Positions 1-64,000 of a stretch of DNA of 64,000 bases are shown one piece after another. Numbering within the stretch: position 1 is the first letter of the stretch; each line of letters starts with the position of its first letter. The stretch spans positions 1-64,000 of the forward strand of contig NZ_BMHH01000017.1 in NCBI RefSeq assembly GCF_014640615.1, given 5' to 3'. Under the pieces are notes generated by a model that was not told the origin of the DNA, made no database searches, and worked only from the letters and a program-made list of their open reading frames with translations. The stretch is from Paramesorhizobium endophyticum (GTDB lineage: Bacteria; Pseudomonadota; Alphaproteobacteria; Rhizobiales; Rhizobiaceae). Made by a program: the position numbers and the translations under genes.

Positions 1-25
1 TCTGCTTCGGCATTCCGGTTTCCTT

Positions 26-583
26 TCAACTCAAGAAAACCTCTCCACTTTTCCGAAGCAAGTCCACCATGCTCCGCATCACCGCCAGAGCATCCTCTGC
101 GGTGGCGCATCCGTGTTCGCCACTCTGAGGTTTAGGGACCCTGAGCTCTGAATGCTGACCACCCTTCCAATGGATCGTCAGCACCACGTCACGCACCGCA
201 TCGTCGACATCAACGACAATGTCGGCGATGAGCGTACGCAGCAGTTGTTGGCGCGCGCGCATGGTCACATCCGGCGAATCCCAGGCCGACTGCAGATTGT
301 CAGCTAAGTTCGCGAACGTGGCTGGGTCGACCTCGATGGTCGAAGGCCTTTCGGCAGGCTTGCGCCCTTCCAGATCCCGCACACGGCGGAGCGCCGTTTC
401 CCAGTTCTTCTCAAGCTGCGCGGCAATGAGGCGGTTGTCGGGATCGCATGCCGCATAACGCCGCTCGGCAAGGCTTGCCTCGTAGCTGGCCTGCCGCAGT
501 TCCAGGTCGTGGATGTGGCGCTGTTGTATCGTGGATGTTGTCGATGCCATGGCCGGAGGCGTTTTGTAGCGACCGCCCGCCAT
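26..583 (-). pseudogene. Remnant of a large serine recombinase (C-terminal part)
   Basis: The 185-residue reading frame resembles the C-terminal coiled-coil part of large serine recombinases (the residues around QRHIHDLELRQASYEASLAERRY and the following Glu/Arg-rich helix). There is no N-terminal catalytic domain with its active-site serine, and no zinc-ribbon domain before it, so it cannot work as a recombinase. Near the stop, another frame continues with plausible coding sequence to the window edge, suggesting a further frameshift. It is probably a scar of an integrated element and marks this end of the window as an island. Confidence 0.6.
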
Positions 584-599
584 GTTTTTCGTTGTAATA

Positions 600-1110
600 T
601 TTCTCGCCCGCCGTGCCCTCTTTCATTGCGCGCCCGGCCGCGCTCGCGTTCCTGCTCAGCCTTGCTGGCCGCGCCTCCGCTGGGTCCCTGCTCGGGGGCG
701 TCGGCATCCGGGCGGGTTGAGCCGAGGCCGCCATCGCCAAAAGCTTTTGCCTCGCCGGGCGTCAAATCCTTTTCAACGTCAACCTGATGGCGGTGGACGA
801 GATGCCCCGCCTGGCCCTGGCCCGGCAGCGGAGCCGGCTCGACCTTGGTGATCCGGATATCGAATATGGTATCGGCAGCCTGACGCCCAGCAGCCCGAAT
901 GACGTTGGAGCCTGTCCGGGCAACGAGCCGCGCCGATCGCGACCGATGGAAATCGCAAGGCGAAGCCCAATGCCGATTGCCGTGGCGGCGCCGCCGGTGA
1001 CAGCCACGATGGCGGCGATCATGCCGGAATAGATCAGCTCTTCGGCGACAACATAACCAGCATCGATTGCTGTTTTCGTGAAGGAAGATTTGAAAAAGGC
1101 ATATTCACTC
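600..1110 (-). pseudogene. Frameshifted remnant of an unrecognised protein
   Basis: On the minus strand one frame reads a hydrophobic segment (SGMIAAIVAVTGGAATAIG) from about 1110 to 935. A second frame then carries sensible protein (ARLVARTGSNVIRAAGRQAAD, then a Gly/Ala/Glu-rich tail) down to about 600. The two halves look like one gene broken by a single frameshift near 935. I do not recognise the family; the Gly/Pro/Glu-rich tail after a membrane segment would suit a conjugation or surface protein, but that is only a guess. Confidence 0.25.
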
Positions 1111-1487
1111 CCCCTCTAAATTAGTTTCTTCTGGTTAGTTTGGGGTTAAAAAAACCCCGGCGTCTCTCCTCATTTGTGAGGAGAAACAAAGGGTTGACTT
1201 TTTGATGCATGGCTATTGCGAGGCACACGGTTGAGATTGCCGCGTCGAAAACTTCCGCAAGTCGGGCAGGGGATACGCTGCTGAACGAGTTAACGTTTTA
1301 TAAACCAACACAGAGCAGGGCGGCTATGGTATAACATTACATTTGCGGCATATTAGTAATTATGGAACGGGGCGGTCATTTCGTTGGTGTTGCTTCTGAC
1401 GATGCAATGACCTTTTAGAGCCTGACTCAAAATTGCAGCTTTGCAATTCTTCGTGTCATGCGCCTGATGGATGAGATGAACATCCAA

Positions 1488-1913
1488 GCTTCGGAGGAGG
1501 CGGCGCTGCCGGGCAATCCCTATGACGGCCATACGCTGGCAGCCATCATTCCCGACATGGAGACGGCCATCGGCAATGAGATCGGGCGCATCCTCGCCGA
1601 TGCCGGCTATCGCGGCCACAATGCGCCGGATAGCCACAAGCTCCGGGTCTTCACCGCCGGTCAGAAGCGCAATGTCACCCCGGCCATCAAGCGCCAGATG
1701 CGGCGACGCTCCGCCGTCGAGCCGGTCATCGGCCATCTCAAAGCCGAACACCGCATGGACCGCAACTATCTGGCCGGCAAGCAAGGCGACGCCATCAATG
1801 CCATCCTCGCCGCCGCCGGATATAACTTCTCCCTCCTCATCAAATGGCTGAAGAGCTTGTTGTGGCTGTGGATGGTTGCGCTGCTCAGCGGCACAAAACT
1901 GGCCGCAGCATAA
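1488..1913 (+). pseudogene. IS5-family transposase, C-terminal remnant
   Basis: The frame from about 1488 to 1913 matches the C-terminal third of IS5-family DDE transposases: LPGNPYDGHTL, ILADAGYRGHNAP, then RRRSAVEPVIGHLKAEHRM (carrying the catalytic Glu region) and GDAINAILAAAGYNF. The N-terminal two thirds, including the first two catalytic aspartates, are missing; similarity begins abruptly near 1488. I could not find matching terminal inverted repeats. It is a dead fragment left by deletion or by insertion of another element. Confidence 0.75.
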
Positions 1914-2092
1914 AACTGATATTCTTCACGGTCGACGATTTAACTAGACCGCGCGCGGCTTCATGCTCGCGTTTTTGTCATCGCCGTACCAGAACACGAC
2001 CGGAACAGGCCATCATCTGTCCGATTGATGTAACCGACGGCCTGAAAGCGCTCCCCTACATTCAGCGCACGACCCAGGCCCCATCTGCCCGA
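1914..2092. other. Intergenic, no gene seen
   Basis: Between the IS5 remnant and the small secreted-protein gene I see no convincing reading frame, RNA or repeat. Part of it may be the lost right end of the IS5 element. Confidence 0.4.
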
Positions 2093-2395
2093 CTAGGCCG
2101 GAGGCGCGATGATGGTCTTCAAGGTCTTGTACGGTCCGTTATATGAGCGCGCAGCATTGACCCGGCTACTGTCCTCGGGATCTTGCAACTCCTCCGGAAT
2201 CCTCAGATCAGGAGTGTCGGCAGGCAGGCTGCTGTCCAGCACTACCTCGAACTGGGAGTGCGGGTTACCCCAGACGGCAGCAGGAGACACCGGACCCAGA
2301 ACGGCTCCAAGCGCGATCAAGCCAGCGATGCCTGACGCGGCCAGTTGTCGGAGCCCCCCGATGAAGCTGGGTGAATGCGCGATCGTGCTCTTCAT
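2093..2395 (-). CDS. Small predicted exported protein, unknown function
   Basis: A 100-residue protein starting at 2395, chosen because a purine-rich ribosome site (gggagag) lies just before that ATG while the longer upstream frame has none. The first 45 or so residues form a signal peptide: a basic start, a hydrophobic core (AASGIAGLIALGAVLGPVSP) and an AVWG-type cleavage area. The mature part is only about 55 residues, polar and acidic, rich in Pro and Asp, with no Cys. I do not recognise the family. It lies just downstream of the giant autotransporter on the same strand, but 350 bases away, so co-transcription is uncertain. Confidence 0.55.
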   Translation of the reverse strand: MKSTIAHSPSFIGGLRQLAASGIAGLIALGAVLGPVSPAAVWGNPHSQFEVVLDSSLPADTPDLRIPEELQDPEDSSRVNAARSYNGPYKTLKTIIAPPA

Positions 2396-2747
2396 TTGAC
2401 TCTCCCTTCCTTGCTGCTCTCCGCGCCCGTCACGGGGCGTCGAGTTGAAAGAAGATATCACTGCGCACTGTGTTCGATTACCTGCCTTCTGTCGCATATG
2501 CTTATTGGAACAGAACATAAATATGCAGAAAGGAATGAGATGCTTTGCTCCCCCTTTCGCCGGCAAGTCGGAGTTGCGACCTGCACAAGCGTAATGCCGC
2601 TAGATTCTGTCTTCTCGGATAGTCGATTTCCGCGCTCGTCGCGCCGACTCCCTGAACTGCCCATTCAACCATTGTTATCGAACAGAATTCAAATGCTGGA
2701 TATGATGCATTTTATTCTCTTCCTCAGTGCCCTGGTCATGCAGTCGA
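2396..2747. other. Gap between exported protein and autotransporter
   Basis: About 350 bases with no supported gene on either strand. It presumably holds the end of the autotransporter transcript and the promoter of the small exported protein. No clear hairpin with a T-run was found. Confidence 0.4.
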
Positions 2748-5700
2748 TCACCATTTCACCTTAAGCCCGAGATTGCCGCTGAGCCTGTAGCTGTCGGCGA
2801 AGTGTTCCAGGCTGGTGTCGACGGCGAGCTCGCCATAGAGGGCATATTTTCCATCCGCCCAGCTATAGGTGCCGCCCCCCCCGATGCCGCCCCAGTAGCG
2901 GTCGTTCTGCGTAGCGAAGACCACATCCGCCACCACGATCTTGCTTGCCTTCTGGAATTCGTAGGAGAGGTTGGCGATGGCGTAGAGATTGGCCTGCGTC
3001 AGCCGGCCTTGATTATCGCGCCAGGCCTGGCCGTAGTCCGCGGAAATCCCAAGGCGGCCTTTCAGGCTGTCGGTCTCGTCGTGGCGCACATGAGAGCCGA
3101 ATGTGTCCCGGAAACCGTCGAACTTGACAGACGACCATGCCAATTGCGCCTGCGGGGTGAGCGTCCATTCCGGTGTGACGGAAATCCGCTTGCCTGCCTC
3201 GAGTCCCAATGCATAGCCGAAGCCGTCGATCTCGCTGGCGAGCGAGCGGCGCGCCGTGTCGGATGTGAGATCGTTGCTATACCAGGTGGTCTGCGCCACC
3301 GCGTCGGCATACGCTCCGTCATCACCATACCAGGTGAGCGTGCCGCCGAAACCATAGCCATTGGCATCGACACCGCCCTGGCCATGCACGGAGCCCATAT
3401 TGGCCTTCGCATAACCATAATGCGCGGTGATGCCGCCGATCACGCTGCCGCCAGCCGTTTCGTAGAGCTTGCCGTCGATTCCCGTCTCAAGGCCATAGGT
3501 ATTGACATTATAGCGTGTGGCGCTGGTGGAATATTTCGGCTCGAAGCGCCCATGCGCGCCCTCGACGCGGCCCCAGACATAACTATTGGTGTTGATGTCC
3601 GCGCCCGCTTCCTTCGCGGAAACCATCGTCCCCTCAGCGTCGCCCTGCGCGATCACCGGATTGGCCGCGCCGCTCCAGTAGCGGTTGCCGACGCGCTGGC
3701 GGAGCGTCCCGACCGCGTTCAGTTCCTGCAGGACCTGAGAGTACGCTTCGTAGACCGGCACGCCGGCCTGGAATTGTGGAGGTGGGTTGCAATTATCGCA
3801 GGGCGGGTTAGTGACTATCGAGCGCAGATACCAATCGCCTTCGCTAATCGCGGCGTTGCCGGTAATACCGGCACTACCCTTGTAGAGGCGATAGGCATAA
3901 GCGCCGCCGACCTTCGTCTGATCTCCCGCGGTAAGATAATCGCCCTGGAGCGTGAAGACACCATTCGAAGCGCCGCCGACCTGAACGACCTTGATGCCCT
4001 CGTGGGTCTGTGCGCCTTTGCCTCCTATATTCGTCACCGCCAGCGTCGAATTGCCCGAGGTGCTGCCATCAACGACCAACCGGTCGGTCTTGGAATTGTC
4101 ATCGTCGAGCTGGGTCTTGAGATAAACCGTGCCACCCTGCCCGGTGTAATCGCCTTTCACGGTCAACGTATTGCCGAAAGTGGTGCTGGCGTCGTCGCCG
4201 GAAATCCTCACCTTGCCGGCATTGGAAAGGGAGGCGATGGTTTCGAAGAAATTGTTTGCATCGAGCGTGCCGTCCGACGCGACACTGAAGTTGGAGGCGG
4301 AACTGAACGCCCCTGCTTTCCCCGCCTGCAGCGTGCCGTGCGACACCGTCGTCGTCCCGGCATAGTCGTTGACGCCGGAGAGCACGGTGATGCCATCGCC
4401 GTTCTGGCCGACATTGCCCTCGCCAGTAATGTTGCCGGTGAAGGCAAGCTGGCCTGACCGGTCGAAAACGAGCGTGCTGTTTTTTCCAGCGAGGTCGACA
4501 TTGCTTCCGCCTATATTGCCCGATGTGCCGCCATTGCCGAGCTGCAGCGTACCGCCGTCATCGATCGTCGTGTTGCCCGAGAACTGGTCGTTGTTGCCCG
4601 TAAGCACGGTCGTGCCGGTACCTTTACGCTCCAGCGTGCCGTTGCCGGAAATAACATTGGCGACGGTCGTTGTGCCTGGATTGTTGAATATCAAGGCGCC
4701 GTCGTTTTGAACCGCGCCGGTGCCGAGCGTTCCGTTTGCGTCAAGCTGCAGCGTGCCCTTCGTTATTTGCGTTCCGCCGCTATAGCTATTGTTGCGCGTC
4801 AAAATCGTTGTGCCCGAGCCGATCTGCTGGACTTTGCCGAGACCCGTAATGGTGTTTTCGGATGTCATCTGGCCCGAATGGTTGAATGTAAGCGTGCTGC
4901 CCGTGCTCGCATCGCTGCCCTTGCTCGCAAGATTGATTTCGCCATCGCCGAGACGCCCTGTCGTGCCGCCATCGCCCAGGGAAAGTTCGCCATCCGCCAC
5001 CGTGAAGGTCCCGTCATAGTCGCTATCGGCGGTGAGCGTCAGCTTGCCCGGTCCCGTCTTGGTAAGCGGGCCCGGCGTGGGCAACGGGGTGGCCGGGAGA
5101 CCAGTGATCTCGCCGTGGAGCGTGAGATCGTAATCGGTTTGGAAAGTACCGCCATTGGCGAGCACCGTGATCTCGCGGCTGCTTTCGAACGCTGCGGTAT
5201 TCTCCAGCGTGCCGCCATTGAAGGTCAGACCACTCCCATTGCCGAGATACTGGTCCGCGCCCACCGAGACGGTGCCCTGATTGATGATCGTGTCTCCGGA
5301 ATAATTGTTGGTGGAGTTGGTCAGAACCAGCGTGTCCGTACCGGTTTTGATGAGGGCGCCGGTACCGGTAACCTGGCCGTCAAGCGTCATGCGCTTGTCG
5401 GTCTGGAAGGTGCCGCCGGCGGTTTTGTCGCCATTGACGCCTTCGAGATTCATCTGCCGCGATGTGGTAATCTCCGCGGTGTTCCGAAGCACCGCGGGGC
5501 GCCCGCCGGCACCCTGGAACGTCACGGATGTGGTGTAGTCGCCGGTTTGGGTCCTGCCCAGATTGTTGTTACTGCTGATCTGGATTGTGCCGTCGTCGAT
5601 AATGGTGCCGCCGCTATATTGGTTGTCAGCGGTCAGCACCAGCGTGCCGACATCCTCCTTCTGCAGCGTATCGGTCCCTTTAAGTACGGAATTGATGGTG

Positions 5701-8700
5701 ACGACATGGTTCCTGGATGCGCCGCTACCGTCGCCGACAGCGATGAGCGACACATTGGGTGTCGTACCGTCGACACCTGCAGAATTGTCGAGCGTGATGT
5801 CGCCGCCGCTGAGCCTGTAGTCAGTTGAGAGGAACTGCATGCCGGGGGTGGTAACGCCTGCCGGGTCTACGGTTACCTCGTCTCCGGTGCCGGCAAAGTG
5901 GGCGATGACATCGGATTGATAATTGCCCTGCCCGGTGCGACCGATGTCCACCCAGCTTTCGTCGGTGGCGCCGTTCATAGTCCAGGTACCCCTGCCGCCG
6001 GTGATCTGCGCGGTTTTGTTCGGATTCCACCAGTCGCGCTCGTTTACGATCGCTTGCTCAATGAGAACGATCTTGTTCGCGACGGCATCCTGTTCGATGA
6101 CCATACCCGGCGGGATGTTCCCTACCTGGAGCGCGCCTGACTTGGTGCCGTAGTTGACAAGCGTGAACGCGAACGGGCCGAAGGGAACACCCGAATTATT
6201 GGTGACGTTCACCGTGCCGTTCAAATCGACATGCCCCGCCGAGACATCTATGCCCAGAATCTCCGGATCGGCATTGGGATCGATCCCAAGGCCATACTCA
6301 TATTTCAGGACGCTGTTTGCATCGACGGTGAGGTTGCCGTTGATGGTAAGCGTATTTATCCCGTCGAGATTGTCGTCATAGGAGTGGAGCGTCGCGCCGT
6401 TCACAACAGAGACATTGCCGTTGATCGTCCCGCTGCCTGCCAGCGTGGAACCTGCTCCTGTCGCCGTCACGTTGGCGGAGGTCAGCGCGCCGTTCACCTG
6501 AAGCAGACCGCTATTGAGCGTTGTGGCGGATGTTCCGTTGACGGTGCCTGTCTTGTCAATCACCAATGTGCCGTCGTTTACGGTCGTTGCCCCCGTGTAA
6601 TCGCTCGCGCCGGCCAGCGTAACGGCATCACTGCCGTTCTTCGTGACATTGCCGCCGCCGCTGATCGCGCCAAAATAAGCATAAGGACCAGAGAGATCGA
6701 AGGTCAGCGTCTTGTTCGGCTGGAGAGAAACTGTGCTCTTGTCGCTCCCGAGCGTTCCGGCTCCGCTGACATAGAGATCGCCGTCCTGCATGGTGAGCGC
6801 GCCGTCATAGGCGGCGTTGTCGCCGGTCAGGGTCAGGTCGCCGGTGCCGCTCTTGGTGAACGCGCCCGCCCCCGCGAGCGAGCCGATCGTCAGGGCGGCA
6901 TTGCTGTTGATGGTGCCGGCGGCGTTGAACGTGACTGTGCCCGGGAGCACCGCGGCGTTCGCAATGTCCAGCGTGCCGTTGAGGCCCCCGGCTGTCCCGA
7001 ACGTCAAGCCGCCCGTGCCAAGATTGCTTGCCGAGTCGACGGACACCGTGCCGCCATTGATAACCAGCGCGCCGGCAAAGCTCCCGCTGTTGCCCGCATT
7101 GGAGAGGGTCAGCGTGCCGGCGCCGATCTTGGTGAGCGCGCCCGCCCCGGTCAGGGCAGTGGAGATCGTCACGTCCTGTCCGTTCGTATCGACCGTGCCG
7201 CCGCCCGTACCGACGGTGAGGGCAATAGTGTTTGTGAGGTCGAGGCCGGTCACCCCCGCCTGCAATACGCCCCCATTGAAAGTCAGCTTGTCGAGCCCGG
7301 TCGGCGCGGCGTTGACCGCCCAGGTGCCGCCGTTCAGCGTGACGTCGACGCCCGAGGGCGCGGTGATCGAACCCGTCCAGACCGCTGTGTCTTCCAGAGT
7401 GACGCTTCCTCCCTTCGCCCCGGCCGTCGCGGTCATGTTTCCGGTCCAGGCCGCACTACCCCCAAGCGTGACGTCTCCCGTCCCATCCGCCTCGATGGCG
7501 ATGCCTCCGGTCCATGTCGATGCGCCGTCAACCGTCAACGTCGCGCTGTTGCCGTTACCCCTGGCGCTAGCGGCCACCAGCACATTGCCGGTCAGCGTCG
7601 AATCCGTCGCGTTCAGCGTAAACAGCGCTTCGAAATTGTTGGTAAGGAGGAGGTCAGTCGGTTCCTCGATCGTGGCCAGATTACCGGCGAGGTTCGCAAT
7701 GATGCTCCCACCGGAGGGGGTCAGGGAAGAGCCATTGGTCAGATCGACCGTAAGAGAGCCACCCACCTGACGTATCACGGGGCCCGGCGATGCCATCTCG
7801 ATCGAGCTGTTGTTGTCGAGTTTGACCGTGGTGGGGAGGATAGCTCTAGTTGCCTCTATAATCGAATATATCCCGGAAAAATTGGCCGCGATAGCTTGCA
7901 TTTTTGCGGTGGTATTCATCAGATCGACCTCGCCGCCGCCATTCAGGGTGATAAGCGACATCATGGTGGCGCCCGCAACCCTGTTGGTTACGTCGATATC
8001 CATGTCCTTGATGGTGATTTTGCCGCCCGCAGTGCTGCTCGTGGACGTCGCCACTTGGATAAGAGTGCCGTTGGTTTGTATGTCACCCCGGATCGTCCCG
8101 CCTTGATTGAAGGTGACCTCTCCCCCATCGCGTGCCAAAGCCAATGGGATGACGAACGTCGCGCCGCTATTGACAGCCTCATTGAACACGACAGCGCCGC
8201 CCGAATCGGCGACAGCCACGGTACCTATGGCATTGCCGCTGGTGGTATACGCCGTCGTACCATTGACGGTAATGATGCCGCCTGACTGCGCCAGGAAGCC
8301 GGACCCCGTGACGGTACCGGTGCCTTTGTCGAGCAGGGTCAGGTCGCCATCTATGGTGATTTGGCTGCCCACCCCGCTCGTCGCCCCCGTCCCGTTCGCC
8401 TGAAACATGTAACGGCCGGCGGTGGTGGTGGTCAGTTCCAGCGACGTCGGCCCTTGCAGATGCAGCGTCGCGCCGTTGCGTATGCGAAAATAGCCGGCAT
8501 TCTGCGTGTTGAGCTGCACGTCCTGGCCCGCGGCGGATTCCCACCCATTCCCCTCACCATCCGCCAGATAACAATAGTTGCTGGTGACCGTGCATGGCGT
8601 CTGACCGCCGGCGACAGGGGGTATCGGCTGAACGCCAGTCGCCTGTGCGGCGAGTGCCGGGGCTGAGGTGAGCACCGCCAAAAGCAAGGAAGCCCCGCGA

Positions 8701-8798
8701 AGGATGCACGAAAGGCCCGGCCCATTCACATCTGGCCGCACGCGGGCAAAAACGCGGGCTGGAGCGGCGGCGGGGTCCAGGCAATGCCTTTTCATCAT
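2748..8798 (-). CDS. Giant autotransporter (type Va) with beta-strand repeats
   Basis: Predicted 2016-residue surface protein. It has a long N-terminal signal region (hydrophobic core [19 protein letters not shown], residues about 35-52), a very long Gly/Thr/Asn-rich passenger predicted to form a beta-helix, and a C-terminal beta-barrel from about residue 1745 that begins [12 protein letters not shown] and ends in ...GLKVKW, the aromatic last residue typical of outer-membrane barrels. The passenger has nine recognisable autotransporter-associated repeats of the form G-T-x-L-T-L-x-N-x-Y-x-G-x-T-x-V-x-x-GTL between about residues 550 and 1420. A ribosome site (gagagg) precedes tandem start codons at 8795-8801. 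Likely role is adhesion or aggregation. The reading frame is intact, unlike many neighbours. Confidence 0.9.
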
Positions 8799-9281
8799 CA
8801 CCCTCTCGTAGCGAAACCTTTGTATCGGCGTACTCTGCAGAACCGGCGGAATCCATGGAGCGTGACATACACGTTGAATTATAGTTACGGATATATGTAA
8901 AATACTATAAGAATATTAAATTGGAAGTTATTTGTATTATAATTCTTGATCTTTCCTTTCAGGCTGAAATTATACACTTATTATACTCAGGACCATGTCA
9001 AGATACCTATTGATGGCAGTCGGCGCGCGTCGCCCCTCCAACTCACCCAAAACGGGTACAAATATAAAGTACAGCTTGAGCGATATATCCTTTTCCGCTA
9101 ACGTCACGGCATATACGTGTTCGTCCAGCTCATTGCACGGAGGCGCTCCCATTGCCATGATAATCAAGACGTACATCCTGCAACAGAATTACTGATCACC
9201 GGTGCACTGCATTGCCGTGCGACCCGGCAAGAGAAAATTTCATTCAACTCTTAAATCCATTTTATAATCGAGGAGATTACC
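8799..9281. promoter_or_regulatory. AT-rich intergenic region upstream of the autotransporter
   Basis: About 480 bases without a supported gene. The stretch 8878-8990 is strikingly AT-rich compared with the GC-rich surroundings, with many TATA-like hexamers, and probably holds the autotransporter promoter. AT-rich upstream DNA of this sort is often bound by silencers such as MucR in this bacterial order; that is inference. The short frames at 8970-9195 lack coding features. Confidence 0.4.
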
Positions 9282-9635
9282 ATGACTTTAGCCGTTACTT
9301 CCCCCTCGGGCACCAAGGCCGGCTCGAAAGAGGCGCCCCTACTGGCAACACTGACAAATCTTACGGTGCTGACGGGAGGAGCCGTATACAAGCTGGTTTG
9401 GTCAGCCGTGGGTGTTACGTTCGACAACAACAACCAAGAGCTGCTCATGGACCCCTTTGTGGCCACGACCGGCTATGCCGTCAATACGACCATGACCCCG
9501 GGCACCAGCGCTATCGGAACCGCCGTGACCCTTACCTGGAGGCTCAATTCGGTTGCCCCCGATCACACCGTGACGCACGGTGGACTCAGAGCGCGGATGA
9601 TGCCAATTAAATCGGCTGATCTCCACACAAAGTGA
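9282..9635 (+). CDS. Hypothetical 117-residue protein
   Basis: The start at 9282 has an excellent ribosome site (gaggag, five bases upstream). The protein is 117 residues, rich in Thr, Ala and Val, without Cys, signal peptide or membrane segment, and looks mostly beta-structured. I do not recognise any family. It is isolated between an AT-rich gap and the broken copper block, so context gives no role. The good ribosome site makes it more likely real than not. Confidence 0.45.
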   Translation: MTLAVTSPSGTKAGSKEAPLLATLTNLTVLTGGAVYKLVWSAVGVTFDNNNQELLMDPFVATTGYAVNTTMTPGTSAIGTAVTLTWRLNSVAPDHTVTHGGLRARMMPIKSADLHTK

Positions 9636-9844
9636 GGAAGACCCCAATTAAGTACAGTCCGACATGGAGTGGCACGGCTGGAGGAAAAGCTGGAGGCCAT
9701 GACAGCGCAGGGATATTCCGGGATCAGGACGGTCCTGCAAGATTATCTGGGCATCCGTTTTGCCGAAGGCATTGAGCCCCTACTGCGTGATCTGTGAACC
9801 CCTCCCTGAAAGGCTCGACGCGGAGGCGTGGCAGCTCCCGCTCC

Positions 9845-10420
9845 TCAGTATCTCTCAACGATCATGTGACTGTCGAGATTGAGGATATAGGTTCCCGATT
9901 CCAGTCCGTCAGCAATGCGGGCGAACAAATGCCCGATATTGCCGGCTCTTCGGATACGGAAAGTCTCATCGTGGTAATAGGCAACAACCTGGCCCAAGGT
10001 TCCGCCGGGCGCCGGATCCATGTCGATGCACAGATAGTCCCCTCCCCCGTTTTCCATGAACGGAATCCAGCCGGGCCACCACCAGGTCGGCCGAATGCCC
10101 GGATCGGCATCGATTGGCGCATGATCGGGGTTTTCGATATTTCTGCCTTCAGGAAACTGCTCGGACAGGAATTCATATGCGGAAACGATGTCGTCGACTG
10201 GCATCAAGCTGAATGCGTCCACAAGCGTCGGTGCGTTTCTGGCGGTCCCGCAAATGGGGGTGGAAGTCTACGCCGATCCGCCGTTCTGCCTGTATGATGT
10301 CCTCCATCGACGCCGGCGGCCGAAAGATCGGAGAGAACTCGGACGGCGCATTCTGCTCGATCCATGCGCCAATGCGGTTCAGATCCTCGATCAGGGTTTG
10401 GGACCCGATGGGTTCGGCAT
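9845..10420 (-). pseudogene. SMI1/KNR4 (SUKH) family protein, frameshifted
   Basis: Two adjacent frames add up to one SUKH-fold protein. The first (about 10420-10260) reads LNRIGAWIEQNAPSEFSP and ASMEDIIQAERRIGVDF. The second (10240-9845) reads DAFSLMPVDDIVSAYEFL, WWWPGWIPFMENGGGDYLCID and PAPGGTLGQVVAYYHDE, the core family signature. The join near 10250 is frameshifted and seems to have lost some residues. SUKH proteins are often immunity proteins for contact-dependent or polymorphic toxins, but no toxin is seen nearby. Its upstream end runs into the truncated copper oxidase. Confidence 0.65.
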
Positions 10421-10945
10421 CTCGTCGGCATGCGGATGGTACATGAAGGTGCCGCTCTTCTGCAGCCGGAACTCATAGACGAAGGTCTGGCCCGGCTTGA
10501 TATGCGGCTGCGTCAAGCCGCCGACGCCGTCCATGCCGTTGGGCAGCAGTTGACCGTGCCAGTGGACAGTGGTGTGCTCCGGCAGCTTGTTGGTGACGAA
10601 AATGCGCACCTTGTCGCCCTCCACCGCCTCGAGCGTGGGGCCCGGCGATTGGCCGTTATAGCCCCACAGATGCGCGACCATGCCCGGCGCCATCTCGCGA
10701 ACCACCGGTTCGGCGACAAGATGAAACTCCTTCCAGTCGCCATTCATCCGCCAGGGCAATGTCCAGCCATTCAGCGTGACGACCGGCTGATAATCCGGCC
10801 CCGTTGTCGGAACGAGGGGCGGCTGCATGGTGGGCTCTCTCATGGTGGCAGCCTCGGGAATCGAAGCCGCCTGGACGCGGCCGGAAACCGCGCCCGCACT
10901 GATCAACGCCGCTGCACCCAGGAAATTCCGGCGAGAAACTGTCAT
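10391..10945 (-). pseudogene. Multicopper oxidase, truncated after first cupredoxin part
   Basis: Begins at 10945 with a purine-rich ribosome site and a Tat signal (SRRNFLGAAALISAGAVSG). It then reads as a copper-resistance type multicopper oxidase: the first copper-ligand motif HWHGQ, then GTFMYHPHADEM with the next ligand pair. At about residue 178 similarity stops and six unrelated residues lead to a stop. The family is normally around 450 residues, so roughly 60 percent including the C-terminal HCH copper site is gone. It lies 20 bases downstream of the TolC-like gene, as in intact copper clusters. Not functional. Confidence 0.75.
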
Positions 10946-10964
10946 GATACGGTCCTTTCCATTT

Positions 10965-12406
10965 TCAATGCCCGCCGCTCTGGGCAACCACAGGACTCTC
11001 GCCAGCCTCGCTGGCGGAACCACCGCCGCCGATGATCGCGGTCTCGAAATCGACTTCTGCGATGAAGAAGTCGCAGCTGGCATCGATGGCCGCGACATTG
11101 CTGGCGATGCTTTCGCGCGCCGTGGTGAGAAGCTCGAACACGTCGATCAGCATGCCGTTATATTCGAGCTGGCCTGCTCATTGATCGTCCGGCGCAGCGG
11201 CAGGATGCTGGTCTGGTATTGCCGGGCGATATCGTAGCTGCCGCGATAGGTCAGATAGGCGGAACGCGCCTCGGAGCGGACATTGACCGCCTTCTCCAGC
11301 AGGCGATTAACGGCCTGCATGTAGGTTTCGCGCGCGCGATTGACGCTGACCTGGCCCAGATCGAAAACCGGAATTTGGATTTCCAGTTCGAAGCCTTGCG
11401 GCGAGGACTTCTCCCGCACGCCATCTGCCGTTTCTCGCTCAATGTTGCCGCGCCAGAGCGTGTCGCATTGGTGAGCCCGAGGGATTTCGCCGTTGCATCC
11501 AGCTCCAGCCTTGCCGCAATCAGATCGACGCGCTTGCGCACCGCATCGGTCTCGACCTGGCTTTGCGTCGGGATGCGGGGCAACCTTGGAAGCTGTCCGG
11601 GCAGCTTGTAGTCGAGATCGGCGCCCCAAAGGCCCATCATCCGTGTCAGCGCCTCGCGCTCTGTCCCCTCCTTCAACCGTGCCTGAGCAAGCTCATTCGA
11701 CACTTCTGCGTAAAAGGCGCCGGCCCGCGCCTGGTCAAGCTTGTTCGCAGCACCCCGTCTCGCCAAGCTTGCGGGTCAGATCGGCGGCGGCATCGGCATC
11801 GGCGGAGACACGCGCCTGTTCGAGGAGCGAGGCGGTCTGGCGGGCGGCGACTGCGTTGTAGTAGGCGCGGCGCGTTTGGGCCGCGGTGCGGAAGGTGGCT
11901 TCGATTGCCTTTTGCTGCGCCGCCTCGAACTGCGTCCTGGCGATGTCGCTGCGCTTTGGCAAGGTGAGGATCGCCAGGATATCGCCGACCAGCCGGCGCT
12001 CGATCTCCAGCGAGCCGCCAGTTGCCAGCCGCTCCACGCCGATGACCGGGCTTGGCGGCAGGCTCGCTTCCACGAAGGCCGCTTCGGAAATTCCCAGCGC
12101 ATTATATTCCGCCTGAAGGCCGCGATTGTTGAGCAGCGCCAGTTGCACGGCGCTGTCAGCGGTCAAGGGCTTGGCAAGCAGGGACTTGACTTTGGCCTGA
12201 ATAGCGGCGGCATCGGCGAGCGATGTGATCTTGGCCGTGTCCTTGCGGATCACCGTGCCGACATACCCGGTGACAGGGCCCATGCCGCCATCCGGGGTGA
12301 AGCTGGCACAGCCGCCAAGCAGGGCTGAAACCGCACTGAGCGCGGCGAACCGCTTCCATGGCAGTGCGACAAAAGCAGCGCTTTGAGTTTCGATCCGGCG
12401 CGCCAT
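10965..12406 (-). pseudogene. TolC-family outer-membrane lipoprotein, three frameshifts
   Basis: The start at 12406 overlaps the stop of the small lipoprotein gene. The N-terminus has a lipobox (LLGGCASF) and continues as an outer-membrane efflux protein (LTADSAVQLALLNNRGLQAE; ASLPPSPVIGVERL). The frame breaks three times: near 11755 (an extra G in a GGGG run), near 11460, and near 11155 (apparently one C lost). The matching pieces continue in neighbouring frames down to a stop at 10965, ending AGESPVVAQSGGH. Joined, the pieces give a near full-length protein of about 470 residues. It would have acted as an outer-membrane partner in copper or metal efflux. Confidence 0.75.
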
Positions 12407-12624
12407 TATTCGCCCCCTGCCTTGGGAGCAACGCGCTCATTCCTTTCAATCCACGGCTTGGGATCGACTGGCCAGTAATCGACGGCTCCTGCCGTCACCG
12501 ACCTATATGGCTTGGCAGATACATGGGTATCAGGGTCGGATGGATTTGGACCGGCGCCAATGGCAGGCAAGCGTGAACATGCGGACAGGATGACGGCAAC
12601 GGCCGTCAGTGAAATGGGGTTCAT
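12406..12624 (-). CDS. Small lipoprotein of the copper block
   Basis: A 72-residue predicted lipoprotein: lipobox-like AVILSACS near residue 16, then a short proline-rich mature part (YRSVTAGAVDYWPVDPKPW). The start at 12624 has a ribosome site (gagga) that lies inside the 8-bp target duplication of the IS66 element. It overlaps the TolC-like gene, and such small lipoproteins are usual first genes of TolC/multicopper oxidase operons. The frame is intact, but its upstream promoter has been cut off by the IS66 insertion and the downstream genes are broken. Confidence 0.55.
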   Translation of the reverse strand: MNPISLTAVAVILSACSRLPAIGAGPNPSDPDTHVSAKPYRSVTAGAVDYWPVDPKPWIERNERVAPKAGGE

Positions 12625-12628
12625 GGTA

Positions 12629-12636
12629 TCCTCGGA
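12629..12636. repeat. Left target-site duplication of IS66
   Basis: Direct repeat tcctcgga immediately outside the left GTAA end, identical to the copy at 15468-15475. Confidence 0.85.
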
Positions 12637-12680
12637 GTAAGCCCCCGATTGGCATCGCCTGCCGAATAGCGCCTTGATGG

Positions 12681-12724
12681 CCTAAGATACGTCATTAACG
12701 ACGTCGTTAGCGACGTGTCTTAGG
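12681..12724. repeat. 44-bp near-perfect palindrome upstream of IS66 tnpA
   Basis: Two 22-base arms match at 19 positions and meet at the perfectly symmetric centre aacgacgtcgtt. It lies inside the left end of the IS66 element, ending 11 bases before the tnpA start codon. It could be a binding site for a transposase subunit or an autoregulator, or a hairpin that keeps outside transcription from entering tnpA. There is no T-run, so it is not a classic terminator. Confidence 0.6.
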
Positions 12725-12735
12725 CGAGGTATGGG

Positions 12736-13110
12736 ATGCGTGTTGAAATTCTTGGTCAGGAACGGCGGCGGCGTTGGGGTGACGAGAAGAAGCTCGACAT
12801 TGTCATGTCGGTTGGGCTCGACGGTGCGACGGTCACTGAGATTGCACACCGGTACAATGTGACCCGATAGCAGATTTACGCCTGGCGGCATGAGCTGAGA
12901 AAGAAGGGTTTGTTACCGTTCACTGCCGAGACGGTCTTCGTTCCCGTAGACACGTCCGCCATGCATGGCGCCCCGGTCGTGCGGGAGGGCGTTGCGCGTG
13001 TGCCTGCTATGATCGAGCTGCGGTTGAACGATGGGCGCAGTCTTCGCTTCGACAGTGGTGTCGATGCCACCGTCCTTACCCGGCTCATCCGTGCGGTTGA
13101 AGCAGCATGA
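12736..13110 (+). pseudogene. tnpA: IS66 TnpA with internal stop codon
   Basis: A 124-residue IS66 OrfA frame with a helix-turn-helix (VTEIAHRYNVTR, then QIYAWRHELRKKGLL). The codon between these is TAG at about 12868, where the family has a glutamine: one C-to-T change. The rest of the frame is intact to 13110, and the stop overlaps the tnpB start (ATGA). TnpA is needed for transposition in this family, so the nonsense codon should disable the copy unless helped by another. Confidence 0.85.
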
Positions 13111-13454
13111 TTGGGCCGGGAACCGGTGTTCGAGTGTATCTGGCCTGCGGGATCACGGATATGCGCAAAGGCATTGAGGGCCTGGCTGCACTTGCACAGG
13201 ACGTGTTGCGTCAGAAGCCGACGGGTGGGGCGGTCTTCGCCTTTCGGGGAAGACGTGGCGACCGTTTGAAGCTTCTTTATTTTGATGGGCAGGGCTTCTG
13301 TCTGTATTATAAAATTTTGCAGAAGGGGCGGTTCCCATGGCCATCGGCCACTGATGGAACGGCGCGGCTGACGTCGGCGCAACTGGCCATGCTCTGGGAA
13401 GGAATTGACTGGCGTCGTCCGGATTGGGGGGCGCCACCGGCCCGTATCGGGTGA
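13107..13454 (+). CDS. tnpB: IS66 family accessory protein TnpB
   Basis: 115 residues, full family length, with the hallmark VYLACGITDMRKGIEGLAAL near the start and GRRGDRLKLLYFDGQGFCLYYK in the middle. It overlaps tnpA by four bases. It is an accessory protein needed with TnpA and TnpC for transposition; its biochemical role is not well settled. This is the only one of the four genes of the element without a defect. Confidence 0.9.
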   Translation: MIGPGTGVRVYLACGITDMRKGIEGLAALAQDVLRQKPTGGAVFAFRGRRGDRLKLLYFDGQGFCLYYKILQKGRFPWPSATDGTARLTSAQLAMLWEGIDWRRPDWGAPPARIG

Positions 13455-13528
13455 TTTTATCCATCTGAACCTGCCTGAATTCCGCTTGTTTTTATGGAAA
13501 TATTTGCTGGCTTATAGTAGTCAGGGTC

Positions 13529-15152
13529 ATGCATAGCGCGACCCAAGACCTGACCGACGATCCCGCCGTTCTCAAGGCGATGATCACCGCTTTGCAGGCG
13601 GAAATCGGAAAGATGTCGGCGACGTTGCAGGCGCATGATCAGTTGATTGCGACTTTGCGGCTACGCATCGCCAAGCTGAAGAAACAGGTCTTCGGCAAGT
13701 CCTCTGAAAAGATCGAGCGCGAGATCGAACAGCTGGAACTGGCGCTGGAGGATCTCTTGATCGCCGCGGCGCAGCGCAATACGGCGCCGATCGATGAGGC
13801 CGATGAGCCTGTGCCTGTCGCCCCCTTGGCAAGCACGTCCGCAACGGTCATGCGCCGTCGGCCGCGCGTATCGCAAAAGGCCATTCGCGAGCGCCGGGAA
13901 CTCGATCCTGGCAACTGTTGCCCGGAATGCGGCGGTGAATTGCGTCTTGTCGGCGAGGACGCGAGCGAAATCCTCGACATGATCGCGGCGCAGATGAAGG
14001 TCATCGAGGTCGCCCGGCTCAAGAAATCCTGCCGGTGCTGCGAGAAGATGGTGCAGTTGCCAGCGCCCAGTCGCCCGATAGCGGGGCAGCATGGCGGGAG
14101 CAGGTCTTCTGGCGTACATCCTGGTCTCGAAGTTCGACGACCATCTGCCGCTATATCGCCTGAACGAGATCTTCACCCGCATGGGCGCCGACATTCCCGA
14201 CAGCACGCTGGTCGATTGGTGCGGTCGCGCCATGCTGGTGCTTCTGCCTCTGATCGAACGGATCGAGGCCGCGATCATGGGAAGCGACCTCCTTCATGCC
14301 GACGATACCCCGATCCGGGTGCTGGATCGCTCACTACGAGACAAGGGTTTAGGCAAAGGCGTGAAGAAAGGCAGGATCTGGACCTATGTCCGGGATCAAC
14401 GGCCATGGGCGGGTGCTGCCCCGCCTGGTGCGGTCTACTACTTCGCCCCGGACTGGAAGCAAGAGCACGTGCTTCAACACCTCAGGCAGGCAAGCGGTAT
14501 CCTTCAAGCCGATGGCTACAAAGGGTACGGGAAACTCTATGAACCTGGAGCAGATGGAGCGCGCCGCTTTCGGGAAGCGGCCTGCTGGGCGCATTGGCGC
14601 CGCGACTTCCATGATATCTGGACCTCGAACAAATCCCAGATCGCACGAGAGGCTCTCGATCGTATCGGTGCGCTTTACGACATCGAGCGAGACATTGCCG
14701 GTCAGCCTGCCGATATCCGCCTTGCCGCGCGTCAGAAGCACAGCAAGTCAAGGGTGGACGCATTGCGCCTATGGGCCGAAGCTCAACTCACACGCATTCC
14801 AGGCAAGGGCGATCTGGCGGCCGCTTTCCGTTACGGCCTGAGCCGGTGGGCCTCATTCTGCCTGTTTCTGGAAGACGGACGCGTTGCCATGGACAACAAT
14901 GCCGCCGAGCGGGCGTTGCGTCCGATCGGCGTTGGAAGGCGCAATTGGTTATTCGCCGGCGCCGACACCGGCGCGGAAACCTTGGCGCGGGCCATGACGA
15001 TCATCGAGACGGCCAAGATGAATGGCGTCGATCCGCAGGCCTATCTGGCCGATGTGCTCGACCGTATCCACGATCACAAGATCAACCGGCTCGACGAACT
15101 GCTACCATGGAACTGGACCCCGGTGGTCACCGTCTGCGCCGAGGCCGCCTGA
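13529..15152 (+). pseudogene. tnpC: IS66 transposase TnpC, single frameshift
   Basis: The N-terminal part (13529 to about 14080) has a coiled-coil/leucine-rich start, the motif LKKQVFGKSSEKIE and a zinc-binding CPECGGEL...CRCCEK segment. The catalytic DDE part continues in the next frame from about 14085 to 15152: [52 protein letters not shown]. The join, near GATAGCGGGGCAGC, is explained by one extra G in a run. Joined, the protein would be about 540 residues, normal for the family. Whether the extra G is real or a sequencing error cannot be told here. Confidence 0.85.
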
Positions 15153-15452
15153 TGGCAACGATCACCTGCGTCTTCACCATCAACCACGTCGCCAACCTGC
15201 TTGAAGAGGATCCTGAGCTTCTTCAGGCAATCGTCAGAAACGATGACAATCTTAGCTACGGCAGCATCATCAGCGTCTACGATGGCACGGACGGACGAGG
15301 CAATGACCGCGCTCACTGACGATGGGATTAACGAGTTAAGACAAATGCTTGCTCACGCCCGCAAATCCGCGGAAGAATGGAACGACTTCCTCGACAGTTT
15401 TGTTGACGACGAAGAACTCATCGCCCGCGTCAAGACGAAATCTCTGCGGTAA
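15152..15452 (+). pseudogene. IS66 small passenger gene, 4-bp duplication
   Basis: The start overlaps the tnpC stop. The first 47 or so residues (ITCVFTINHVANLLEEDPEL...SIISVYDGTD) are followed in another frame by EAMTALTDDGINELRQMLAH...WNDFLDSFVDDEELIARV. The two frames join cleanly if one copy of the tandem ggac at about 15288-15295 is removed, so a 4-bp tandem duplication has broken the gene. The intact protein would be about 97 residues. Such an acidic ORF after tnpC occurs in several rhizobial IS66 elements; I know no function for it. Confidence 0.6.
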
Positions 15453-15467
15453 CAATCGGCCGGTTAC

Positions 15468-15475
15468 TCCTCGGA
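15468..15475. repeat. Right target-site duplication of IS66
   Basis: Direct repeat tcctcgga immediately after the right end ...ggttac, identical to 12629-12636. A perfect pair shows that both outer ends belong to a single insertion event. Confidence 0.85.
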
Positions 15476-15638
15476 GCAGGCCGGATCGGTCAAACGGCGG
15501 ACCGTATGACGTCAGGCGGCAAACCTTGAGCCGCGCAGGGCGCAGCGATGAAGGCTGTCGGCAGATACCCAATGATATAAGCGCAGACGGATTGAATCCG
15601 TCAGCAGTCGAAAGGCGTGAAAGGGGATCGGCCGACGA
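15476..15638. other. Gap right of IS66
   Basis: No gene supported. Before the insertion this DNA lay directly upstream of the copper lipoprotein gene, so it may contain that operon's old promoter. Confidence 0.35.
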
Positions 15639-16050
15639 TCAGAGGCCGGCGGATCTCGGAGGACGATCGAGGCGCGTGGCTGGCGTTTCCTCCAGGCTGG
15701 CTTCGAGCAACGGGCGCTCGACAGTGCGCGCCAAGATCAGCGCTTTCACATCGCAGCCATAGGCGGGGATGGCAGTATGACACGCCATCGCGCAGCAGGA
15801 ACCGGCCAGATCGTTGTGCTGGTGTTCGGGGCCGCAGGCTGGACCTGCATTCAGGCAATCCGGCTTCTGAGCCGTGTGCTGATTGCCATGTTGATGCTGC
15901 CCGCTGGAGTGACTATCTGCGCTCTGCGCATGATGTCCCTTTCCCACCGTTCGATGCCATGGATCCGCTCGCAAGACTCCAGCTCGTGCTTGTCACCGAA
16001 AAGGCAAGCGCGACCAGCAGAATCAAAATGGAGCGAAGCAGGAGCATCAT
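15639..16050 (-). pseudogene. His/Cys-rich exported copper-associated protein, frameshifted
   Basis: Starts at 16050 (tandem ATG) with a signal peptide (LLLRSILILLVALAFSVTS). After about residue 35 the frame fails in a run-rich stretch (GGTGGGAAAGGGACATC). The next frame continues with HHAQSADSHSSGQHQHGNQH, CCAMACHTAIP and ends ETPATRLDRPPRSAGL. The His- and Cys-rich middle and the Arg-x-Asp-Arg-Pro-Pro-Arg tail are like small periplasmic proteins found at the head of copper-resistance operons. Before the IS66 insertion it was directly upstream of the lipoprotein/TolC/oxidase genes on the same strand. Confidence 0.55.
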
Positions 16051-16321
16051 GACGATAGCAAGATATCGGCGATATCCGAAATGACAAGCTGAATGTGTGC
16101 TTTGCAATTCCGTCCCTGGATGTTCGAATGGGGTGCCGCGGCTGGGGTCACGGCACCGGTTGCACATCGCATTGACCAACGTTCGTCGAGCAACTTTTGA
16201 GAATTATAGCGCATATGAGATGCGCAATAATCAGTCTCATATTAGATGACATTTCGACCACGCCGTAGGCGAAATAGGTTATATGACGAACTGTCTAATA
16301 GTATCAGTCATATATGAAGAA
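16051..16321. other. AT-rich gap downstream of hipA
   Basis: No gene seen. Contains several overlapping imperfect dyads (gcgcatatgagatgcgc near 16209; gtcatatatga near 16307). The second repeats the core of the palindrome in front of hipB. Confidence 0.35.
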
Positions 16322-17554
16322 TTAAATTGCGAGCGCTATCTCCGTCTGGTCGTTTATGAAGGCGGCCTCATAGTGCCGCGCCAAAGCCCCGGAGACGCCC
16401 AACTGTCGAAGCGCCTCACGCCATTCATCGGAAATACGCCGCGCTGTCTCGCGGATCATTTGGCGGGCGTCCTCTTCGGCGACCTCGAAAAACTCGCACG
16501 CTTCGAGGGCCAGACGGATCGACCGGTCATGCGCGCCGCCCTCGATGATCGCCGTTTCGAGGTGCGGATTGCGGTCAGGCGCGGGGTTCACATCGAAAAC
16601 CGGAGATAATCGCCAGCGGCCGGCTCCCACATACAGGAACCCGTGGTTCTTCAGATGGTCATCCTTGTTCGATACGAGGATCGTGAAGATCAAACGCAGG
16701 AAGAGTTCGCGGAAATCAGCCTGCGGATCAGCGGCATTTGCCCGCATAAAGTCAACGATCTCCGTATAGGAACCGAGCTCGGTTCCAGTCTTTCCAAGGG
16801 CCGTGCGAGCCGAGATGTAAGGAATACGTGCGGTCCCGCGCCGGTCGAACCGCTGGATCAGAGCGACGGGGAATGGCGTGTCGGAGAGTTCCAGCCTGGC
16901 CTCCGGCGTGCGGATGCCGCATACCTTGGCCAAGTGTAGCGTGGCGACCTCGACACGTTCGATCGGTTGCTGGTCGTGGACCGATGTGAACTTGGCGAGC
17001 CAGAGCGTCTCGCCGTCCCGGACATTGGCCTTGGGACGTGCACCGCCGGAACCGCCCGCGCCGGCGAGCGTCTGCATCTCCTCTGCGGAAATCTCCCTGC
17101 CTTGTTCATAGGCCCGGGCGATGGCAGTGATCGCCTGCAGATCGACAAGGCGTGGCACAGCATCGGTCGCCCCACCCCGGATGATTTCTCCGCTATCGTT
17201 CAGAAACCGCAGAGCCCCCTGCCGGCAGGTATCATCGGACAGGGTCAGATATTCGAATTCGGAAAGGCCGTTGCCATAGGCGCGCTCGAGAAGCCTGCGG
17301 CCCCAGCTATCCGGCGCGGCGTCGGCGAAGACGCCCGCCAGTGCGTCGCGCACGTTTCCGGACTGGCCGGATGCATGAAATGGCCCAGCGTCAAGAGGGA
17401 AGGTCGGCTGCACGGCAAAGGCGCGGGGATTCTCGATCCAGGCGGGGTCATAGGTGAAGGTCGAGAACTGGCGTGGCCCAGCCTGCGTGAAACGCAGTTG
17501 ACCAACAGGTGTCAGGCTCTCGCCGAGAACGACATGGGCGTTGAAGTCGGGCAT
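16322..17554 (-). CDS. hipA: HipA-family serine/threonine kinase toxin
   Basis: 410 residues, close to the usual 420-440. Seen in order: an N-terminal HipA domain (PVGQLRFTQAGPRQFSTFTYD), a glycine-rich ATP loop (GAGGSGGARPKA, about residue 165), the catalytic loop SNKDDHLKNHGFLY (about 292-305) and the metal-binding SPVFDVNP. In characterised members HipA phosphorylates glutamyl-tRNA synthetase and slows growth, and is neutralised by HipB. Its ATG overlaps the hipB stop by one base, so the pair is co-translated. Frame and catalytic residues are intact, so it is likely functional. Confidence 0.9.
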   Translation of the reverse strand: MPDFNAHVVLGESLTPVGQLRFTQAGPRQFSTFTYDPAWIENPRAFAVQPTFPLDAGPFHASGQSGNVRDALAGVFADAAPDSWGRRLLERAYGNGLSEFEYLTLSDDTCRQGALRFLNDSGEIIRGGATDAVPRLVDLQAITAIARAYEQGREISAEEMQTLAGAGGSGGARPKANVRDGETLWLAKFTSVHDQQPIERVEVATLHLAKVCGIRTPEARLELSDTPFPVALIQRFDRRGTARIPYISARTALGKTGTELGSYTEIVDFMRANAADPQADFRELFLRLIFTILVSNKDDHLKNHGFLYVGAGRWRLSPVFDVNPAPDRNPHLETAIIEGGAHDRSIRLALEACEFFEVAEEDARQMIRETARRISDEWREALRQLGVSGALARHYEAAFINDQTEIALAI

Positions 17555-17931
17555 CAGAATGACGCGCCGTCCGGATCGACGACATCCGGATCATCCTGTG
17601 CCGTCTTACCCTTGGCCTTCTGCCTGCGCAGTGTGGTCGCAAAAGACCGTCCGCGACGCGGCTCGCGTTCGGCGGTCAACGCCAACCCCAGATCGTCCTT
17701 GCGGATGTCGATCAGGTCGGCCAGCCGATCGACAAGACCGAGCACAACCAAAATATCGGCGAGCGTGCCGATTCCCACACCGGGATCCCCCTTTTCCAAG
17801 CGCGCAACGGTACTCGGCGAGGTGCCCGCGCGCACCGCCAGGTCAGCCGCGGCGATGCCGCGCCGCAAGCGAGCGCCGCGGACGTCGTGTCCGAGTCTTT
17901 CAAGGGTGGACTTTGATTTCGGCGATCCCAT
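17554..17931 (-). CDS. hipB: HipB-family antitoxin, Xre-type regulator
   Basis: About 125 residues from the ATG at 17931; a GTG at 17955 is an alternative start, and neither has a strong ribosome site. A helix-turn-helix covers about residues 20-75 (LGHDVRGARLRRGIAAADLAVRAGTSPSTVARLEKG, shown here in outline only as LAVRAGTSPSTVARLEKG). The C-terminal tail is basic then acidic (TAQDDPDVVDPD). It should bind HipA and repress the operon through operators such as the palindrome just upstream. Confidence 0.85.
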   Translation of the reverse strand: MGSPKSKSTLERLGHDVRGARLRRGIAAADLAVRAGTSPSTVARLEKGDPGVGIGTLADILVVLGLVDRLADLIDIRKDDLGLALTAEREPRRGRSFATTLRRQKAKGKTAQDDPDVVDPDGASF

Positions 17932-17971
17932 TAGCAACAATCCAGATACGAACACTAAAATCTTATATCAC

Positions 17972-17983
17972 GTCATATATGAC
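17972..17983. promoter_or_regulatory. Palindrome gtcatatatgac, probable HipB operator
   Basis: A perfect 12-base palindrome 40 bases upstream of the hipB ATG. A near copy (gtcatatatga) lies at about 16307, downstream of hipA. HipB proteins bind short palindromes in their own promoter, so operator function is likely but inferred. Confidence 0.45.
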
Positions 17984-18198
17984 GGATTGTTGAATTCAAC
18001 AAGGGAAATGCAACAGCTAGCCACGGGCGCTAGACCGTTGTAAGCAGGCGCACCGCTACGACTCTGGCGAGCTCTCAGGTCTGCTCTGCGGGTTCGGTGA
18101 CTGATGCCAGCGCCGCCTTCTTCTCCTTGTTGCCATGCGCGATCCGTCGACGTTCATTCGTCGGAAGTCAATACAAGACAATTTCACTCATGTTTTGT

Positions 18199-18213
18199 TG
18201 ACAAGAGCAGTCA
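18199..18213. promoter_or_regulatory. Iron-responsive (IRO/RirA-type) box of the receptor gene
   Basis: TGA-CAAGAGCAG-TCA fits the TGA-N9-TCA consensus of RirA-regulated promoters in rhizobia and relatives. It lies 48 bases upstream of the receptor start codon. The same motif precedes the biosynthetic operon at 30474-30488, which makes chance less likely. Confidence 0.6.
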
Positions 18214-18260
18214 TTGTGGCTTTTATGCGGCGCGCGCACGATGCAGAAGAGGGGATTTCC

Positions 18261-20402
18261 ATGGAATTGCGTTTCGGGCTGGGGACCGCGCTGGCCCTTA
18301 TCATGACTCAGGCTGCCGTCGGGCAGGATGCGATCGAACTGAAAACCATCGAGGTGAAGACGGGTTCCGCAACCTCGACCATCGGCACCCCGCCGGAAGC
18401 CTATGCAGGAGGTCAGGTGGCGCGGGGCGGCCGTCTCGGCTTGCTCGGCAACCGGGATTTCATGGACACGCCATTCAACATCACGAGCTACACGGCCCAG
18501 ACGATCGAGGACCGGGACGCGCAGACAGTGGCTGATGTGCTCGCCAATGATCCGTCCATCCGGAGCACCCATGCCTCTGGCGGAATGCTCGACTCCTTCT
18601 ACATCAGAGGCTTTCCGCTGAACGAGGGCAATTTCGGGGAGGTCGCTTTCGATGGCGTCTATGGTGTCGCGCCAACCTACCGCCTCTTTGCCGATTATGC
18701 GGAACGCGTCGAGGTACTGAAAGGGCCGACGGCACTGCTTTATGGCATTTCACCGAACAGCGGCGTCGGCGGCACTGTCAATATCGTGCCGAAGCGCGCC
18801 GCGGATGTGGACCTGACGCGGGTCACCACCAGCTACATGTCGGAGCTTTACGGCGGCACGCATCTGGACCTCAGCCGCCGCTTCGGCGAGAGCCGTCAGT
18901 TCGGCGTGCGGTTCAACGGCAGTTTCCACGGCGGCGACACGCCGATAGACGACCAGACGCGGAAGGTCGCGGTTGGCGCGCTGGGACTCGACTATGAGGG
19001 CGAAGGCCTGAGGGCGACGCTCGATCTCATCGGCCAGCGGGAAGATTGGGACGCGCCGCAGCGCCCGTTCTTTCCCGCCGCCGGCATCCGGATTCCCGAC
19101 GCGCCGGATGGCAGACTCAACATTCAGGAGCCCTGGGAATGGTCGAGGAGCGAGGATATTTCCTGGCTAGGCCGGGCCGAATATGACGTCAACGACAATA
19201 TCACGGTATTTGGCGCTGTCGGCGGCGGAAGCTCGCGCGTCACGCGGCTTTTCGGCACTCCGACCCTTCTCAATTCTGCAGGCGATGTGAGCGTCACGCC
19301 GCAGAATTACATCTTCGACGTGGACAGGACGACGGCGGAAACGGGCGTTCGCGCCAATTTCGAGACGGCAGGCATAGATCATACGGTCACGCTGCAGGCG
19401 AGCGGCCTGCGCCAGAGCCTCGACCGGGGCGTCAACTCCGGAAAGGCCCAACTCACCAATATCTACCATCCTTTCCCACGCCCCGAGCAGGATGTGCCGG
19501 AGCCGGATAGCGCGCCCAAAGTCTCGGAAAATACCTTCTACGGCCTTGCTCTCTCCGACACACTCTCCATGGCGGATGACCGGGTGCTGGTCACGCTCGG
19601 CGGACGGTGGCAGCGCATCGACACGGAGAATTACAATCCGGCTTCCGGCGCTGTCACCACCTCGTCCGACGAAAGCGCGTTTGCGCCCCTCATGGGCGTG
19701 GTGATCAAGCCCTGGGAAAATGTTTCGTTCTACGCAAATTATGTGGAGGGCCTCAGCGTCGGCGATAGCGCACCGGCGAATGCGCTCAATGCCGGAGAGA
19801 CGCTCTCACCCTACCGATCGCGGCAGTACGAAGTTGGCGCCAAGGTTGATTTCGGCCAGATGGCCGTGACCCTTAGCGTGTTCCAGATCGAAAAGCCGTT
19901 CGGGCAGCTTGAAGCACGCGGAAGCGATCTCGTGTTCCTGGAAGGCGGCGAGCAGCGCAATCGTGGCGTCGAACTCAGCATGTTCGGCGAGGTGGCGCCT
20001 GGGGTCCGGATGCTCGGTGGCGTCACATGGCTGCAGGGCGAGCTGACCGAAACGGCGAATGCGGCGGCGCGCGGCAACCGACCCATCGGTGTACCAGCCT
20101 GGCAGGTCAATGCGAGCGCGGAGTGGGACACGCCGTTTGTTTCCGGGCTCACCCTCGCGGGCAATGTCATTCATACCGCGAAGCAATATGCCGATACGGC
20201 GAATGCCATGGAAATCCCCTCCTGGACCCGGCTCGACCTCGGAGCGCGGTACCGTACCGAAATCGACAAGCGTCCCGTCACCTTCCGGGCGCAGATCGAG
20301 AATGTGCTGGATCTGGACTATTGGTCCGGCGTGGCCAGCTTCGGCACTCTCTCGCAAGGCGCACCGCTCACCGTGAAGCTGTCGATGACGGCCGATTTTT
20401 AA
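18261..20402 (+). CDS. TonB-dependent siderophore receptor
   Basis: 713 residues from 18261, chosen for the ribosome site (gaggggat) and the signal peptide MELRFGLGTALALIMTQAAVGQ. The plug domain (about residues 60-170) has TPFNITSYTAQTIEDRDAQTVADVL, here abbreviated as TPFNITSYTAQTIEDRD, then FYIRGFP and VEVLKGPTALLYG, typical of ferrisiderophore receptors (FhuA/FoxA type). The rest is a 22-strand barrel ending in a terminal Phe. It faces the siderophore operon across a short terminator and has its own iron box, so it is most likely the outer-membrane receptor for the siderophore made by that operon. Confidence 0.92.
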   Translation: MELRFGLGTALALIMTQAAVGQDAIELKTIEVKTGSATSTIGTPPEAYAGGQVARGGRLGLLGNRDFMDTPFNITSYTAQTIEDRDAQTVADVLANDPSIRSTHASGGMLDSFYIRGFPLNEGNFGEVAFDGVYGVAPTYRLFADYAERVEVLKGPTALLYGISPNSGVGGTVNIVPKRAADVDLTRVTTSYMSELYGGTHLDLSRRFGESRQFGVRFNGSFHGGDTPIDDQTRKVAVGALGLDYEGEGLRATLDLIGQREDWDAPQRPFFPAAGIRIPDAPDGRLNIQEPWEWSRSEDISWLGRAEYDVNDNITVFGAVGGGSSRVTRLFGTPTLLNSAGDVSVTPQNYIFDVDRTTAETGVRANFETAGIDHTVTLQASGLRQSLDRGVNSGKAQLTNIYHPFPRPEQDVPEPDSAPKVSENTFYGLALSDTLSMADDRVLVTLGGRWQRIDTENYNPASGAVTTSSDESAFAPLMGVVIKPWENVSFYANYVEGLSVGDSAPANALNAGETLSPYRSRQYEVGAKVDFGQMAVTLSVFQIEKPFGQLEARGSDLVFLEGGEQRNRGVELSMFGEVAPGVRMLGGVTWLQGELTETANAAARGNRPIGVPAWQVNASAEWDTPFVSGLTLAGNVIHTAKQYADTANAMEIPSWTRLDLGARYRTEIDKRPVTFRAQIENVLDLDYWSGVASFGTLSQGAPLTVKLSMTADF

Positions 20403-20406
20403 AGGC

Positions 20407-20424
20407 GGAGGGGCAAGCCCCTCC
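20407..20424. terminator. Bidirectional hairpin between convergent siderophore genes
   Basis: ggaggggc-aa-gcccctcc, a perfect 8-bp stem with a 2-base loop, sits in the 29 bases between the receptor stop and the ATPase stop. It can serve both strands, though no long T-run follows it. Confidence 0.6.
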
Positions 20425-20431
20425 CCTTCGA

Positions 20432-21184
20432 TCAGAGTGCATCGTCAACGATAAGATGAAGCTTGCCCTGCGAACAGGGCTCGACGCGAGCCTTGATGCG
20501 AAAGGCCGCGGCAAGGTTATCCGGCGTCAGCACCTCTGCAGCGGCGCCGAAATCCTTCAGTGTCCCATCCGCAAGCAGAGCCACCTTGTCGGCAAATTTC
20601 AGCGCCAGATTGAGATCGTGCAATGTAATGAGCACGAGCATGCCGCTGTCCTGCGCGAGGCTGCGCACGCGGCGCATTGCCTCCAGTTGCCGATGCATGT
20701 CGAGCGCGCTCGTCGGCTCGTCAAGAAGCAGTACCTGCGGCTCGCGCACAAGGCACTGGGCAAGGCCCACGAGCTGGCGCTGACCGCCGCTCAGTTCCGA
20801 AAGAACCTCGTTGGCCAGATTGCCGATATCGAGTGCAGCGAGCGCACGGTCCACCGCCACGAGGTCTTCTGATTGCAAGCGCCAGCCGCTGACCTGCTTG
20901 CGCGCCAGCAGAATGGATTCGAAGACGGTCAGTACCGCGCTCCCCGTCTGGTCCTGCGGCATATAGGCGATGGCCCGTTCCACCTCCGGTACTCCTTCGA
21001 GGCGGCAGTCACCCGGCCCCGGCAACAGACCGGTGATGCGGCGGAACAATGTCGATTTGCCCGCCGCGTTGGGACCGACAATAGCGATGACCTCACCGCC
21101 ACGGCAGGGCGGCAGCGTAACATCACGGAGCACCTCGCGCGATCCGAACCGGGCGCCAAGGCGGTTCGTGCTCAGCACTACCAT
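20432..21184 (-). CDS. Siderophore ABC importer, ATPase (FecE/FhuC type)
   Basis: 250 residues from the ATG at 21184; the longer upstream frame lies inside the permease gene. Walker A is GPNAAGKST (about residues 36-44; the family usually has GPNGAGKST or GPNGSGKST), the signature is LSGGQRQLVGLAQCL, Walker B is QVLLLDEPTSALD, and the switch His is in LITLHDLNLAL. It would energise the inner-membrane permease for import of the ferric complex. It is the last gene of the nine-gene operon, overlapping the permease by seven bases. Confidence 0.9.
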   Translation of the reverse strand: MVVLSTNRLGARFGSREVLRDVTLPPCRGGEVIAIVGPNAAGKSTLFRRITGLLPGPGDCRLEGVPEVERAIAYMPQDQTGSAVLTVFESILLARKQVSGWRLQSEDLVAVDRALAALDIGNLANEVLSELSGGQRQLVGLAQCLVREPQVLLLDEPTSALDMHRQLEAMRRVRSLAQDSGMLVLITLHDLNLALKFADKVALLADGTLKDFGAAAEVLTPDNLAAAFRIKARVEPCSQGKLHLIVDDAL

Positions 21185-22245
21185 ATTTCTCTCCCGCTCT
21201 TCAGGATCAGATAAAGGAAAACCGGCAACCCGATTGCCGCGGTGACGATGCCGATCGGCAGGACGGCGCCGGGAATGGCGACCTTCGCCAGAACGGAACT
21301 CAGCGATACGATCAGCGCGCCGGTTAGCGCACTTGCGGGCAACAGGAAGCGCTGATCCTCCCCAACCATCATGCGGGCGATATGCGGTCCTACCAGGCCG
21401 ACGAACCCGACAGTGCCGACGAAGGCGACGGGAATAGCCGACAGGAGAGAAACGAGAATGAGCGTCTCCAGCCTTAACCGGCGGACCGGAACGCCAAAGC
21501 TCGCCGCGCGTGCCTCGCCAAGACGCAGCGCCGTGAGCTGCCACCGGCGGCGCAGGAAGATCGGCATCGTGACTGCCACCACCAGCGCCGTAAGGGCGAG
21601 TTTCGGCCAGGTCGTCTTGGTCAAGCTTCCCATAGTCCAGAAGACGATCGCCGCCACCGCCTGCTGATCGGCGAAATACTGGATGATGGCGAGCGCGGTA
21701 TTGAAGCTGAACACCAGCGCGATACCGAGGAGCACGATGGTCTGGATCGAAGCGCCGCGCTTGAGGCTTGCCAGATGAATGATCAAGGCCGTCGCCATCG
21801 CGACAACAAAAGCGTTGACGGCGACGATGTAGTCACCCGCCAAGGGAAAGAGCGCCACACCGAAAGCCAGCGCCAGCGCGGCTCCGAAACTCGCGCCGGC
21901 TGATATTCCCAGCGTGAACGGGCTCGCCAGCGGATTGTTCAATATGGTTTGCATCTGCGCGCCGCCGATCGCCAGCGCCATTCCGACGACGATTGCCATC
22001 AGCGCCGAAGGCATCCGGATCGACCAGACGATGACGCGCATCTGCGCATTTACCTCGGACGGCATGAAAAGGGTGCGGACCACGTCCGCGATGGGATAAT
22101 TGGCCGGCCCGGTGGCGATGTCGCCGATAAAGGCCGCGCAGAGCCCGGCGGTCAATGCGAGGAGAACGATCTGGCGCCTTGCGGTCAAGGCGATATAAGC
22201 GCCGCGCGCGGAACCGGCCGCGGCTTCATGGTAGGTATTTGTCAT
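21178..22245 (-). CDS. Siderophore ABC importer, permease (FecCD family)
   Basis: 355 residues from the ATG at 22245, which overlaps the upstream stop (ATGA). FecCD-type features: about ten membrane segments, GGAQMQTILNNPLASPFTLGIS, GSLTKTTWPKL and, near the end, VGLVGPHIARMMVG, the loop that contacts the ATPase. It is a single permease, so the transporter is probably a homodimer as in BtuC. It moves the ferric siderophore from the periplasmic binding protein into the cytoplasm. Confidence 0.92.
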   Translation of the reverse strand: MTNTYHEAAAGSARGAYIALTARRQIVLLALTAGLCAAFIGDIATGPANYPIADVVRTLFMPSEVNAQMRVIVWSIRMPSALMAIVVGMALAIGGAQMQTILNNPLASPFTLGISAGASFGAALALAFGVALFPLAGDYIVAVNAFVVAMATALIIHLASLKRGASIQTIVLLGIALVFSFNTALAIIQYFADQQAVAAIVFWTMGSLTKTTWPKLALTALVVAVTMPIFLRRRWQLTALRLGEARAASFGVPVRRLRLETLILVSLLSAIPVAFVGTVGFVGLVGPHIARMMVGEDQRFLLPASALTGALIVSLSSVLAKVAIPGAVLPIGIVTAAIGLPVFLYLILKSGREIW

Positions 22246-23393
22246 GATGGCCTGTCGGATAGGCTGACTGCATAGCCCGGCTGGAAGGGTATCGGCAGGA
22301 AGCGGCGATGATATTCGGCGAATGTCGCGTCCGGATCCAGATCGGCGAACAGGTCGGGATGAAGCCATTTCGCCAGTTGCTGGACGGCAACGAACCCATA
22401 GGGACTGTTGTAGAACTGATGCCAGATCGCGTGGAATCTCCGCGTCTTCTGGGCCGCGATGCCGGTATAGGCGCTGCGCGTGGTATACCATTCGAGCTTC
22501 TTGCGTGCCACGTCCAGATCAGCCCCAGGACCAAGCGGAATCCAGTGGCCGCCTGGCGCGTAGGCTTCCCAGTTGGCGCTGGTCACAACCACGTGCTCAG
22601 GATTTGAGGCGATCACCTGCTCGGGGTTGAGCTGTCCGAACGTGGTGGGAATAATGTCGCTTCCGATATTGTGCCCCCCGGCGAGTTCGACATATTTTCC
22701 GAAATTCTCCGGGCCGAAAGAAAGGCAACAATCGTCAGTGTACCCGCCGATCCGTTCGATGAACACACGCGGGCGCTGCGGTTTCGCACGGGCGAGCACG
22801 TCGGTGACTTGGGCCATGGCCTGCCGGCGGAATGCAATAATCTGTTCCGCGCGTGCCTCCCGTCCCATGATCTGTCCCAAAAGGCGGATGGTCGGCTCGG
22901 TGTTTTGCAGGGGATGATGCCGGAAGTCGATATAAAGGACGGGAATGCCAAGCGCCGCGAGCTTCTCTATATATTTGGCATCTTCATTGGCGCGCATCGC
23001 CTCGAGATTGAGAAGCACGACGTCCGGCTGGTGCACGATGGTCGATTCGATGTCGATCAGTCCATTCTCCTCCCCTCGGAAGGCGGGCAGTTCCGCGAGC
23101 TTCGGAAAGGCCTGGAGATATTGCGCATAAGTCGCCGGGTCGGCTTCGATCAAGTCATTGCGCCAGGCGACGACGCGGGCCAATGGGTTTTCCCTGTCCA
23201 ACGACCCTATCAGATAGAGCTGCCGCCCCTCCCCCAGCATCATACGCCTCACAGGCGCGTTCACCTGCACCTTGCGCCCTGCGATATCCGTGACGGTGAT
23301 TGGCGCCTGCTGGTCAGCGGCATGCGCCATTATCGGGACAAGCGTCGCGAGGATTACGACCACGGCACGCAACACCGAAGATTTCCCCCTCAC
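22242..23393 (-). CDS. Siderophore ABC importer, periplasmic binding protein
   Basis: 383 residues with an N-terminal signal ([21 protein letters not shown], 20-odd residues) and the FecB/FepB fold: [19 protein letters not shown] at the mature start, then [17 protein letters not shown] and the long helix linking the two lobes. It is longer than the usual 300-350, with an extended C-terminal third ([21 protein letters not shown]). Likely binds the ferric form of the siderophore made by this operon. Its start overlaps the MFS stop by four bases. Confidence 0.88.
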
Positions 23394-24619
23394 AATATTA
23401 CCTCCTTACCGACAGGCTGGCGCGCCCTCAGCCAAAGGCCGAGCGCTACCAGGAACGAGACCCCATAGAAGCCTGCAACGAGCGGGAATGCCACCCAGAG
23501 GCCAAAGTACTGGGTTGCTATCACACCGGCAACGATCCCGGCAACAGAAGCGCCTTGCTGGCAGGTCTGCGCCAGACCCAGCATGGAGCCTTGCCGCTCG
23601 TTCCGCGTTGCGGCCGAGATGAGCGAGAGGAGCACAGGCGTCGTTCCTCCCAGAAGCAGGCCCCAGGTAAAATAAAGCGTCATGAACAGGCCAATGCTTC
23701 TCGTAAAGCCGGCAAGCGCAGTGGCAACGAGACATGCAGCCGAGATCAGGACGCTCCATCCCAGCACGTAAGGCAAGGCGCGTCCCCTGAAGAGCCTGGC
23801 CCATACGGGCGCGCCGACAACGAAGCCGAAGGCCAGCAATCCATAACTCAACCCGGCAATCGAGTGATCTGCCCTGAACACATCTGTCATATAAAGCGAG
23901 AAAGGAACCTGCAGCACCATCCGGCTTGCCAGCAGCATTCCCATGAGCGCGAGAAGCCCTGAAACAGATGTGTCCACTTTTGCTGCGTCCGGCGATACAG
24001 TTTCCGGCGACGGCTGTATCGCCTTTGCTCCGGCGGGAGGCGTCGGCAAGACGGCCCAGGCGACAGCGGCGCAAAGCGCGCAGACCGCGCCGGCGGTGAG
24101 GTTGACCGCAGCGAAGGGCATGGCATCGAGGATGAGCCCGCCGAGGAATGCGCCCCCCAGCGAGCCGACATTGGTGGCCACCTGCAACCAGGCGAAAAGG
24201 CTGGCCCGATCCCGTCCACCGGTGACCTGCACGCCGTAAGCCTGTGCCGGGGCGATATAGCCGGCGCAGGCTCCCTGCAGGAAACGCAGCGCCTGAATCG
24301 TCCAGACATCCTGTGCAAAGGCGACCAGCAATTGTGTCACCGCCAGCCCCGCCAGCGCCCGAACCATCATAAGCCGGTTGCCGTAGCGGTCCCCCATGCG
24401 CCCCCAGAACGCACTGGTTACCGAGATGCCGAGCAAGGGGCAGACATAGACACCTATCCCTGCCAGGCTGAAGGCACTTTCCGACGAGCTAAGCGCCTTG
24501 ATCTGGATGGGCCAGAACGGACCGCTCATTTCCATGGCGCCCATCGAAACGAACTGCAGACCGAAAAGCAGGGCAAAGACGGGGCCAAAGCCGCGCAGGG
24601 TAGCGGCTGTCCCGGTCAT
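23390..24619 (-). CDS. MFS transporter, probable siderophore exporter (SbnD role)
   Basis: 409 residues with twelve predicted membrane segments. The MFS motif A appears as [15 protein letters not shown] in the loop after segment 2. In NIS siderophore loci such as sbn an MFS protein (SbnD) exports the product. Here it sits between the synthetase and import genes with four-base overlaps at both ends, so export of the newly made siderophore is the simplest reading. Substrate is inferred from context only. Confidence 0.85.
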
Positions 24620-26502
24620 TGCGCGCTTGCCAGAGGGTTGGGCAAATGGTGTTCGACCCGGTAGTCGCGATAGCGCTCCAGATGCATGCGCAGTACGGAG
24701 CGCGTGGGCCAGGGGCGCTCGAGAAAGGCTTCCCGCTCTCCCGTCCAGAATGCATCGGATCGCATGCGCGGTCGCAGTGCGTCGAAGGCTCGTTCGGTTT
24801 CTTCACGCAACACGCGCCACAAAATATTGTCCATCAATGCATATTGCTCGCTGAGGCAAAGGGCGATCTCGTGCAGATGACAGACGAAGCAGGCATCAAT
24901 CACGAAAGATCGTACCAAACTGATATCGCCGTCGAATGTCGTTGGCAAAATCCCTTTGCGGCTGAACGGCTTCAGATCATATCCGCGCTCCCTGAAAAGC
25001 GGAGCGAAACTGCGGCCGTCGCCGAAATCGCGGATGAGCAGTTTCCGCGGACGGCCTTTATCATCAAAAAGAATGGTGCTGTTCTGCTGATGCGCCTCGA
25101 ACGCAATTCCATAGAGCAGATACATGGCCAGCGCTGGCTGGACCACGGTACGCGCATAGGCACGGAAGAAGGTGGTGACGTCCGCCTCGGCTTCGCTGCC
25201 CTTTCTGGCGATGAGTTCGCAAATGAGCGGGCGGCCATCGAACGGGCTTGCCGTCAGAAGTGCCGCCACCGTTACAGGCAGAAGACCATCCTGGCGCGCA
25301 AGAGGGTCGGCGTTACGGTAGACGACTGAAAGGAACCGTCCTGGATGCTCATCGCCGGTCTCCGGATGGTGAAGAATTGCACCCAACTCCTCGATGAATA
25401 TTTCCAGCCCATCCTTGAGATCATCCTCTCCTAACAGAATGCTGGAAATCAGCGTGCTGAGACGCGGACCCATATGGATCGATTTCGCCTGCAAGGTCCG
25501 TTGCTCGCTCGTCAGCCAGATCGCGACCGGCAGTTTGATAAAGGGTCTGGCGTCCTGCGTTTCCTGTAGCATCGTTCGGAAGGACATGGATGGCAGCGTC
25601 TCGATTTCAGGCCCAGCCGGGTCAAAAATATCCGCTTCGATCTCGGGCGCGAATTCCCGGCGCACGAAGTTCTCCAGATGCCATGCATGTACGGGCAATG
25701 GAAGCCAGCTCTCGGGTGATTTGCCGCGCCGTGTGAGATCCTCAGCCCAGCTTTGCCACAAATCGGGAAATTTCTGCGAGAACCATTCCGAATAATCGCC
25801 GACATGCGGCATCTTCTCGACGTAAGCCCAATCTCGACGCAAGGCGGCGATGCGCAGACGCACCCGCGCCCCGAATTCCGGCGAGAGGGTAACGACGTCT
25901 TCCTGCGCCAGGCCCGGCTTTGCCTTCCATGTGGGGTAGAAGGGATGGCCCTCGAGCGCGCCCCACTGATCGAGCGTCATGGCGGCCAGATGCGGCGGCA
26001 AGCTTTGTTCGAGATAGCCGAGGAAACCGGGTGCGCCGGCTTCGGCGATTTTTCGGCGAAGGTCAGCGCTCCAGCTGTGCCTGTGGCGGCGCGCGAGGAT
26101 GTCGTTCTCAACGCTGTTTTCCACGTCGCTCATCAAATGCTGCAGGCCATCAGGCGCTGGCGAAATGGCAAGGCAGGGTGCGATCTCCTGCATGAAGTGC
26201 GCAGGATCGTCGATTCTCTGCCGCGCGCCGTCACTATCCTGCACTTCGATCTGGCCGCGGTTACGCAAGGTTCCGGCGGGTGCCGGGCAAAGGTCGCTGA
26301 AATGCAGGACGCGGCGCGTCGGCCAGAGCGGCAACCAGGCCTGACGCCTATCATGGGCCCATAGCAGCGCGTCGGGGTTCAGAAGCCGCTCTGCGAAAAG
26401 GCAGCGGATGAGCCGGTTGATAGCGTTGCGCCGCGCATCAGCCAGAAACCTCGCATCGTCCTCTTGGCCATGATCTATCGGGGAAATCACCCTCTCGTCC
26501 AT
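24616..26502 (-). CDS. NIS siderophore synthetase (IucA/IucC family)
   Basis: 628 residues from the ATG at 26502, which shares a base with the preceding TAA and has a GGAGG ribosome site. Family features: [14 protein letters not shown] (about 184-197), the nucleotide/carboxylate-binding motif, SMSFRTML, then [18 protein letters not shown] and [11 protein letters not shown] in the C-terminal FhuF-like half. These enzymes use ATP to join a carboxylic acid such as citrate, malate or 2-oxoglutarate to an amine. It is the only such enzyme in the locus, whereas staphyloferrin B needs three, so the product should contain only one or two such amide bonds. Confidence 0.92.
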
Positions 26503-27641
26503 TATGCCGCCTCCGGCCAGTTTGAAGGAATATAGTCCGGCGCGCCATTGGCAAGACCACCATGATAGCTGCACGCCCATCGATAAGTGCTGGCAATCGC
26601 CGGAACCGGCACGTCCAGACGCTGCGCCATCGTGACCAGCAGCGCCTGCCCGAAGGCGATATCCTCATGGAAGGCACGGCTGTCGCGATCGATCACGAGC
26701 CCTGGCCCTTGTGGATTGGGAATGAGTGGCGCGCGAATATCAGCGTAGGCGCGGTTGGTGCGCAAAAGCGTATACATGGTTCGAGCATCGCCGATCTGGT
26801 CGCCATAGGCTTCGACAAGCTCCTGCCGGAGCGGCTTGACAGAACTCAGGTCAACGCCGAGCCGCGCCTCGCTCGCCCGCCGGATTGCCTGGCTTTCCGC
26901 ATCGCAGGCTTCCAGCAGTTCAGCCCCCGCCAGTGGACAGTCGCTCCACCAGCAAAGTGGCTGGTCGAAGGGTTTTTTCTCGAAAGGGGCGCCGGGCCCG
27001 GCCAGCGCATAAAGCACGGCGGGGTGCATCAGCGCATTGCCCGGGGTCAGTGTGATTTCCAGATAATCCTGCAGCAGCGTGACGGAGGCGTCGTAAAGCC
27101 GGTTCAGCATTCCCAAGAGCGCAGCGCCGTTTGCCGCGTTCTCCCTGCGATGCAGCGCCACGAAAAGCTCGGCCTTCGCGCCGCCCATCCGCACACGTTC
27201 ACCGGCAACAAGGTCGAAAGCGATGTGCGGCACGTCCTTCATGCCCCAGATCACCACATTGTCGCGACCCCGCAAAACCTTCGCTGCCAGCCAGTCAAAG
27301 CCGCAAAAGCCCGGAATCGCCCCGACATAAACGCTCCTGTCCTGCGGTAAATGCGGCGCTATGCGGGAAAGCAGTGCAGCCCGCGCATGGGCCGGCTGCG
27401 TGACGAGGACCAGATCGGAATTCTCAAGCGCTTTCCTGGGGTCGGTTCCCACATGATCGGGCCGGGCACTCAAGATTCCACCGTCGCGGATTATCGCTTG
27501 CCAATGGCCGTCGCCATCGGCCCAGCGTCCGGCAACGGCATCGTCACCGGTCAGGACGGAAACTGCGACGTCCGGTTTCTGTTTGAAGAGAACCGCATTC
27601 AGATGGCCGGTGCGGCCGGCACCACAGATCGTCACCTTCAT
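26502..27641 (-). CDS. Opine dehydrogenase (NAD/NADP octopine/nopaline family)
   Basis: 379 residues from the ATG at 27641, which overlaps the upstream stop. The N-terminal Rossmann fold has GAGRTGHLNA at residues about 6-15. The C-terminal octopine dehydrogenase domain has LTPGNALMHPAVLYALAG, with the catalytic His in the NxxxHP motif. Family enzymes reductively couple an amine with a keto acid (pyruvate or 2-oxoglutarate). In sbn loci this position is held by SbnB, a different family (ornithine cyclodeaminase type). Here it could join pyruvate to an aminoethyl amine, giving an N-carboxyethyl group, or instead split an opine intermediate as SbnB does. Confidence 0.88.
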   Translation of the reverse strand: MKVTICGAGRTGHLNAVLFKQKPDVAVSVLTGDDAVAGRWADGDGHWQAIIRDGGILSARPDHVGTDPRKALENSDLVLVTQPAHARAALLSRIAPHLPQDRSVYVGAIPGFCGFDWLAAKVLRGRDNVVIWGMKDVPHIAFDLVAGERVRMGGAKAELFVALHRRENAANGAALLGMLNRLYDASVTLLQDYLEITLTPGNALMHPAVLYALAGPGAPFEKKPFDQPLCWWSDCPLAGAELLEACDAESQAIRRASEARLGVDLSSVKPLRQELVEAYGDQIGDARTMYTLLRTNRAYADIRAPLIPNPQGPGLVIDRDSRAFHEDIAFGQALLVTMAQRLDVPVPAIASTYRWACSYHGGLANGAPDYIPSNWPEAA

Positions 27642-28645
27642 GCGGCTTGCGCCTTTTCGATCAGCCAATCATCCAGTTGGGCGGCGATTGCCGGGTCGAG
27701 CAACTTGCGTTTTTCCATCCACTCGTCGTCGAATATGGTGCTAAGATATTTCTCGCCCCCATCCGCGACTGTGGTCACGACCGTGCCGTGGAGCTTGCCC
27801 GAGGCAATGAATTCCAGCGCCTTGTAGATCGCACCGCCGGTCGAGCCGCCGACAAGCAGGCCCTTGCGCCGGGCAATGTAACGCGCCGTCTCGAAGGCCT
27901 GCGTGTCCGTCACCTGGACGCCTTCATCGATACAACCATAGTCGAGCACCTTGCCGACCTCGTCACCCGCCGGCGTGCCGGTTCCCGATTGGTAGTATGG
28001 ATGGCCTGGCTTGCCGAAAACGATCGATCCGGCGGGTTCCACCGCGATCGTCCGAATCGCCGGATTGTGGCGCTTGAGGCGCTGGGAAATACCAGTCATC
28101 GACCCGCCGGTGCCCACACAGCCCACGAATGCATCGATTCCGGCAGGGATCTGCGTGAGCAATTCCTCGACGTAACCGGCATAACCTTCGGGATTGGCCG
28201 GATTGTCGGACTGGTTCATGAAGAGCGCTCCGGGAAGCTGCGCGCCGAGTTGCGCCGCCAGGCGTTGCCGTTCCACCACTGCCACTTCGTCTTCCCGGAA
28301 ATCGCCTTCCACATAGCGAATTTCGGCGCCAAGCGCACGCATCATGCGGACCTTGTCCGGCGCCGCGTGATGATCCACCACGGCGATGAAACGCAAGCCG
28401 AATTCCAGCGCCGCCAACGCCAGTCCGGTGCCGGTATTGCCGGAGGAGGATTCGACAATCGTCCCGCCGGGACCGAGCCGTCCGTCGCGAAGCGCCGCAA
28501 TGACCATGCTGCGCGCCATGCGATCCTTCATCGAACCGCCGGGATTGTTCTTCTCTATCTTCAGCACCAGCGTGCTGTTCCGGTTCGAAACGGGGATCGA
28601 CATAACGGGCGTCTGGCCGATCAATTGCGTAATCGTCGTATGCAT
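27638..28645 (-). CDS. SbnA-like PLP enzyme (cysteine synthase fold)
   Basis: 335 residues. PLP lysine K40 is in NNPGGSMKDRMA, the substrate loop is SSSGNTG and the phosphate-binding loop is GCVGTGGSMTG. It resembles SbnA more than CysK by context: SbnA condenses O-phosphoserine with an amino acid (glutamate) by beta-replacement. With a SerK/SbnI-like gene in the same operon the donor is likely O-phosphoserine. The acceptor cannot be read from sequence; lysine would fit a rhizobactin-type product. No cysteine pathway genes are near, arguing against housekeeping cysteine synthesis. Confidence 0.85.
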   Translation of the reverse strand: MHTTITQLIGQTPVMSIPVSNRNSTLVLKIEKNNPGGSMKDRMARSMVIAALRDGRLGPGGTIVESSSGNTGTGLALAALEFGLRFIAVVDHHAAPDKVRMMRALGAEIRYVEGDFREDEVAVVERQRLAAQLGAQLPGALFMNQSDNPANPEGYAGYVEELLTQIPAGIDAFVGCVGTGGSMTGISQRLKRHNPAIRTIAVEPAGSIVFGKPGHPYYQSGTGTPAGDEVGKVLDYGCIDEGVQVTDTQAFETARYIARRKGLLVGGSTGGAIYKALEFIASGKLHGTVVTTVADGGEKYLSTIFDDEWMEKRKLLDPAIAAQLDDWLIEKAQAA

Positions 28646-28648
28646 CGT

Positions 28649-30022
28649 CTATACCTCTTCAATCGTGTCGGGAGCGAGCATTGGCCGTCCTTCCGCATCT
28701 CGCAGAACGCACAGGCGGGCGGGCATCGGGTGGCGGTGGAATTCGTTTTCAAGTAGGTCCATCTGGTATCCGGCCGTATTGGCAAAGACCAGAAGGGCGC
28801 CGGCTTGCGGCGCAACCGGGAAGCTCAGCCATCGGTTGCTCAATGCGTCGTCATCCAGACAACTGTGACCGGCGAGATAAGCGCGGATTGGATTTGATTC
28901 AGAGCGCGGCGGCTCTGCAGGTATGAGAATGGGGTCGACCAGAAATTCAGAGCCGAACCAGGTTTCGCAGGCACTGAAGCTGCTGCCCTCCACGAAAACG
29001 ACGTGGGCGTCATCACCCACAGCCTTTACGCGCGTGATCCGGAAGACCGTAAGGGCTGCCTGATCCGCAAGCGCGCGGCCCGGCTCCATGGCAAAGATGA
29101 GGTTTTCCTGCCTGAAATAGTCGGCAACAGTCTGACTGGCTTGGATTTCCGCCCGCAACAGTTGGTGCAGCCACTCCGCCGCCGAGAGCGCACCGCCATA
29201 GGGATAGAAGGAGTCAGGAACTTTTCCCGTGCGGTAGTCTTCTGCCCTTTGGATTGCCAGATGCGCCTGATAGTGCTCATGCTCGACATATTGGATGGGC
29301 AGACCGCCGCCGATATCGATCATGCGGGGTGAAAAACCCATTCCGCGGGCTTCCGCAATCAGGATGGCAGCTTCTTTCAACGCTGCGGCGCGCTCTTCCC
29401 AGCGATAGCCGCCAAGATGAAAATGCAGCCCGTCGAAACGCAACCTGCTTTCCCCGACCATACGGTCAAGACAGCGCATGACGATCTCCGCAGGCATGCC
29501 AAAGCGGCTCTTGCGCTGGCTCACAGGTTGTAGGCGCAGGAGAACCGGCTGGGTGCCCATCTTCGACGGCAAGCAACTGAGGAGGTCCTCAAGTTCCTCG
29601 GGAGAATCCACGGATATGAGCGCGTTACAGTCGATCAACTCCCGATGAAAGACCCGGGTCTTCGCCGGTCCTGTTGCTACAAGTCCGGCACCGTCGGCTC
29701 CCAAGCGCCTCGCATCACGAAGCTCATACAGGCTGGAAACATCTATTCCGGCCCCTGCGCCGAGCGCTGCCTGAATGAGCCCCGGTGATTTGTTGACCTT
29801 GGCCCCGTAATAGATGGCATGCTCGACGCGATGCCCGATCAGCGCTTCTTTCAACGCAGCAAGATTTTCCTGCAGGGCCCCTGGCCAGACCAGATTGAGC
29901 GGAGAACCATAGCGGGCAACCCAGTCATGGAGCAATGAGGCATCCCGGCCCAAAAGCTCTGCGGTTTGCTGATGTAAAATTGGCGGCAGGCCGCCATCAG
30001 GCTTGTGACAATGAATAGTCAT
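28649..30022 (-). CDS. SbnH-like PLP decarboxylase (fold type III)
   Basis: 457 residues, related to diaminopimelate/ornithine decarboxylases. PLP lysine K75 lies in [25 protein letters not shown] is the His-Gly-Gly motif; [12 protein letters not shown] binds the cofactor phosphate; a C-terminal active-site Cys lies in SSFSACETW. In sbn loci SbnH removes the carboxyl of a diaminopropionate unit to leave an ethylenediamine unit. The same step here would convert the SbnA-like product to an aminoethyl amino acid. Three bases separate it from the SbnA-like start and it overlaps the SerK-like stop. Confidence 0.88.
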
Positions 30023-30435
30023 GGGCGCACTTCCGCAGCCGGCAGCAGATCATACCCGAGCAAAAATACCAAAGGCACATCGCAGCGCGGCAAAGCCTGA
30101 TCGAAGACATGACGCGTTGTCTTGCAAGGGAACTTTCGGCCGCTGCGCGCCATGGCGAAGATATGTGCGGGCGTGATCGTTTCGCCCGGACGCCAGCTTT
30201 CCACGCGCACCATGCTGTAATCGAGAAGGAAAACCGGCACTCCGGCCAGGCCAAGGCGATGGGCGGCTGCCAACCGGTGATGGCCATCCATCACAAACAA
30301 CGCCTCTTTTTCCACCGCGATCGGGACGGTCCAAGCGCCGGCCCGCAGGATCTCTGCTTGAACCTCACGGACCCGTTGCGGATCGACTTCCTCCGTGGGA
30401 GCCAACTGGCTTGGGGAGACAATGCAATAATTCAT
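30019..30435 (-). CDS. SerK/SbnI-like ParB-fold protein, probable serine kinase
   Basis: 138 residues from the ATG at 30435, chosen for the strong gagggg ribosome site; the longer frame has none. It has the ParB/sulfiredoxin fold motif [15 protein letters not shown] (about residues 48-62), preceded by a helix with [14 protein letters not shown]. No DNA-binding or partition domain is present. SbnI of staphyloferrin B loci is a ParB-like protein that phosphorylates serine to supply O-phosphoserine, and archaeal SerK shares the fold. As first gene of this operon it likely has that job. It should not be annotated as a partition protein. Confidence 0.75.
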
Positions 30436-30473
30436 ATACCCCCCCTCATATTCACCAACTGCGCCATAATACA

Positions 30474-30488
30474 TGAGTAGTTTTATCA
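30474..30488. promoter_or_regulatory. Iron-responsive (IRO/RirA-type) box of the siderophore operon
   Basis: TGA-GTAGTTTTA-TCA matches TGA-N9-TCA exactly, within the wider dyad catga...tcatg. It lies 39 bases upstream of the first gene. RirA represses such promoters when iron is plentiful, so the whole nine-gene operon should be switched on by iron shortage. Confidence 0.65.
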
Positions 30489-30489
30489 T

Positions 30490-30789
30490 GTTTATGACGG
30501 CTGCCAGCAGTCCAACTTAGAGGGAGGGCAAAACGGTGCACTGGAGGAAAGAGCGGCGGTGCCTGCCGGGAACTTAAATCGGCACTTCCAGTTGCCATGC
30601 GGCGTCGGCCAGACCAAACCGGTCCGTGTGATCCCCCCTTCGCCGGTGGCTATCACCTACGAGAGTCAGCAGAAGCGCATTGAAGGCACCGTCCGTCCAT
30701 GAGGGCCGCGTCAACAGCCCGCGTGTCCAGATGCCGAAGCCTGCCCTCGGGCTTGACCCTGGGGACGGCGAAACGCCGGCTGATCACAG
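30490..30789. other. Gap upstream of the siderophore operon
   Basis: No intact gene. The right part probably belongs to the decayed IS66 copy that follows; the left part holds the siderophore operon promoter. Confidence 0.35.
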
Positions 30790-31035
30790 GTGCCGCTTTC
30801 GCCAGCAGCGCAGCATTCCTGTCCTTTGCGCCCTCAAGGCCTGGCTCGACGCGATTGCGCCAAAGGTCATGCCCGACACAAGCTTGGCGAGGCCGTCTCC
30901 TACACGCTCAATCAGTGGAAATATCTGACACGCTACACAGAGGACGGCAGCATGCCGATCGACAACAATTTGCTGGAGCGTGACATCAGGATTTTTGCAA
31001 AAAGCGCCGGAACCGGCAGGCATGGTTCCGAGAAA
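30790..31035 (+). pseudogene. IS66 transposase (TnpC) C-terminal remnant
   Basis: Pieces in two plus-strand frames match the C-terminus of IS66 transposases: [16 protein letters not shown], then [19 protein letters not shown] and [19 protein letters not shown]. The asparagine-rich PIDNNLLER motif contains the last catalytic Glu. Everything else of the element is gone, and the fragment is frameshifted. It belongs to a different IS66 branch from the 12.6-kb element ([10 protein letters not shown] there). Confidence 0.7.
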
Positions 31036-31102
31036 CCTCCAGCCAGAGGCAACGTGCGCGGAAATTCGCGCTTACATTGAAATGACATACTCCAAAACCA
31101 AG

Positions 31103-31121
31103 CCTCTGCCTTAGGCAGGGG
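31103..31121 (-). terminator. Hairpin after the AraC regulator
   Basis: The stem gcccctgcc / ggcagaggc with loop taa lies directly after the stop of the AraC-type gene on the minus strand and is followed by a T-rich stretch (ttggtttt). Confidence 0.5.
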
Positions 31122-32042
31122 CTATTTCATTGCCACCTCTCCAGAGAGCAGCAGTTCCTGCTCATGCTCATCGAAACGCAGAAGATTGCCGTGCTGGCTT
31201 CTGCGCACCTTTCGCAAGTGGTCCCTCGGGCTCAGACCCAATGTTCGCTTGAACATTCGGGAGAAGTAATAGGGATCGGCGTAACCGACCTCGGCCGCAG
31301 TCGCTGCGACGGAACGTCCTGCTTCAAGAAAATGCATGGCGCGCTCCATGCGCTTGAACTCCTGATATTTGCGCGGCGTTCTGCCCACCCGCTTCTGAAA
31401 TTCGCGCAGGAAATAGTCTCGGTTATAGGGTGCGGCATCCGTGGCCTTACCCGCGATCTCCGGATCGAGCGGGTTGGCCGATATCATGGTGATGGCCTTC
31501 ATCACGGCGAGATCGAGCCCTTCCGTTCCTTCCAACGGGAAGCTTGGTCTGTCGTTCCAGCCAATAAATGCATCATCGATGAAAGCGATCAGAAGCACCA
31601 TGAACAGATGATGCTGACCGAGTGTCACTGACGAGGGCGGGGCGCTTTGACGGTAGTGCCGAACGAGTGGTTCGAGGAGCGGCCAGCGGCTCAAACGGGT
31701 CTTCGGCTTCAACTCCATCTGCGCGATAAGGTTGTGTCGGCCGTAAATATCCAACGTGAAATGCTGGGCGACGCCTCTATACATTGAGATTTGCTCGTTC
31801 CAGCCGACGAAGCGTTGCCCACGGGAAATCAACATGGCGTCGCCAGGATCGAGAATCCTTTTTTCGCCGTCAATGAGATAATGGCCCTGTCCTTCCAGGC
31901 AAATGATGAGGTCATCGACCTGATTGGATTTGTCGATCTGCCAGGTGCGCGAGTGCTCCATTCGGATCGCCGCGCGCGTCAGGTTCAGTTGCAGGGCAGC
32001 AGGTGGAATGGAAGAAAGAATTCCACCTTCGATTTCGTCCAT
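31122..32042 (-). CDS. AraC-family regulator of the pectin locus
   Basis: 306 residues. The N-terminal cupin-like sensor (about 20-110) has GQGHYLIDGEKRILDPGDAMLISRG in outline (GHYLIDGEKRILDPGDAML). The C-terminal AraC domain (about 200-290) has two helix-turn-helices, the second with EVGYADPYYFSRMFKRTLGLSPRD. It is transcribed away from the transporter operon that starts 214 bases to the right, a layout typical of a local activator. The inducer is probably a pectin breakdown product; that is inferred from the neighbouring genes. Confidence 0.85.
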   Translation of the reverse strand: MDEIEGGILSSIPPAALQLNLTRAAIRMEHSRTWQIDKSNQVDDLIICLEGQGHYLIDGEKRILDPGDAMLISRGQRFVGWNEQISMYRGVAQHFTLDIYGRHNLIAQMELKPKTRLSRWPLLEPLVRHYRQSAPPSSVTLGQHHLFMVLLIAFIDDAFIGWNDRPSFPLEGTEGLDLAVMKAITMISANPLDPEIAGKATDAAPYNRDYFLREFQKRVGRTPRKYQEFKRMERAMHFLEAGRSVAATAAEVGYADPYYFSRMFKRTLGLSPRDHLRKVRRSQHGNLLRFDEHEQELLLSGEVAMK

Positions 32043-32255
32043 CTTTTTCCTCGTCTTTGTTAATTCAAAATGGCTTGGATTTTTGGTTTTGTCACGTCAT
32101 AAACCTGCTACATGACGCTTAACGCCGAGGGAGGAGATCGGTTTTGGCGATGGATGTGACGATAATCGCACGCGCCAATGATCGACCTGGGAGAACCACT
32201 TGTACGAAATCGTATTCTGTTATTCGCGTTCCTACGGGGCGCGGGGAGGAATGTC
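32043..32255. promoter_or_regulatory. Divergent promoter region, AraC gene / transporter operon
   Basis: 213 bases between two divergent starts. A run ttttggttttgtcacgtcat followed by a second acatgacg may form a weak dyad for the regulator. No confident -35/-10 pair was assigned. Confidence 0.35.
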
Positions 32256-33137
32256 GTGACATCTCAACGCTTCTTGGGCTTGGGATATCTGGCGCCCTAC
32301 ATTATTGGCCTGCTGATCTTCACGGCGGTACCTTTCCTTGGCTCCCTCTATCTCAGTTTTACCCGTTATGACTTGATGAGCGACCCTACCTGGGCAGGCC
32401 TGGCTAATTACGAGCGTCTGTTCACCCGCGACCGCACCTTCATGAAGTCATTGAATGTGACGCTGTTCTACGTGTTCCTGACCGTTCCGCTGAAGCTCGC
32501 CTTCGCGCTTTTCATCGCCGCCATTCTCAATTACAAGCTGCAATTCATCAATTTCTTCCGCACCGCATTCTATGTCCCTTCGATTCTCGGCGGATCAATC
32601 GCGATTGCGGTTCTGTGGCGCTATATCTTTGCTTCGGAAGGGCTTGCAAACATGGCGCTTGCGGCCATTGGCCTTTCTCCGGTCGATTGGTTCGGCGATC
32701 CCGGAAACGCGCTTTTCACCATCACGCTTCTGCGTTGCTGGCAGTTCGGCTCGGCTATGGTGATCTTCCTTGCGGCGCTGCAGGCGATCGACAAGTCGCT
32801 TTACGAGGCGGCAGCTATCGATGGTGCCGGTAAGGTCAGAACGTTCTTCTTCATCACCCTGCCGCTTCTGACACCGGTTATCTTCTTCAACCTCATCATG
32901 CAGATGGTTCAGGCATTCCAGGAGTTCAACGGCCCCTACATCATCACGCAGGGTGGACCGCTGAAATCGACGTACCTGCTGCCCCTCTACATTTACGATG
33001 AGGCGTTCAAGAAGTTCAACATGGGCTATGCCTCTGCCATCGCCTGGGTTCTCTTCACCATCATCACGGTACTGACCCTCGTGGCCTTCTGGTCTTCGAA
33101 GAAGTGGGTCTATTACGCCGGCGACAAGCGGAACTAA
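32256..33137 (+). CDS. togM: CUT1 sugar ABC transporter, permease 1 (TogM-like)
   Basis: 293 residues from the GTG at 32256, which has a strong ggggagga site five bases upstream; a longer frame from 32178 lacks one. Six membrane segments, with the permease EAA loop YEAAAIDGAGKVRTFFFITLPLLTP (in outline EAAAIDGAGKVRTFFFITLP). The N-terminus RFLGLGYLAPYIIGLLIF is typical of oligogalacturonide-type permeases. With the following genes it forms an importer for oligosaccharides; the hydrolases downstream point to oligogalacturonides. The gene name rests on context rather than on a unique residue. Confidence 0.82.
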   Translation: MTSQRFLGLGYLAPYIIGLLIFTAVPFLGSLYLSFTRYDLMSDPTWAGLANYERLFTRDRTFMKSLNVTLFYVFLTVPLKLAFALFIAAILNYKLQFINFFRTAFYVPSILGGSIAIAVLWRYIFASEGLANMALAAIGLSPVDWFGDPGNALFTITLLRCWQFGSAMVIFLAALQAIDKSLYEAAAIDGAGKVRTFFFITLPLLTPVIFFNLIMQMVQAFQEFNGPYIITQGGPLKSTYLLPLYIYDEAFKKFNMGYASAIAWVLFTIITVLTLVAFWSSKKWVYYAGDKRN

Positions 33138-33141
33138 TACC

Positions 33142-34026
33142 ATGACGGATATCGCAATCTTAAACGACATCCAGGCAGCACGGCGCGCCAGGCTCAGGCT
33201 GATATCGACCACGGTACGCTACGTGCTCCTTTTCGCCGTCGGCTTCATCATGCTTTATCCTCTGATCTGGCTGGTGGGTGCGAGTTTCAAGACCAACTCC
33301 GAGATATTCACCGGTGCCGGCTTCATTCCGGAGAACCCGACACTGGACGGGTATGTACGCGGATGGGAGACGTCTACGCCCTATACGTTCGGACGCTTCT
33401 TCTGGAATTCCTTCCTGATCATCCTACCGAAGGTCATCGGAACAGCCATTTCCTGCACCATGGCTGCCTATGCTTTTGCCCGCTTCGATTTTCCGTTCAA
33501 GAAGATCCTGTTCAGCTCCGTCATCGCGATCCTGCTGTTGCCGAATGTCGTCACCCGCATTCCGCAGTATATCCTGTTCCGCGACCTCGGCTGGCTCGAC
33601 AGTTTCCTGCCGCTCTGGGTGCCGTCCGCACTGGCTGGCGACGCATTCTTCGTCTTCATGCTCGTGCAGTTTATGCGCTCTCTTCCGTCCGACATGGAAG
33701 AGGCGGCGCGTGTGGATGGCGCAAACAGCGTGCAAACGCTGATCTACATCGTCGTACCGATGTTGGCCCCGGCATTGATCTCGGTCTGCCTGTTCCAGTT
33801 CATGTGGACGATGAACGACTTCCTCGGACCGTTGATCTACCTGTCCTCGGTCGAAAAATATCCGGTGAGCCTCGCGCTCAAACTCTCCATCGATACCACC
33901 GAAGCCTTCGAGTGGAACCGCATCCTGGCGATGTCGGTCCTGACGATAGCGCCCGCGCTCGTCGTTTTCTTCGCAGCACAACGGTATTTCATTGAAGGGA
34001 TCTCGTCTGGCGGGGTCAAGGGCTGA
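33142..34026 (+). CDS. togN: CUT1 sugar ABC transporter, permease 2 (TogN-like)
   Basis: 294 residues with six membrane segments and the EAA loop EEAARVDGANSVQTLIYIVVP, four bases after the first permease. It pairs with TogM as a heterodimer. The residues GASFKTNSEIF after the first membrane segment and FNPYxx-like FLGPLIYLSS near the end are typical of the CUT1 second permease. Confidence 0.82.
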   Translation: MTDIAILNDIQAARRARLRLISTTVRYVLLFAVGFIMLYPLIWLVGASFKTNSEIFTGAGFIPENPTLDGYVRGWETSTPYTFGRFFWNSFLIILPKVIGTAISCTMAAYAFARFDFPFKKILFSSVIAILLLPNVVTRIPQYILFRDLGWLDSFLPLWVPSALAGDAFFVFMLVQFMRSLPSDMEEAARVDGANSVQTLIYIVVPMLAPALISVCLFQFMWTMNDFLGPLIYLSSVEKYPVSLALKLSIDTTEAFEWNRILAMSVLTIAPALVVFFAAQRYFIEGISSGGVKG

Positions 34027-34028
34027 AA

Positions 34029-35129
34029 ATGGCTAGTGTAGAACTGAAGAACCTCGAAAAGATCTATGGCGGCAACTTCAAGGCGGTCCACGGCATCAAT
34101 CTCGAGATCGAAGACGGCGAGTTCATGGTTTTCGTCGGCCCCTCCGGCTGCGCCAAGTCCACCACGCTGCGCATGGTCGCAGGACTTGAGGAGATCACCG
34201 GTGGGGAAATTCTGATCGGCGACCAGCGGGTCAACGATCTGCCGCCCGGCAAGCGCTCCATCGCCATGGTGTTCCAGAATTACGCGCTCTATCCCCACAT
34301 GAAAGTCCGCGGCAATCTCGCCTTTGGCCTGAAGATCGCAGGCGTTGCCAAGCCCGAGATCGAGAAGGCGATAGACAGTGTGGCGCGTATTCTGGAGATC
34401 GAGTCGCTCCTCGACCGGTTGCCGAAGCAGCTCTCCGGCGGTCAGGCGCAGCGCGTGGCACTGGGCCGTGCGCTGATCAAGAAGCCGGGCGTGTTCCTCT
34501 TCGATGAACCGCTTTCCAATCTGGACGCGAAACTGCGCGCTTCAATGCGCGTCCGCATTACCGATCTTCATCGGCAACTGAAGGCGGAAGGCCTGTCATC
34601 GACCGTCATCTACGTGACCCATGACCAGACGGAAGCCATGACCATGGGCGACCGGATCTGCGTCATGCAGACAGGCCGGATCATGCAGGTGGCGACTCCA
34701 AAAGAGCTCTATAATCACCCTGCCAATCTCTTCGTTGCCGGCTTCATCGGTACGCCGGAGATGAACCTGGTCGACGTTGCTTTGGAAGGCTCCGACTTCG
34801 TCATCGCTGGCCAGCGCCTGCCGATCGGCCAACATCTGGAAGGACGCCTTTCAGCGCGTCCGAAGGGCGCTGTCATCGGCATCAGGCCGCAGCACCTTTC
34901 TCTTGCCATGCAGGATGACGGCCCGGCGCTTCAGGCAAAGCTCACCAATGCTGAATTCATGGGGCACGAGGTCTATCTCCATGCCGATCTTGCCGGACAG
35001 AAGCTCGTCAGCGTCGTCGGCGCTGCGGAATTCGAGGAGCTTGGTCGCTCCAGCGAGCTGCGTCTGAAGCCGGACCCGGAGAAGCTGCACATTTTCGACA
35101 AGGCCGACGGCCGCAATGTCTCGCTGTGA
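34029..35129 (+). CDS. togA: CUT1 sugar ABC transporter, ATPase (TogA/MsmK-like)
   Basis: 366 residues, normal for MalK-like ATPases. Walker A reads GPSGCAKST (about residues 37-45), with Ala where nearly all have Gly; the signature is LSGGQAQRVALGRALIKKP, Walker B VFLFDEPLSNLD, switch His in VTHDQTEAM. The C-terminal third is the OB-fold regulatory domain. It starts two bases after the second permease stop. The Walker A change is conservative and probably tolerated. Confidence 0.88.
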   Translation: MASVELKNLEKIYGGNFKAVHGINLEIEDGEFMVFVGPSGCAKSTTLRMVAGLEEITGGEILIGDQRVNDLPPGKRSIAMVFQNYALYPHMKVRGNLAFGLKIAGVAKPEIEKAIDSVARILEIESLLDRLPKQLSGGQAQRVALGRALIKKPGVFLFDEPLSNLDAKLRASMRVRITDLHRQLKAEGLSSTVIYVTHDQTEAMTMGDRICVMQTGRIMQVATPKELYNHPANLFVAGFIGTPEMNLVDVALEGSDFVIAGQRLPIGQHLEGRLSARPKGAVIGIRPQHLSLAMQDDGPALQAKLTNAEFMGHEVYLHADLAGQKLVSVVGAAEFEELGRSSELRLKPDPEKLHIFDKADGRNVSL

Positions 35130-35169
35130 TCGCGCGACACGAACCAAATATACAAGGAGGAGGAAAACA

Positions 35170-36438
35170 ATGAACACGTTTAAGAGAACCGTGACCCTGC
35201 TGGCTGCAACCGCCTATGCTGCGATGTCCATGGCGCCAGCCGCCAGCGCTGCCGAGCTTAGAATGTCGTGGTGGGGTGGCGAAAGCCGCCACGTTGCGAC
35301 CCAGAAGGCTATCGCGGCCTGCGGCGGGAAATATAGGCATACGGTCAAAGGTGAGTTTACCGGCTTCGATGGCTATCTCGAAAAGCTGACCACGCAGATG
35401 GCCGGAAAGACCGAGGCGGACATTATTCAGGTCAACTGGCCATGGCTGCCGCTTTTCTCCAAGAATGGCGAAGGATTTGCCGATCTTCGGCAGCTCAAGG
35501 GTATCGATCTTTCGCAATGGACGGAAAACGATCTCGAAGCCGGTTCGATGAATGGTAAGTTGCAGGGTCTTTCTGTTTCCACGACCGGCCGGGTGTTCTT
35601 TTTCAATACCACGACGTTCGAAAAGGCTGGCGTCCAAATTCCAAAAACATGGGATGAGTTCTTCGAGGCGACGAAGACCATCAAGGAAAAGCTCGGCAAG
35701 GATTACTATACGTTTAATGCCGTAAAGGAGACCGCCCAGCTTCTGGTGACGCTCGCCGTCGTGCAGAAAACCGGCAAGGATCTCGTCGATGAAAAGGCCA
35801 ATCGCGTAGCCTGGACGCCGGAAGAGCTTGCAGGCGCAATCTCCTTCCTCGGCAAGCTGGTAGAGTCCCGCTCCATCCGCTCGCAGAAGGAAGAGGCGGC
35901 AGACGGCAACGTCAATCTTTATGAGAAGCCCTCCTGGTCCGAAGGCCGCATCGCGGGTTCCTATGAATGGGATTCGACCTATTCAAAATATGCCGACCCG
36001 CTGAAAGCAGGTCAGGTCCTAAAACCGGTGCCTATGCTGAAACAGGCCGATGCGGTGACCGAAGGCGTCTATCGCAAGCCATCCATGGTGTTCTCGGTCT
36101 CGCGCAACTCGAAGAACCCGGAAGCGGCAGCGCAAATTCTTAACTGCCTGCTAAACGAGCCGGAAGGCATCGATACGCTGGGAACATCGCGCGGCTTGCC
36201 TGCTTCCAAGGCGGCAGCAGCACGGCTCGGCGATAAGGGTGAACCTGAAGTTCGGGCAGCGAATGCCATCGTCATGACTGCCTCTGGTCCAGCCGTTTCA
36301 CCCTTCAACGAGCATCCTGAAATCCGCTCAGCCTTCGTCGATACGCTGGAAGAGTTCGCCTATGGCCAACTGACCGCCGAGGAAGCCGCCGAGCAGATCA
36401 TCAATTCAACCAACGAGGTTCTGGCAAAGTTCGATTGA
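35170..36438 (+). CDS. togB: Oligosaccharide-binding protein of the ABC importer (TogB-like)
   Basis: 422 residues from 35170, chosen for the aaggaggagg site and the signal peptide (LLAATAYAAMSMAPAASAAEL). The mature start LRMSWWGGESRH and IQVNWPWLPLFSKNGEGFADLR fit family-1 solute-binding proteins that bind acidic oligosaccharides. It would capture oligogalacturonides in the periplasm and deliver them to the TogMN permeases. Confidence 0.85.
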   Translation: MNTFKRTVTLLAATAYAAMSMAPAASAAELRMSWWGGESRHVATQKAIAACGGKYRHTVKGEFTGFDGYLEKLTTQMAGKTEADIIQVNWPWLPLFSKNGEGFADLRQLKGIDLSQWTENDLEAGSMNGKLQGLSVSTTGRVFFFNTTTFEKAGVQIPKTWDEFFEATKTIKEKLGKDYYTFNAVKETAQLLVTLAVVQKTGKDLVDEKANRVAWTPEELAGAISFLGKLVESRSIRSQKEEAADGNVNLYEKPSWSEGRIAGSYEWDSTYSKYADPLKAGQVLKPVPMLKQADAVTEGVYRKPSMVFSVSRNSKNPEAAAQILNCLLNEPEGIDTLGTSRGLPASKAAAARLGDKGEPEVRAANAIVMTASGPAVSPFNEHPEIRSAFVDTLEEFAYGQLTAEEAAEQIINSTNEVLAKFD

Positions 36439-36540
36439 TGCAGATGGCCGTGATCAAGATCGCGGCTAGACGACTTTGCCGATCAGGCGTGCCTTCGCCG
36501 ATTTTCCTCAGCGAGGGCTAGAGATAAAACGAGACCGAAC

Positions 36541-38112
36541 ATGAACCGACCCTCGCTCATCGCGCATTCCGCGCGCACAGCCGCGCTTTGCCTTGCTGTC
36601 CCCGGTGCCCGCTACAATCTTCCCGCGGAGGTTTCCTGGCGCTTGACTATGCTCGACGCTGAAGGTGACGAACGCCGTGGCCGCACAACGACTGTTGTGA
36701 CGTTGTTGCACGACCTAGAGCCGGACACCGCATACAGGTTCGATGCAGAGGGCTTCGAGGGCCTGGAATTTCGCACCGCCATTTGTGCGGGTCTCGTGGA
36801 TGCGTGCGATTTTGCTATTATGCCGGACGTAGCGCTCGATGATGCAGATGCAGCGCATGCCAACACTCAGGCTTTTTCTGAAGCAATAGAAGCTGTTCCG
36901 AAAGGGGGAACTCTCAAGGTTCCAGCGGGTATCTGGACCGCTTATCCGTTGCGATTGAAAAGCGATATGTCGTTGTATCTGGCAAAAAGTGCCGTGCTCC
37001 GTGCTCCCTCAACGCGCGAAGGCTGGACGATCCTCGCCGCGCAGGATGCCGATGGAAACATGCTTGGCAGTTGGGAAGGATTGCCCGCCGCTTGTTTCGC
37101 CGCCCCCCTCCACGCGATTTCGGCAAAAAATCTTGTCATCGAAGGCGAAGGGACGCTGGATGGCTCCGGCGACCAGGGCGACTGGTGGACGTGGCCGAAA
37201 GAGACACGCGACGGTGCTCGCCGCCCCCGCGGGCTGCATCTCATATCGAGCAAGAACGTCAAGCTCTTCGGCTTCACCATTCAAAATGCCCCGTCCTGGA
37301 CGATACATCCTCAAACCTGCAACCATCTGGTGGCTGCGGGCCTGACCATCAAGGCGCCAGCGGACAGCCCGAATACAGACGGTTTCAATCCCGAAAGTTG
37401 CCGGGACACTGTCGTTACGGGCGTGCGCTTTTCTGTTGGCGACGACTGTATCGCAGTCAAGGCGGGCAAACGCGGGCCAAAGGGGGAGGACGATCATCTT
37501 GCCGAAACGCGTGGCGTTAGCGTTCGCCACTGCCTTATGGAGCGCGGCCATGGCGGCTTGGTGATCGGCTCGGAAATGTCCGGTGGCGTCCATGATGTGC
37601 TCATCGAAGACTGCGAGATGATCGGCACCGATCGCGGTTTGCGTCTCAAGACGCGGCGCGGGCGCGGCGGCTCAGTCACGAACATCACCATGCGCAGGGT
37701 CCTGCTGGACGGCGTCCAGACCGCACTATCGGCCAACGCACATTATCACTGCGATGCGGATGGGCATAGCGAGTGGGTCCAATCAAGACATGCCCTGGCG
37801 GTCGATACGGGTACGCCTCAGATCAGCAGTATCACAGTCGAGAATGTCGAAGTTCGCAATCTTTCCCATGCGGCAGGCGTCTTTTTAGGCCTCCCGGAAG
37901 CGCCTATTCGGGATATCGAAGTTCGCGGGCTCAAGATCGTTTCGCTAGACCCAGATGCCATCGCAACAGCACCCATCATGGCCGATCACGTTCGTCCGAT
38001 GCGGCATGAATCAATCGTAAGCGAACGGGCCGAAGTCCGTTGCGACGACCATTCGCTGATCAGCCAATCACCCATTTCCCTTCTGTCACAAGCCGGTGGG
38101 GCCCAAACGTGA
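36541..38112 (+). CDS. GH28 polygalacturonase, probably cytoplasmic exo-enzyme
   Basis: 523 residues. An N-terminal fibronectin-like region (about 1-90) precedes a right-handed beta-helix with all GH28 catalytic motifs: NTDG (278-281), GDD (300-302), GHG (336-338) and RLK (368-370). No signal peptide is visible, so it should act in the cytoplasm on imported oligogalacturonides, releasing galacturonate or digalacturonate from chain ends. Its stop overlaps the next gene's GTG (acGTGA), showing translational coupling. Confidence 0.88.
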
Positions 38113-39224
38113 ACGCCTTGGATTATTTCGAACAGTTTGCCGGCCGTTACCAGCACTACAAGGGTGGAAGCTGGTGTTACGAGGATGGCTGCATCTATCG
38201 CGGCCTGCAGCTTCTTCATGAAGCGACCGGTGAGAAGCGCTGGGACGATCATTTGCACCGCATGGCCGATCAACAGATCGGTGAAGACGGTGTACTAGCG
38301 GGTTACGATCCGCATGAGTACAACATCGATCACATTCTGGCGGGGCGCGTTCTGTTTCCAATGTACGAAGCGACTGGAGACAACCGCTACATAAAAGCGG
38401 TCGAGCATCTTGCCGGGCAGCTCAAGACCCACCCGAGAATTCCTGCCGGAAACTACTGGCACAAAAAGCGCTATCCGCATCAACTCTGGCTTGACGGGCT
38501 CTATATGGGCCTGCCCTTCCAGATCGAACACGGCAAGGCAACTGGACGACCGGACCTCATCAGCGACGCGCTGCAACAGATGGCAACGGCACTCGCCCTC
38601 ACCGCCAACCCGGGTGGGCTCTATGTCCATGGGTATGACGATAGTCGCGGACAGAGCTGGGCCGATCCCGTGACTGGCCGTTCCCCCGCGCTCTGGGGTC
38701 GCTCGCTTGGCTGGCTTGCGATGGCGCTCGTCGATTGCATGACGATATTGCCAGAAGACCAAGCGACGGCATCGCTCCGCAAACGCACTGCGACAATGTT
38801 GAACGAGGTAATGAATCGACAGACCGAAAACGGTCTATGGATGCAGGTTTTCGATGCTCCCGATCTTGTGGGCAATTACGAGGAAACATCCGCCTCCACC
38901 ATGTTCGCCTATGCGCTTTTCAGAGCAGCGCGCCTGAAACTATTGACCGGAGAGGAGGGAGACCGCGCACTTGAGGCGGGCCGCAAAGCGCTTGGTGCAC
39001 TGATCGAGACCAAGCTCGAACAGGACACCGATGGTGCAATCGAGCTCTGCGGCATCGTCCACGTCGCTGGCCTCGGCGGCTTCGATGGCAACTACAGGGA
39101 CGGCTCGCCGGAATATTACCTGACCGAACCGGTGGTGAAGGACGATGCAAAGGGCACAGGCCCTTTGATGATGGCCTATGCTGAGGCTCTGCTGCTTGGT
39201 GTGCAACCCGGCTCTTGCTCTTAA
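38109..39224 (+). CDS. GH105 unsaturated glucuronyl/rhamnogalacturonyl hydrolase
   Basis: 371 residues from the GTG at 38109, which overlaps the GH28 stop. GH105/88 features: a six-hairpin fold and the catalytic region [19 protein letters not shown] with the acid Asp. It would cleave the unsaturated uronic acid from the non-reducing end of oligosaccharides made by pectate or rhamnogalacturonan lyases, giving 5-keto-4-deoxyuronate for KduI. No signal peptide, so cytoplasmic. Confidence 0.87.
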
Positions 39225-39251
39225 TCAAGGCTTCGAGGCTGGGGAGGTGTC

Positions 39252-39968
39252 ATGACAATGGGTTTGCGAACGGTGCCTGCTACAGCAGGCAGATTGAGCC
39301 GGCATTGGCGCAACGATGCTGCGCGTCAAATTGCCGTGGAAGTGGAGCTTGCCTTGCGTCGTCAGAAGGTCGCGGTTACAAGCGAGACGCTCGACGTCGC
39401 GGGAAAGCTGGCGGCCCAAGTGCTTATCGCTGTCACGTCACTTTCCCCGGAGCACCGGTCGGCCGTGGAATCGGCCGGCAAACTGCTCCCGGATGCAATC
39501 TTCAGACTGATCCTGGCGCTGGCAATGGAGATAGACGAACGACAGGAGCAAGTCCCCTTCCAAAATGAAATGGCGGGGCACGTTGACGCGGAAGCTACCT
39601 CAGGACGCAGGCGTTCCGACGCTCGATTCCCATTGATGCAAAGCTGGGCGGGAGAAGTGGCCGGTCAAACTTTCATCGAGAACGAACTTAAGATTCCACG
39701 ATCGACGCTGCACCTCTGGAAACGTCGTAATGAGGTCATCGCACTGCCTAAAGGCAGGCGAACGCATGTTTTCCCCTTGGCGCAATTCGTCGATGGACGC
39801 CCGGTCGATGGCATCAGCCGCGTGCTGAAAGAGATCCAGAACCCCCGCACCGCATGGCTGTGGCTCGTCACACCCTGCGACATGCTGCGTGAAGAAATTC
39901 CCCTAAACCTGCTCAAGCAAGGCAAAATCATTGATGTTGCCAACGCAGCGGCGCATGTTCATAATTAA
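39252..39968 (+). CDS. Xre/MbcA/ParS-like antitoxin-type protein, orphan
   Basis: 238 residues starting at 39252 with a ggggaggt site. The C-terminal part resembles the MbcA/ParS/Xre antitoxin family: FIENELKIPRSTLHLWKRRN (a DNA-binding helix pair), GRRTHVFPLAQFVDGRPVDG, then the toxin-binding-like NPRTAWLWLVTPCDML and PLNLLKQGKIIDVANAA. The usual partner, a RES-domain toxin, is not beside it. It lies 27 bases after the GH105 gene on the same strand, so it may be co-transcribed with the pectin operon. It could be a stray antitoxin or a regulator. Confidence 0.6.
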   Translation: MTMGLRTVPATAGRLSRHWRNDAARQIAVEVELALRRQKVAVTSETLDVAGKLAAQVLIAVTSLSPEHRSAVESAGKLLPDAIFRLILALAMEIDERQEQVPFQNEMAGHVDAEATSGRRRSDARFPLMQSWAGEVAGQTFIENELKIPRSTLHLWKRRNEVIALPKGRRTHVFPLAQFVDGRPVDGISRVLKEIQNPRTAWLWLVTPCDMLREEIPLNLLKQGKIIDVANAAAHVHN

Positions 39969-40241
39969 GTGAATTATGAATGATTAAATTATAACGACAT
40001 GAAGCATTGCACAAAATGAACTATATGAACAAATTAAACAATTTTATAACTGCAAGACACAGTAGAGCAACACCAAGTTTACAATCATAACATTTATAAC
40101 AACATCATTTATTACTTAATTGTAATTGCAAGAATCCTATGTCTTTTCATCCCGTCGATGGCTCTCGGTGAGCCATTTTTCACTGAGCGATACCCCCTGT
40201 GGTTTGCAGGTGAGCCTCGCTCCAACTCGATGGGGAAAACA
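39969..40241. promoter_or_regulatory. AT-rich promoter region before the porin
   Basis: 273 bases; 39965-40140 is strongly AT-rich with repeated short words (ataacatttataacaacat). It separates the hydrolase genes from the porin and probably carries the porin promoter. I could not assign a definite operator. Confidence 0.4.
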
Positions 40242-41285
40242 ATGAACTTGTGGGGAAATGCCTGGGGTTTGGTGGCTTTGCCACTGGCCGTTTCCGTGGC
40301 GAATGCCGGAGATGCCAGCGTTACAGCTGAACCGGAGCCAATAGAATATGTCCGCATCTGCGACGCTTATGGTGCGGGCTATCTATATATTCCCGGGACG
40401 GAGATCTGTCTGCGGGTAAGCGGCTATGTCCGCTTCGACGCCAGCGCCGGGGACGGCGGTCGCACGGGTGATGGCCGTGAGGTCACGGACGAAAACGGCG
40501 ATGTCAACCAGACATGGAAGACGAATGCGCGGCTCTCGCTCCGTACCCATACGGCGCAGGAAACGGAACTCGGCTCGCTCAAGACTTACACGGAAACCCG
40601 CTTCAACTTCGTCAATGGTGAAACGGGTTCACAAACAATGCACTATGCCTGGATCCAGCTTGGCGGCCTCCGCCTTGGCCTGGATGCCACAGCTTTCGAC
40701 CAATTGCTTGGCGACGCCGGTAAGGTCATTCAGGACACGATGATCCATTACGGCATAAAGGAAACCAACACGATCCGTTACCTCTGGAAAGGCGAGGCCT
40801 TCGAGGGCGTCATCTCGCTGGAGCAAGGCAAGGGCGACTCGACCATCGACAGCTATGTTCCTCATATGATCGCCGGTGCCAAATACAACGGCGACTGGGG
40901 ATCGATCGGCGCGGTGGGAGCGTATAACAGTGTCTGGGAGGAGTGGTCGGGCAAGGTCCGCCTGGATGTGAACCCCACCAAGGCGCTGACGCTTTTCCTG
41001 ATGGCGGGCTATGGCTCGGACGATCATGTCGACGAGCACCAATACAAGCCGTGGAGCGGCAATCTGGCGCTATGGGGCGGGGGCACCTACAAGCTTAATA
41101 AGAAGACAGCATTCAATACCCAGGTCTCCTACACAGACACTAAGGATTTCGCAGTGGCGGCCAACGTTGCCTTTACCGTTGTACCAGGCTTCGTCATCAC
41201 TACGGAGATCGACTATTTCGACAATCTGGACAACAAGGTTGACGAGAGCTTCGGAGGAATAATCCGTTTCCAGCGAAGCTTCTGA
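40242..41285 (+). CDS. Outer-membrane porin (Omp2/Porin_2 family)
   Basis: 347 residues from 40242 with a gggga site; signal peptide LWGNAWGLVALPLAVSVANAG. The mature start EYVRICDAYGAGYLYIPGTE and ICLRVSGYVRFDAS is typical of the Rhizobiales Omp2-like porins, and the last residue is Phe as in barrel proteins. Placed between pectin hydrolases and KduID, it is probably a locus-specific channel for acidic oligosaccharides, a role KdgM has in enterobacteria. The family is a different one, so this would be a functional substitute. Confidence 0.85.
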   Translation: MNLWGNAWGLVALPLAVSVANAGDASVTAEPEPIEYVRICDAYGAGYLYIPGTEICLRVSGYVRFDASAGDGGRTGDGREVTDENGDVNQTWKTNARLSLRTHTAQETELGSLKTYTETRFNFVNGETGSQTMHYAWIQLGGLRLGLDATAFDQLLGDAGKVIQDTMIHYGIKETNTIRYLWKGEAFEGVISLEQGKGDSTIDSYVPHMIAGAKYNGDWGSIGAVGAYNSVWEEWSGKVRLDVNPTKALTLFLMAGYGSDDHVDEHQYKPWSGNLALWGGGTYKLNKKTAFNTQVSYTDTKDFAVAANVAFTVVPGFVITTEIDYFDNLDNKVDESFGGIIRFQRSF

Positions 41286-41294
41286 CCCATCTTC

Positions 41295-41334
41295 GGGTTA
41301 AATGGCTCCGTTGGATCGGACAGCCATTTAACCC
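41295..41334 (+). terminator. Strong hairpin after the porin gene
   Basis: gggttaaatggct and agccatttaaccc form a perfect 13-bp stem around a 14-base loop, ten bases after the porin stop. No T-run follows, so it may end transcription with help or stabilise the porin mRNA. Confidence 0.65.
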
Positions 41335-41453
41335 ACCCTTTCCCTGAGGGTGATCGTCAAGGTGCGCCTGCGTGTGCGCTTTGCCTCTCGCGCCTTGATC
41401 CAGAGGGATTCGATGAGATCGCAGACCGTGTGCATGGCGAAGGCGAGCGAAAT
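41328..41453 (-). pseudogene. Possible transposase C-terminal fragment
   Basis: One minus-strand frame of about 41 codons reads MHTVCDLIESLWIKAREAKR followed by a basic tail. This looks like the C-terminal helix of some transposases, but it is too short to place in a family. Its stop lies inside the porin hairpin, so the hairpin arm may derive from an element end. Confidence 0.25.
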
Positions 41454-41517
41454 TTAACTCATCCGATTCTTCTGAGAGATATATGTCTTAAGATCAACAA
41501 CCAGCGGAGATTTCTGC

Positions 41518-42342
41518 ATGTTGAATGTCGTCACACGACAGGCCGTTAATCCGGAATATGCCAAAACGCTCGACACGGAAGGCTTGCGCAAGCACTTTCT
41601 TGCAAATGACATGTTTCGCGAAGAAGAAATCCGACTGATCTATACGCACTACGATCGCTTCGCGATGGGCGGTGCGGTGCCCAACGGCGCGTCGCTGACG
41701 CTTGACAAGGTGGAAGAGACAAAGACGCCGTCCTTCCTTGATCGTCGTGAAATGGGCATCGTCAATATCGGTGAGACAGGAACAGTCAATGCATGCGGCG
41801 AGACCTACAGGTTGAACCGCGGCGATGTTCTTTATCTCGGGGCCGGCTCAGGTGCTGTGACATTTGCAGGCGCTGGCCGCTTCTATATCACGTCCTGCCC
41901 CGCACATCGCGCCCTTCCGGCGAAACTCATCACAATAGCCAACAGCAAAGAGATGAAGCTCGGGGCTGTCGAAACATCGAACAAGCGCACCATCAACCAG
42001 TTCATCCATCCGCTCGTTTTGGAAAGCTGCCAGCTGGTGTTGGGCTACACTACTCTTGAAGACGGCTCGGTGTGGAATACCATTCCTTCGCACATCCACG
42101 ACCGCCGGATGGAAGCCTATCTCTATTTCGGCATGGACGAGAAGTCCCGTGTTCTGCATTTGATGGGCGAGCCACAGGAGACGCGCCATCTCTTCATTTC
42201 CAATGAAGAAGGCGTGATTTCGGCCCCATGGTCGATCCATTCCGGTGCCGGGATCGGCTCCTACACCTTCATCTGGGCTATGGCTGGCGACAACGTCGAT
42301 TATACTGACATGGACTTCATCCAGCCAGGGGATTTGAAATGA
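41518..42342 (+). CDS. kduI: 5-dehydro-4-deoxy-D-glucuronate isomerase
   Basis: 274 residues (family about 278). The zinc site is SHIHDRRMEAYLYF with H192, H194 and E199, and a fourth ligand H241 in WSIHSGAG. It converts 5-keto-4-deoxyuronate, released by unsaturated glycoside hydrolases such as the GH105 here, to 2,5-diketo-3-deoxygluconate. Its stop overlaps the kduD start (ATGA). Confidence 0.95.
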   Translation: MLNVVTRQAVNPEYAKTLDTEGLRKHFLANDMFREEEIRLIYTHYDRFAMGGAVPNGASLTLDKVEETKTPSFLDRREMGIVNIGETGTVNACGETYRLNRGDVLYLGAGSGAVTFAGAGRFYITSCPAHRALPAKLITIANSKEMKLGAVETSNKRTINQFIHPLVLESCQLVLGYTTLEDGSVWNTIPSHIHDRRMEAYLYFGMDEKSRVLHLMGEPQETRHLFISNEEGVISAPWSIHSGAGIGSYTFIWAMAGDNVDYTDMDFIQPGDLK

Positions 42343-43082
42343 CCAATCCCTTTTCGCTCGCCGGACGTAAAGCACTGGTGACGGGCGCAAATACCGGGTT
42401 GGGGCAAGCGATTGCGGTTGCCCTTGCTGCTGCTGGCGCTGAGGTTGTTTGCGCAGCACGTCGCGCACCTGACGAGACCATAGAACTGATTTCGAAGCAG
42501 GGGGGCAAAAGCAGCGCCCTGCTTATCGATTTCAAGAATCCGCATGCCGCAAGAGACGTATTTTCCGGCACAGGTTTCGATATCCTTGTCAACAATGCAG
42601 GCATTATCCGCCGCGCCGATTCAGTCGAGTTCAATGAACTCGACTGGGATGAGGTGATGAATGTCAACCTCAAGGCCCTGTTCTTCACCACGCAGGCTTT
42701 CGCCAAGGAATTGCTCGGACGACAGCAACCCGGAAAAGTCGTAAATATCGCGTCGCTCCTGTCTTTCCAGGGTGGCATCCGTGTGCCGTCCTACACTGCG
42801 GCAAAGCACGGCGTTGCGGGTCTCACCAAGCTTCTTGCGAATGAGTGGGCGGCAAAGGGCATCAACGTCAACGCGATTGCGCCCGGCTATATCGAGACCA
42901 ACAACACGAAAGCATTGCGGGCGGACGAGAACCGCAACAAGGCTATTCTAGAGAGAATCCCCGCCAATCGCTGGGGAAGGCCAGAAGATATTGCCGGGGC
43001 GGCCGTCTTCCTTGCGTCGTCCGCGGCAGATTATGTGCATGGTGGGATTCTGAATGTCGATGGCGGCTGGCTCGCCCGATAG
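42339..43082 (+). CDS. kduD: 2-dehydro-3-deoxy-D-gluconate 5-dehydrogenase
   Basis: 247 residues, a short-chain dehydrogenase: cofactor motif VTGANTGLGQAIAVA (about 13-27), NNAG near residue 85, catalytic Tyr/Lys in YTAAKHGVAGL. It reduces 2,5-diketo-3-deoxygluconate to 2-keto-3-deoxygluconate. KDG kinase and aldolase, which finish the route, are not in the window. Together with KduI this secures the pectin assignment of the region. Confidence 0.92.
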   Translation: MTNPFSLAGRKALVTGANTGLGQAIAVALAAAGAEVVCAARRAPDETIELISKQGGKSSALLIDFKNPHAARDVFSGTGFDILVNNAGIIRRADSVEFNELDWDEVMNVNLKALFFTTQAFAKELLGRQQPGKVVNIASLLSFQGGIRVPSYTAAKHGVAGLTKLLANEWAAKGINVNAIAPGYIETNNTKALRADENRNKAILERIPANRWGRPEDIAGAAVFLASSAADYVHGGILNVDGGWLAR

Positions 43083-43176
43083 TAGATATCGGTTAATGAG
43101 GTGGAGGATTGATGGGGACTGCGCGGTCCGGAGGTGATGGAACCCGCGCCGCAGAGCGCACCAATCGTATCGTGGC

Positions 43177-43383
43177 TCATTCCTTGCCGAAGATCTTGCT
43201 GAGCTCACCACGCGTGACCGGCTGGAAATATCCCACCGCTATCAGCACCATCACCCTGAACTCGGAGAGCGCCGCGGCGGCCGAGCGGGTCGGCGCAGTG
43301 GATGCCAGTGAGAGCGGCGGTGCAGAATTAGTCCACGGTAGCGGCGGGATGGTCCCGCTTCGGGCGGAGTAAAAATCGGCCAC
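43177..43383 (-). pseudogene. ScpB-like remnant
   Basis: The end of this 68-residue frame (LSEFRVMVLIAVGYFQPVTRGELSKIFGKE, in outline VLIAVGYFQPVTRGELS) matches the winged-helix core of the chromosome segregation protein ScpB family, then stops after about 31 family-like residues. Full ScpB is about 180-240 residues. The flanking sequence does not continue it in frame. It is a fragment only; the cell's true scpB must be elsewhere. Confidence 0.45.
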
Positions 43384-43556
43384 CTATTTCCCTTCTGCAA
43401 CGACGGCAGGAGGGTTGGGGACGCGATGCGGTGCATTCCGAGGACTACAGGTCGGTTATAGCGCCCTTGCCCGCCATTCAAATGAACGAAATATTGCGGT
43501 TGATAACATATGTTCAAATGCACCCGTCGCCAGGCCACTGAAAGAATTGAGGCCGA

Positions 43557-44250
43557 TCAGATTATCAGCCCGCCAGTTCTCCCCGCATCACCCTTCACAA
43601 TGGCGGGTACGTGTCGGCTTTTGGTTGCTGCGAGAAGAAGTACGGGAGGACGCCGAAGGGTTTCTTCCAGTCCGGGCCGTTCGTTTAGGAACTCCGGCAA
43701 AGGTCTCGGCTCTCCGAGACGGTCGAGCCGAAAGCCTGCCGCGATCAGCGTGTTGACATAAGTCTCGACGGTGCGGTGAAATTTCACAACCCCATCGACA
43801 AACCATGAGGTGCTGCGCTCCCCTTCCTCTTGATACCGGTCGAGAGGCCAGTGAAGGGCCGTTCCATCCACATCCAATGTCCAGCTGACAGGATTAGCGG
43901 TGCACACCGGATGCTCAACGGAAAAGATGAACCGCCCTGCCGGTGCAAGGGCTTTGAACACACGCTCCACCACTGCCGCGTAGTCTTCGACATAATGCAG
44001 CGCCATTGATGAAACCACCAGCTCGAAGCTTTTGTGCACCTCGACCCCGAGCATAACGCGCGAAATCCCCGAAGCCGCAACCGAGATCCAGGATGTGCAG
44101 TCCAGCCAAATCCGGGAGCAGCGCATGAAGTGCGGGAACTTCAAGTGCACCGTTCAGGCCGGTATCGTTCTGACGCAGATCCTTGTATCCCTCAAAAAAC
44201 GCGGGCTCGTCATAGACGTTCTGAGGTGTGCGTTTACCCAAGATGCTCAT
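43557..44250 (-). pseudogene. Class I SAM methyltransferase with internal deletion
   Basis: The first frame (from 44250) reads QNVYDEPAFFEGYKDLRQND and the SAM-binding LHILDLGCGFGDFARYARGRG. It then loses frame near 44035, where the second frame takes up with SFELVVSSMALHYVEDY and runs to 43557. Related enzymes have about 40 more residues (the second SAM-binding strand and acidic loop) at this join, so roughly 115 bases were deleted together with the frame. The cofactor pocket is incomplete; the gene is dead. Confidence 0.65.
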
Positions 44251-44357
44251 ATGAAAATCGACAGCTCCCTTTTAAATACGTTTCGCAAAAGCTCGCAGAG
44301 CATCCGACGGCAGCGAGATTAAACTCGATGATGGCGAGCGTTTTGCCGTTCGCCAGC

Positions 44358-44882
44358 TTACGCCGGGAATGTCTGTACCTTCAGAAGATCTGCGTAAGCG
44401 TTTTCAATCAGGTCCGCTTGCTTGATGCCGAGTTCATCCATCAGATTCTGCGCTTCGACCACACCGTCGTCTGGGTTTTCGCCTTCCTTGAGCATAACTT
44501 CCAATTCGACAAAGTCGCCGAGATTCTCGACGGCATCAACGTGAACACGGGTTCGACCAATCAGGTAGCGTTTTCGAATTTTTTGCACGGTTATATCTTC
44601 ACCGCAAGCGGCAGACAGAACGGCGCGGAGGGCAGACGGCTGATTTGTCACGCTGACCATGTAGATGGAAGTTTTGGGTCCAGCCTGATCTGTCCGGTCG
44701 TAGAAAATGAGTTCGCCGTGAGCCGGCGAAAGAATGCGGAGCTTCAAACGCCCGACAGCCGCTCTAAAAAACACGTCGGTCTGCGCAATTATCTCCGGTG
44801 GTTGAGAAGATAACGACTGCGCTTTTTCCAACAATTCGTCCAGATCGCGAGCGAACGCCTTGATCTCGACATTTCTGGCTAT
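44358..44882 (-). CDS. CYTH-domain protein (CyaB/ThTPase-like), apparent ATA start
   Basis: Reading back from the stop at 44358, the coding similarity extends to 44882, where the expected start MARNVEIKAFARDLDE has ATA in place of ATG; agggaga lies six bases upstream as a ribosome site and an in-frame TGA lies just beyond. The CYTH fold is evident from VEIKA, TDVFF, KLRILSPAHGELIFYDR, RTRVHVDAVENLGDFVELEVML. About 174 residues, normal length. Family members hydrolyse or cyclise triphosphates. A TTG at 44834 would give a shorter protein without the first beta strand. Confidence 0.7.
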   Translation of the reverse strand: MARNVEIKAFARDLDELLEKAQSLSSQPPEIIAQTDVFFRAAVGRLKLRILSPAHGELIFYDRTDQAGPKTSIYMVSVTNQPSALRAVLSAACGEDITVQKIRKRYLIGRTRVHVDAVENLGDFVELEVMLKEGENPDDGVVEAQNLMDELGIKQADLIENAYADLLKVQTFPA

Positions 44883-45009
44883 TGCGGTCTCCCTGATCCG
44901 AAATCACAACCTGTCACGTTGCAGCAGGCCCTGCAAAAGCATAATCGAGCCGCTCAGTCCCATTGCACCGCTATAAGCGGCTTCACAAGGCCGGTCCATC
45001 CCGTTAGGC

Positions 45010-45704
45010 TCAACCGGAAAACCTGTCCGTCGCCCTGATGAGCTGATCCAGGATGCCGGGTTCGGTGGTAGCATGCCCTGCCCCCTCGACAAGGCAGAAT
45101 TGCGCATCCGGCCATGCCTTGTGCAGAAGATAGGCATTCTTGACCGGGCAAGGCATATCGTAGCGACCATGGAAAATGACGCCCGGGATGCCCGCAAGTC
45201 GATGCGCATCGCGGAGCAACTGCCCGTCCTCCATCCAGCAATCATGGAAGAAATAGTGGTTCTCCAGCCGGGCGAAGGCGAGTGCGAAATGGCCGTCGGC
45301 ATATGCTTCGGAGAATGATGGATTGGGAAGCAGCGTGATGGTCTCCCCTTCCCAAAGCGTCCAGGCCTTGGCCGCCTCGATCCGAATCTGATCGTCTTCC
45401 GAAGTGAGGCGCTTGCGATAAGCCGCGATCATATCGCTGCGCTCATCCTCGGGGATGGGGGCTAGAAACTTCTCCCATCTCGGGGAAGAATTCCGAGACT
45501 CCGAACTGATAATACCAGTCCAGCTCGGCCTAAGCCGCCGATAGTCGGGCGAGATGCCGCCGCCTGGGCCGCCATGCAAAAATACCGCGGGCTTGCCGCC
45601 GCGCCGCCCCACTCTTTCGTAGTAGATGCTCTGTGCCCATCCCCAACATCGAGCGTGCCGCTGTCGTATGGCTCGATATCGGGGTACATGCTGCGCAGTG
45701 TCAA
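45010..45704 (-). pseudogene. Proline iminopeptidase remnant
   Basis: Pieces match proline iminopeptidase: the N-terminal MYPDIEPYDSGTLDVGDGH (about 45700-45630), AVFLHGGPGGGISPDYRRL (oxyanion region) in another frame, then WEKFLAPIPEDERSDMIAAY onward to FSG at 45010, including the C-terminal GAGHATTEPG with the catalytic His. The middle, including the nucleophile GGSWGS motif, is missing (about 110-150 residues). At least one frameshift is also present near 45610. Confidence 0.7.
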
Positions 45705-45813
45705 TTCGGCGGCTCCCGTATGGTATCCTCGGATTCGAGTTAATCCGTAATTTATGAGAAGAGCAACATTCGCTCGCTATAAAGGCATCCGCTCGAACAA
45801 ATCAGGAAAAATC

Positions 45814-46020
45814 ATGGAAACCGTGGAAATCAATAACCGAAGCGATTTTGCCTTGTGGGCGATCCAGCGCGCGCAGGAGATCATGACGGCAGAAGGTGCC
45901 GCTTTCGCAATGGCGGCGCGCGACATGAATGAGGAAATGCTGGCTGAGACCGCAGCCGCGCTCGGCAAGGCGATCAGTGGGGCCATGCTGGAAGTTTTCG
46001 ACGGTTTGATCGGTGCATAA
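45814..46020 (+). CDS. Small hypothetical protein, 68 residues
   Basis: Starts at 45814 with an aggaaaa site. The protein is helical and acidic (DFALWAIQRAQEIM, then MAARDMNEEMLAETAAALGK), with no signal or membrane segment. I do not recognise it. It lies in an accessory patch, upstream of a plasmid-type gene, and may be part of mobile DNA. Confidence 0.45.
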   Translation: METVEINNRSDFALWAIQRAQEIMTAEGAAFAMAARDMNEEMLAETAAALGKAISGAMLEVFDGLIGA

Positions 46021-46123
46021 ACCTCAGGGTAGTAAAGAACCGGAAGAAGGCGCCGTGCCACGCCGCGACTGGGAAGGGTGAAAATTTTGCCTTGCCTTCT
46101 GCTTGATTGGCGAACCGACTGGG

Positions 46124-46408
46124 ATGCGCAATAGTCACGGGCCACGAGGGGAAGACAATCCTCCGGGGCTGCTGTCATGGACAGGACGGGCATTCACACT
46201 GGCGCCTGAGGCGCTTCTCAATGCACTTCATCTTGGCACCGCCTTCCTGCAGCGGTTACAGATGCGGCAGGATGAGCTCGCATCAAGTGGTGCGCAGGAT
46301 TCCGCCGATGTCATTTCCTATACTACGATCCACGCGGGTATCATGGCGTGGCGGTGCAGTCTGAACATCGTGCTCGGATTCTACGAGATCGATTTCGAAA
46401 TTCGCTAG
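46124..46408 (+). CDS. Doubtful hypothetical protein, 94 residues
   Basis: A frame of 94 residues beginning MRNSHGPRGEDNPPG, with a helical middle (LLNALHLGTAFLQRLQMRQDEL). It has no clear ribosome site and I recognise no family. It could be a chance frame or the start of a degraded gene. Confidence 0.25.
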   Translation: MRNSHGPRGEDNPPGLLSWTGRAFTLAPEALLNALHLGTAFLQRLQMRQDELASSGAQDSADVISYTTIHAGIMAWRCSLNIVLGFYEIDFEIR

Positions 46409-46611
46409 ATTGCCACGGACGCCGCTCGGGCGATCTTGTCGAATCTCCTGGATGACTGGTTTAACTTCCTCTGTGCGCCAGCCCATCGCAAACTCGAAGC
46501 GTCGGATGCAGTTCGTTCAGGTCGCCCAGCGTGGTTTCAATAGCATTGGCATATTGGCCGGGAAGAATTGTTGGATTAGGCTTGAGGTTTGTCCTGACGC
46601 TCTAACCTAAA

Positions 46612-46929
46612 ATGAAAGATATCATAATGGATCATGCAACGCGTGCTGCCTTCGAGCGGCTCCTTAAAATAGCTCTTAGCGATATGGGGCAGTCGGGACG
46701 GGTGGCGGCATTTGTTCTTGCCTGGTGGAATGCCGATACCCTCGGAGGGTTCAATATCGCGGATTTGTCACGCGTGGACAGTAGCATCGCAGCAGATATG
46801 ATTCATGTTTTATCGTGGCTCGCAGCACAAACGGGAATCGAATATCCTACAGCCTATCGAAGCGAAATTGAGGAAATCATCCGTAAATGGCGACCAGAGA
46901 TATGGGCTCAAACCACCGAGGTAGCTTGA
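46612..46929 (+). CDS. Plasmid-type small protein (DUF7673-like)
   Basis: 105 residues (an alternative start at 46627 begins MDHATRAAFERLL). The sequence AAFERLLKIALSDMGQSGR, FVLAWWNADTLGGFNIADL and EEIIRKWRPEIW resembles a family of small proteins common on rhizobial plasmids and integrative elements, known to me only as a domain of unknown function. It is helical and has no signal peptide. It supports a mobile origin for the 43-47 kb patch. Confidence 0.55.
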   Translation: MKDIIMDHATRAAFERLLKIALSDMGQSGRVAAFVLAWWNADTLGGFNIADLSRVDSSIAADMIHVLSWLAAQTGIEYPTAYRSEIEEIIRKWRPEIWAQTTEVA

Positions 46930-47060
46930 ATTCGAACCGCCGCTCCCTTGTAAACGACGGTCTCTATCAGTGGACATGCTCGAAGCCTGCCAATCTAGTG
47001 GCAGGAACTGAGGCATGTGGGTCAATGTAGAACGTAATGTCCGACGTGACTTGCTTGACG
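46930..47060. other. Short gap before the nucleoside operon end
   Basis: No gene seen; probably the terminator area of the long minus-strand operon, but no clear hairpin was identified. Confidence 0.3.
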
Positions 47061-47966
47061 TTAAAGCACCGCGGACAGGGCCCTTGCCAACGGGGTCTGA
47101 TTTGTATCGCTTGCAAACGGGATACTGGCCTGGCTACCCCGATGCGAACAGGCGAGAGCAGCGGCCACGGATGCCCTTCGCATGGCGTCGTTCAAGCTTA
47201 GCCCGCGATCCATGCCGGCAGCCAATACTCCGATAAAACAATCGCCCGCAGCAGTCGTATCCACCACGTCCACCTTGATGGCCGGAATAGGGATATATTC
47301 GCCCTCGACATAGGCTTCTGCACCCTCGCCGCCAAGCGTACGCATTATACCCGTACCGGATGCCTTTGAAAGCGTTTCCGCCGTCGAGGTGCAGTTCAGC
47401 CAACCAGCCAGCGCCACCGCTTCGTCTTCATTGACGATGATGAGGCTGCATAAGGACAACAACTCTGCACCCAAGCGACAGGCAGGCGCCAGGTTGAGGA
47501 TTGATTTCTTGCCCGCCTGATGGGCACGCCTGATCAGTTGAGCGATTTCTTCAGGATCGTTCTCCATTTGCATGAGCACGATACTGGCTGCGAAGAGAAG
47601 CGCATCATCAACCTGCATGGATTTCGCAGCGAGATTGGCGCCGGAAGCAACAGCGATCATGTTGCGCCCCTCTGCGTCGATGAAAATCGAGGCACAACCG
47701 GTGGGAACAGGAAGCCGGGCGACGTGACGGATATCCACGCCGCTTTCGACGAGATTCTGCATCGCGGTTGCGGCGAGCTCGTCGTGGCCAACTGCTCCAA
47801 CCATCACAACCTCGGCCCCATCTCGTGCAGCGGCAAGAGCCTGATTGGCGCCTTTGCCGCCCGCTTCAACGCGGAAGTTCTTTGCCAGAAGGGTTTGCCC
47901 CGGCTCCGGCATTTCCTGCATGGTGAAAATGAAATCACAGTTGATCGAGCCGAATGTAACGATCAA
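47061..47966 (-). CDS. rbsK: Ribokinase-family sugar kinase (PfkB)
   Basis: 301 residues. PfkB signatures: the N-terminal GGKGANQALAAARDGA (about 37-52) and the C-terminal VDTTAAGDCFIGVLAAG, with the catalytic Asp of the DTTAAGD anion hole (usually DTTGAGD). It would phosphorylate ribose freed by the nucleoside hydrolases of this operon. Last gene of the operon; its start overlaps the ATPase stop (ATGA). The exact sugar cannot be read from sequence. Confidence 0.85.
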   Translation of the reverse strand: MIVTFGSINCDFIFTMQEMPEPGQTLLAKNFRVEAGGKGANQALAAARDGAEVVMVGAVGHDELAATAMQNLVESGVDIRHVARLPVPTGCASIFIDAEGRNMIAVASGANLAAKSMQVDDALLFAASIVLMQMENDPEEIAQLIRRAHQAGKKSILNLAPACRLGAELLSLCSLIIVNEDEAVALAGWLNCTSTAETLSKASGTGIMRTLGGEGAEAYVEGEYIPIPAIKVDVVDTTAAGDCFIGVLAAGMDRGLSLNDAMRRASVAAALACSHRGSQASIPFASDTNQTPLARALSAVL

Positions 47967-49783
47967 TGCGGCTGCTCCTGTTCGATCACCTGCACGAAAT
48001 GCCCATCCGCCACTTCGCGATAATGCCGTTTCGGTGCAATATAATCGGCGGGATGATAGGGACTGCGGATTTCATCATTGGAAAACCGACGGATCTGGCG
48101 GCGTGAAGGATCGGCAATCGGCACCGCCGCCATCAGCTTTCTGGTATATTCATGCTGCGGGTTTTCGAAGACCGCCCGGCGCGGCCCGATTTCAACGATT
48201 TCGCCAAGATACATCACAGCCACGCGATGGCTGATCCTCTCCACAACGGCCATGTCATGGGAAATGAAGAGATAGCCGAGATCGTATTTCTCCTGCAGAT
48301 CGAGCATCAGATTGATGACCTGCGCCTTGATCGAAACGTCTAGTGCAGAAACTGCCTCATCGGCAACGATCAGTTTCGGATTGAGCGCCAGTGCCCTTGC
48401 GATACAGACCCGCTGTTTCTGGCCGCCGGAAAATTCGTGCGGAAAGCGATCCGCCATCGAGGCGGCGAGGCCGACCTGCTCGAGCAGATCACCGACCCTT
48501 TTCTGCGCCTCATGTGGAGTCGCAAGCCTATGCGCGATGATCGGCTCGGCGATTGCCGTGCCAATTCGCATGCGCGGATTGAGGCTTTCGAACGGATCCT
48601 GAAAGATCATCTGCGCTTCGCGGCGAATACCAGCCAATTGCGATTTTCCGGCATGGATCACGTCTTTTCCGTCAATCGTAACCTCTCCCGAGGTCATTTC
48701 GGTCAGGCGAATGATCGATCGGCCCGTCGTCGATTTCCCGCAACCGGATTCGCCGACTAACGACAGGGTTTCGCCAGCTTTAAGCTCGAAGGAAATATCT
48801 TCAACGGCATGAATTCTGCCCACCGTCTTGCGCAGGATTCCCTTACGAACGGGAAAGCGTGTGACGAGATTTTTCACTTTGAGAGCGGGCTCGGCATCGC
48901 GCCTGACGGTGTCCGCCGTCAGCTTCACCGGCTGGACTTCACCGGTCTGCATATCTACGAGCGGGAAACGCAGCGGCCTGTCGATCCCGGTCATGGAACC
49001 AAGCTGCGGAACAGCGGAGAGCAGCGCACGCGTATAAGGGTGCTTGGCGTCCTTGAAAACCTCCGCTGTAGTGCCTGTCTCCACGATGTCGCCGCGGAAC
49101 ATGACCACCGTGCGGTCGGAAATTTCGGCAACGACGCCCATATCATGGGTGATGAAGAGAACGGACATGCCCTCCTCTTCCTGCAAGGACTTGATGAGTT
49201 CGAGAATTTGCGCCTGAATGGTCACATCCAAAGCCGTGGTCGGCTCATCGGCAATCAGCAGCTTGGGATCACAGGCCAGCGCAATGGCGATCACCACACG
49301 CTGGCGCATGCCGCCTGAAAAATTCATCGGATATTCGCCAAGACGGGCTTTGGCCGATGGAATGCGCACTTTCTCAAGCAGCCTGACGGCTTCGGCCTCG
49401 GCCTGCCGATGGGTCATGCCGCGATGCTGCATAAGCACTTCGGTGATCTGGTCGCCGATCTTCAGAACCGGATTGAGCGAGGTCATCGGCTCCTGGAAAA
49501 TCATGCCGATACGGTTGCCCCGAATCTTCTGCATTTCCTCATGGGAGAGGCTGAGAAGATCGCGGCCCTCAAACTCGATCCTTCCGCTGGTCCGTGCATT
49601 GGCGGAAAGCAGCCGCATAATCGACATGGCCGTCACACTCTTACCGGAACCCGATTCACCGACGACGGCAACGGTTTCCTTTTGGCCGATGTCGAAGCTG
49701 ATATCGCGCAAAACATTGCGCCATTCACCGCCAACGCGGAAGGCAGTATTGAGATCGGATATCGATAGAATTGGCTTCGTCAT
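47963..49783 (-). CDS. Peptide-type ABC transporter ATPase, fused DppD-DppF
   Basis: 606 residues with two ATPase domains in one chain (like GsiA). First domain: Walker A GESGSGKS, signature FSGGMRQRVVIAIALA, Walker B LLIADEPTTALD. Second domain from about residue 310: GESGCGKST, FSGGQKQRVCIARAL, LIVADEAVSALD, where Ala replaces Pro in the usual DEPVSALD. It powers the two permeases next to it. Fusion of the two subunits is common in rhizobia. Confidence 0.9.
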   Translation of the reverse strand: MTKPILSISDLNTAFRVGGEWRNVLRDISFDIGQKETVAVVGESGSGKSVTAMSIMRLLSANARTSGRIEFEGRDLLSLSHEEMQKIRGNRIGMIFQEPMTSLNPVLKIGDQITEVLMQHRGMTHRQAEAEAVRLLEKVRIPSAKARLGEYPMNFSGGMRQRVVIAIALACDPKLLIADEPTTALDVTIQAQILELIKSLQEEEGMSVLFITHDMGVVAEISDRTVVMFRGDIVETGTTAEVFKDAKHPYTRALLSAVPQLGSMTGIDRPLRFPLVDMQTGEVQPVKLTADTVRRDAEPALKVKNLVTRFPVRKGILRKTVGRIHAVEDISFELKAGETLSLVGESGCGKSTTGRSIIRLTEMTSGEVTIDGKDVIHAGKSQLAGIRREAQMIFQDPFESLNPRMRIGTAIAEPIIAHRLATPHEAQKRVGDLLEQVGLAASMADRFPHEFSGGQKQRVCIARALALNPKLIVADEAVSALDVSIKAQVINLMLDLQEKYDLGYLFISHDMAVVERISHRVAVMYLGEIVEIGPRRAVFENPQHEYTRKLMAAVPIADPSRRQIRRFSNDEIRSPYHPADYIAPKRHYREVADGHFVQVIEQEQPH

Positions 49784-49786
49784 GAC

Positions 49787-50728
49787 TCAGCCCTCCCGCC
49801 GTGGATTGAGGATATCGCGCAGGGAATCTCCAATCAGGTTGATCCCGACGATGAGCAGCAAAAGCGTCAGGCCCGGAAAGAAGCTGATCCAGTAATCGCC
49901 GGATAGGAGATAATCGAAACCGTTCGAAATCAGCAGACCGAGTGATGGTTCGGTTACAGGCAGACCGATGCCAAGGAACGAGAGGGTCGCCTCCAGCATG
50001 ATCGCATAAGCCACGCGCATGGTGGCGACAACGATCAGCGGCGGAAGACAATTTGGCAAGATGTGCCGGAAAATGATGCTTCGATCCGGCAAAGCCATGG
50101 AACGAGCCGCATCGACATAAGCGCGTTTGCTCTCGATCAGAGCCGAACCACGAACGGTTCGCGCATAATAGGCCCATTGCGTGACGACGAGCGCGATAAT
50201 GATCTTGTCGATGCCCTGCCCGAAGATCGCCAGGAAAATCAGCGCAATGAGGATTGCGGGAAAGCTGAGCTGGATGTCGACAATACGCATCAGCACGGCA
50301 TCGACGCGACCGCCCGCATAGGCGCTGACAAGGCCAATGGTGGCGCCAATGACCAGCGCAATGGCTGCGCTGACGAGCCCGACGAGGATGCTGGTGCGCA
50401 ATCCATAAAGAATGGCGCTGAAAAGATCGCGGCCCTGATCGTCGGTACCGAGGACATAGACCATTCCGGTCATGCTTTGTGAACCCGGAGCAAGACGGCC
50501 GTCGAGGATGTCGAGTTGCGCCAGATCGTAAGGGTTCTGCGGTGCGATGAACGGCGCCAGCAAGGCTGCGATCATCATGATGCCAACGAGGATGATGCCG
50601 GTGAGGGCGAGCTTGTCATGCAGCAGCGCAAAGAGCGCCTGCCTCAGGGGCGAGCGGGATTTTTTGGCAATGTCCGTGCCGTTGCCGGCATGGATGGAAC
50701 CGGTGGTTTCTGATTTCTGGCTCATCAC
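49787..50728 (-). CDS. Peptide/nucleoside-type ABC permease (DppC family)
   Basis: 313 residues with six membrane segments and the EAA loop YVDAARSMALPDRSIIFRHILP (outlined: DAARSMALPDRSIIFRHILP). GTDDQGRDLFSAILYGLRTS is the DppC hallmark. Overlaps the DppB-like stop by four bases. Confidence 0.9.
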   Translation of the reverse strand: MMSQKSETTGSIHAGNGTDIAKKSRSPLRQALFALLHDKLALTGIILVGIMMIAALLAPFIAPQNPYDLAQLDILDGRLAPGSQSMTGMVYVLGTDDQGRDLFSAILYGLRTSILVGLVSAAIALVIGATIGLVSAYAGGRVDAVLMRIVDIQLSFPAILIALIFLAIFGQGIDKIIIALVVTQWAYYARTVRGSALIESKRAYVDAARSMALPDRSIIFRHILPNCLPPLIVVATMRVAYAIMLEATLSFLGIGLPVTEPSLGLLISNGFDYLLSGDYWISFFPGLTLLLLIVGINLIGDSLRDILNPRREG

Positions 50729-51699
50729 GAACCTCCTCCCAGACGAACGCGGGGGTCAACGATCGAATAAAGGATATCGACCAGAAGATTGATCACGCTG
50801 AACATGACGACGGTGATCATCAGATAGGCGAGGATCACGGGGCGATCGAGCACGCCAATGGCGTCGATGATCAGCTTACCCATGCCGGGCCACGCGAAAA
50901 TGGTTTCCGTCACCACGGCAAAGGCGATGAGCGATCCCAGTTCCAGCCCGATAACGGTGATGAGCGGAATCAGCGTATTCTTGAGCACATGCACCAGCAC
51001 GATGCGACGTTCCGCCATGCCTTTGGCGCGTGCGAAGCGGACGAAATCGAGTTGCATCACTTCCATCACGCCCGCACGGGTCAAGCGGATGACCAGAGAA
51101 ATCTTGAACAAGGCAAGGTTGAATGCGGGCAATATCAGATGGGAAAGACCATCGAGCGTCAGGAAGCTGACCGGCACGCCGAAGATCGGCACGGTTTCGC
51201 CACGGCCGGAAGCAGGCAGCCAGCCAAGCTGTACGCTGAAGATCATGATCATGACCAGGCCGATCCAGAAGGTCGGCAGGCTGAATCCGAAGATGGAAAA
51301 AGTCATGATCGACTTTGAAATGAACCCGCTCGGCCGCAAGCCAGCGTAGATGCCCAGCGGAATGCCGATGATCAGCGACATGAACAATGCCGAAAACGCC
51401 AGTTCGAGCGTTGCCGGCATGCGGTTGAGAATGAGATCGAGCGCCGGCTGGTTGAACACGAAGGAATTGCCCAGATCGCCGGAGAGCGCACGCTGGAGAA
51501 ACAGCAGATATTGCTCCCAGACGGGCTTGTCGAGGCCGAAGGCCTGGATGATCTGCAGGCGCTCGGCGGGTGTCGCCGAAGGACTCAGCAGGACATCGAC
51601 CGGGTTGCCGACCATATAGAGGCCGACAAAGACTAGCACCGACATGACGAAAAGCGTCATGATGGCCTGCAAGGACCGGCTTAACAGATAACTGCTCAT
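50725..51699 (-). CDS. Peptide/nucleoside-type ABC permease (DppB family)
   Basis: 324 residues, with the DppB N-terminus (RSLQAIMTLFVMSVLVF), PASGRGETV loop, and EAA-type RFARAKGMAERRIVLVHVLKN in outline (ARAKGMAERRIVLVHVLKN). Six membrane segments. Start overlaps the preceding nucleoside hydrolase stop. Confidence 0.9.
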   Translation of the reverse strand: MSSYLLSRSLQAIMTLFVMSVLVFVGLYMVGNPVDVLLSPSATPAERLQIIQAFGLDKPVWEQYLLFLQRALSGDLGNSFVFNQPALDLILNRMPATLELAFSALFMSLIIGIPLGIYAGLRPSGFISKSIMTFSIFGFSLPTFWIGLVMIMIFSVQLGWLPASGRGETVPIFGVPVSFLTLDGLSHLILPAFNLALFKISLVIRLTRAGVMEVMQLDFVRFARAKGMAERRIVLVHVLKNTLIPLITVIGLELGSLIAFAVVTETIFAWPGMGKLIIDAIGVLDRPVILAYLMITVVMFSVINLLVDILYSIVDPRVRLGGGS

Positions 51700-52679
51700 G
51701 CATTAACCTCCCCTGTCGGCGATGAAGAGCTGGCGGTTTGGCCATAAAAGGCAATGCGTTCCAGCAGGAGGCTGATGTAGCCTGCTTCATCGACATCGGT
51801 AACGATCGTCGCGTTGGGTGCTCGATCGGTTTTTCCATAAAAATCCGCGTAGGTATGGCCGACGGTCATACCGCTCAACTGAACGCCGACCGCGGCGCGC
51901 CGAGCAGAAAACAGTTCCGGTCGGACCAGCCAGGCAATAGTGGTCGCATCATGAATCGGACCACCCGGGCGCCCAAACCTCTTCACGTCGCTACGATCAA
52001 AGGTCGACAGGAGATTTGCCAGCGCCTGTCCCGGCAAACCACCTCGCCCCCGCATGAAACGAATATGCTCTTCTCCGAACAAAGCCTGGAAAGTCATGTC
52101 GAGCGGCAAAAGAACCAAGGGCACATCCGCACGATAGACGATATCGGCGGCATGCGGATCGGCATAGACATTGAATTCAGCCCATGGCGTGCGGTGCCCC
52201 AATGCCGTGAAAGCACCGCCCATGGAAACTATCTGGCGGATGCCTCGCGAGACATCGGGGTGCAGCCGCAGGGCAAGGGCGATATTGGTCAGAGGACCAA
52301 TGGCACAAATGGTGATGGGATCATCTGCCTCTGCGGCGGCGCGCGTCGTGCGCACAATAAAATCAACCGCATGTTCCTGCACCACGGGCACATGGCTCGG
52401 CGCGATTAATTCGTCAGCAAACGAGCCAATCCCGGCATATTTTCCATAAACCTGATCGCGCACCAACGGTCCCGTCGCGCCGGCATGAACGGGAACATCC
52501 AGCCTGCCGGAGAGGCCGGTTATCCAGCACGCATTGGCTACGGCATCCCTGAGATCGACGTTGCCGGCAACAACCGAAATTCCTAACACGTCGATTTCCG
52601 GGGAAGCGAGCGCCATGAAAATGGCGGCTGCGTCATCCACCCCCGGATCGGTGTCGATGATGATCCTGTGCCGCGTCAT
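51696..52679 (-). CDS. Nucleoside hydrolase 2
   Basis: 327 residues with the calcium-binding DTDPGVDDAAAIFMAL at the N-terminus (DxDxxxDD) and further ligands in GPLTNIALAL and FNVYADPHAADIVY. It splits the N-glycosidic bond of nucleosides, giving base and ribose. It is paralogous to the preceding gene (both about 320 residues, similar throughout), so the two may prefer different bases. ATGA overlap with its neighbour. Confidence 0.9.
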   Translation of the reverse strand: MTRHRIIIDTDPGVDDAAAIFMALASPEIDVLGISVVAGNVDLRDAVANACWITGLSGRLDVPVHAGATGPLVRDQVYGKYAGIGSFADELIAPSHVPVVQEHAVDFIVRTTRAAAEADDPITICAIGPLTNIALALRLHPDVSRGIRQIVSMGGAFTALGHRTPWAEFNVYADPHAADIVYRADVPLVLLPLDMTFQALFGEEHIRFMRGRGGLPGQALANLLSTFDRSDVKRFGRPGGPIHDATTIAWLVRPELFSARRAAVGVQLSGMTVGHTYADFYGKTDRAPNATIVTDVDEAGYISLLLERIAFYGQTASSSSPTGEVNA

Positions 52680-53638
52680 GCCGCCGCCTGTCGGGAATAA
52701 CGCGCCAATCTTTCGAGGAAGAAATCGATCACGCCTTCATCATTCACCCGTGTGACGATATCGGCATTGGGTTCCAATCCGCTCTTGCCATACCAATCGG
52801 CAATGGTTTGCCCCATGCACAACTCGCTTTCATGCTCGATGAAAATACGAGCCCGGCGCGTCTCGAACAGATGCGGCGCCAGAATATAGGCGATGACCAG
52901 CGGGTCGTGCAGCGGGCCGCCGCGCGATCCATAGCGTTCGACCTGATTGCGGTCCCAGAATGCCATCAGTTCAGCGAGCGTGTTGGATATACGTCCACTG
53001 ACCTTTGCGAACTGTTCGACATGCTCCGGCCGAAGAATGACCTGATGCGTGGCATCGAGCGAAAGCGCCACGATCGGGATTCCGCTGGAAAATACGATAT
53101 GCGCCGCATGAGGGTCTGCCAGCATATTAAATTCAGATGTCATCGATCGGTTACCGGGCTCGCGATAGGCGCCGCCCATCATCACGATACGTTCGATGCC
53201 TCCGGCGATCTGCGGGTTGATGCGCAGGGCAAGTGCGACGTTGGTCATCGGTCCGAGACAGCACAGCGTAATTTTCCGACCGTTTTGCGCCGCTACACCT
53301 AGCGTCTTAACCAGAAAATCGATCGCTGACATTTCCTCGGGCTGCTTGACCGGATCGGGCAGCACTGTATTGCCAAGCCCAGTCTTGCCATGAAACTGGC
53401 CAAAGATCGGCTCGCGCAACAGCGGGCGATGGGTACCTGCATAAACGGGTACATCAATCCTCTCACCGAGTTCGCAAACCTGAAGGGCATTACGCACTGT
53501 GCGTTCGAGCGGCTGATTTCCGCAAACCGGCGTTATGCCGAGAATGTCCAGTTCCGGCGACACGAAAGCTGTAAGCAACGCTATCGTGTCGTCGATCCCT
53601 GGATCGCAGTCGATAATCACCGGTTTTATGCTCATCAT
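52676..53638 (-). CDS. Nucleoside hydrolase 1
   Basis: 320 residues from 53638 (tandem ATGs after aggtaag; a longer frame to 53713 has no site). Carries DCDPGIDDTIALL, GPMTNVALAL and FNMLADPHAAHIVF, the calcium and substrate ligands. Same reaction as its tandem paralogue. The presence of two hydrolases directly before transporter genes suggests that nucleosides or related glycosides are the imported substrate. Confidence 0.9.
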   Translation of the reverse strand: MMSIKPVIIDCDPGIDDTIALLTAFVSPELDILGITPVCGNQPLERTVRNALQVCELGERIDVPVYAGTHRPLLREPIFGQFHGKTGLGNTVLPDPVKQPEEMSAIDFLVKTLGVAAQNGRKITLCCLGPMTNVALALRINPQIAGGIERIVMMGGAYREPGNRSMTSEFNMLADPHAAHIVFSSGIPIVALSLDATHQVILRPEHVEQFAKVSGRISNTLAELMAFWDRNQVERYGSRGGPLHDPLVIAYILAPHLFETRRARIFIEHESELCMGQTIADWYGKSGLEPNADIVTRVNDEGVIDFFLERLARYSRQAAA

Positions 53639-53746
53639 GATCTTACCTGTCATCGTGTTAAAACCGAGGAGCAGTAAGCCATTCCATGCTCGAACTGCTG
53701 CTTCCTGGGTCATCGCTTTTCTATGAGCCAGACCGACAATTGGCCC

Positions 53747-54628
53747 CTATAATGCTCCGACGTCCCGCAAAACATCAGCGATCTCGGCGCGCGCTGCGTC
53801 ACCAAGCGGCTGCTGAGGTGAAACCGGATTTCCCACCGCGAACCCTTGCAACTCAAGGGCGGCCTTGATGCATGAAGCGATCGAATATTTTGCGAAGATC
53901 TCGTTTACCTTCCATAAGGAACGCTGCAATTCCATGGCGTGCGTCCAATCGCCGTGACGGGCCGCATCGTAAAGCGCAATGCTTTGCTTCGGCACGATGC
54001 AGGCGGGGCCCGCCATCCAGCCAACGCCGCCGATCATCATTACGCAGGCCGGGATATGCGCCGAAGCTGCAAAGACCTCCATATGGCCACGAGTCCTCTC
54101 GATGATCGAAAGAAGCCGTCCCGTATTCGTGGAAGCATCCTTGATGTAGCGGATATTCTCGATGCGGCTGAGCCGTTCGATGACCGGCAGCGTCAAATCG
54201 GAGCGCTGGAATTGCGGATTGGTGTAAAGAACCACCGGTCGCCCTTTGGCCGCCTTGGCGATTGAGGTGAAATAAGCCTCCACACCCGCGTCGCTCACCG
54301 GAAAATAGGCTTCGAGAATGGCAAGGATGCCATCCGCTCCGGCCTCGACCATGGCTTGCGTCTGCGCCACCGCGTCGCTCATCGAAGTCGATGCGACACC
54401 TGCCACAACCGGCACGCGGCCGCGACTGGCGGCAATCACGGTCTCGACGATCTGCCGGCGTTGCTCATTCGACAGATAGGCGAATTCACCCGTGCTGCCG
54501 AGTGGCGTCAGCCCATGTACGCCGCTTGCAATCAGATGCTCGACGAGATCGCCGAGAACTGCCTTGTTGACCGCACCCTCCGCATCGAACGGTGAGACCA
54601 GATATGGAAATACCCCACGAAACGACAT
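53747..54628 (-). CDS. DapA-family lyase/aldolase
   Basis: 293 residues, full length. Motifs: [10 protein letters not shown] (the GxTGE loop), VLYTNP with the catalytic Tyr, and [12 protein letters not shown] with the Schiff-base Lys near residue 163. Family members include dihydrodipicolinate synthase, N-acetylneuraminate lyase and keto-acid aldolases; the true dapA is usually elsewhere. In this operon it probably cleaves or forms a carbon-carbon bond in a sugar acid that comes from the imported compound, but the substrate is unknown. Confidence 0.85.
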
Positions 54629-54649
54629 GACGCGCCGCCACTTTCTGCC

Positions 54650-56197
54650 CTAGTTGGCTTTTGCGTAATAGGGCAGCGTGTAGCCGTCGGAACGGCCTTC
54701 GTAAGAAATGCCCTTCTTGGTTGCCCAGCTATTGGCGAGGAAGAACAGCGGGATCACGCCCGTATCTTTCATGGCGATTTCAGTTGCTTTTTGCAGCAGC
54801 TTCTCGCGCTTGGCGTCATCCAGCGTCTTGCGCGCCTCTTCGAGAGTCTTGTCGAATTCCTCATTGGAATAGCGGCCGCGATTCCCCTGACCAGCATTGT
54901 CGCCGTAGGTTTCGAGGATCGGGCCGAGCACGCCGGAAGCCTCGCCGGTTTCAACCGCTGCGCCTCCCATAATGAGGCTGAATTCAAGAGCCGATGCACG
55001 GGTGAAGTAGACGCTTCCCGGCAAGGTTGTCACATTGGTCTTGATGCCGATCCGGCTGAAGAACTGGCCGATGGCCTGCGCGACCCTCGAATCATTGGGG
55101 TATCGGTCATTGGACGCATGGACGGTCAAAGCAAATCCATCGGGATAGCCCGCCTCTGCCAGGAGGTGCTTGGCCTTTGCGGGATCATAAGGATCGACCT
55201 TGATTGCCGGGTCATAGCCGAAATAGCCTTCAGGCACGAACTGCCCTGCTGGCGTCCCCTGCCCGTCCATCACACGATCGACGATTGCCTTGCGATTGAT
55301 CGAAAGCGAAAGAGCCCGTCGCACATCCGGCTTCAAAAGCGGGTTTTTGCCATCCGCACCCTTGGCAAAAGGCGACGCCTCACGATCCTGATCCATATGC
55401 AGATACATCAGGCGGTTGCCGGTCACCTCGACCACATTGATCGTGTCGGACGATTCCAGCCTGCGCGTATCGGCAGTGGGAATATTCTCGATCAGATCGA
55501 CATCGCCGGAAAGGATCGCCGCAACGCGTGCGCTGCTGTTCTTGAAAATCCGGAACGTGACTTTGTCCCAGGAGGCCTTTTCGCCCCAATAGCCGTCATT
55601 GCGCGCAATGACTATGTTATCGTCGGGCGTCCAGGAAACGAACTTGAACGGACCGGTGCCGATCACACCATTACCTTTGTTCATTTCCTCTGTCGGCGTT
55701 TTCTCCTGCGACGCCGGCAGAATGGCAATCCGGGTCAGATTGTTGAGCAGAAGCGGCGTCGGACCGTCCGTCTTGATCTGCACGGTCAGCGGATCGACGG
55801 CGACGACTTCCTTGATCGCCTTTACATAAGGTGTAAATGAGCTTGGACTGTTGGTTGCTGCGAGCGGCACACGCTTGATGCTGGCGACGACATCCTTGGC
55901 GGTGAAATCGCTGCCATCATGGAACTTGACGTTTGGTCGCAGCTTGAATTCCCACGTCACGTCATCAATCCGGCGCCACGATTGCGCCAGCGCGGGCTGG
56001 ATCTGCTGCTTGGAATCCTGGTTCACCAATCCATCGAAAATATTGCGCGCCATGGCGCTGTTGGGGCCGACCACGTAGAATTGCGGGTCCATCGATGTCG
56101 TTGATGCCGATAGTCCAACTGTCAGGTCCGCGGCAAAGGATGACATAGGCAGAATAGCGACAGACGCGGCAAACACCGCGCAAGCGAAACGCTTCAT
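54650..56197 (-). CDS. Family-5 solute-binding protein of the nucleoside operon
   Basis: 515 residues from 56197, chosen for the aggag site and the signal peptide (ACAVFAASVAILPMSSFAADL). SBP family 5 features: STTSMDPQF, WEFKLRPNVKFHDGSDFTAKDV in outline (LRPNVKFHDGSDFTAKDV) and GTGPFKFVSW. Such proteins bind peptides, opines, nickel complexes or oligosaccharides. First gene of the operon, transcribed away from the LysR gene. Confidence 0.9.
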   Translation of the reverse strand: MKRFACAVFAASVAILPMSSFAADLTVGLSASTTSMDPQFYVVGPNSAMARNIFDGLVNQDSKQQIQPALAQSWRRIDDVTWEFKLRPNVKFHDGSDFTAKDVVASIKRVPLAATNSPSSFTPYVKAIKEVVAVDPLTVQIKTDGPTPLLLNNLTRIAILPASQEKTPTEEMNKGNGVIGTGPFKFVSWTPDDNIVIARNDGYWGEKASWDKVTFRIFKNSSARVAAILSGDVDLIENIPTADTRRLESSDTINVVEVTGNRLMYLHMDQDREASPFAKGADGKNPLLKPDVRRALSLSINRKAIVDRVMDGQGTPAGQFVPEGYFGYDPAIKVDPYDPAKAKHLLAEAGYPDGFALTVHASNDRYPNDSRVAQAIGQFFSRIGIKTNVTTLPGSVYFTRASALEFSLIMGGAAVETGEASGVLGPILETYGDNAGQGNRGRYSNEEFDKTLEEARKTLDDAKREKLLQKATEIAMKDTGVIPLFFLANSWATKKGISYEGRSDGYTLPYYAKAN

Positions 56198-56328
56198 AAT
56201 GAGAACTCCTCCGAATGCTCCAAAATCCGCGCCTCTCCGCAGATTAGCCCATAGAACTAGTCCTTTCATCGATGCATGAAAAATTGTATTTGGTGCTACA
56301 TTCATGTCCTAATGTTATGGATCGATGC
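56198..56328. promoter_or_regulatory. Divergent promoter region, binding protein / LysR
   Basis: About 130 bases between divergent starts. Repeated atcgatgcat words near 56268 and 56320 flank the LysR start and could be regulator sites. No firm -10/-35 pair assigned. Confidence 0.35.
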
Positions 56329-57216
56329 ATGCGCCTGAAACCACGGCAAGTTGAAGCCTTTCGAAACGTCATAATGACGGGCGGGATCACAGCCGCCGCG
56401 GAAGCGATGAACATCACGCAGCCAGCCGTCAGCCGCCTGATCAAGGATCTAGAGGAAGTCGTTCGCATCAGCCTGTTTGAGCGCCAGGGTACCCGCCTTG
56501 TGCCAACCCTGGAAGCGACCTTGCTGTTCCATGAGGTCGAGCGGCTTTATATCGGCCTGGACCAGATCGCACGCGCCGCAACCGATATAAGGCAGCACAA
56601 GAACATCGTCTTGCGCATAGCCAGCGTAACGTCACTGGTACGGCCTTATCTTCACCAGGCGATCATAGACGTGGTCGGCGACAGGCTCGACGTGCCGCTG
56701 GTCATTGATGTCGAAAACAGCCGCCATATCCGGGATATGGTGGAAAACAATCGGTATGATCTTGGTTTTGTGTTCGGCTCTCCCCAAACAGGTAGCCACA
56801 ATGCCGTCCTGCTGCATAGTTCGCAAGCTGTTGCGGCCATGCGTCCGGACCATCCCCTTGCATCACGCGAGATCATTACGCCGGCCGATCTCTACGATTG
56901 TCGTGTGTTGACAGCCGGGAGAAACTCTCCGCTGCGGCTGGCTCTCGACCAGGCATTCGCCAGCGCGGAGCACGCCCCTATCAGCACGATGGAAACCTCG
57001 ATGCTCAATTGCTGCCATTTCGCTGCCGCAGGAATGGGAATAGCGATTGTCGATCAGATTACGATCCGTGCCGCCGGAACAGACATAACATGCGTTCCAT
57101 TCCTCCCTGCTATTGATGTTTCCTATTTCGCCATCCGTCCTTCCGGAAGCCGGCGAATTGCAGTGCTGGACGAGATCGTGGCGAGAATGGGTGATTTGAT
57201 GTCCGTTACAGCATAG
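56329..57216 (+). CDS. LysR-family regulator of the nucleoside operon
   Basis: 295 residues from 56329 (56317 is an equally possible start; neither has a strong ribosome site). N-terminal winged helix with GGITAAAEAMNITQPAVSRLI (outlined: GGITAAAEAMNITQPAVSR) and LFERQGTRLVPT, then a LysR substrate domain. It is divergent from the operon, the usual place for its activator or repressor. Confidence 0.88.
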   Translation: MRLKPRQVEAFRNVIMTGGITAAAEAMNITQPAVSRLIKDLEEVVRISLFERQGTRLVPTLEATLLFHEVERLYIGLDQIARAATDIRQHKNIVLRIASVTSLVRPYLHQAIIDVVGDRLDVPLVIDVENSRHIRDMVENNRYDLGFVFGSPQTGSHNAVLLHSSQAVAAMRPDHPLASREIITPADLYDCRVLTAGRNSPLRLALDQAFASAEHAPISTMETSMLNCCHFAAAGMGIAIVDQITIRAAGTDITCVPFLPAIDVSYFAIRPSGSRRIAVLDEIVARMGDLMSVTA

Positions 57217-57294
57217 ATTTGGAACCGGGCGTACCACGCAGCAACCGCCGGAGAAAGCAAACTTGTAGGGCTTTTGTCGAAAGACTGCCTCAAA

Positions 57295-57378
57295 TCAGCA
57301 GCGGATCAGCGTCGACTTTCCCGAGCCAGACGGTCCGCACACGACGATTTTTTCCCCCTTTGTTACGTCGAGGCTGAC
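57295..57378 (-). pseudogene. Fragment of an amino-acid-type ABC ATPase (Walker A)
   Basis: A 27-codon minus-strand frame reads SLDVTKGEKIVVCGPSGSGK followed by STLIRC and a stop. This is the Walker A region of GlnQ/HisP-type ATPases, with nothing else of the protein left. It lies four bases downstream of the ribokinase stop on the same strand and marks a deletion junction between the two operons. Confidence 0.6.
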
Positions 57379-57381
57379 TGG

Positions 57382-58320
57382 TCAGGCTGTTGCCGCGACG
57401 TGCTCGCGGCAGAACACCTCGAATTCTTCAATGCTGGCATAGGCCTTCTGTGTTCCGGGGCGGGTGATGGAATGGGCTGCATAAAGCGAAGCCTTCTTCA
57501 GTGAAGACACGACTTCGCCCGTCTCTGCATAGAAATGGGCGAAAGAGCCTATGAAGGCATCGCCGGCGCCTGTTGTGTCCCTGGGCGTTACCTTGACGGG
57601 AGCGATATTGATGGCTTCGCTTGCGGTGATCATGCGCGCTCCGCGTCCCCCAAGCGTGACGATGACCGTACGGATGCCGCGTGCGATCAGGGAGCGTGCG
57701 GCCGCCACGATCTCTTCGTCCGTTCCGGTCGGCAGTCCGGACAGCAAAGCCAGTTCGCTCTCGTTCGGAACAAGGAAGGTCACCTGCCGGATGCGATCTG
57801 GATCAAGATCGGCGGCGGCCGGTGCTGGGTTGAGAATCGTTTCAATGCCGTTTTCGGCAGCCAGCGCAATGGTGTGGTAGACCGTCTCGACCGGCACTTC
57901 CATCTGCATCAGGATGAGGCCGCACTGTTTCAAATCGACCGCTGCCTTGTCCACCTCCACCGGCAGCAGGTGGGCATTGGCGCCCTTGACGATGAGAATA
58001 GAATTCTCGCCCGATTGCTCGACAAAGATCGGCGCCACCCCGCTCGAAACTCCGGGGACTTTGTGCACATGGCGCGTATCGATGCCGAAGCTTGCAAGGT
58101 TGTGGATGGTGTTGTCGGCAAAGACATCGTCACCCACACGGGTGACCATCATGACATCAGCGCCAAGACGGGCTGCCGCGACGGCCTGATTGGCGCCCTT
58201 TCCGCCGCAACCCATTTCGAAGGTCGGCGCCTCAAGTGTTTCGCCCGCCCCTGGCATGCGGTTCACATAGGTGATCAGATCCACCATGTTGGAGCCGACG
58301 ACACCGATTTTCTTGCTCAT
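57382..58320 (-). CDS. rbsK: Ribokinase
   Basis: 312 residues, with GCGGKGANQAVAAARLGADV (in outline GGKGANQAVAAARLGA) near residue 40 and the anion-hole motif RDTTGAGDAFIGSFAHF near 250, the canonical form. The last gene of the CUT2 operon. It is a second, different ribokinase-like gene; the first (47061-47966) has a less usual DTTAAGD. Likely phosphorylates the sugar imported by the CUT2 system. Confidence 0.88.
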   Translation of the reverse strand: MSKKIGVVGSNMVDLITYVNRMPGAGETLEAPTFEMGCGGKGANQAVAAARLGADVMMVTRVGDDVFADNTIHNLASFGIDTRHVHKVPGVSSGVAPIFVEQSGENSILIVKGANAHLLPVEVDKAAVDLKQCGLILMQMEVPVETVYHTIALAAENGIETILNPAPAAADLDPDRIRQVTFLVPNESELALLSGLPTGTDEEIVAAARSLIARGIRTVIVTLGGRGARMITASEAINIAPVKVTPRDTTGAGDAFIGSFAHFYAETGEVVSSLKKASLYAAHSITRPGTQKAYASIEEFEVFCREHVAATA

Positions 58321-58439
58321 TGTGACTATTTCCTGCGAAAGCCGGTTTCAAAGAGTGCGGATGGTAGGGCCGAACGCGACCGCAAAAGTGCTGTGTTCCC
58401 GCACCGCCTACGAAGATAAAAACTCTGTCTGCTGCAAAA

Positions 58440-59438
58440 TCACCTGCCGGGGTTGCGCCATGCATTGATGGCGATGACAAGAATGAGGAATGCACCCCAG
58501 ATGAAGTCGATGAGATGGTTGGAGAACCGCATCATTTGGAAGCCCGACGACAGCAGCATCAGTGCAACCAAGGCGATGACGACGCCAAGCACACGCCCCT
58601 TGCCGCCAGCCGGATTGGTGCCGCCGAGAACGGCAATCAGCACTGCCTGCAATAGATAGGATGCGCCATAATCAGATTTTGCCGCGTTGGTGCGTCCCGA
58701 CAGGATGATGCCCGCGAGCGAGGCCAGGACGCCGGTCAGCATGTAGGAGTAGAGGATCATCCGGTCCTTGCGGATGCCGGCGAAGACGGCGGCCCGCGGA
58801 TTTGTGCCGATCAGCATGAGATTGATACCGAGGGTCGATCTCGTCAGCAGAACAGCCACGACGAGACAGACGCATATGAACAGCAGGAAGGGCGTGGCAA
58901 TGCCCAATATCTTGCCGTTGCCGATCCAGTTCCACCCTTCCGGGAAGCCGACAATCGCCGGACCGCCGGTCAGCACCAGCGCAAGGCCCATCAGCACCTG
59001 GCCGGTGCCAAGCGTTGCGAGGATAGGAGTAAGGCGGAGCTTTGCGATCAACAGCCCGTTGACCAGTCCGGCCACCAACCCGACTCCCACGGCCAAAAGG
59101 ATACCGAGTCCTGTGTAGAATATCATCCCCGACGTTGAGGATTGCCCCGCCTGCACCATCGTGGAGTGAAAATAGACGCCCGCTATGATGCCTGCGAGAT
59201 TGGCGATGCCGACGACCGACAGATCGATCCCGCCGGTCAGCATCGCAATCATCATGGCAATGGAGAGTATCCCCAGTTCCGGCATAATGTAGCTGATGGA
59301 TTCGAAGTTATAGTAACGCAGGAACTTGTCGGGGTTCATCCAGCTCATCATTGCAAACACGATCAGCGTGATGAGCAGAAGTTGAATGATGTTGTTGTCG
59401 TTGCCGAGAAGCCGGCGCATGTCGAACGAATTTTTCAT
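58440..59438 (-). CDS. CUT2 sugar ABC permease 2 (RbsC-like)
   Basis: 332 residues from 59438; earlier frame positions overlap the neighbouring permease. Typical RbsC features: about ten membrane segments, MLTGGIDLSVVGIANLAGI, and AVLGGTNPAGGKGRVLG near the end. Paired with the next permease, so the channel is probably a heterodimer. Confidence 0.88.
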   Translation of the reverse strand: MKNSFDMRRLLGNDNNIIQLLLITLIVFAMMSWMNPDKFLRYYNFESISYIMPELGILSIAMMIAMLTGGIDLSVVGIANLAGIIAGVYFHSTMVQAGQSSTSGMIFYTGLGILLAVGVGLVAGLVNGLLIAKLRLTPILATLGTGQVLMGLALVLTGGPAIVGFPEGWNWIGNGKILGIATPFLLFICVCLVVAVLLTRSTLGINLMLIGTNPRAAVFAGIRKDRMILYSYMLTGVLASLAGIILSGRTNAAKSDYGASYLLQAVLIAVLGGTNPAGGKGRVLGVVIALVALMLLSSGFQMMRFSNHLIDFIWGAFLILVIAINAWRNPGR

Positions 59439-59452
59439 GTTGCGCTCTCCCC

Positions 59453-60430
59453 TCACGCGATGCTTTTGCGGTCGCGCCATGCGGTGATGGCGGTGGCGAC
59501 GATGATGATGACCCCGACAACGACACGTTGCCATGTCGTATCGACCTTCATGATGATCAGCGAATTCTTGACCATCACCAGCATGAACACGCCCATCAGC
59601 GTACCGAGCACCGTCCCGCGCCCTCCGAAGATTGACGCACCACCGAGGACCACGGCCGCGATAACATCGAGTTCAAGGCCGACAAAATCACGGGGGTTGG
59701 CAAGCCAGATCATCGACGAATGCAGGAGGCCGGCAAATTCAGCCAATGCGCCAGCCACGCAATAGACGAAGAAAATCGTCACGCCAGTGTTGAATCCCAC
59801 GCGCTTGGCCGCTTCAGGTGAGCCTCCATAGGCATACACGCTGCGGCCGATCATTGTGTAGTTAAGGACCAGATGGATGATAAGTGCCAAACCCAGATAG
59901 ACGAGGAACATGGCGGTTAGGCCAAAAGTCGAGCCTGTTGCGGACGTCAGCGAAATCGCGTCCATCTTGCCGAATTCAATGAGCTCCTTCGGCATCCTGT
60001 TGATGTTGACGATGCTGCTGCCGACGAGACCCAGAACCAGGCCGCGCACGATTGATCCCGTTCCCAGAGTTACGATCAGCGGGATCATCTTGAAACGGTG
60101 GATGATGAAGCCATTGAATGCGCCGAGCAATAATCCGATGAGAGTGGCGGCGACAAAGGGAATGAAGACGCCGTCATAGCCGAGATAGACCATGGCACGC
60201 ACGGTGAGATACATCGCCGCTATGGCGAAGGCTGTGAACGAAACGTCAATGCCGCCGGATATCATCACCAGGAGCACGCCAAGCGCCATGATGCCGATCA
60301 CGACATTGGAGCGAAGAAGGCTGAAGATATTGTCGAGCGACCAGAAGGCGGGGTTGATAAGCCCGATGGTCACCATCGCTATCGCGAGCACGCAAGCAAT
60401 GACGAATTCAGTGCTTCTGAAGAGCTTCAT
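59453..60430 (-). CDS. CUT2 sugar ABC permease 1 (RbsC-like)
   Basis: 325 residues, with MISGGIDVSFTAFAIAAMYL, GTGSIVRGLVLGLVG and VVLGGASIFGGRGTVLG. Same fold as its neighbour but clearly divergent. Fourteen bases separate the two genes. Two permeases in place of one is common in LsrCD-like and rhizobial systems. Confidence 0.88.
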   Translation of the reverse strand: MKLFRSTEFVIACVLAIAMVTIGLINPAFWSLDNIFSLLRSNVVIGIMALGVLLVMISGGIDVSFTAFAIAAMYLTVRAMVYLGYDGVFIPFVAATLIGLLLGAFNGFIIHRFKMIPLIVTLGTGSIVRGLVLGLVGSSIVNINRMPKELIEFGKMDAISLTSATGSTFGLTAMFLVYLGLALIIHLVLNYTMIGRSVYAYGGSPEAAKRVGFNTGVTIFFVYCVAGALAEFAGLLHSSMIWLANPRDFVGLELDVIAAVVLGGASIFGGRGTVLGTLMGVFMLVMVKNSLIIMKVDTTWQRVVVGVIIIVATAITAWRDRKSIA

Positions 60431-60443
60431 GTCTGCCGCCTCC

Positions 60444-61943
60444 TCAACTCAGCGCCTTGAGCCGGTCATTGACCGCATCCTCGGTCAATTCCCCTCCTGC
60501 AAGCTCGCCAAAGAAACGACCCCGGTGCATGATCAGCACCCGGTTGCAATTCTGCACGAGTTCCGGAACGTCGTCTGAAAGCATCAAGACTGCCAGTCCT
60601 TTATCTTCGGCCAATTTGCGGATTATGTTGTGGATCTGTGCCTTGGAGCCGACATCGACGCCGACGGTGGGGCCGTTCAGGATAAGCAGCTTTGCGCCCG
60701 TCAGGAGCCAGCGAGCGAGCACCACGCGTTGTGCATTCCCACCGGAAAGATGATTGACCGGCGTGTGCGGCCCCGGCGCCGCGATCTGCATGGCGGAAAA
60801 CATCTCGCGGGTCGTTTCTTCCGCCTTCCTGCGGTTGATGAACAGCCCACGCACGAATTTGTCGATCGAAGTGACGATAATGTTGCGCTCGATGGACTGC
60901 GTCAGGAACAAGCCTTCCGTCAGCCGGTCTTCGGGAACATAGGCGACGCCGGAAGCAATGCCCTCCTGAACGCTTTTCAGATGCACATCCTTGCCGCCGA
61001 TGCGAACGGAGCCCCGGAACTCCGGGCGCATTCCAAACAGCGCCAGCGCGAGTTCAGTGCGGCCCGAACCAATCAAGCCGGAAATGCCGACGATCTCGCC
61101 GGGATAAAGGGTGAGGCTGGCATCCTCGACGAAACCTGGAATACTCAAATTGCGGACTTCAAGGACTGGCGCATCTGCGCCCTTGCGCGGCGTCCAATGG
61201 TAATTGTGGGCGGCAAGTTCCTGGCCGGTCATGGCGCGCGTTATGGCTGGCTCATCGAAATCGGAAATCGGACCTTCGGCGACCTTTTTGCCGTTTCGGA
61301 AAACGGTAAGGCGCTCGCTGATTTCAAGCATTTCGCGCATTTTGTGGCTGACGAACAGAACAGCAATGCCCTGTGATTGCAGGTCGCGCACCACTTTGAA
61401 AAGAGCATCGACCTCGTGCCGGGTCAGTGCGGTTGTTGGCTCATCCATGATGATCAGCCGAGCATCCGCCATGACAGCGCGTGCAATGGCCACAACCTGC
61501 TTGCCGAATGTTGGCAGGCTGTCGACCTCGGCGTCGAGATCAATGGTGACACCAAGGCGTTCCAGGGCCTTCCTGGCCAGATTACGAGACCGCCGCCAGT
61601 CGACGATCCTGCGGCCTTCGATGAGGAAGGTGTTGATCGTAAGATTCTCGGCAACCGTCAGGTTTCCGAACAGGGAAAAGTCCTGGTAAATCACCTGGAT
61701 GCCGTGATGAACGGATTTCACCGGATCAAGCCTGCCAACCGGCTTGCCATCGATCAGGATCTCTCCATCCTCGGGCGTATAGACCCCCGACATTATCTTG
61801 ATGACGGTCGACTTTCCTGAGCCGTTCTCTCCGGCAAGGCAATGGATTTCTCCAGCCCTGATGTTCAGCGAAACGTCGTCAAGCGCCTTCACGCCGCCAA
61901 ACTGCTTGCCGATATGGCGCAGCTCGATCAGATTTTCAGTCAT
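60444..61943 (-). CDS. CUT2 sugar ABC ATPase, two domains (RbsA-like)
   Basis: 499 residues from 61943. First domain: Walker A GENGSGKST, DEPTTALTRHEV. Second domain has the degenerate Walker A GLIGSGRTELA, normal for this class, then HLSGGNAQRVVLARWL and a Walker B region LLILNGPTVGVDVGSKA, where Asn-Gly replaces the usual Asp-Glu. The second site is thus clearly degenerate in the Walker B too. Confidence 0.88.
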   Translation of the reverse strand: MTENLIELRHIGKQFGGVKALDDVSLNIRAGEIHCLAGENGSGKSTVIKIMSGVYTPEDGEILIDGKPVGRLDPVKSVHHGIQVIYQDFSLFGNLTVAENLTINTFLIEGRRIVDWRRSRNLARKALERLGVTIDLDAEVDSLPTFGKQVVAIARAVMADARLIIMDEPTTALTRHEVDALFKVVRDLQSQGIAVLFVSHKMREMLEISERLTVFRNGKKVAEGPISDFDEPAITRAMTGQELAAHNYHWTPRKGADAPVLEVRNLSIPGFVEDASLTLYPGEIVGISGLIGSGRTELALALFGMRPEFRGSVRIGGKDVHLKSVQEGIASGVAYVPEDRLTEGLFLTQSIERNIIVTSIDKFVRGLFINRRKAEETTREMFSAMQIAAPGPHTPVNHLSGGNAQRVVLARWLLTGAKLLILNGPTVGVDVGSKAQIHNIIRKLAEDKGLAVLMLSDDVPELVQNCNRVLIMHRGRFFGELAGGELTEDAVNDRLKALS

Positions 61944-61983
61944 GTGTGCCTCGAAAAAGGCTTGAAATGCAGGAGATAAGGGA

Positions 61984-62003
61984 GAGAGGGGCACCCCCCT
62001 CTC
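61984..62003 (-). terminator. Hairpin between binding protein and ATPase genes
   Basis: gagagggg and cccctctc form a perfect 8-bp stem around a 4-base loop, just after the binding-protein stop on the minus strand. Such hairpins often protect the abundant binding-protein message and lower downstream expression. Confidence 0.6.
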
Positions 62004-62011
62004 CACATGGA

Positions 62012-63064
62012 TCAAAAGTCGTATTTGTCCATGTTTTCCTTGGTCACACCAACCCAGCCTGCACCATAGAGCAGGTTCGGTTTGGAGGGGTCGGGAGCCA
62101 GCAGGCTTTCGTAGCCAGGAAGACCGAGGTTGAGACCGGCCTTGATCTGGCCGTTCTTCTTTTCGAGAGCTGCAACCGCGAGCATATTCATGGCATAGCC
62201 AGCCACTGCCGGATCCCAGAACTGGATATACTGGATGTTGTCGTTCTTGAGATATTCTCCGGCCACCGAAACGAGGCCCGTGCCTGCGAAGAAGACCTTG
62301 CCGGAAAGACCGCTCTCGGCAATCAGCCGGCCGGCACCGGCCGATGTCGGCATCGGAGCGCCTAGAATGCCGGTAATATCCGGGTAGGCAGTCATCGCTT
62401 CTTTTAATTTGGTGTAGTCGGTGTTGGCATCGTCATAGGTTTCGAGCCGTTCCGTGACGAGCGACATTTCCGGGAAATTGGCCTTCTGGTATTCTACCGC
62501 GCCATCGACCCACTCCATCTGAGACTTGGAGGTCAGTCCCCCGACAGTGGCGACATACTTGCCTTTGCCACCCATGGACCTGGCGAGCTCTTTCATCAAG
62601 TTGGCGCCATAAGCCTTATTGTCGAAGGCTTCGATGTCGTAATCGACGTTTTGTATGTTGGAAGCCTCATGACTGATAACCACAATTCCGCGGTCACGGG
62701 CCTTCTTGAGGACGGGTTCGACGGCTTCAACCGAGAATGGCACGATTGCGATGGCATCCACGCCTTGCGCAATCAGATTTTCTACGATCTGGACCTGGGC
62801 CGCCGCATCGGCCTGGCTTGGCCCCAACATCCAGACATCGTGGCCGGTGTCGGCCTTGAATTGCTCGACGCCGCCGCGCATGCGATCAAACCACGCAATA
62901 CCATCCACCTTAACGACGGTTGCGATTGTGTAGGTTTTTCCGTTTGCCGTCGTGATCAGGTCCTTGTTGACCTTCGAGGTATCTACGGCGCTCTGTGCGA
63001 GCGCTGCGGACGCGGAAAGCGACATGGCAAACGCTGCGGTTGCTATGAATTTGTTCACTGACAT
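62012..63064 (-). CDS. CUT2 sugar-binding protein (RbsB/LsrB-like)
   Basis: 350 residues with a signal peptide (FIATAAFAMSLSASAALAQS). The mature protein has the periplasmic-binding type I fold: VVKVDGIAWFDRMRGGVEQF, GPSQADAAAQVQIVENLIAQGVDAIAIVPFS (outlined: GPSQADAAAQVQIVENLI) and ISHEASNIQNVDYDIEAFD, resembling LsrB/RhaS proteins. Substrate could be ribose, another pentose or AI-2-like sugar; sequence alone does not decide. First gene of the operon. Confidence 0.88.
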   Translation of the reverse strand: MSVNKFIATAAFAMSLSASAALAQSAVDTSKVNKDLITTANGKTYTIATVVKVDGIAWFDRMRGGVEQFKADTGHDVWMLGPSQADAAAQVQIVENLIAQGVDAIAIVPFSVEAVEPVLKKARDRGIVVISHEASNIQNVDYDIEAFDNKAYGANLMKELARSMGGKGKYVATVGGLTSKSQMEWVDGAVEYQKANFPEMSLVTERLETYDDANTDYTKLKEAMTAYPDITGILGAPMPTSAGAGRLIAESGLSGKVFFAGTGLVSVAGEYLKNDNIQYIQFWDPAVAGYAMNMLAVAALEKKNGQIKAGLNLGLPGYESLLAPDPSKPNLLYGAGWVGVTKENMDKYDF

Positions 63065-63385
63065 TTCCTCCCATTAAAACCGCAGACTCTCCGCCGGCGG
63101 GTAGCCAAATTTTTGGTGTTCGAATCCTAACGCATGCCCAGCCCAGTCCTACGGGTCATCTCCTCCCGGGAAAGACACCGACTCCGTTCATGGATTCAAT
63201 CCACGATAGAACACAATTCCTGTTGTTTTCCCTTTCCGATAATGCGAATTGTAATGTTATAATCCAATCATTATGTTTCGATCGTTCCATGGCTACACCG
63301 CACTTGTCAAGCATGTCAAAGGACAATTGCTGGAAAAGCAGCAGGCGTTAAGAAACATGACGGCTAGCTAATTTTTGGAGGGGCA
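63065..63385. promoter_or_regulatory. Divergent promoter region, CUT2 operon / DeoR gene
   Basis: 321 bases with no gene. A TATAAT lies at 63258-63263, within an AT-rich stretch (gaattgtaatgttataatcc and aatcattatg) that could hold the DeoR operator. Confidence 0.4.
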
Positions 63386-64000
63386 GTGAGCAGAATAAGC
63401 GCGCGGGATGCCAGGATAGGTAAGCTTTCGCAATTTGTTCAGGAGGCAGGGATCGTGCGGCTGCGCGACGCCGCGTCATATCTCGGCGTGTCTGAAATGA
63501 CCGTCAGGCGTGATATCGGATCCGATGGCGAAAAGCTCAATTGTCTTGGTGGCTATGTCATACCCACGCAGGACAGCGCAACTCCCAGTGATTATGTTCT
63601 TGATCATGAGAAAGATTGTCACGCGATCGATAAAGCCCGGGCATGCGCTGTTGCGGCTTCCTTGATTGAGCCCCAGGATACGGTGTTTATCGACTGTGGC
63701 ACGACAACGCCGCACCTCGCCAGGCAAATACCATCCAATTCAGACATTACCGTAATCTGCTACTCCTTGAACGTTGCGGAAGTATTGGCGGTACGCAGTG
63801 ATGTGCGGTTGATCATGCTTGGCGGGCTTTATCATCCACAGGCGGCATCGTTTTCAGGCGACGAGAGCATAGAGGCCCTCAGACGCATCAACATCAACAA
63901 GGCCTTTCTCTCCGCCGGCGGCGTGGATGAGCGGCACGGAATCACCTGTTCGCATTTTCATGAGGTTCCGCTCAAACAGATGGCCATGCAACGTTCGGTG
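63386..64000 (+). CDS. DeoR-family repressor, cut by the window end
   Basis: The GTG at 63386 has a ttggagggg ribosome site. 205 codons are seen; DeoR proteins are about 250-260, so the last 50 or so lie outside the window. N-terminal helix-turn-helix AASYLGVSEMTVRRDIGSDG; the sugar-phosphate sensor domain has FIDCGTTTPHLARQIP, MLGGLYHPQAASFSGDES and KAFLSAGGVDERHGITC. It is divergent from the CUT2 operon, which it likely represses until a phosphorylated sugar appears. Confidence 0.88.
   Translation, partial: MSRISARDARIGKLSQFVQEAGIVRLRDAASYLGVSEMTVRRDIGSDGEKLNCLGGYVIPTQDSATPSDYVLDHEKDCHAIDKARACAVAASLIEPQDTVFIDCGTTTPHLARQIPSNSDITVICYSLNVAEVLAVRSDVRLIMLGGLYHPQAASFSGDESIEALRRININKAFLSAGGVDERHGITCSHFHEVPLKQMAMQRSV

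Follow-up and report, generated by a model that had tools for sequence, protein, structure and literature searches.

A putative rhizobactin operon in Paramesorhizobium endophyticum and its relation to the proteobactin and y4yB-y4xM gene groups

Two described gene groups resemble the locus considered here. In Proteus mirabilis, pbtABCDEFGHI (PMI0229-0239) includes, according to the accessible part of its description, genes for an NIS synthetase, an SbnA-like enzyme, a decarboxylase, an octopine dehydrogenase, an MFS protein, a binding protein, and a receptor, together with PbtI (citrate lyase beta). A review, in the portion available, describes the cluster as iron-repressed, with iron chelation lost only in an nrp/pbt double mutant, and its product, proteobactin, as a predicted hydroxycarboxylate for which that portion gives no structure (PMC11026637). 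In Sinorhizobium fredii, the genes y4yB-y4yA-y4xP-y4xO-y4xN-y4xM lie in the type III locus between nopX and nopL and have been termed "enigmatic"; the accessible text of one study reports that they are induced 52.6 to 83.5-fold by apigenin together with the type III locus (PMC10970691). Rhizobactin was first found in E. meliloti DM4. In Pseudomonas sp. FEN, the available part of the report describes rhizobactin (C15H27N3O8), identified by formula and MS/MS, and rhizobactin B (C16H29N3O8), for which the NMR table is limited to the citramalate and alanine parts; the latter compound also binds Al, Cu, Mo, and Zn (PMC7676072). As far as our coverage of the literature goes, no genes for rhizobactin are named in it.

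Other known systems share parts of this chemistry. Rhizobactin 1021 (rhbABCDEF), a citrate dihydroxamate, is assembled by two NIS enzymes (RhbC and RhbF). The staphylopine and pseudopaline (cnt) systems also use an opine dehydrogenase step, with a CntM-type dehydrogenase of another family and a nicotianamine-synthase-like CntL, and the EDDS/aes aminopolycarboxylate clusters build an O-phosphoserine-dependent ethylenediamine unit without an NIS enzyme.

We examined positions 18199-30488 of a 64,000-nt stretch (the window) of Paramesorhizobium endophyticum GCF_014640615.1, contig NZ_BMHH01000017.1. Nine minus-strand genes, whose adjoining ends overlap or abut, run toward a TonB receptor gene on the plus strand. 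Pfam and NCBIfam profiles, together with sequence and fold comparison for the SerK-like gene, recover every gene family that the first-pass annotation had listed for this operon, and the overlaps it described are there as well, its "facing" receptor gene being convergent with the operon. The features are as follows.

18199..18213, plus strand: iron-box motif TGA-N9-TCA, receptor side, upstream of the receptor gene
18262..20402, plus strand: TonB-dependent siderophore receptor (TIGR01783, 351.2 bits, cut-off 223.5); the start MELRFG agrees with orthologues, ORF listed from 18135
20432..21190, minus strand: FecE-type ATP-binding importer subunit (ABC_tran); ORF listed from 21544, start by eye
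21178..22251, minus strand: FecCD-type permease (FecCD); ORF listed from 22491, start by eye
22242..23393, minus strand: periplasmic siderophore-binding protein (Peripla_BP_2)
23390..24619, minus strand: MFS exporter, FslB-like, y4xM homologue (MFS_1)
24616..26502, minus strand: IucA/IucC NIS synthetase, y4xN/PbtA family (IucA_IucC, 154.8 bits, and FhuF); would put malate on the lysine side-chain amine
26502..27641, minus strand: opine dehydrogenase, y4xO homologue (Octopine_DH, 93.4 bits, cut-off 30); would couple pyruvate reductively
27638..28645, minus strand: SbnA-like PLP enzyme (PALP), y4xP homologue; putative O-phosphoserine and lysine C-N ligase
28649..30022, minus strand: SbnH/LysA-like PLP decarboxylase, Y4yA family (Orn_Arg_deC/LysA-like)
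30019..30435, minus strand: compact SerK/SbnI-like putative free-serine kinase, y4yB homologue (sequence and fold comparison)
30474..30488, minus strand: iron-box motif TGA-N9-TCA, operon side, 39-53 bp upstream of the first biosynthetic gene

Several listed ORF starts lie too far upstream compared with orthologues; the starts at 30435 (SerK-like), 27641 (dehydrogenase), about 26502 (synthetase), and 18262 (receptor) were set by eye to fit them.

The NIS synthetase, SbnA-like enzyme, decarboxylase, octopine dehydrogenase, and MFS exporter together form a Pbt/Y4xN-type set. By sequence comparison the gene family is therefore not new, as it matches both pbt and y4yB-y4xM. The four core enzymes are 46-66% identical to those of Proteus pbt, which differs from the window in having PbtI, and the P. 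mirabilis copy (L106) has matches to the pbt-type genes named above as well as to the importer subunits and the SerK-like gene. The six biosynthesis and export genes of S. fredii stand in the same order as in the window (66-92% identity in NGR234), but the interval from y4xM to nopL has neither a receptor nor an importer gene, and the first gene has no iron box within 200 bp. The first-pass annotation did not know of an experimental link to rhizobactin; the family had, however, been described earlier as the iron-regulated siderophore system of proteobactin, for which the part of the review available gives no structure. What appears new, within the literature searched, is a product assignment that joins these orphans. 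Two papers that resembled prior art, and a third on Methylobacterium, were set aside, each judged on the text available. PMC8822346 touches on rhizobactin only by citing work on rhizobactin 1021, the "rhizobactin" of PMC12815270 refers to rhizobactin 1021 genes, and the S. fredii siderophore in both is petrobactin; the staphyloferrin B-like system of Methylobacterium has two NIS-type genes, and "opine" and "octopine" are absent from its main text (PMC9301485).

In the reported producer FEN, one locus carries orthologues, 42-69% identical, of the SerK-like, SbnH-like, SbnA-like, dehydrogenase, NIS, MFS, binding-protein, and receptor genes; its permease lies only partly within the fetched locus (37.7% identity). 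The biosynthetic set is thus the same, and the only IucA_IucC and Octopine_DH matches in the FEN draft genome (36 contigs, E 0.001), one of each, both lie inside this cluster. A profile search of the whole window genome likewise returned one IucA_IucC and one Octopine_DH match. The FEN gene set suggests which genes make rhizobactin, a compound known since the 1980s. By homology to this one producer, we consider it likely, with a probability of about 0.8, that the compound which the window operon makes, exports, and re-imports is rhizobactin, most likely its malate form, in support of the rhizobactin-type product proposed in the first-pass annotation. The comparison with S. meliloti covers two loci (L095 and L105). 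The FEN cluster differs from the window operon in adding a citrate-lyase-like gene, a class V PLP gene, and sigma/anti-sigma-like ORFs (the last by eye). PF13434 gave six partial matches in FEN (best 50.9 bits) and is uninformative, as this family also matches 12 of 14 control genomes.

The comparison with NIS siderophore clusters separates the operon from several named systems. The FEN authors, in the part of their paper available, pointed to rhizobactin 1021-type genes (PMC7676072), which belong to a different molecule; rhizobactin 1021 resembles the window system in name and NIS chemistry only and was rejected on the single IucA_IucC gene of the window genome, FEN likewise having one. Staphylopine-type identity was rejected, as the dehydrogenase matches only Octopine_DH in Pfam, none of the operon proteins belongs to a nicotianamine-synthase family, and cnt has no NIS enzyme. 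Staphyloferrin B (sbn) shares SbnA-, SbnH-, and SbnI-like enzymes with the window, and these would also suit a route in which the SbnA-like enzyme would form an adduct of O-phosphoserine with an amino acid and the dehydrogenase, running in reverse as an SbnB substitute, would cleave it oxidatively to L-2,3-diaminopropionate for a staphyloferrin B-like product. Such a route seems highly improbable to us: the dehydrogenase is of the Octopine_DH family with its His-Arg-Asp kept, the FEN product associated with this gene set has an N-carboxyethyl group and no diaminopropionate, and the genome has one NIS gene against three for staphyloferrin B, according to the accessible text of PMC9301485. Staphyloferrin B itself, which uses SbnB and the citrate synthase SbnG, was rightly excluded in the first-pass annotation, since no SbnB or SbnG family occurs among the operon proteins and the whole genome has that single NIS gene.

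In the proposed rhizobactin route, the SerK-like kinase would yield O-phosphoserine, which the SbnA-like enzyme would attach to the alpha-amine of lysine. The SbnH-like enzyme would then remove the carboxyl of the serine-derived part to leave an aminoethyl arm, and the opine dehydrogenase would couple pyruvate reductively to this arm to give an N-carboxyethyl (alanine) group. The single NIS synthetase would put malate on the lysine side-chain amine, the MFS protein would export the product, and the TonB receptor, binding protein, and ABC importer would return the iron complex. The order of the steps, the substrate of each enzyme, and malate over citramalate are inferred. Such a route would unite O-phosphoserine C-N ligation, opine chemistry, and NIS amide formation in an ethylenediamine-type chelator made in few steps. 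Lysine, a serine-derived C2 unit, pyruvate, and malate give a computed [M+H]+ of 378.1871 (378.1866 reported for rhizobactin), and the citramalate variant 392.2027 (392.2020 reported for rhizobactin B); this balance is a consistency check only, because the steps were chosen with that structure in view. By computation, a product of ornithine and citramalate would be isobaric with rhizobactin. For Y4xP, the S. fredii homologue of the SbnA-like enzyme, a cysteine synthase function has been reported (Lorio 2006, as related in the accessible parts of PMC3973906 and PMC4881576), which counts against the proposed route.

H208, R324, and D329 of the dehydrogenase (numbering of window:26502-27647), whose sole Pfam match is PF02317, are invariant in 81 of 81 aligned sequences, as is K40 of the SbnA-like enzyme. 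K75 of the decarboxylase is invariant in all 72 sequences retrieved of 81 possible; residue conservation in the decarboxylase and synthetase refers to 72/81 because reading-frame retrieval dropped the others. The SbnA-like enzyme scores 239.6 bits against TIGR03945, below the cut-off of 349.95, and is thus not an SbnA equivalog. The best NCBIfam match of the exporter is FslB, the rhizoferrin exporter (129 bits, cut-off 600). The SerK-like protein, whose catalytic residues are also kept, has no Pfam match at 1e-3 and scores 41.6 bits against NCBIfam SerK, far under the cut-off of 380; it also matches a solved SerK by sequence, and its confident structure model resembles a serine kinase and SbnI with a query TM of 0.82-0.84.

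A scan with the dehydrogenase as query left 80 loci, and the four core enzymes occur together in all of them (the synthetase only partially in L045, at a contig end), so their grouping is not due to chance. The SerK-like gene has no match by tblastn or profile in four of the 80 (L038, L046, L063, and L070); in the corresponding whole genomes it is absent from three at E 0.001, the fourth giving a weak partial match. This corrects the first-pass annotation, in that the set can do without the gene, presumably because serine synthesis also passes through O-phosphoserine.

The citrate-lyase-like gene (PbtI) occurs in 30 of the 80 loci (21/21 Pseudomonas, 8 Pectobacterium/Samsonia, and 1 Bosea) and is thus a variable rather than a defining member of the Pbt/Y4xN-type family. 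The FEN copy, an HpcH/HpaI gene whose nearest NCBIfam is RipC of itaconate degradation, is consistent with the citramalate in rhizobactin B; the gene is a candidate marker for the citramalate form, which related clusters carrying it probably make. The malate assigned in the first-pass annotation is accordingly kept as an inferred choice for the window and probably does not extend to those clusters. It is possible, though unlikely, that the product is a rhizobactin analogue with the same scaffold, to which the window synthetase would attach citrate, citramalate, or some other hydroxy acid. FEN has such a citramalate form, the nearest NCBIfam NIS model is that of the citrate-using rhizoferrin enzyme FslA (270.4 bits, far under the cut-off of 1000), and the divergence from the FEN enzymes (51% identity for the NIS synthetase and 55% for the dehydrogenase) leaves room for a different acid or amine. 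Malate is favored in that no citrate synthase or citrate-lyase-like family is found among the operon proteins, and the citrate-lyase-like gene, confined to those 30 loci, is absent from the fetched window locus and from both S. meliloti loci fetched.

Taken jointly, these comparisons allow a tentative reading, to which we give somewhat less than even odds, in which the family makes rhizobactin, proteobactin is rhizobactin B, and y4yB-y4xM, in the type III locus of S. fredii, is a rhizobactin factory that has been detached from iron regulation and from the uptake genes and now answers to plant-flavonoid/TtsI control. If so, a metal chelator would be secreted alongside type III proteins during legume infection. 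The family assignment gives testable structures for proteobactin and for the "enigmatic" genes of the symbiosis locus.

The motif TGA-N9-TCA, which we take to be a RirA-type box, stands before the first gene at a place common to 21 of 34 related loci. On the receptor side, a box lies within 200 bp upstream in 21 of the 29 loci with a receptor match, while dinucleotide shuffles of the same stretches average 1.3 (maximum 5 in 300 rounds). The motif is common by itself, with 29 occurrences over the whole window against 15.9 expected, so only place and conservation count. From its place, the operon would be iron-regulated, presumably through a RirA-type regulator. The box is missing from 6/6 type III-embedded copies found; the contrast of 9/9 with 0/6 (Fisher 2e-4) is between cases that are not independent, because the copies in type III loci all belong to a single clade. 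Boxes before both transcripts also bear on whether the product might be an opine-like metallophore for zinc, copper, or nickel in the manner of staphylopine. Metallophores of broad metal range typically use opine chemistry, and rhizobactin B binds metals besides iron; the siderophore-type receptor, the FecB/CD/E-type importer, the NIS synthetase, the lack of a nicotianamine-synthase-like family among the operon proteins, and the iron repression reviewed for pbt leave such a role scarcely credible beside that of an iron siderophore. Among single loci, L095 has a box before the first gene and none before the receptor, and in L020 the match, at 139 bp, falls outside the shared place and is left out of that count.

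We found that nine minus-strand genes, of which neighbours overlap or abut, form one block convergent with a siderophore receptor gene on the plus strand, which bears out the operon of named siderophore families with a TonB receptor described in the first-pass annotation:

20432-30435, minus strand, nine-gene block, first gene: compact SerK/SbnI-like gene
within 20432-30435, minus strand: Y4yA-family (SbnH/LysA-like) PLP decarboxylase
within 20432-30435, minus strand: SbnA-like PLP enzyme
within 20432-30435, minus strand: octopine-dehydrogenase-family protein
within 20432-30435, minus strand: one IucA/IucC synthetase (NIS)
within 20432-30435, minus strand: MFS protein
within 20432-30435, minus strand: periplasmic binding protein
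within 20432-30435, minus strand: FecCD permease
within 20432-30435, minus strand: FecE-type ATPase
convergent with the block, plus strand: TonB siderophore receptor

Searches of the whole genome that carries the window (4.93 Mb, 83 contigs) found a single IucA_IucC match and a single Octopine_DH match, both of them operon genes. The catalytic His212, Arg324 and Asp329 of octopine dehydrogenase 3c7a align by eye with His208, Arg324 and Asp329 of the window dehydrogenase, and all 81 aligned proteins (80 homologous loci and the window) keep these three residues unchanged. The PLP lysines of the SbnA-like protein and the decarboxylase are likewise invariant (81/81 aligned and 72/72 retrieved of 81 possible, respectively). 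At about 138 residues, the SerK-like protein is short. Comparing its predicted model (pLDDT 92.8) with the PDB gave nine matches at E ≤0.001, eight of them SerK or SbnI and the first an unnamed Pyrococcus protein, with a query TM of 0.82-0.84, an identity of 14-16%, and a target TM of 0.46-0.51 because the matched proteins are longer. Its glutamate matching SerK Glu30, a residue mutated in several of the matched entries, is nearly invariant, as are its DGHHR-like and KTTRH motifs. From the chemistry of these families we infer the enzyme order and substrates; the SbnA-like homologue y4xP was published as a cysteine synthase, as cited in passages of PMC3973906 and PMC4881576.

A scan with the dehydrogenase, using one genome per species, confirmed 93 stretches, of which the 80 best loci were retained, with one species contributing two. 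The decarboxylase, SbnA-like enzyme, dehydrogenase and NIS are present in all of these best 80 of 93 (the NIS of L045, at a contig end, is partial), the MFS gene in 79 and the SerK-like gene in 76. By record title, the loci belong to Rhizobiales, Leisingera, Thalassospira, Burkholderiales, Pseudomonas, Pectobacterium and others. Few genomes carry the dehydrogenase: in a sample of 385 from the class, three had a match, the window's own genome included, and among 81 near relatives six did, including five of the six genomes of the genus. In a plasmid collection, 43 records had a match, and Sinorhizobium accounts for 22 of these; the Proteus mirabilis "plasmid" records NZ_OL790812.1 and NZ_OL790811.1 are chromosome-sized (about 4.08 Mb each).

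The claim of a rhizobactin-type product is supported by L055, one of the 80 loci, which comes from the reported producer Pseudomonas sp. FEN. This orthologous set is 69% (SbnA-like), 55% (dehydrogenase), 51% (NIS), 48% (decarboxylase) and 42% (SerK-like) identical to that of the window, and holds the only IucA_IucC match and the only Octopine_DH match in the FEN genome. The rhizobactin 1021 route requires two NIS enzymes, whereas this draft genome has one NIS match. The draft comprises 36 contigs, according to PMC7849696. Passages of PMC7676072 describe rhizobactin (C15H27N3O8) and rhizobactin B (C16H29N3O8, with citramalate replacing the malate) from FEN by HR-MS and MS/MS, and for rhizobactin B also by NMR of its citramalate and alanine parts. 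The same passages propose homologues of the rhizobactin 1021 genes rhbAB and leave the biosynthesis to further studies; one of the two homologues was annotated as a diaminopimelate decarboxylase, which may be the LysA-like gene of the cluster itself. Despite this rhbAB link, rhizobactin 1021 is a different molecule from rhizobactin. The shared name is misleading, and a 2025 paper labels rhizobactin 1021 genes as rhizobactin genes (PMC12815270, in part). A molecule composed of lysine, a C2 unit from serine, pyruvate and malate has a computed [M+H]+ of 378.1871, or 392.2027 with citramalate in place of malate; the reported FEN masses are 378.1866 and 392.2020 (PMC7676072, in part). This agreement is a consistency check and not independent evidence, because we chose the steps with the structure in view.

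The comparison with known NIS clusters, suggested as a check in the first-pass annotation, identified the window set as the proteobactin (pbt) cluster of P. mirabilis, a record of which gave matches to the whole set; the gene family was therefore already known. As described in parts of a 2024 review (PMC11026637), the iron-repressed pbt cluster encodes the NIS PbtA, which falls in one clade with Y4xN, a receptor, a decarboxylase, a PLP enzyme, an octopine dehydrogenase, an MFS protein, a binding protein, a hypothetical protein and PbtI (citrate lyase beta). The review reports that iron chelation was lost only in the nrp and pbt double mutant, so the pbt cluster works, and gives a hydroxycarboxylate as the predicted product. 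The window locus has no citrate-lyase-like gene. From the gene content, we predict that proteobactin is rhizobactin B or a closely similar molecule. This product assignment is new as far as our literature search, mostly outside subscription papers, shows.

The CitE-like HpcH/HpaI gene and a class V PLP gene lie at 6005-6913 and 14290-15498 of L055. The nearest NCBIfam family of the former is RipC (itaconate degradation), at 160.8 bits, below that family's cut-off of 375. Of the 80 loci, 30 have an HpcH/HpaI gene (21/21 Pseudomonas, eight Pectobacterium/Samsonia and one Bosea); adding ten plasmid-collection loci and the window makes it 32 of 91, with two changes on the tree. In the Pseudomonas clusters, it is explained as the citramalate supply. 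It was not found in the window locus, nor at the Sinorhizobium meliloti loci on pSINME01 (AK83) and accessoryA (USDA1021), and the first description of malate-bearing rhizobactin came from E. meliloti DM4 (PMC7676072, in part); the malate form is therefore predicted for the window operon. The class V PLP gene (SufS/EgtE-like) is found in most Pseudomonas clusters and in Serratia L097.

The motif TGA-N9-TCA, which we take to be the RirA iron box, occurs once within 200 bp upstream of each window transcript (18199-18213 and 30474-30488); in the whole window it occurs 29 times versus 15.9 expected from shuffles. Among 34 alphaproteobacterial loci (L002-L032, the window, L095 and L096), a box lies within 200 bp of the SerK-like gene in 22, in 21 of these at 53-67 bp, and a box lies upstream of the receptor in 21 of 29. 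When 200 bp stretches are taken at random from these loci, 6.4% contain a box, and 300 rounds of dinucleotide shuffling gave 2.0 of 34 (at most seven) for the SerK-like and 1.3 of 29 (at most five) for the receptor upstream stretches. The 13 loci without a box at the common place are seven Bradyrhizobium, which to our knowledge lack RirA, three type III copies, L022 and two Leisingera. With added plasmid loci, Sinorhizobium/Ensifer carry the box in 9/9 loci outside the type III secretion locus but in 0/6 inside it, a contrast that counts as one event rather than six because the type III copies are closely related, forming one clade within Sinorhizobium.

The six genes of S. fredii NGR234, y4yB-y4yA-y4xP-y4xO-y4xN-y4xM, are flanked by nopX and nopL; the upstream stretch is shared with L010 and L011 at no less than 98.8% but with none of nine other Sinorhizobium/Ensifer loci. 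In the annotated S. fredii-group plasmid copies L096, L101, L103 and L104, biosynthesis and export genes lie between nopX and nopL, and no receptor or importer stands between the exporter gene and nopL. Parts of a 2014 review call these a 'curious group of genes' whose role 'remains enigmatic' (PMC3973906). Apigenin induced the six NGR234 genes 52.6 to 83.5-fold by RNA-seq (2024; PMC10970691, in part), and one possible reading is a rhizobactin factory under flavonoid control during legume infection. The y4yA decarboxylase is split over two frames at two different places in four of the six copies, where assembly error is possible:

L010, 7660-8990: split y4yA
L011, 7649-8990: split y4yA
L101, 6660-7990: split y4yA
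L104, 6660-7990: split y4yA

In L096 and L103, y4yA is in one frame; in L104, the dehydrogenase and synthetase matches abut in one frame with the synthetase start missing, again possibly an assembly error. The interrupted y4yA frames speak against a general need for the product at the type III locus. Published mutant results also speak against the symbiosis reading: y4yA, y4yB and y4xP mutants showed unchanged type III protein secretion (PMC3973906) and, in USDA257, unaffected soybean nodulation (PMC4881576), while in USDA191 a mutation in y4xP improved nodulation of one soybean cultivar (PMC3973906). Second copies could hide the loss of the y4 genes: NGR234 has one on pNGR234b, and two copies of y4yA and y4yB are reported for USDA257 (a title cited in PMC3973906).

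Around the window operon, an IS66-family transposase gene (14091-15152) lies 3 kb off the receptor and an IS66-like remnant (about 30780-31060, by eye) immediately upstream of the operon, possibly traces of mobility. A HipA-like gene (16322-17554) adjoins the receptor, and an autotransporter of 2017 residues with PATR repeats lies at 2748-8801. Beside the operon, at 31122-38112, Pfam matches mark an AraC-type regulator and a pectinase-type enzyme of family GH28; by eye, the ORFs that separate the two resemble sugar ABC transporter genes, and the region possibly serves plant-polymer use.
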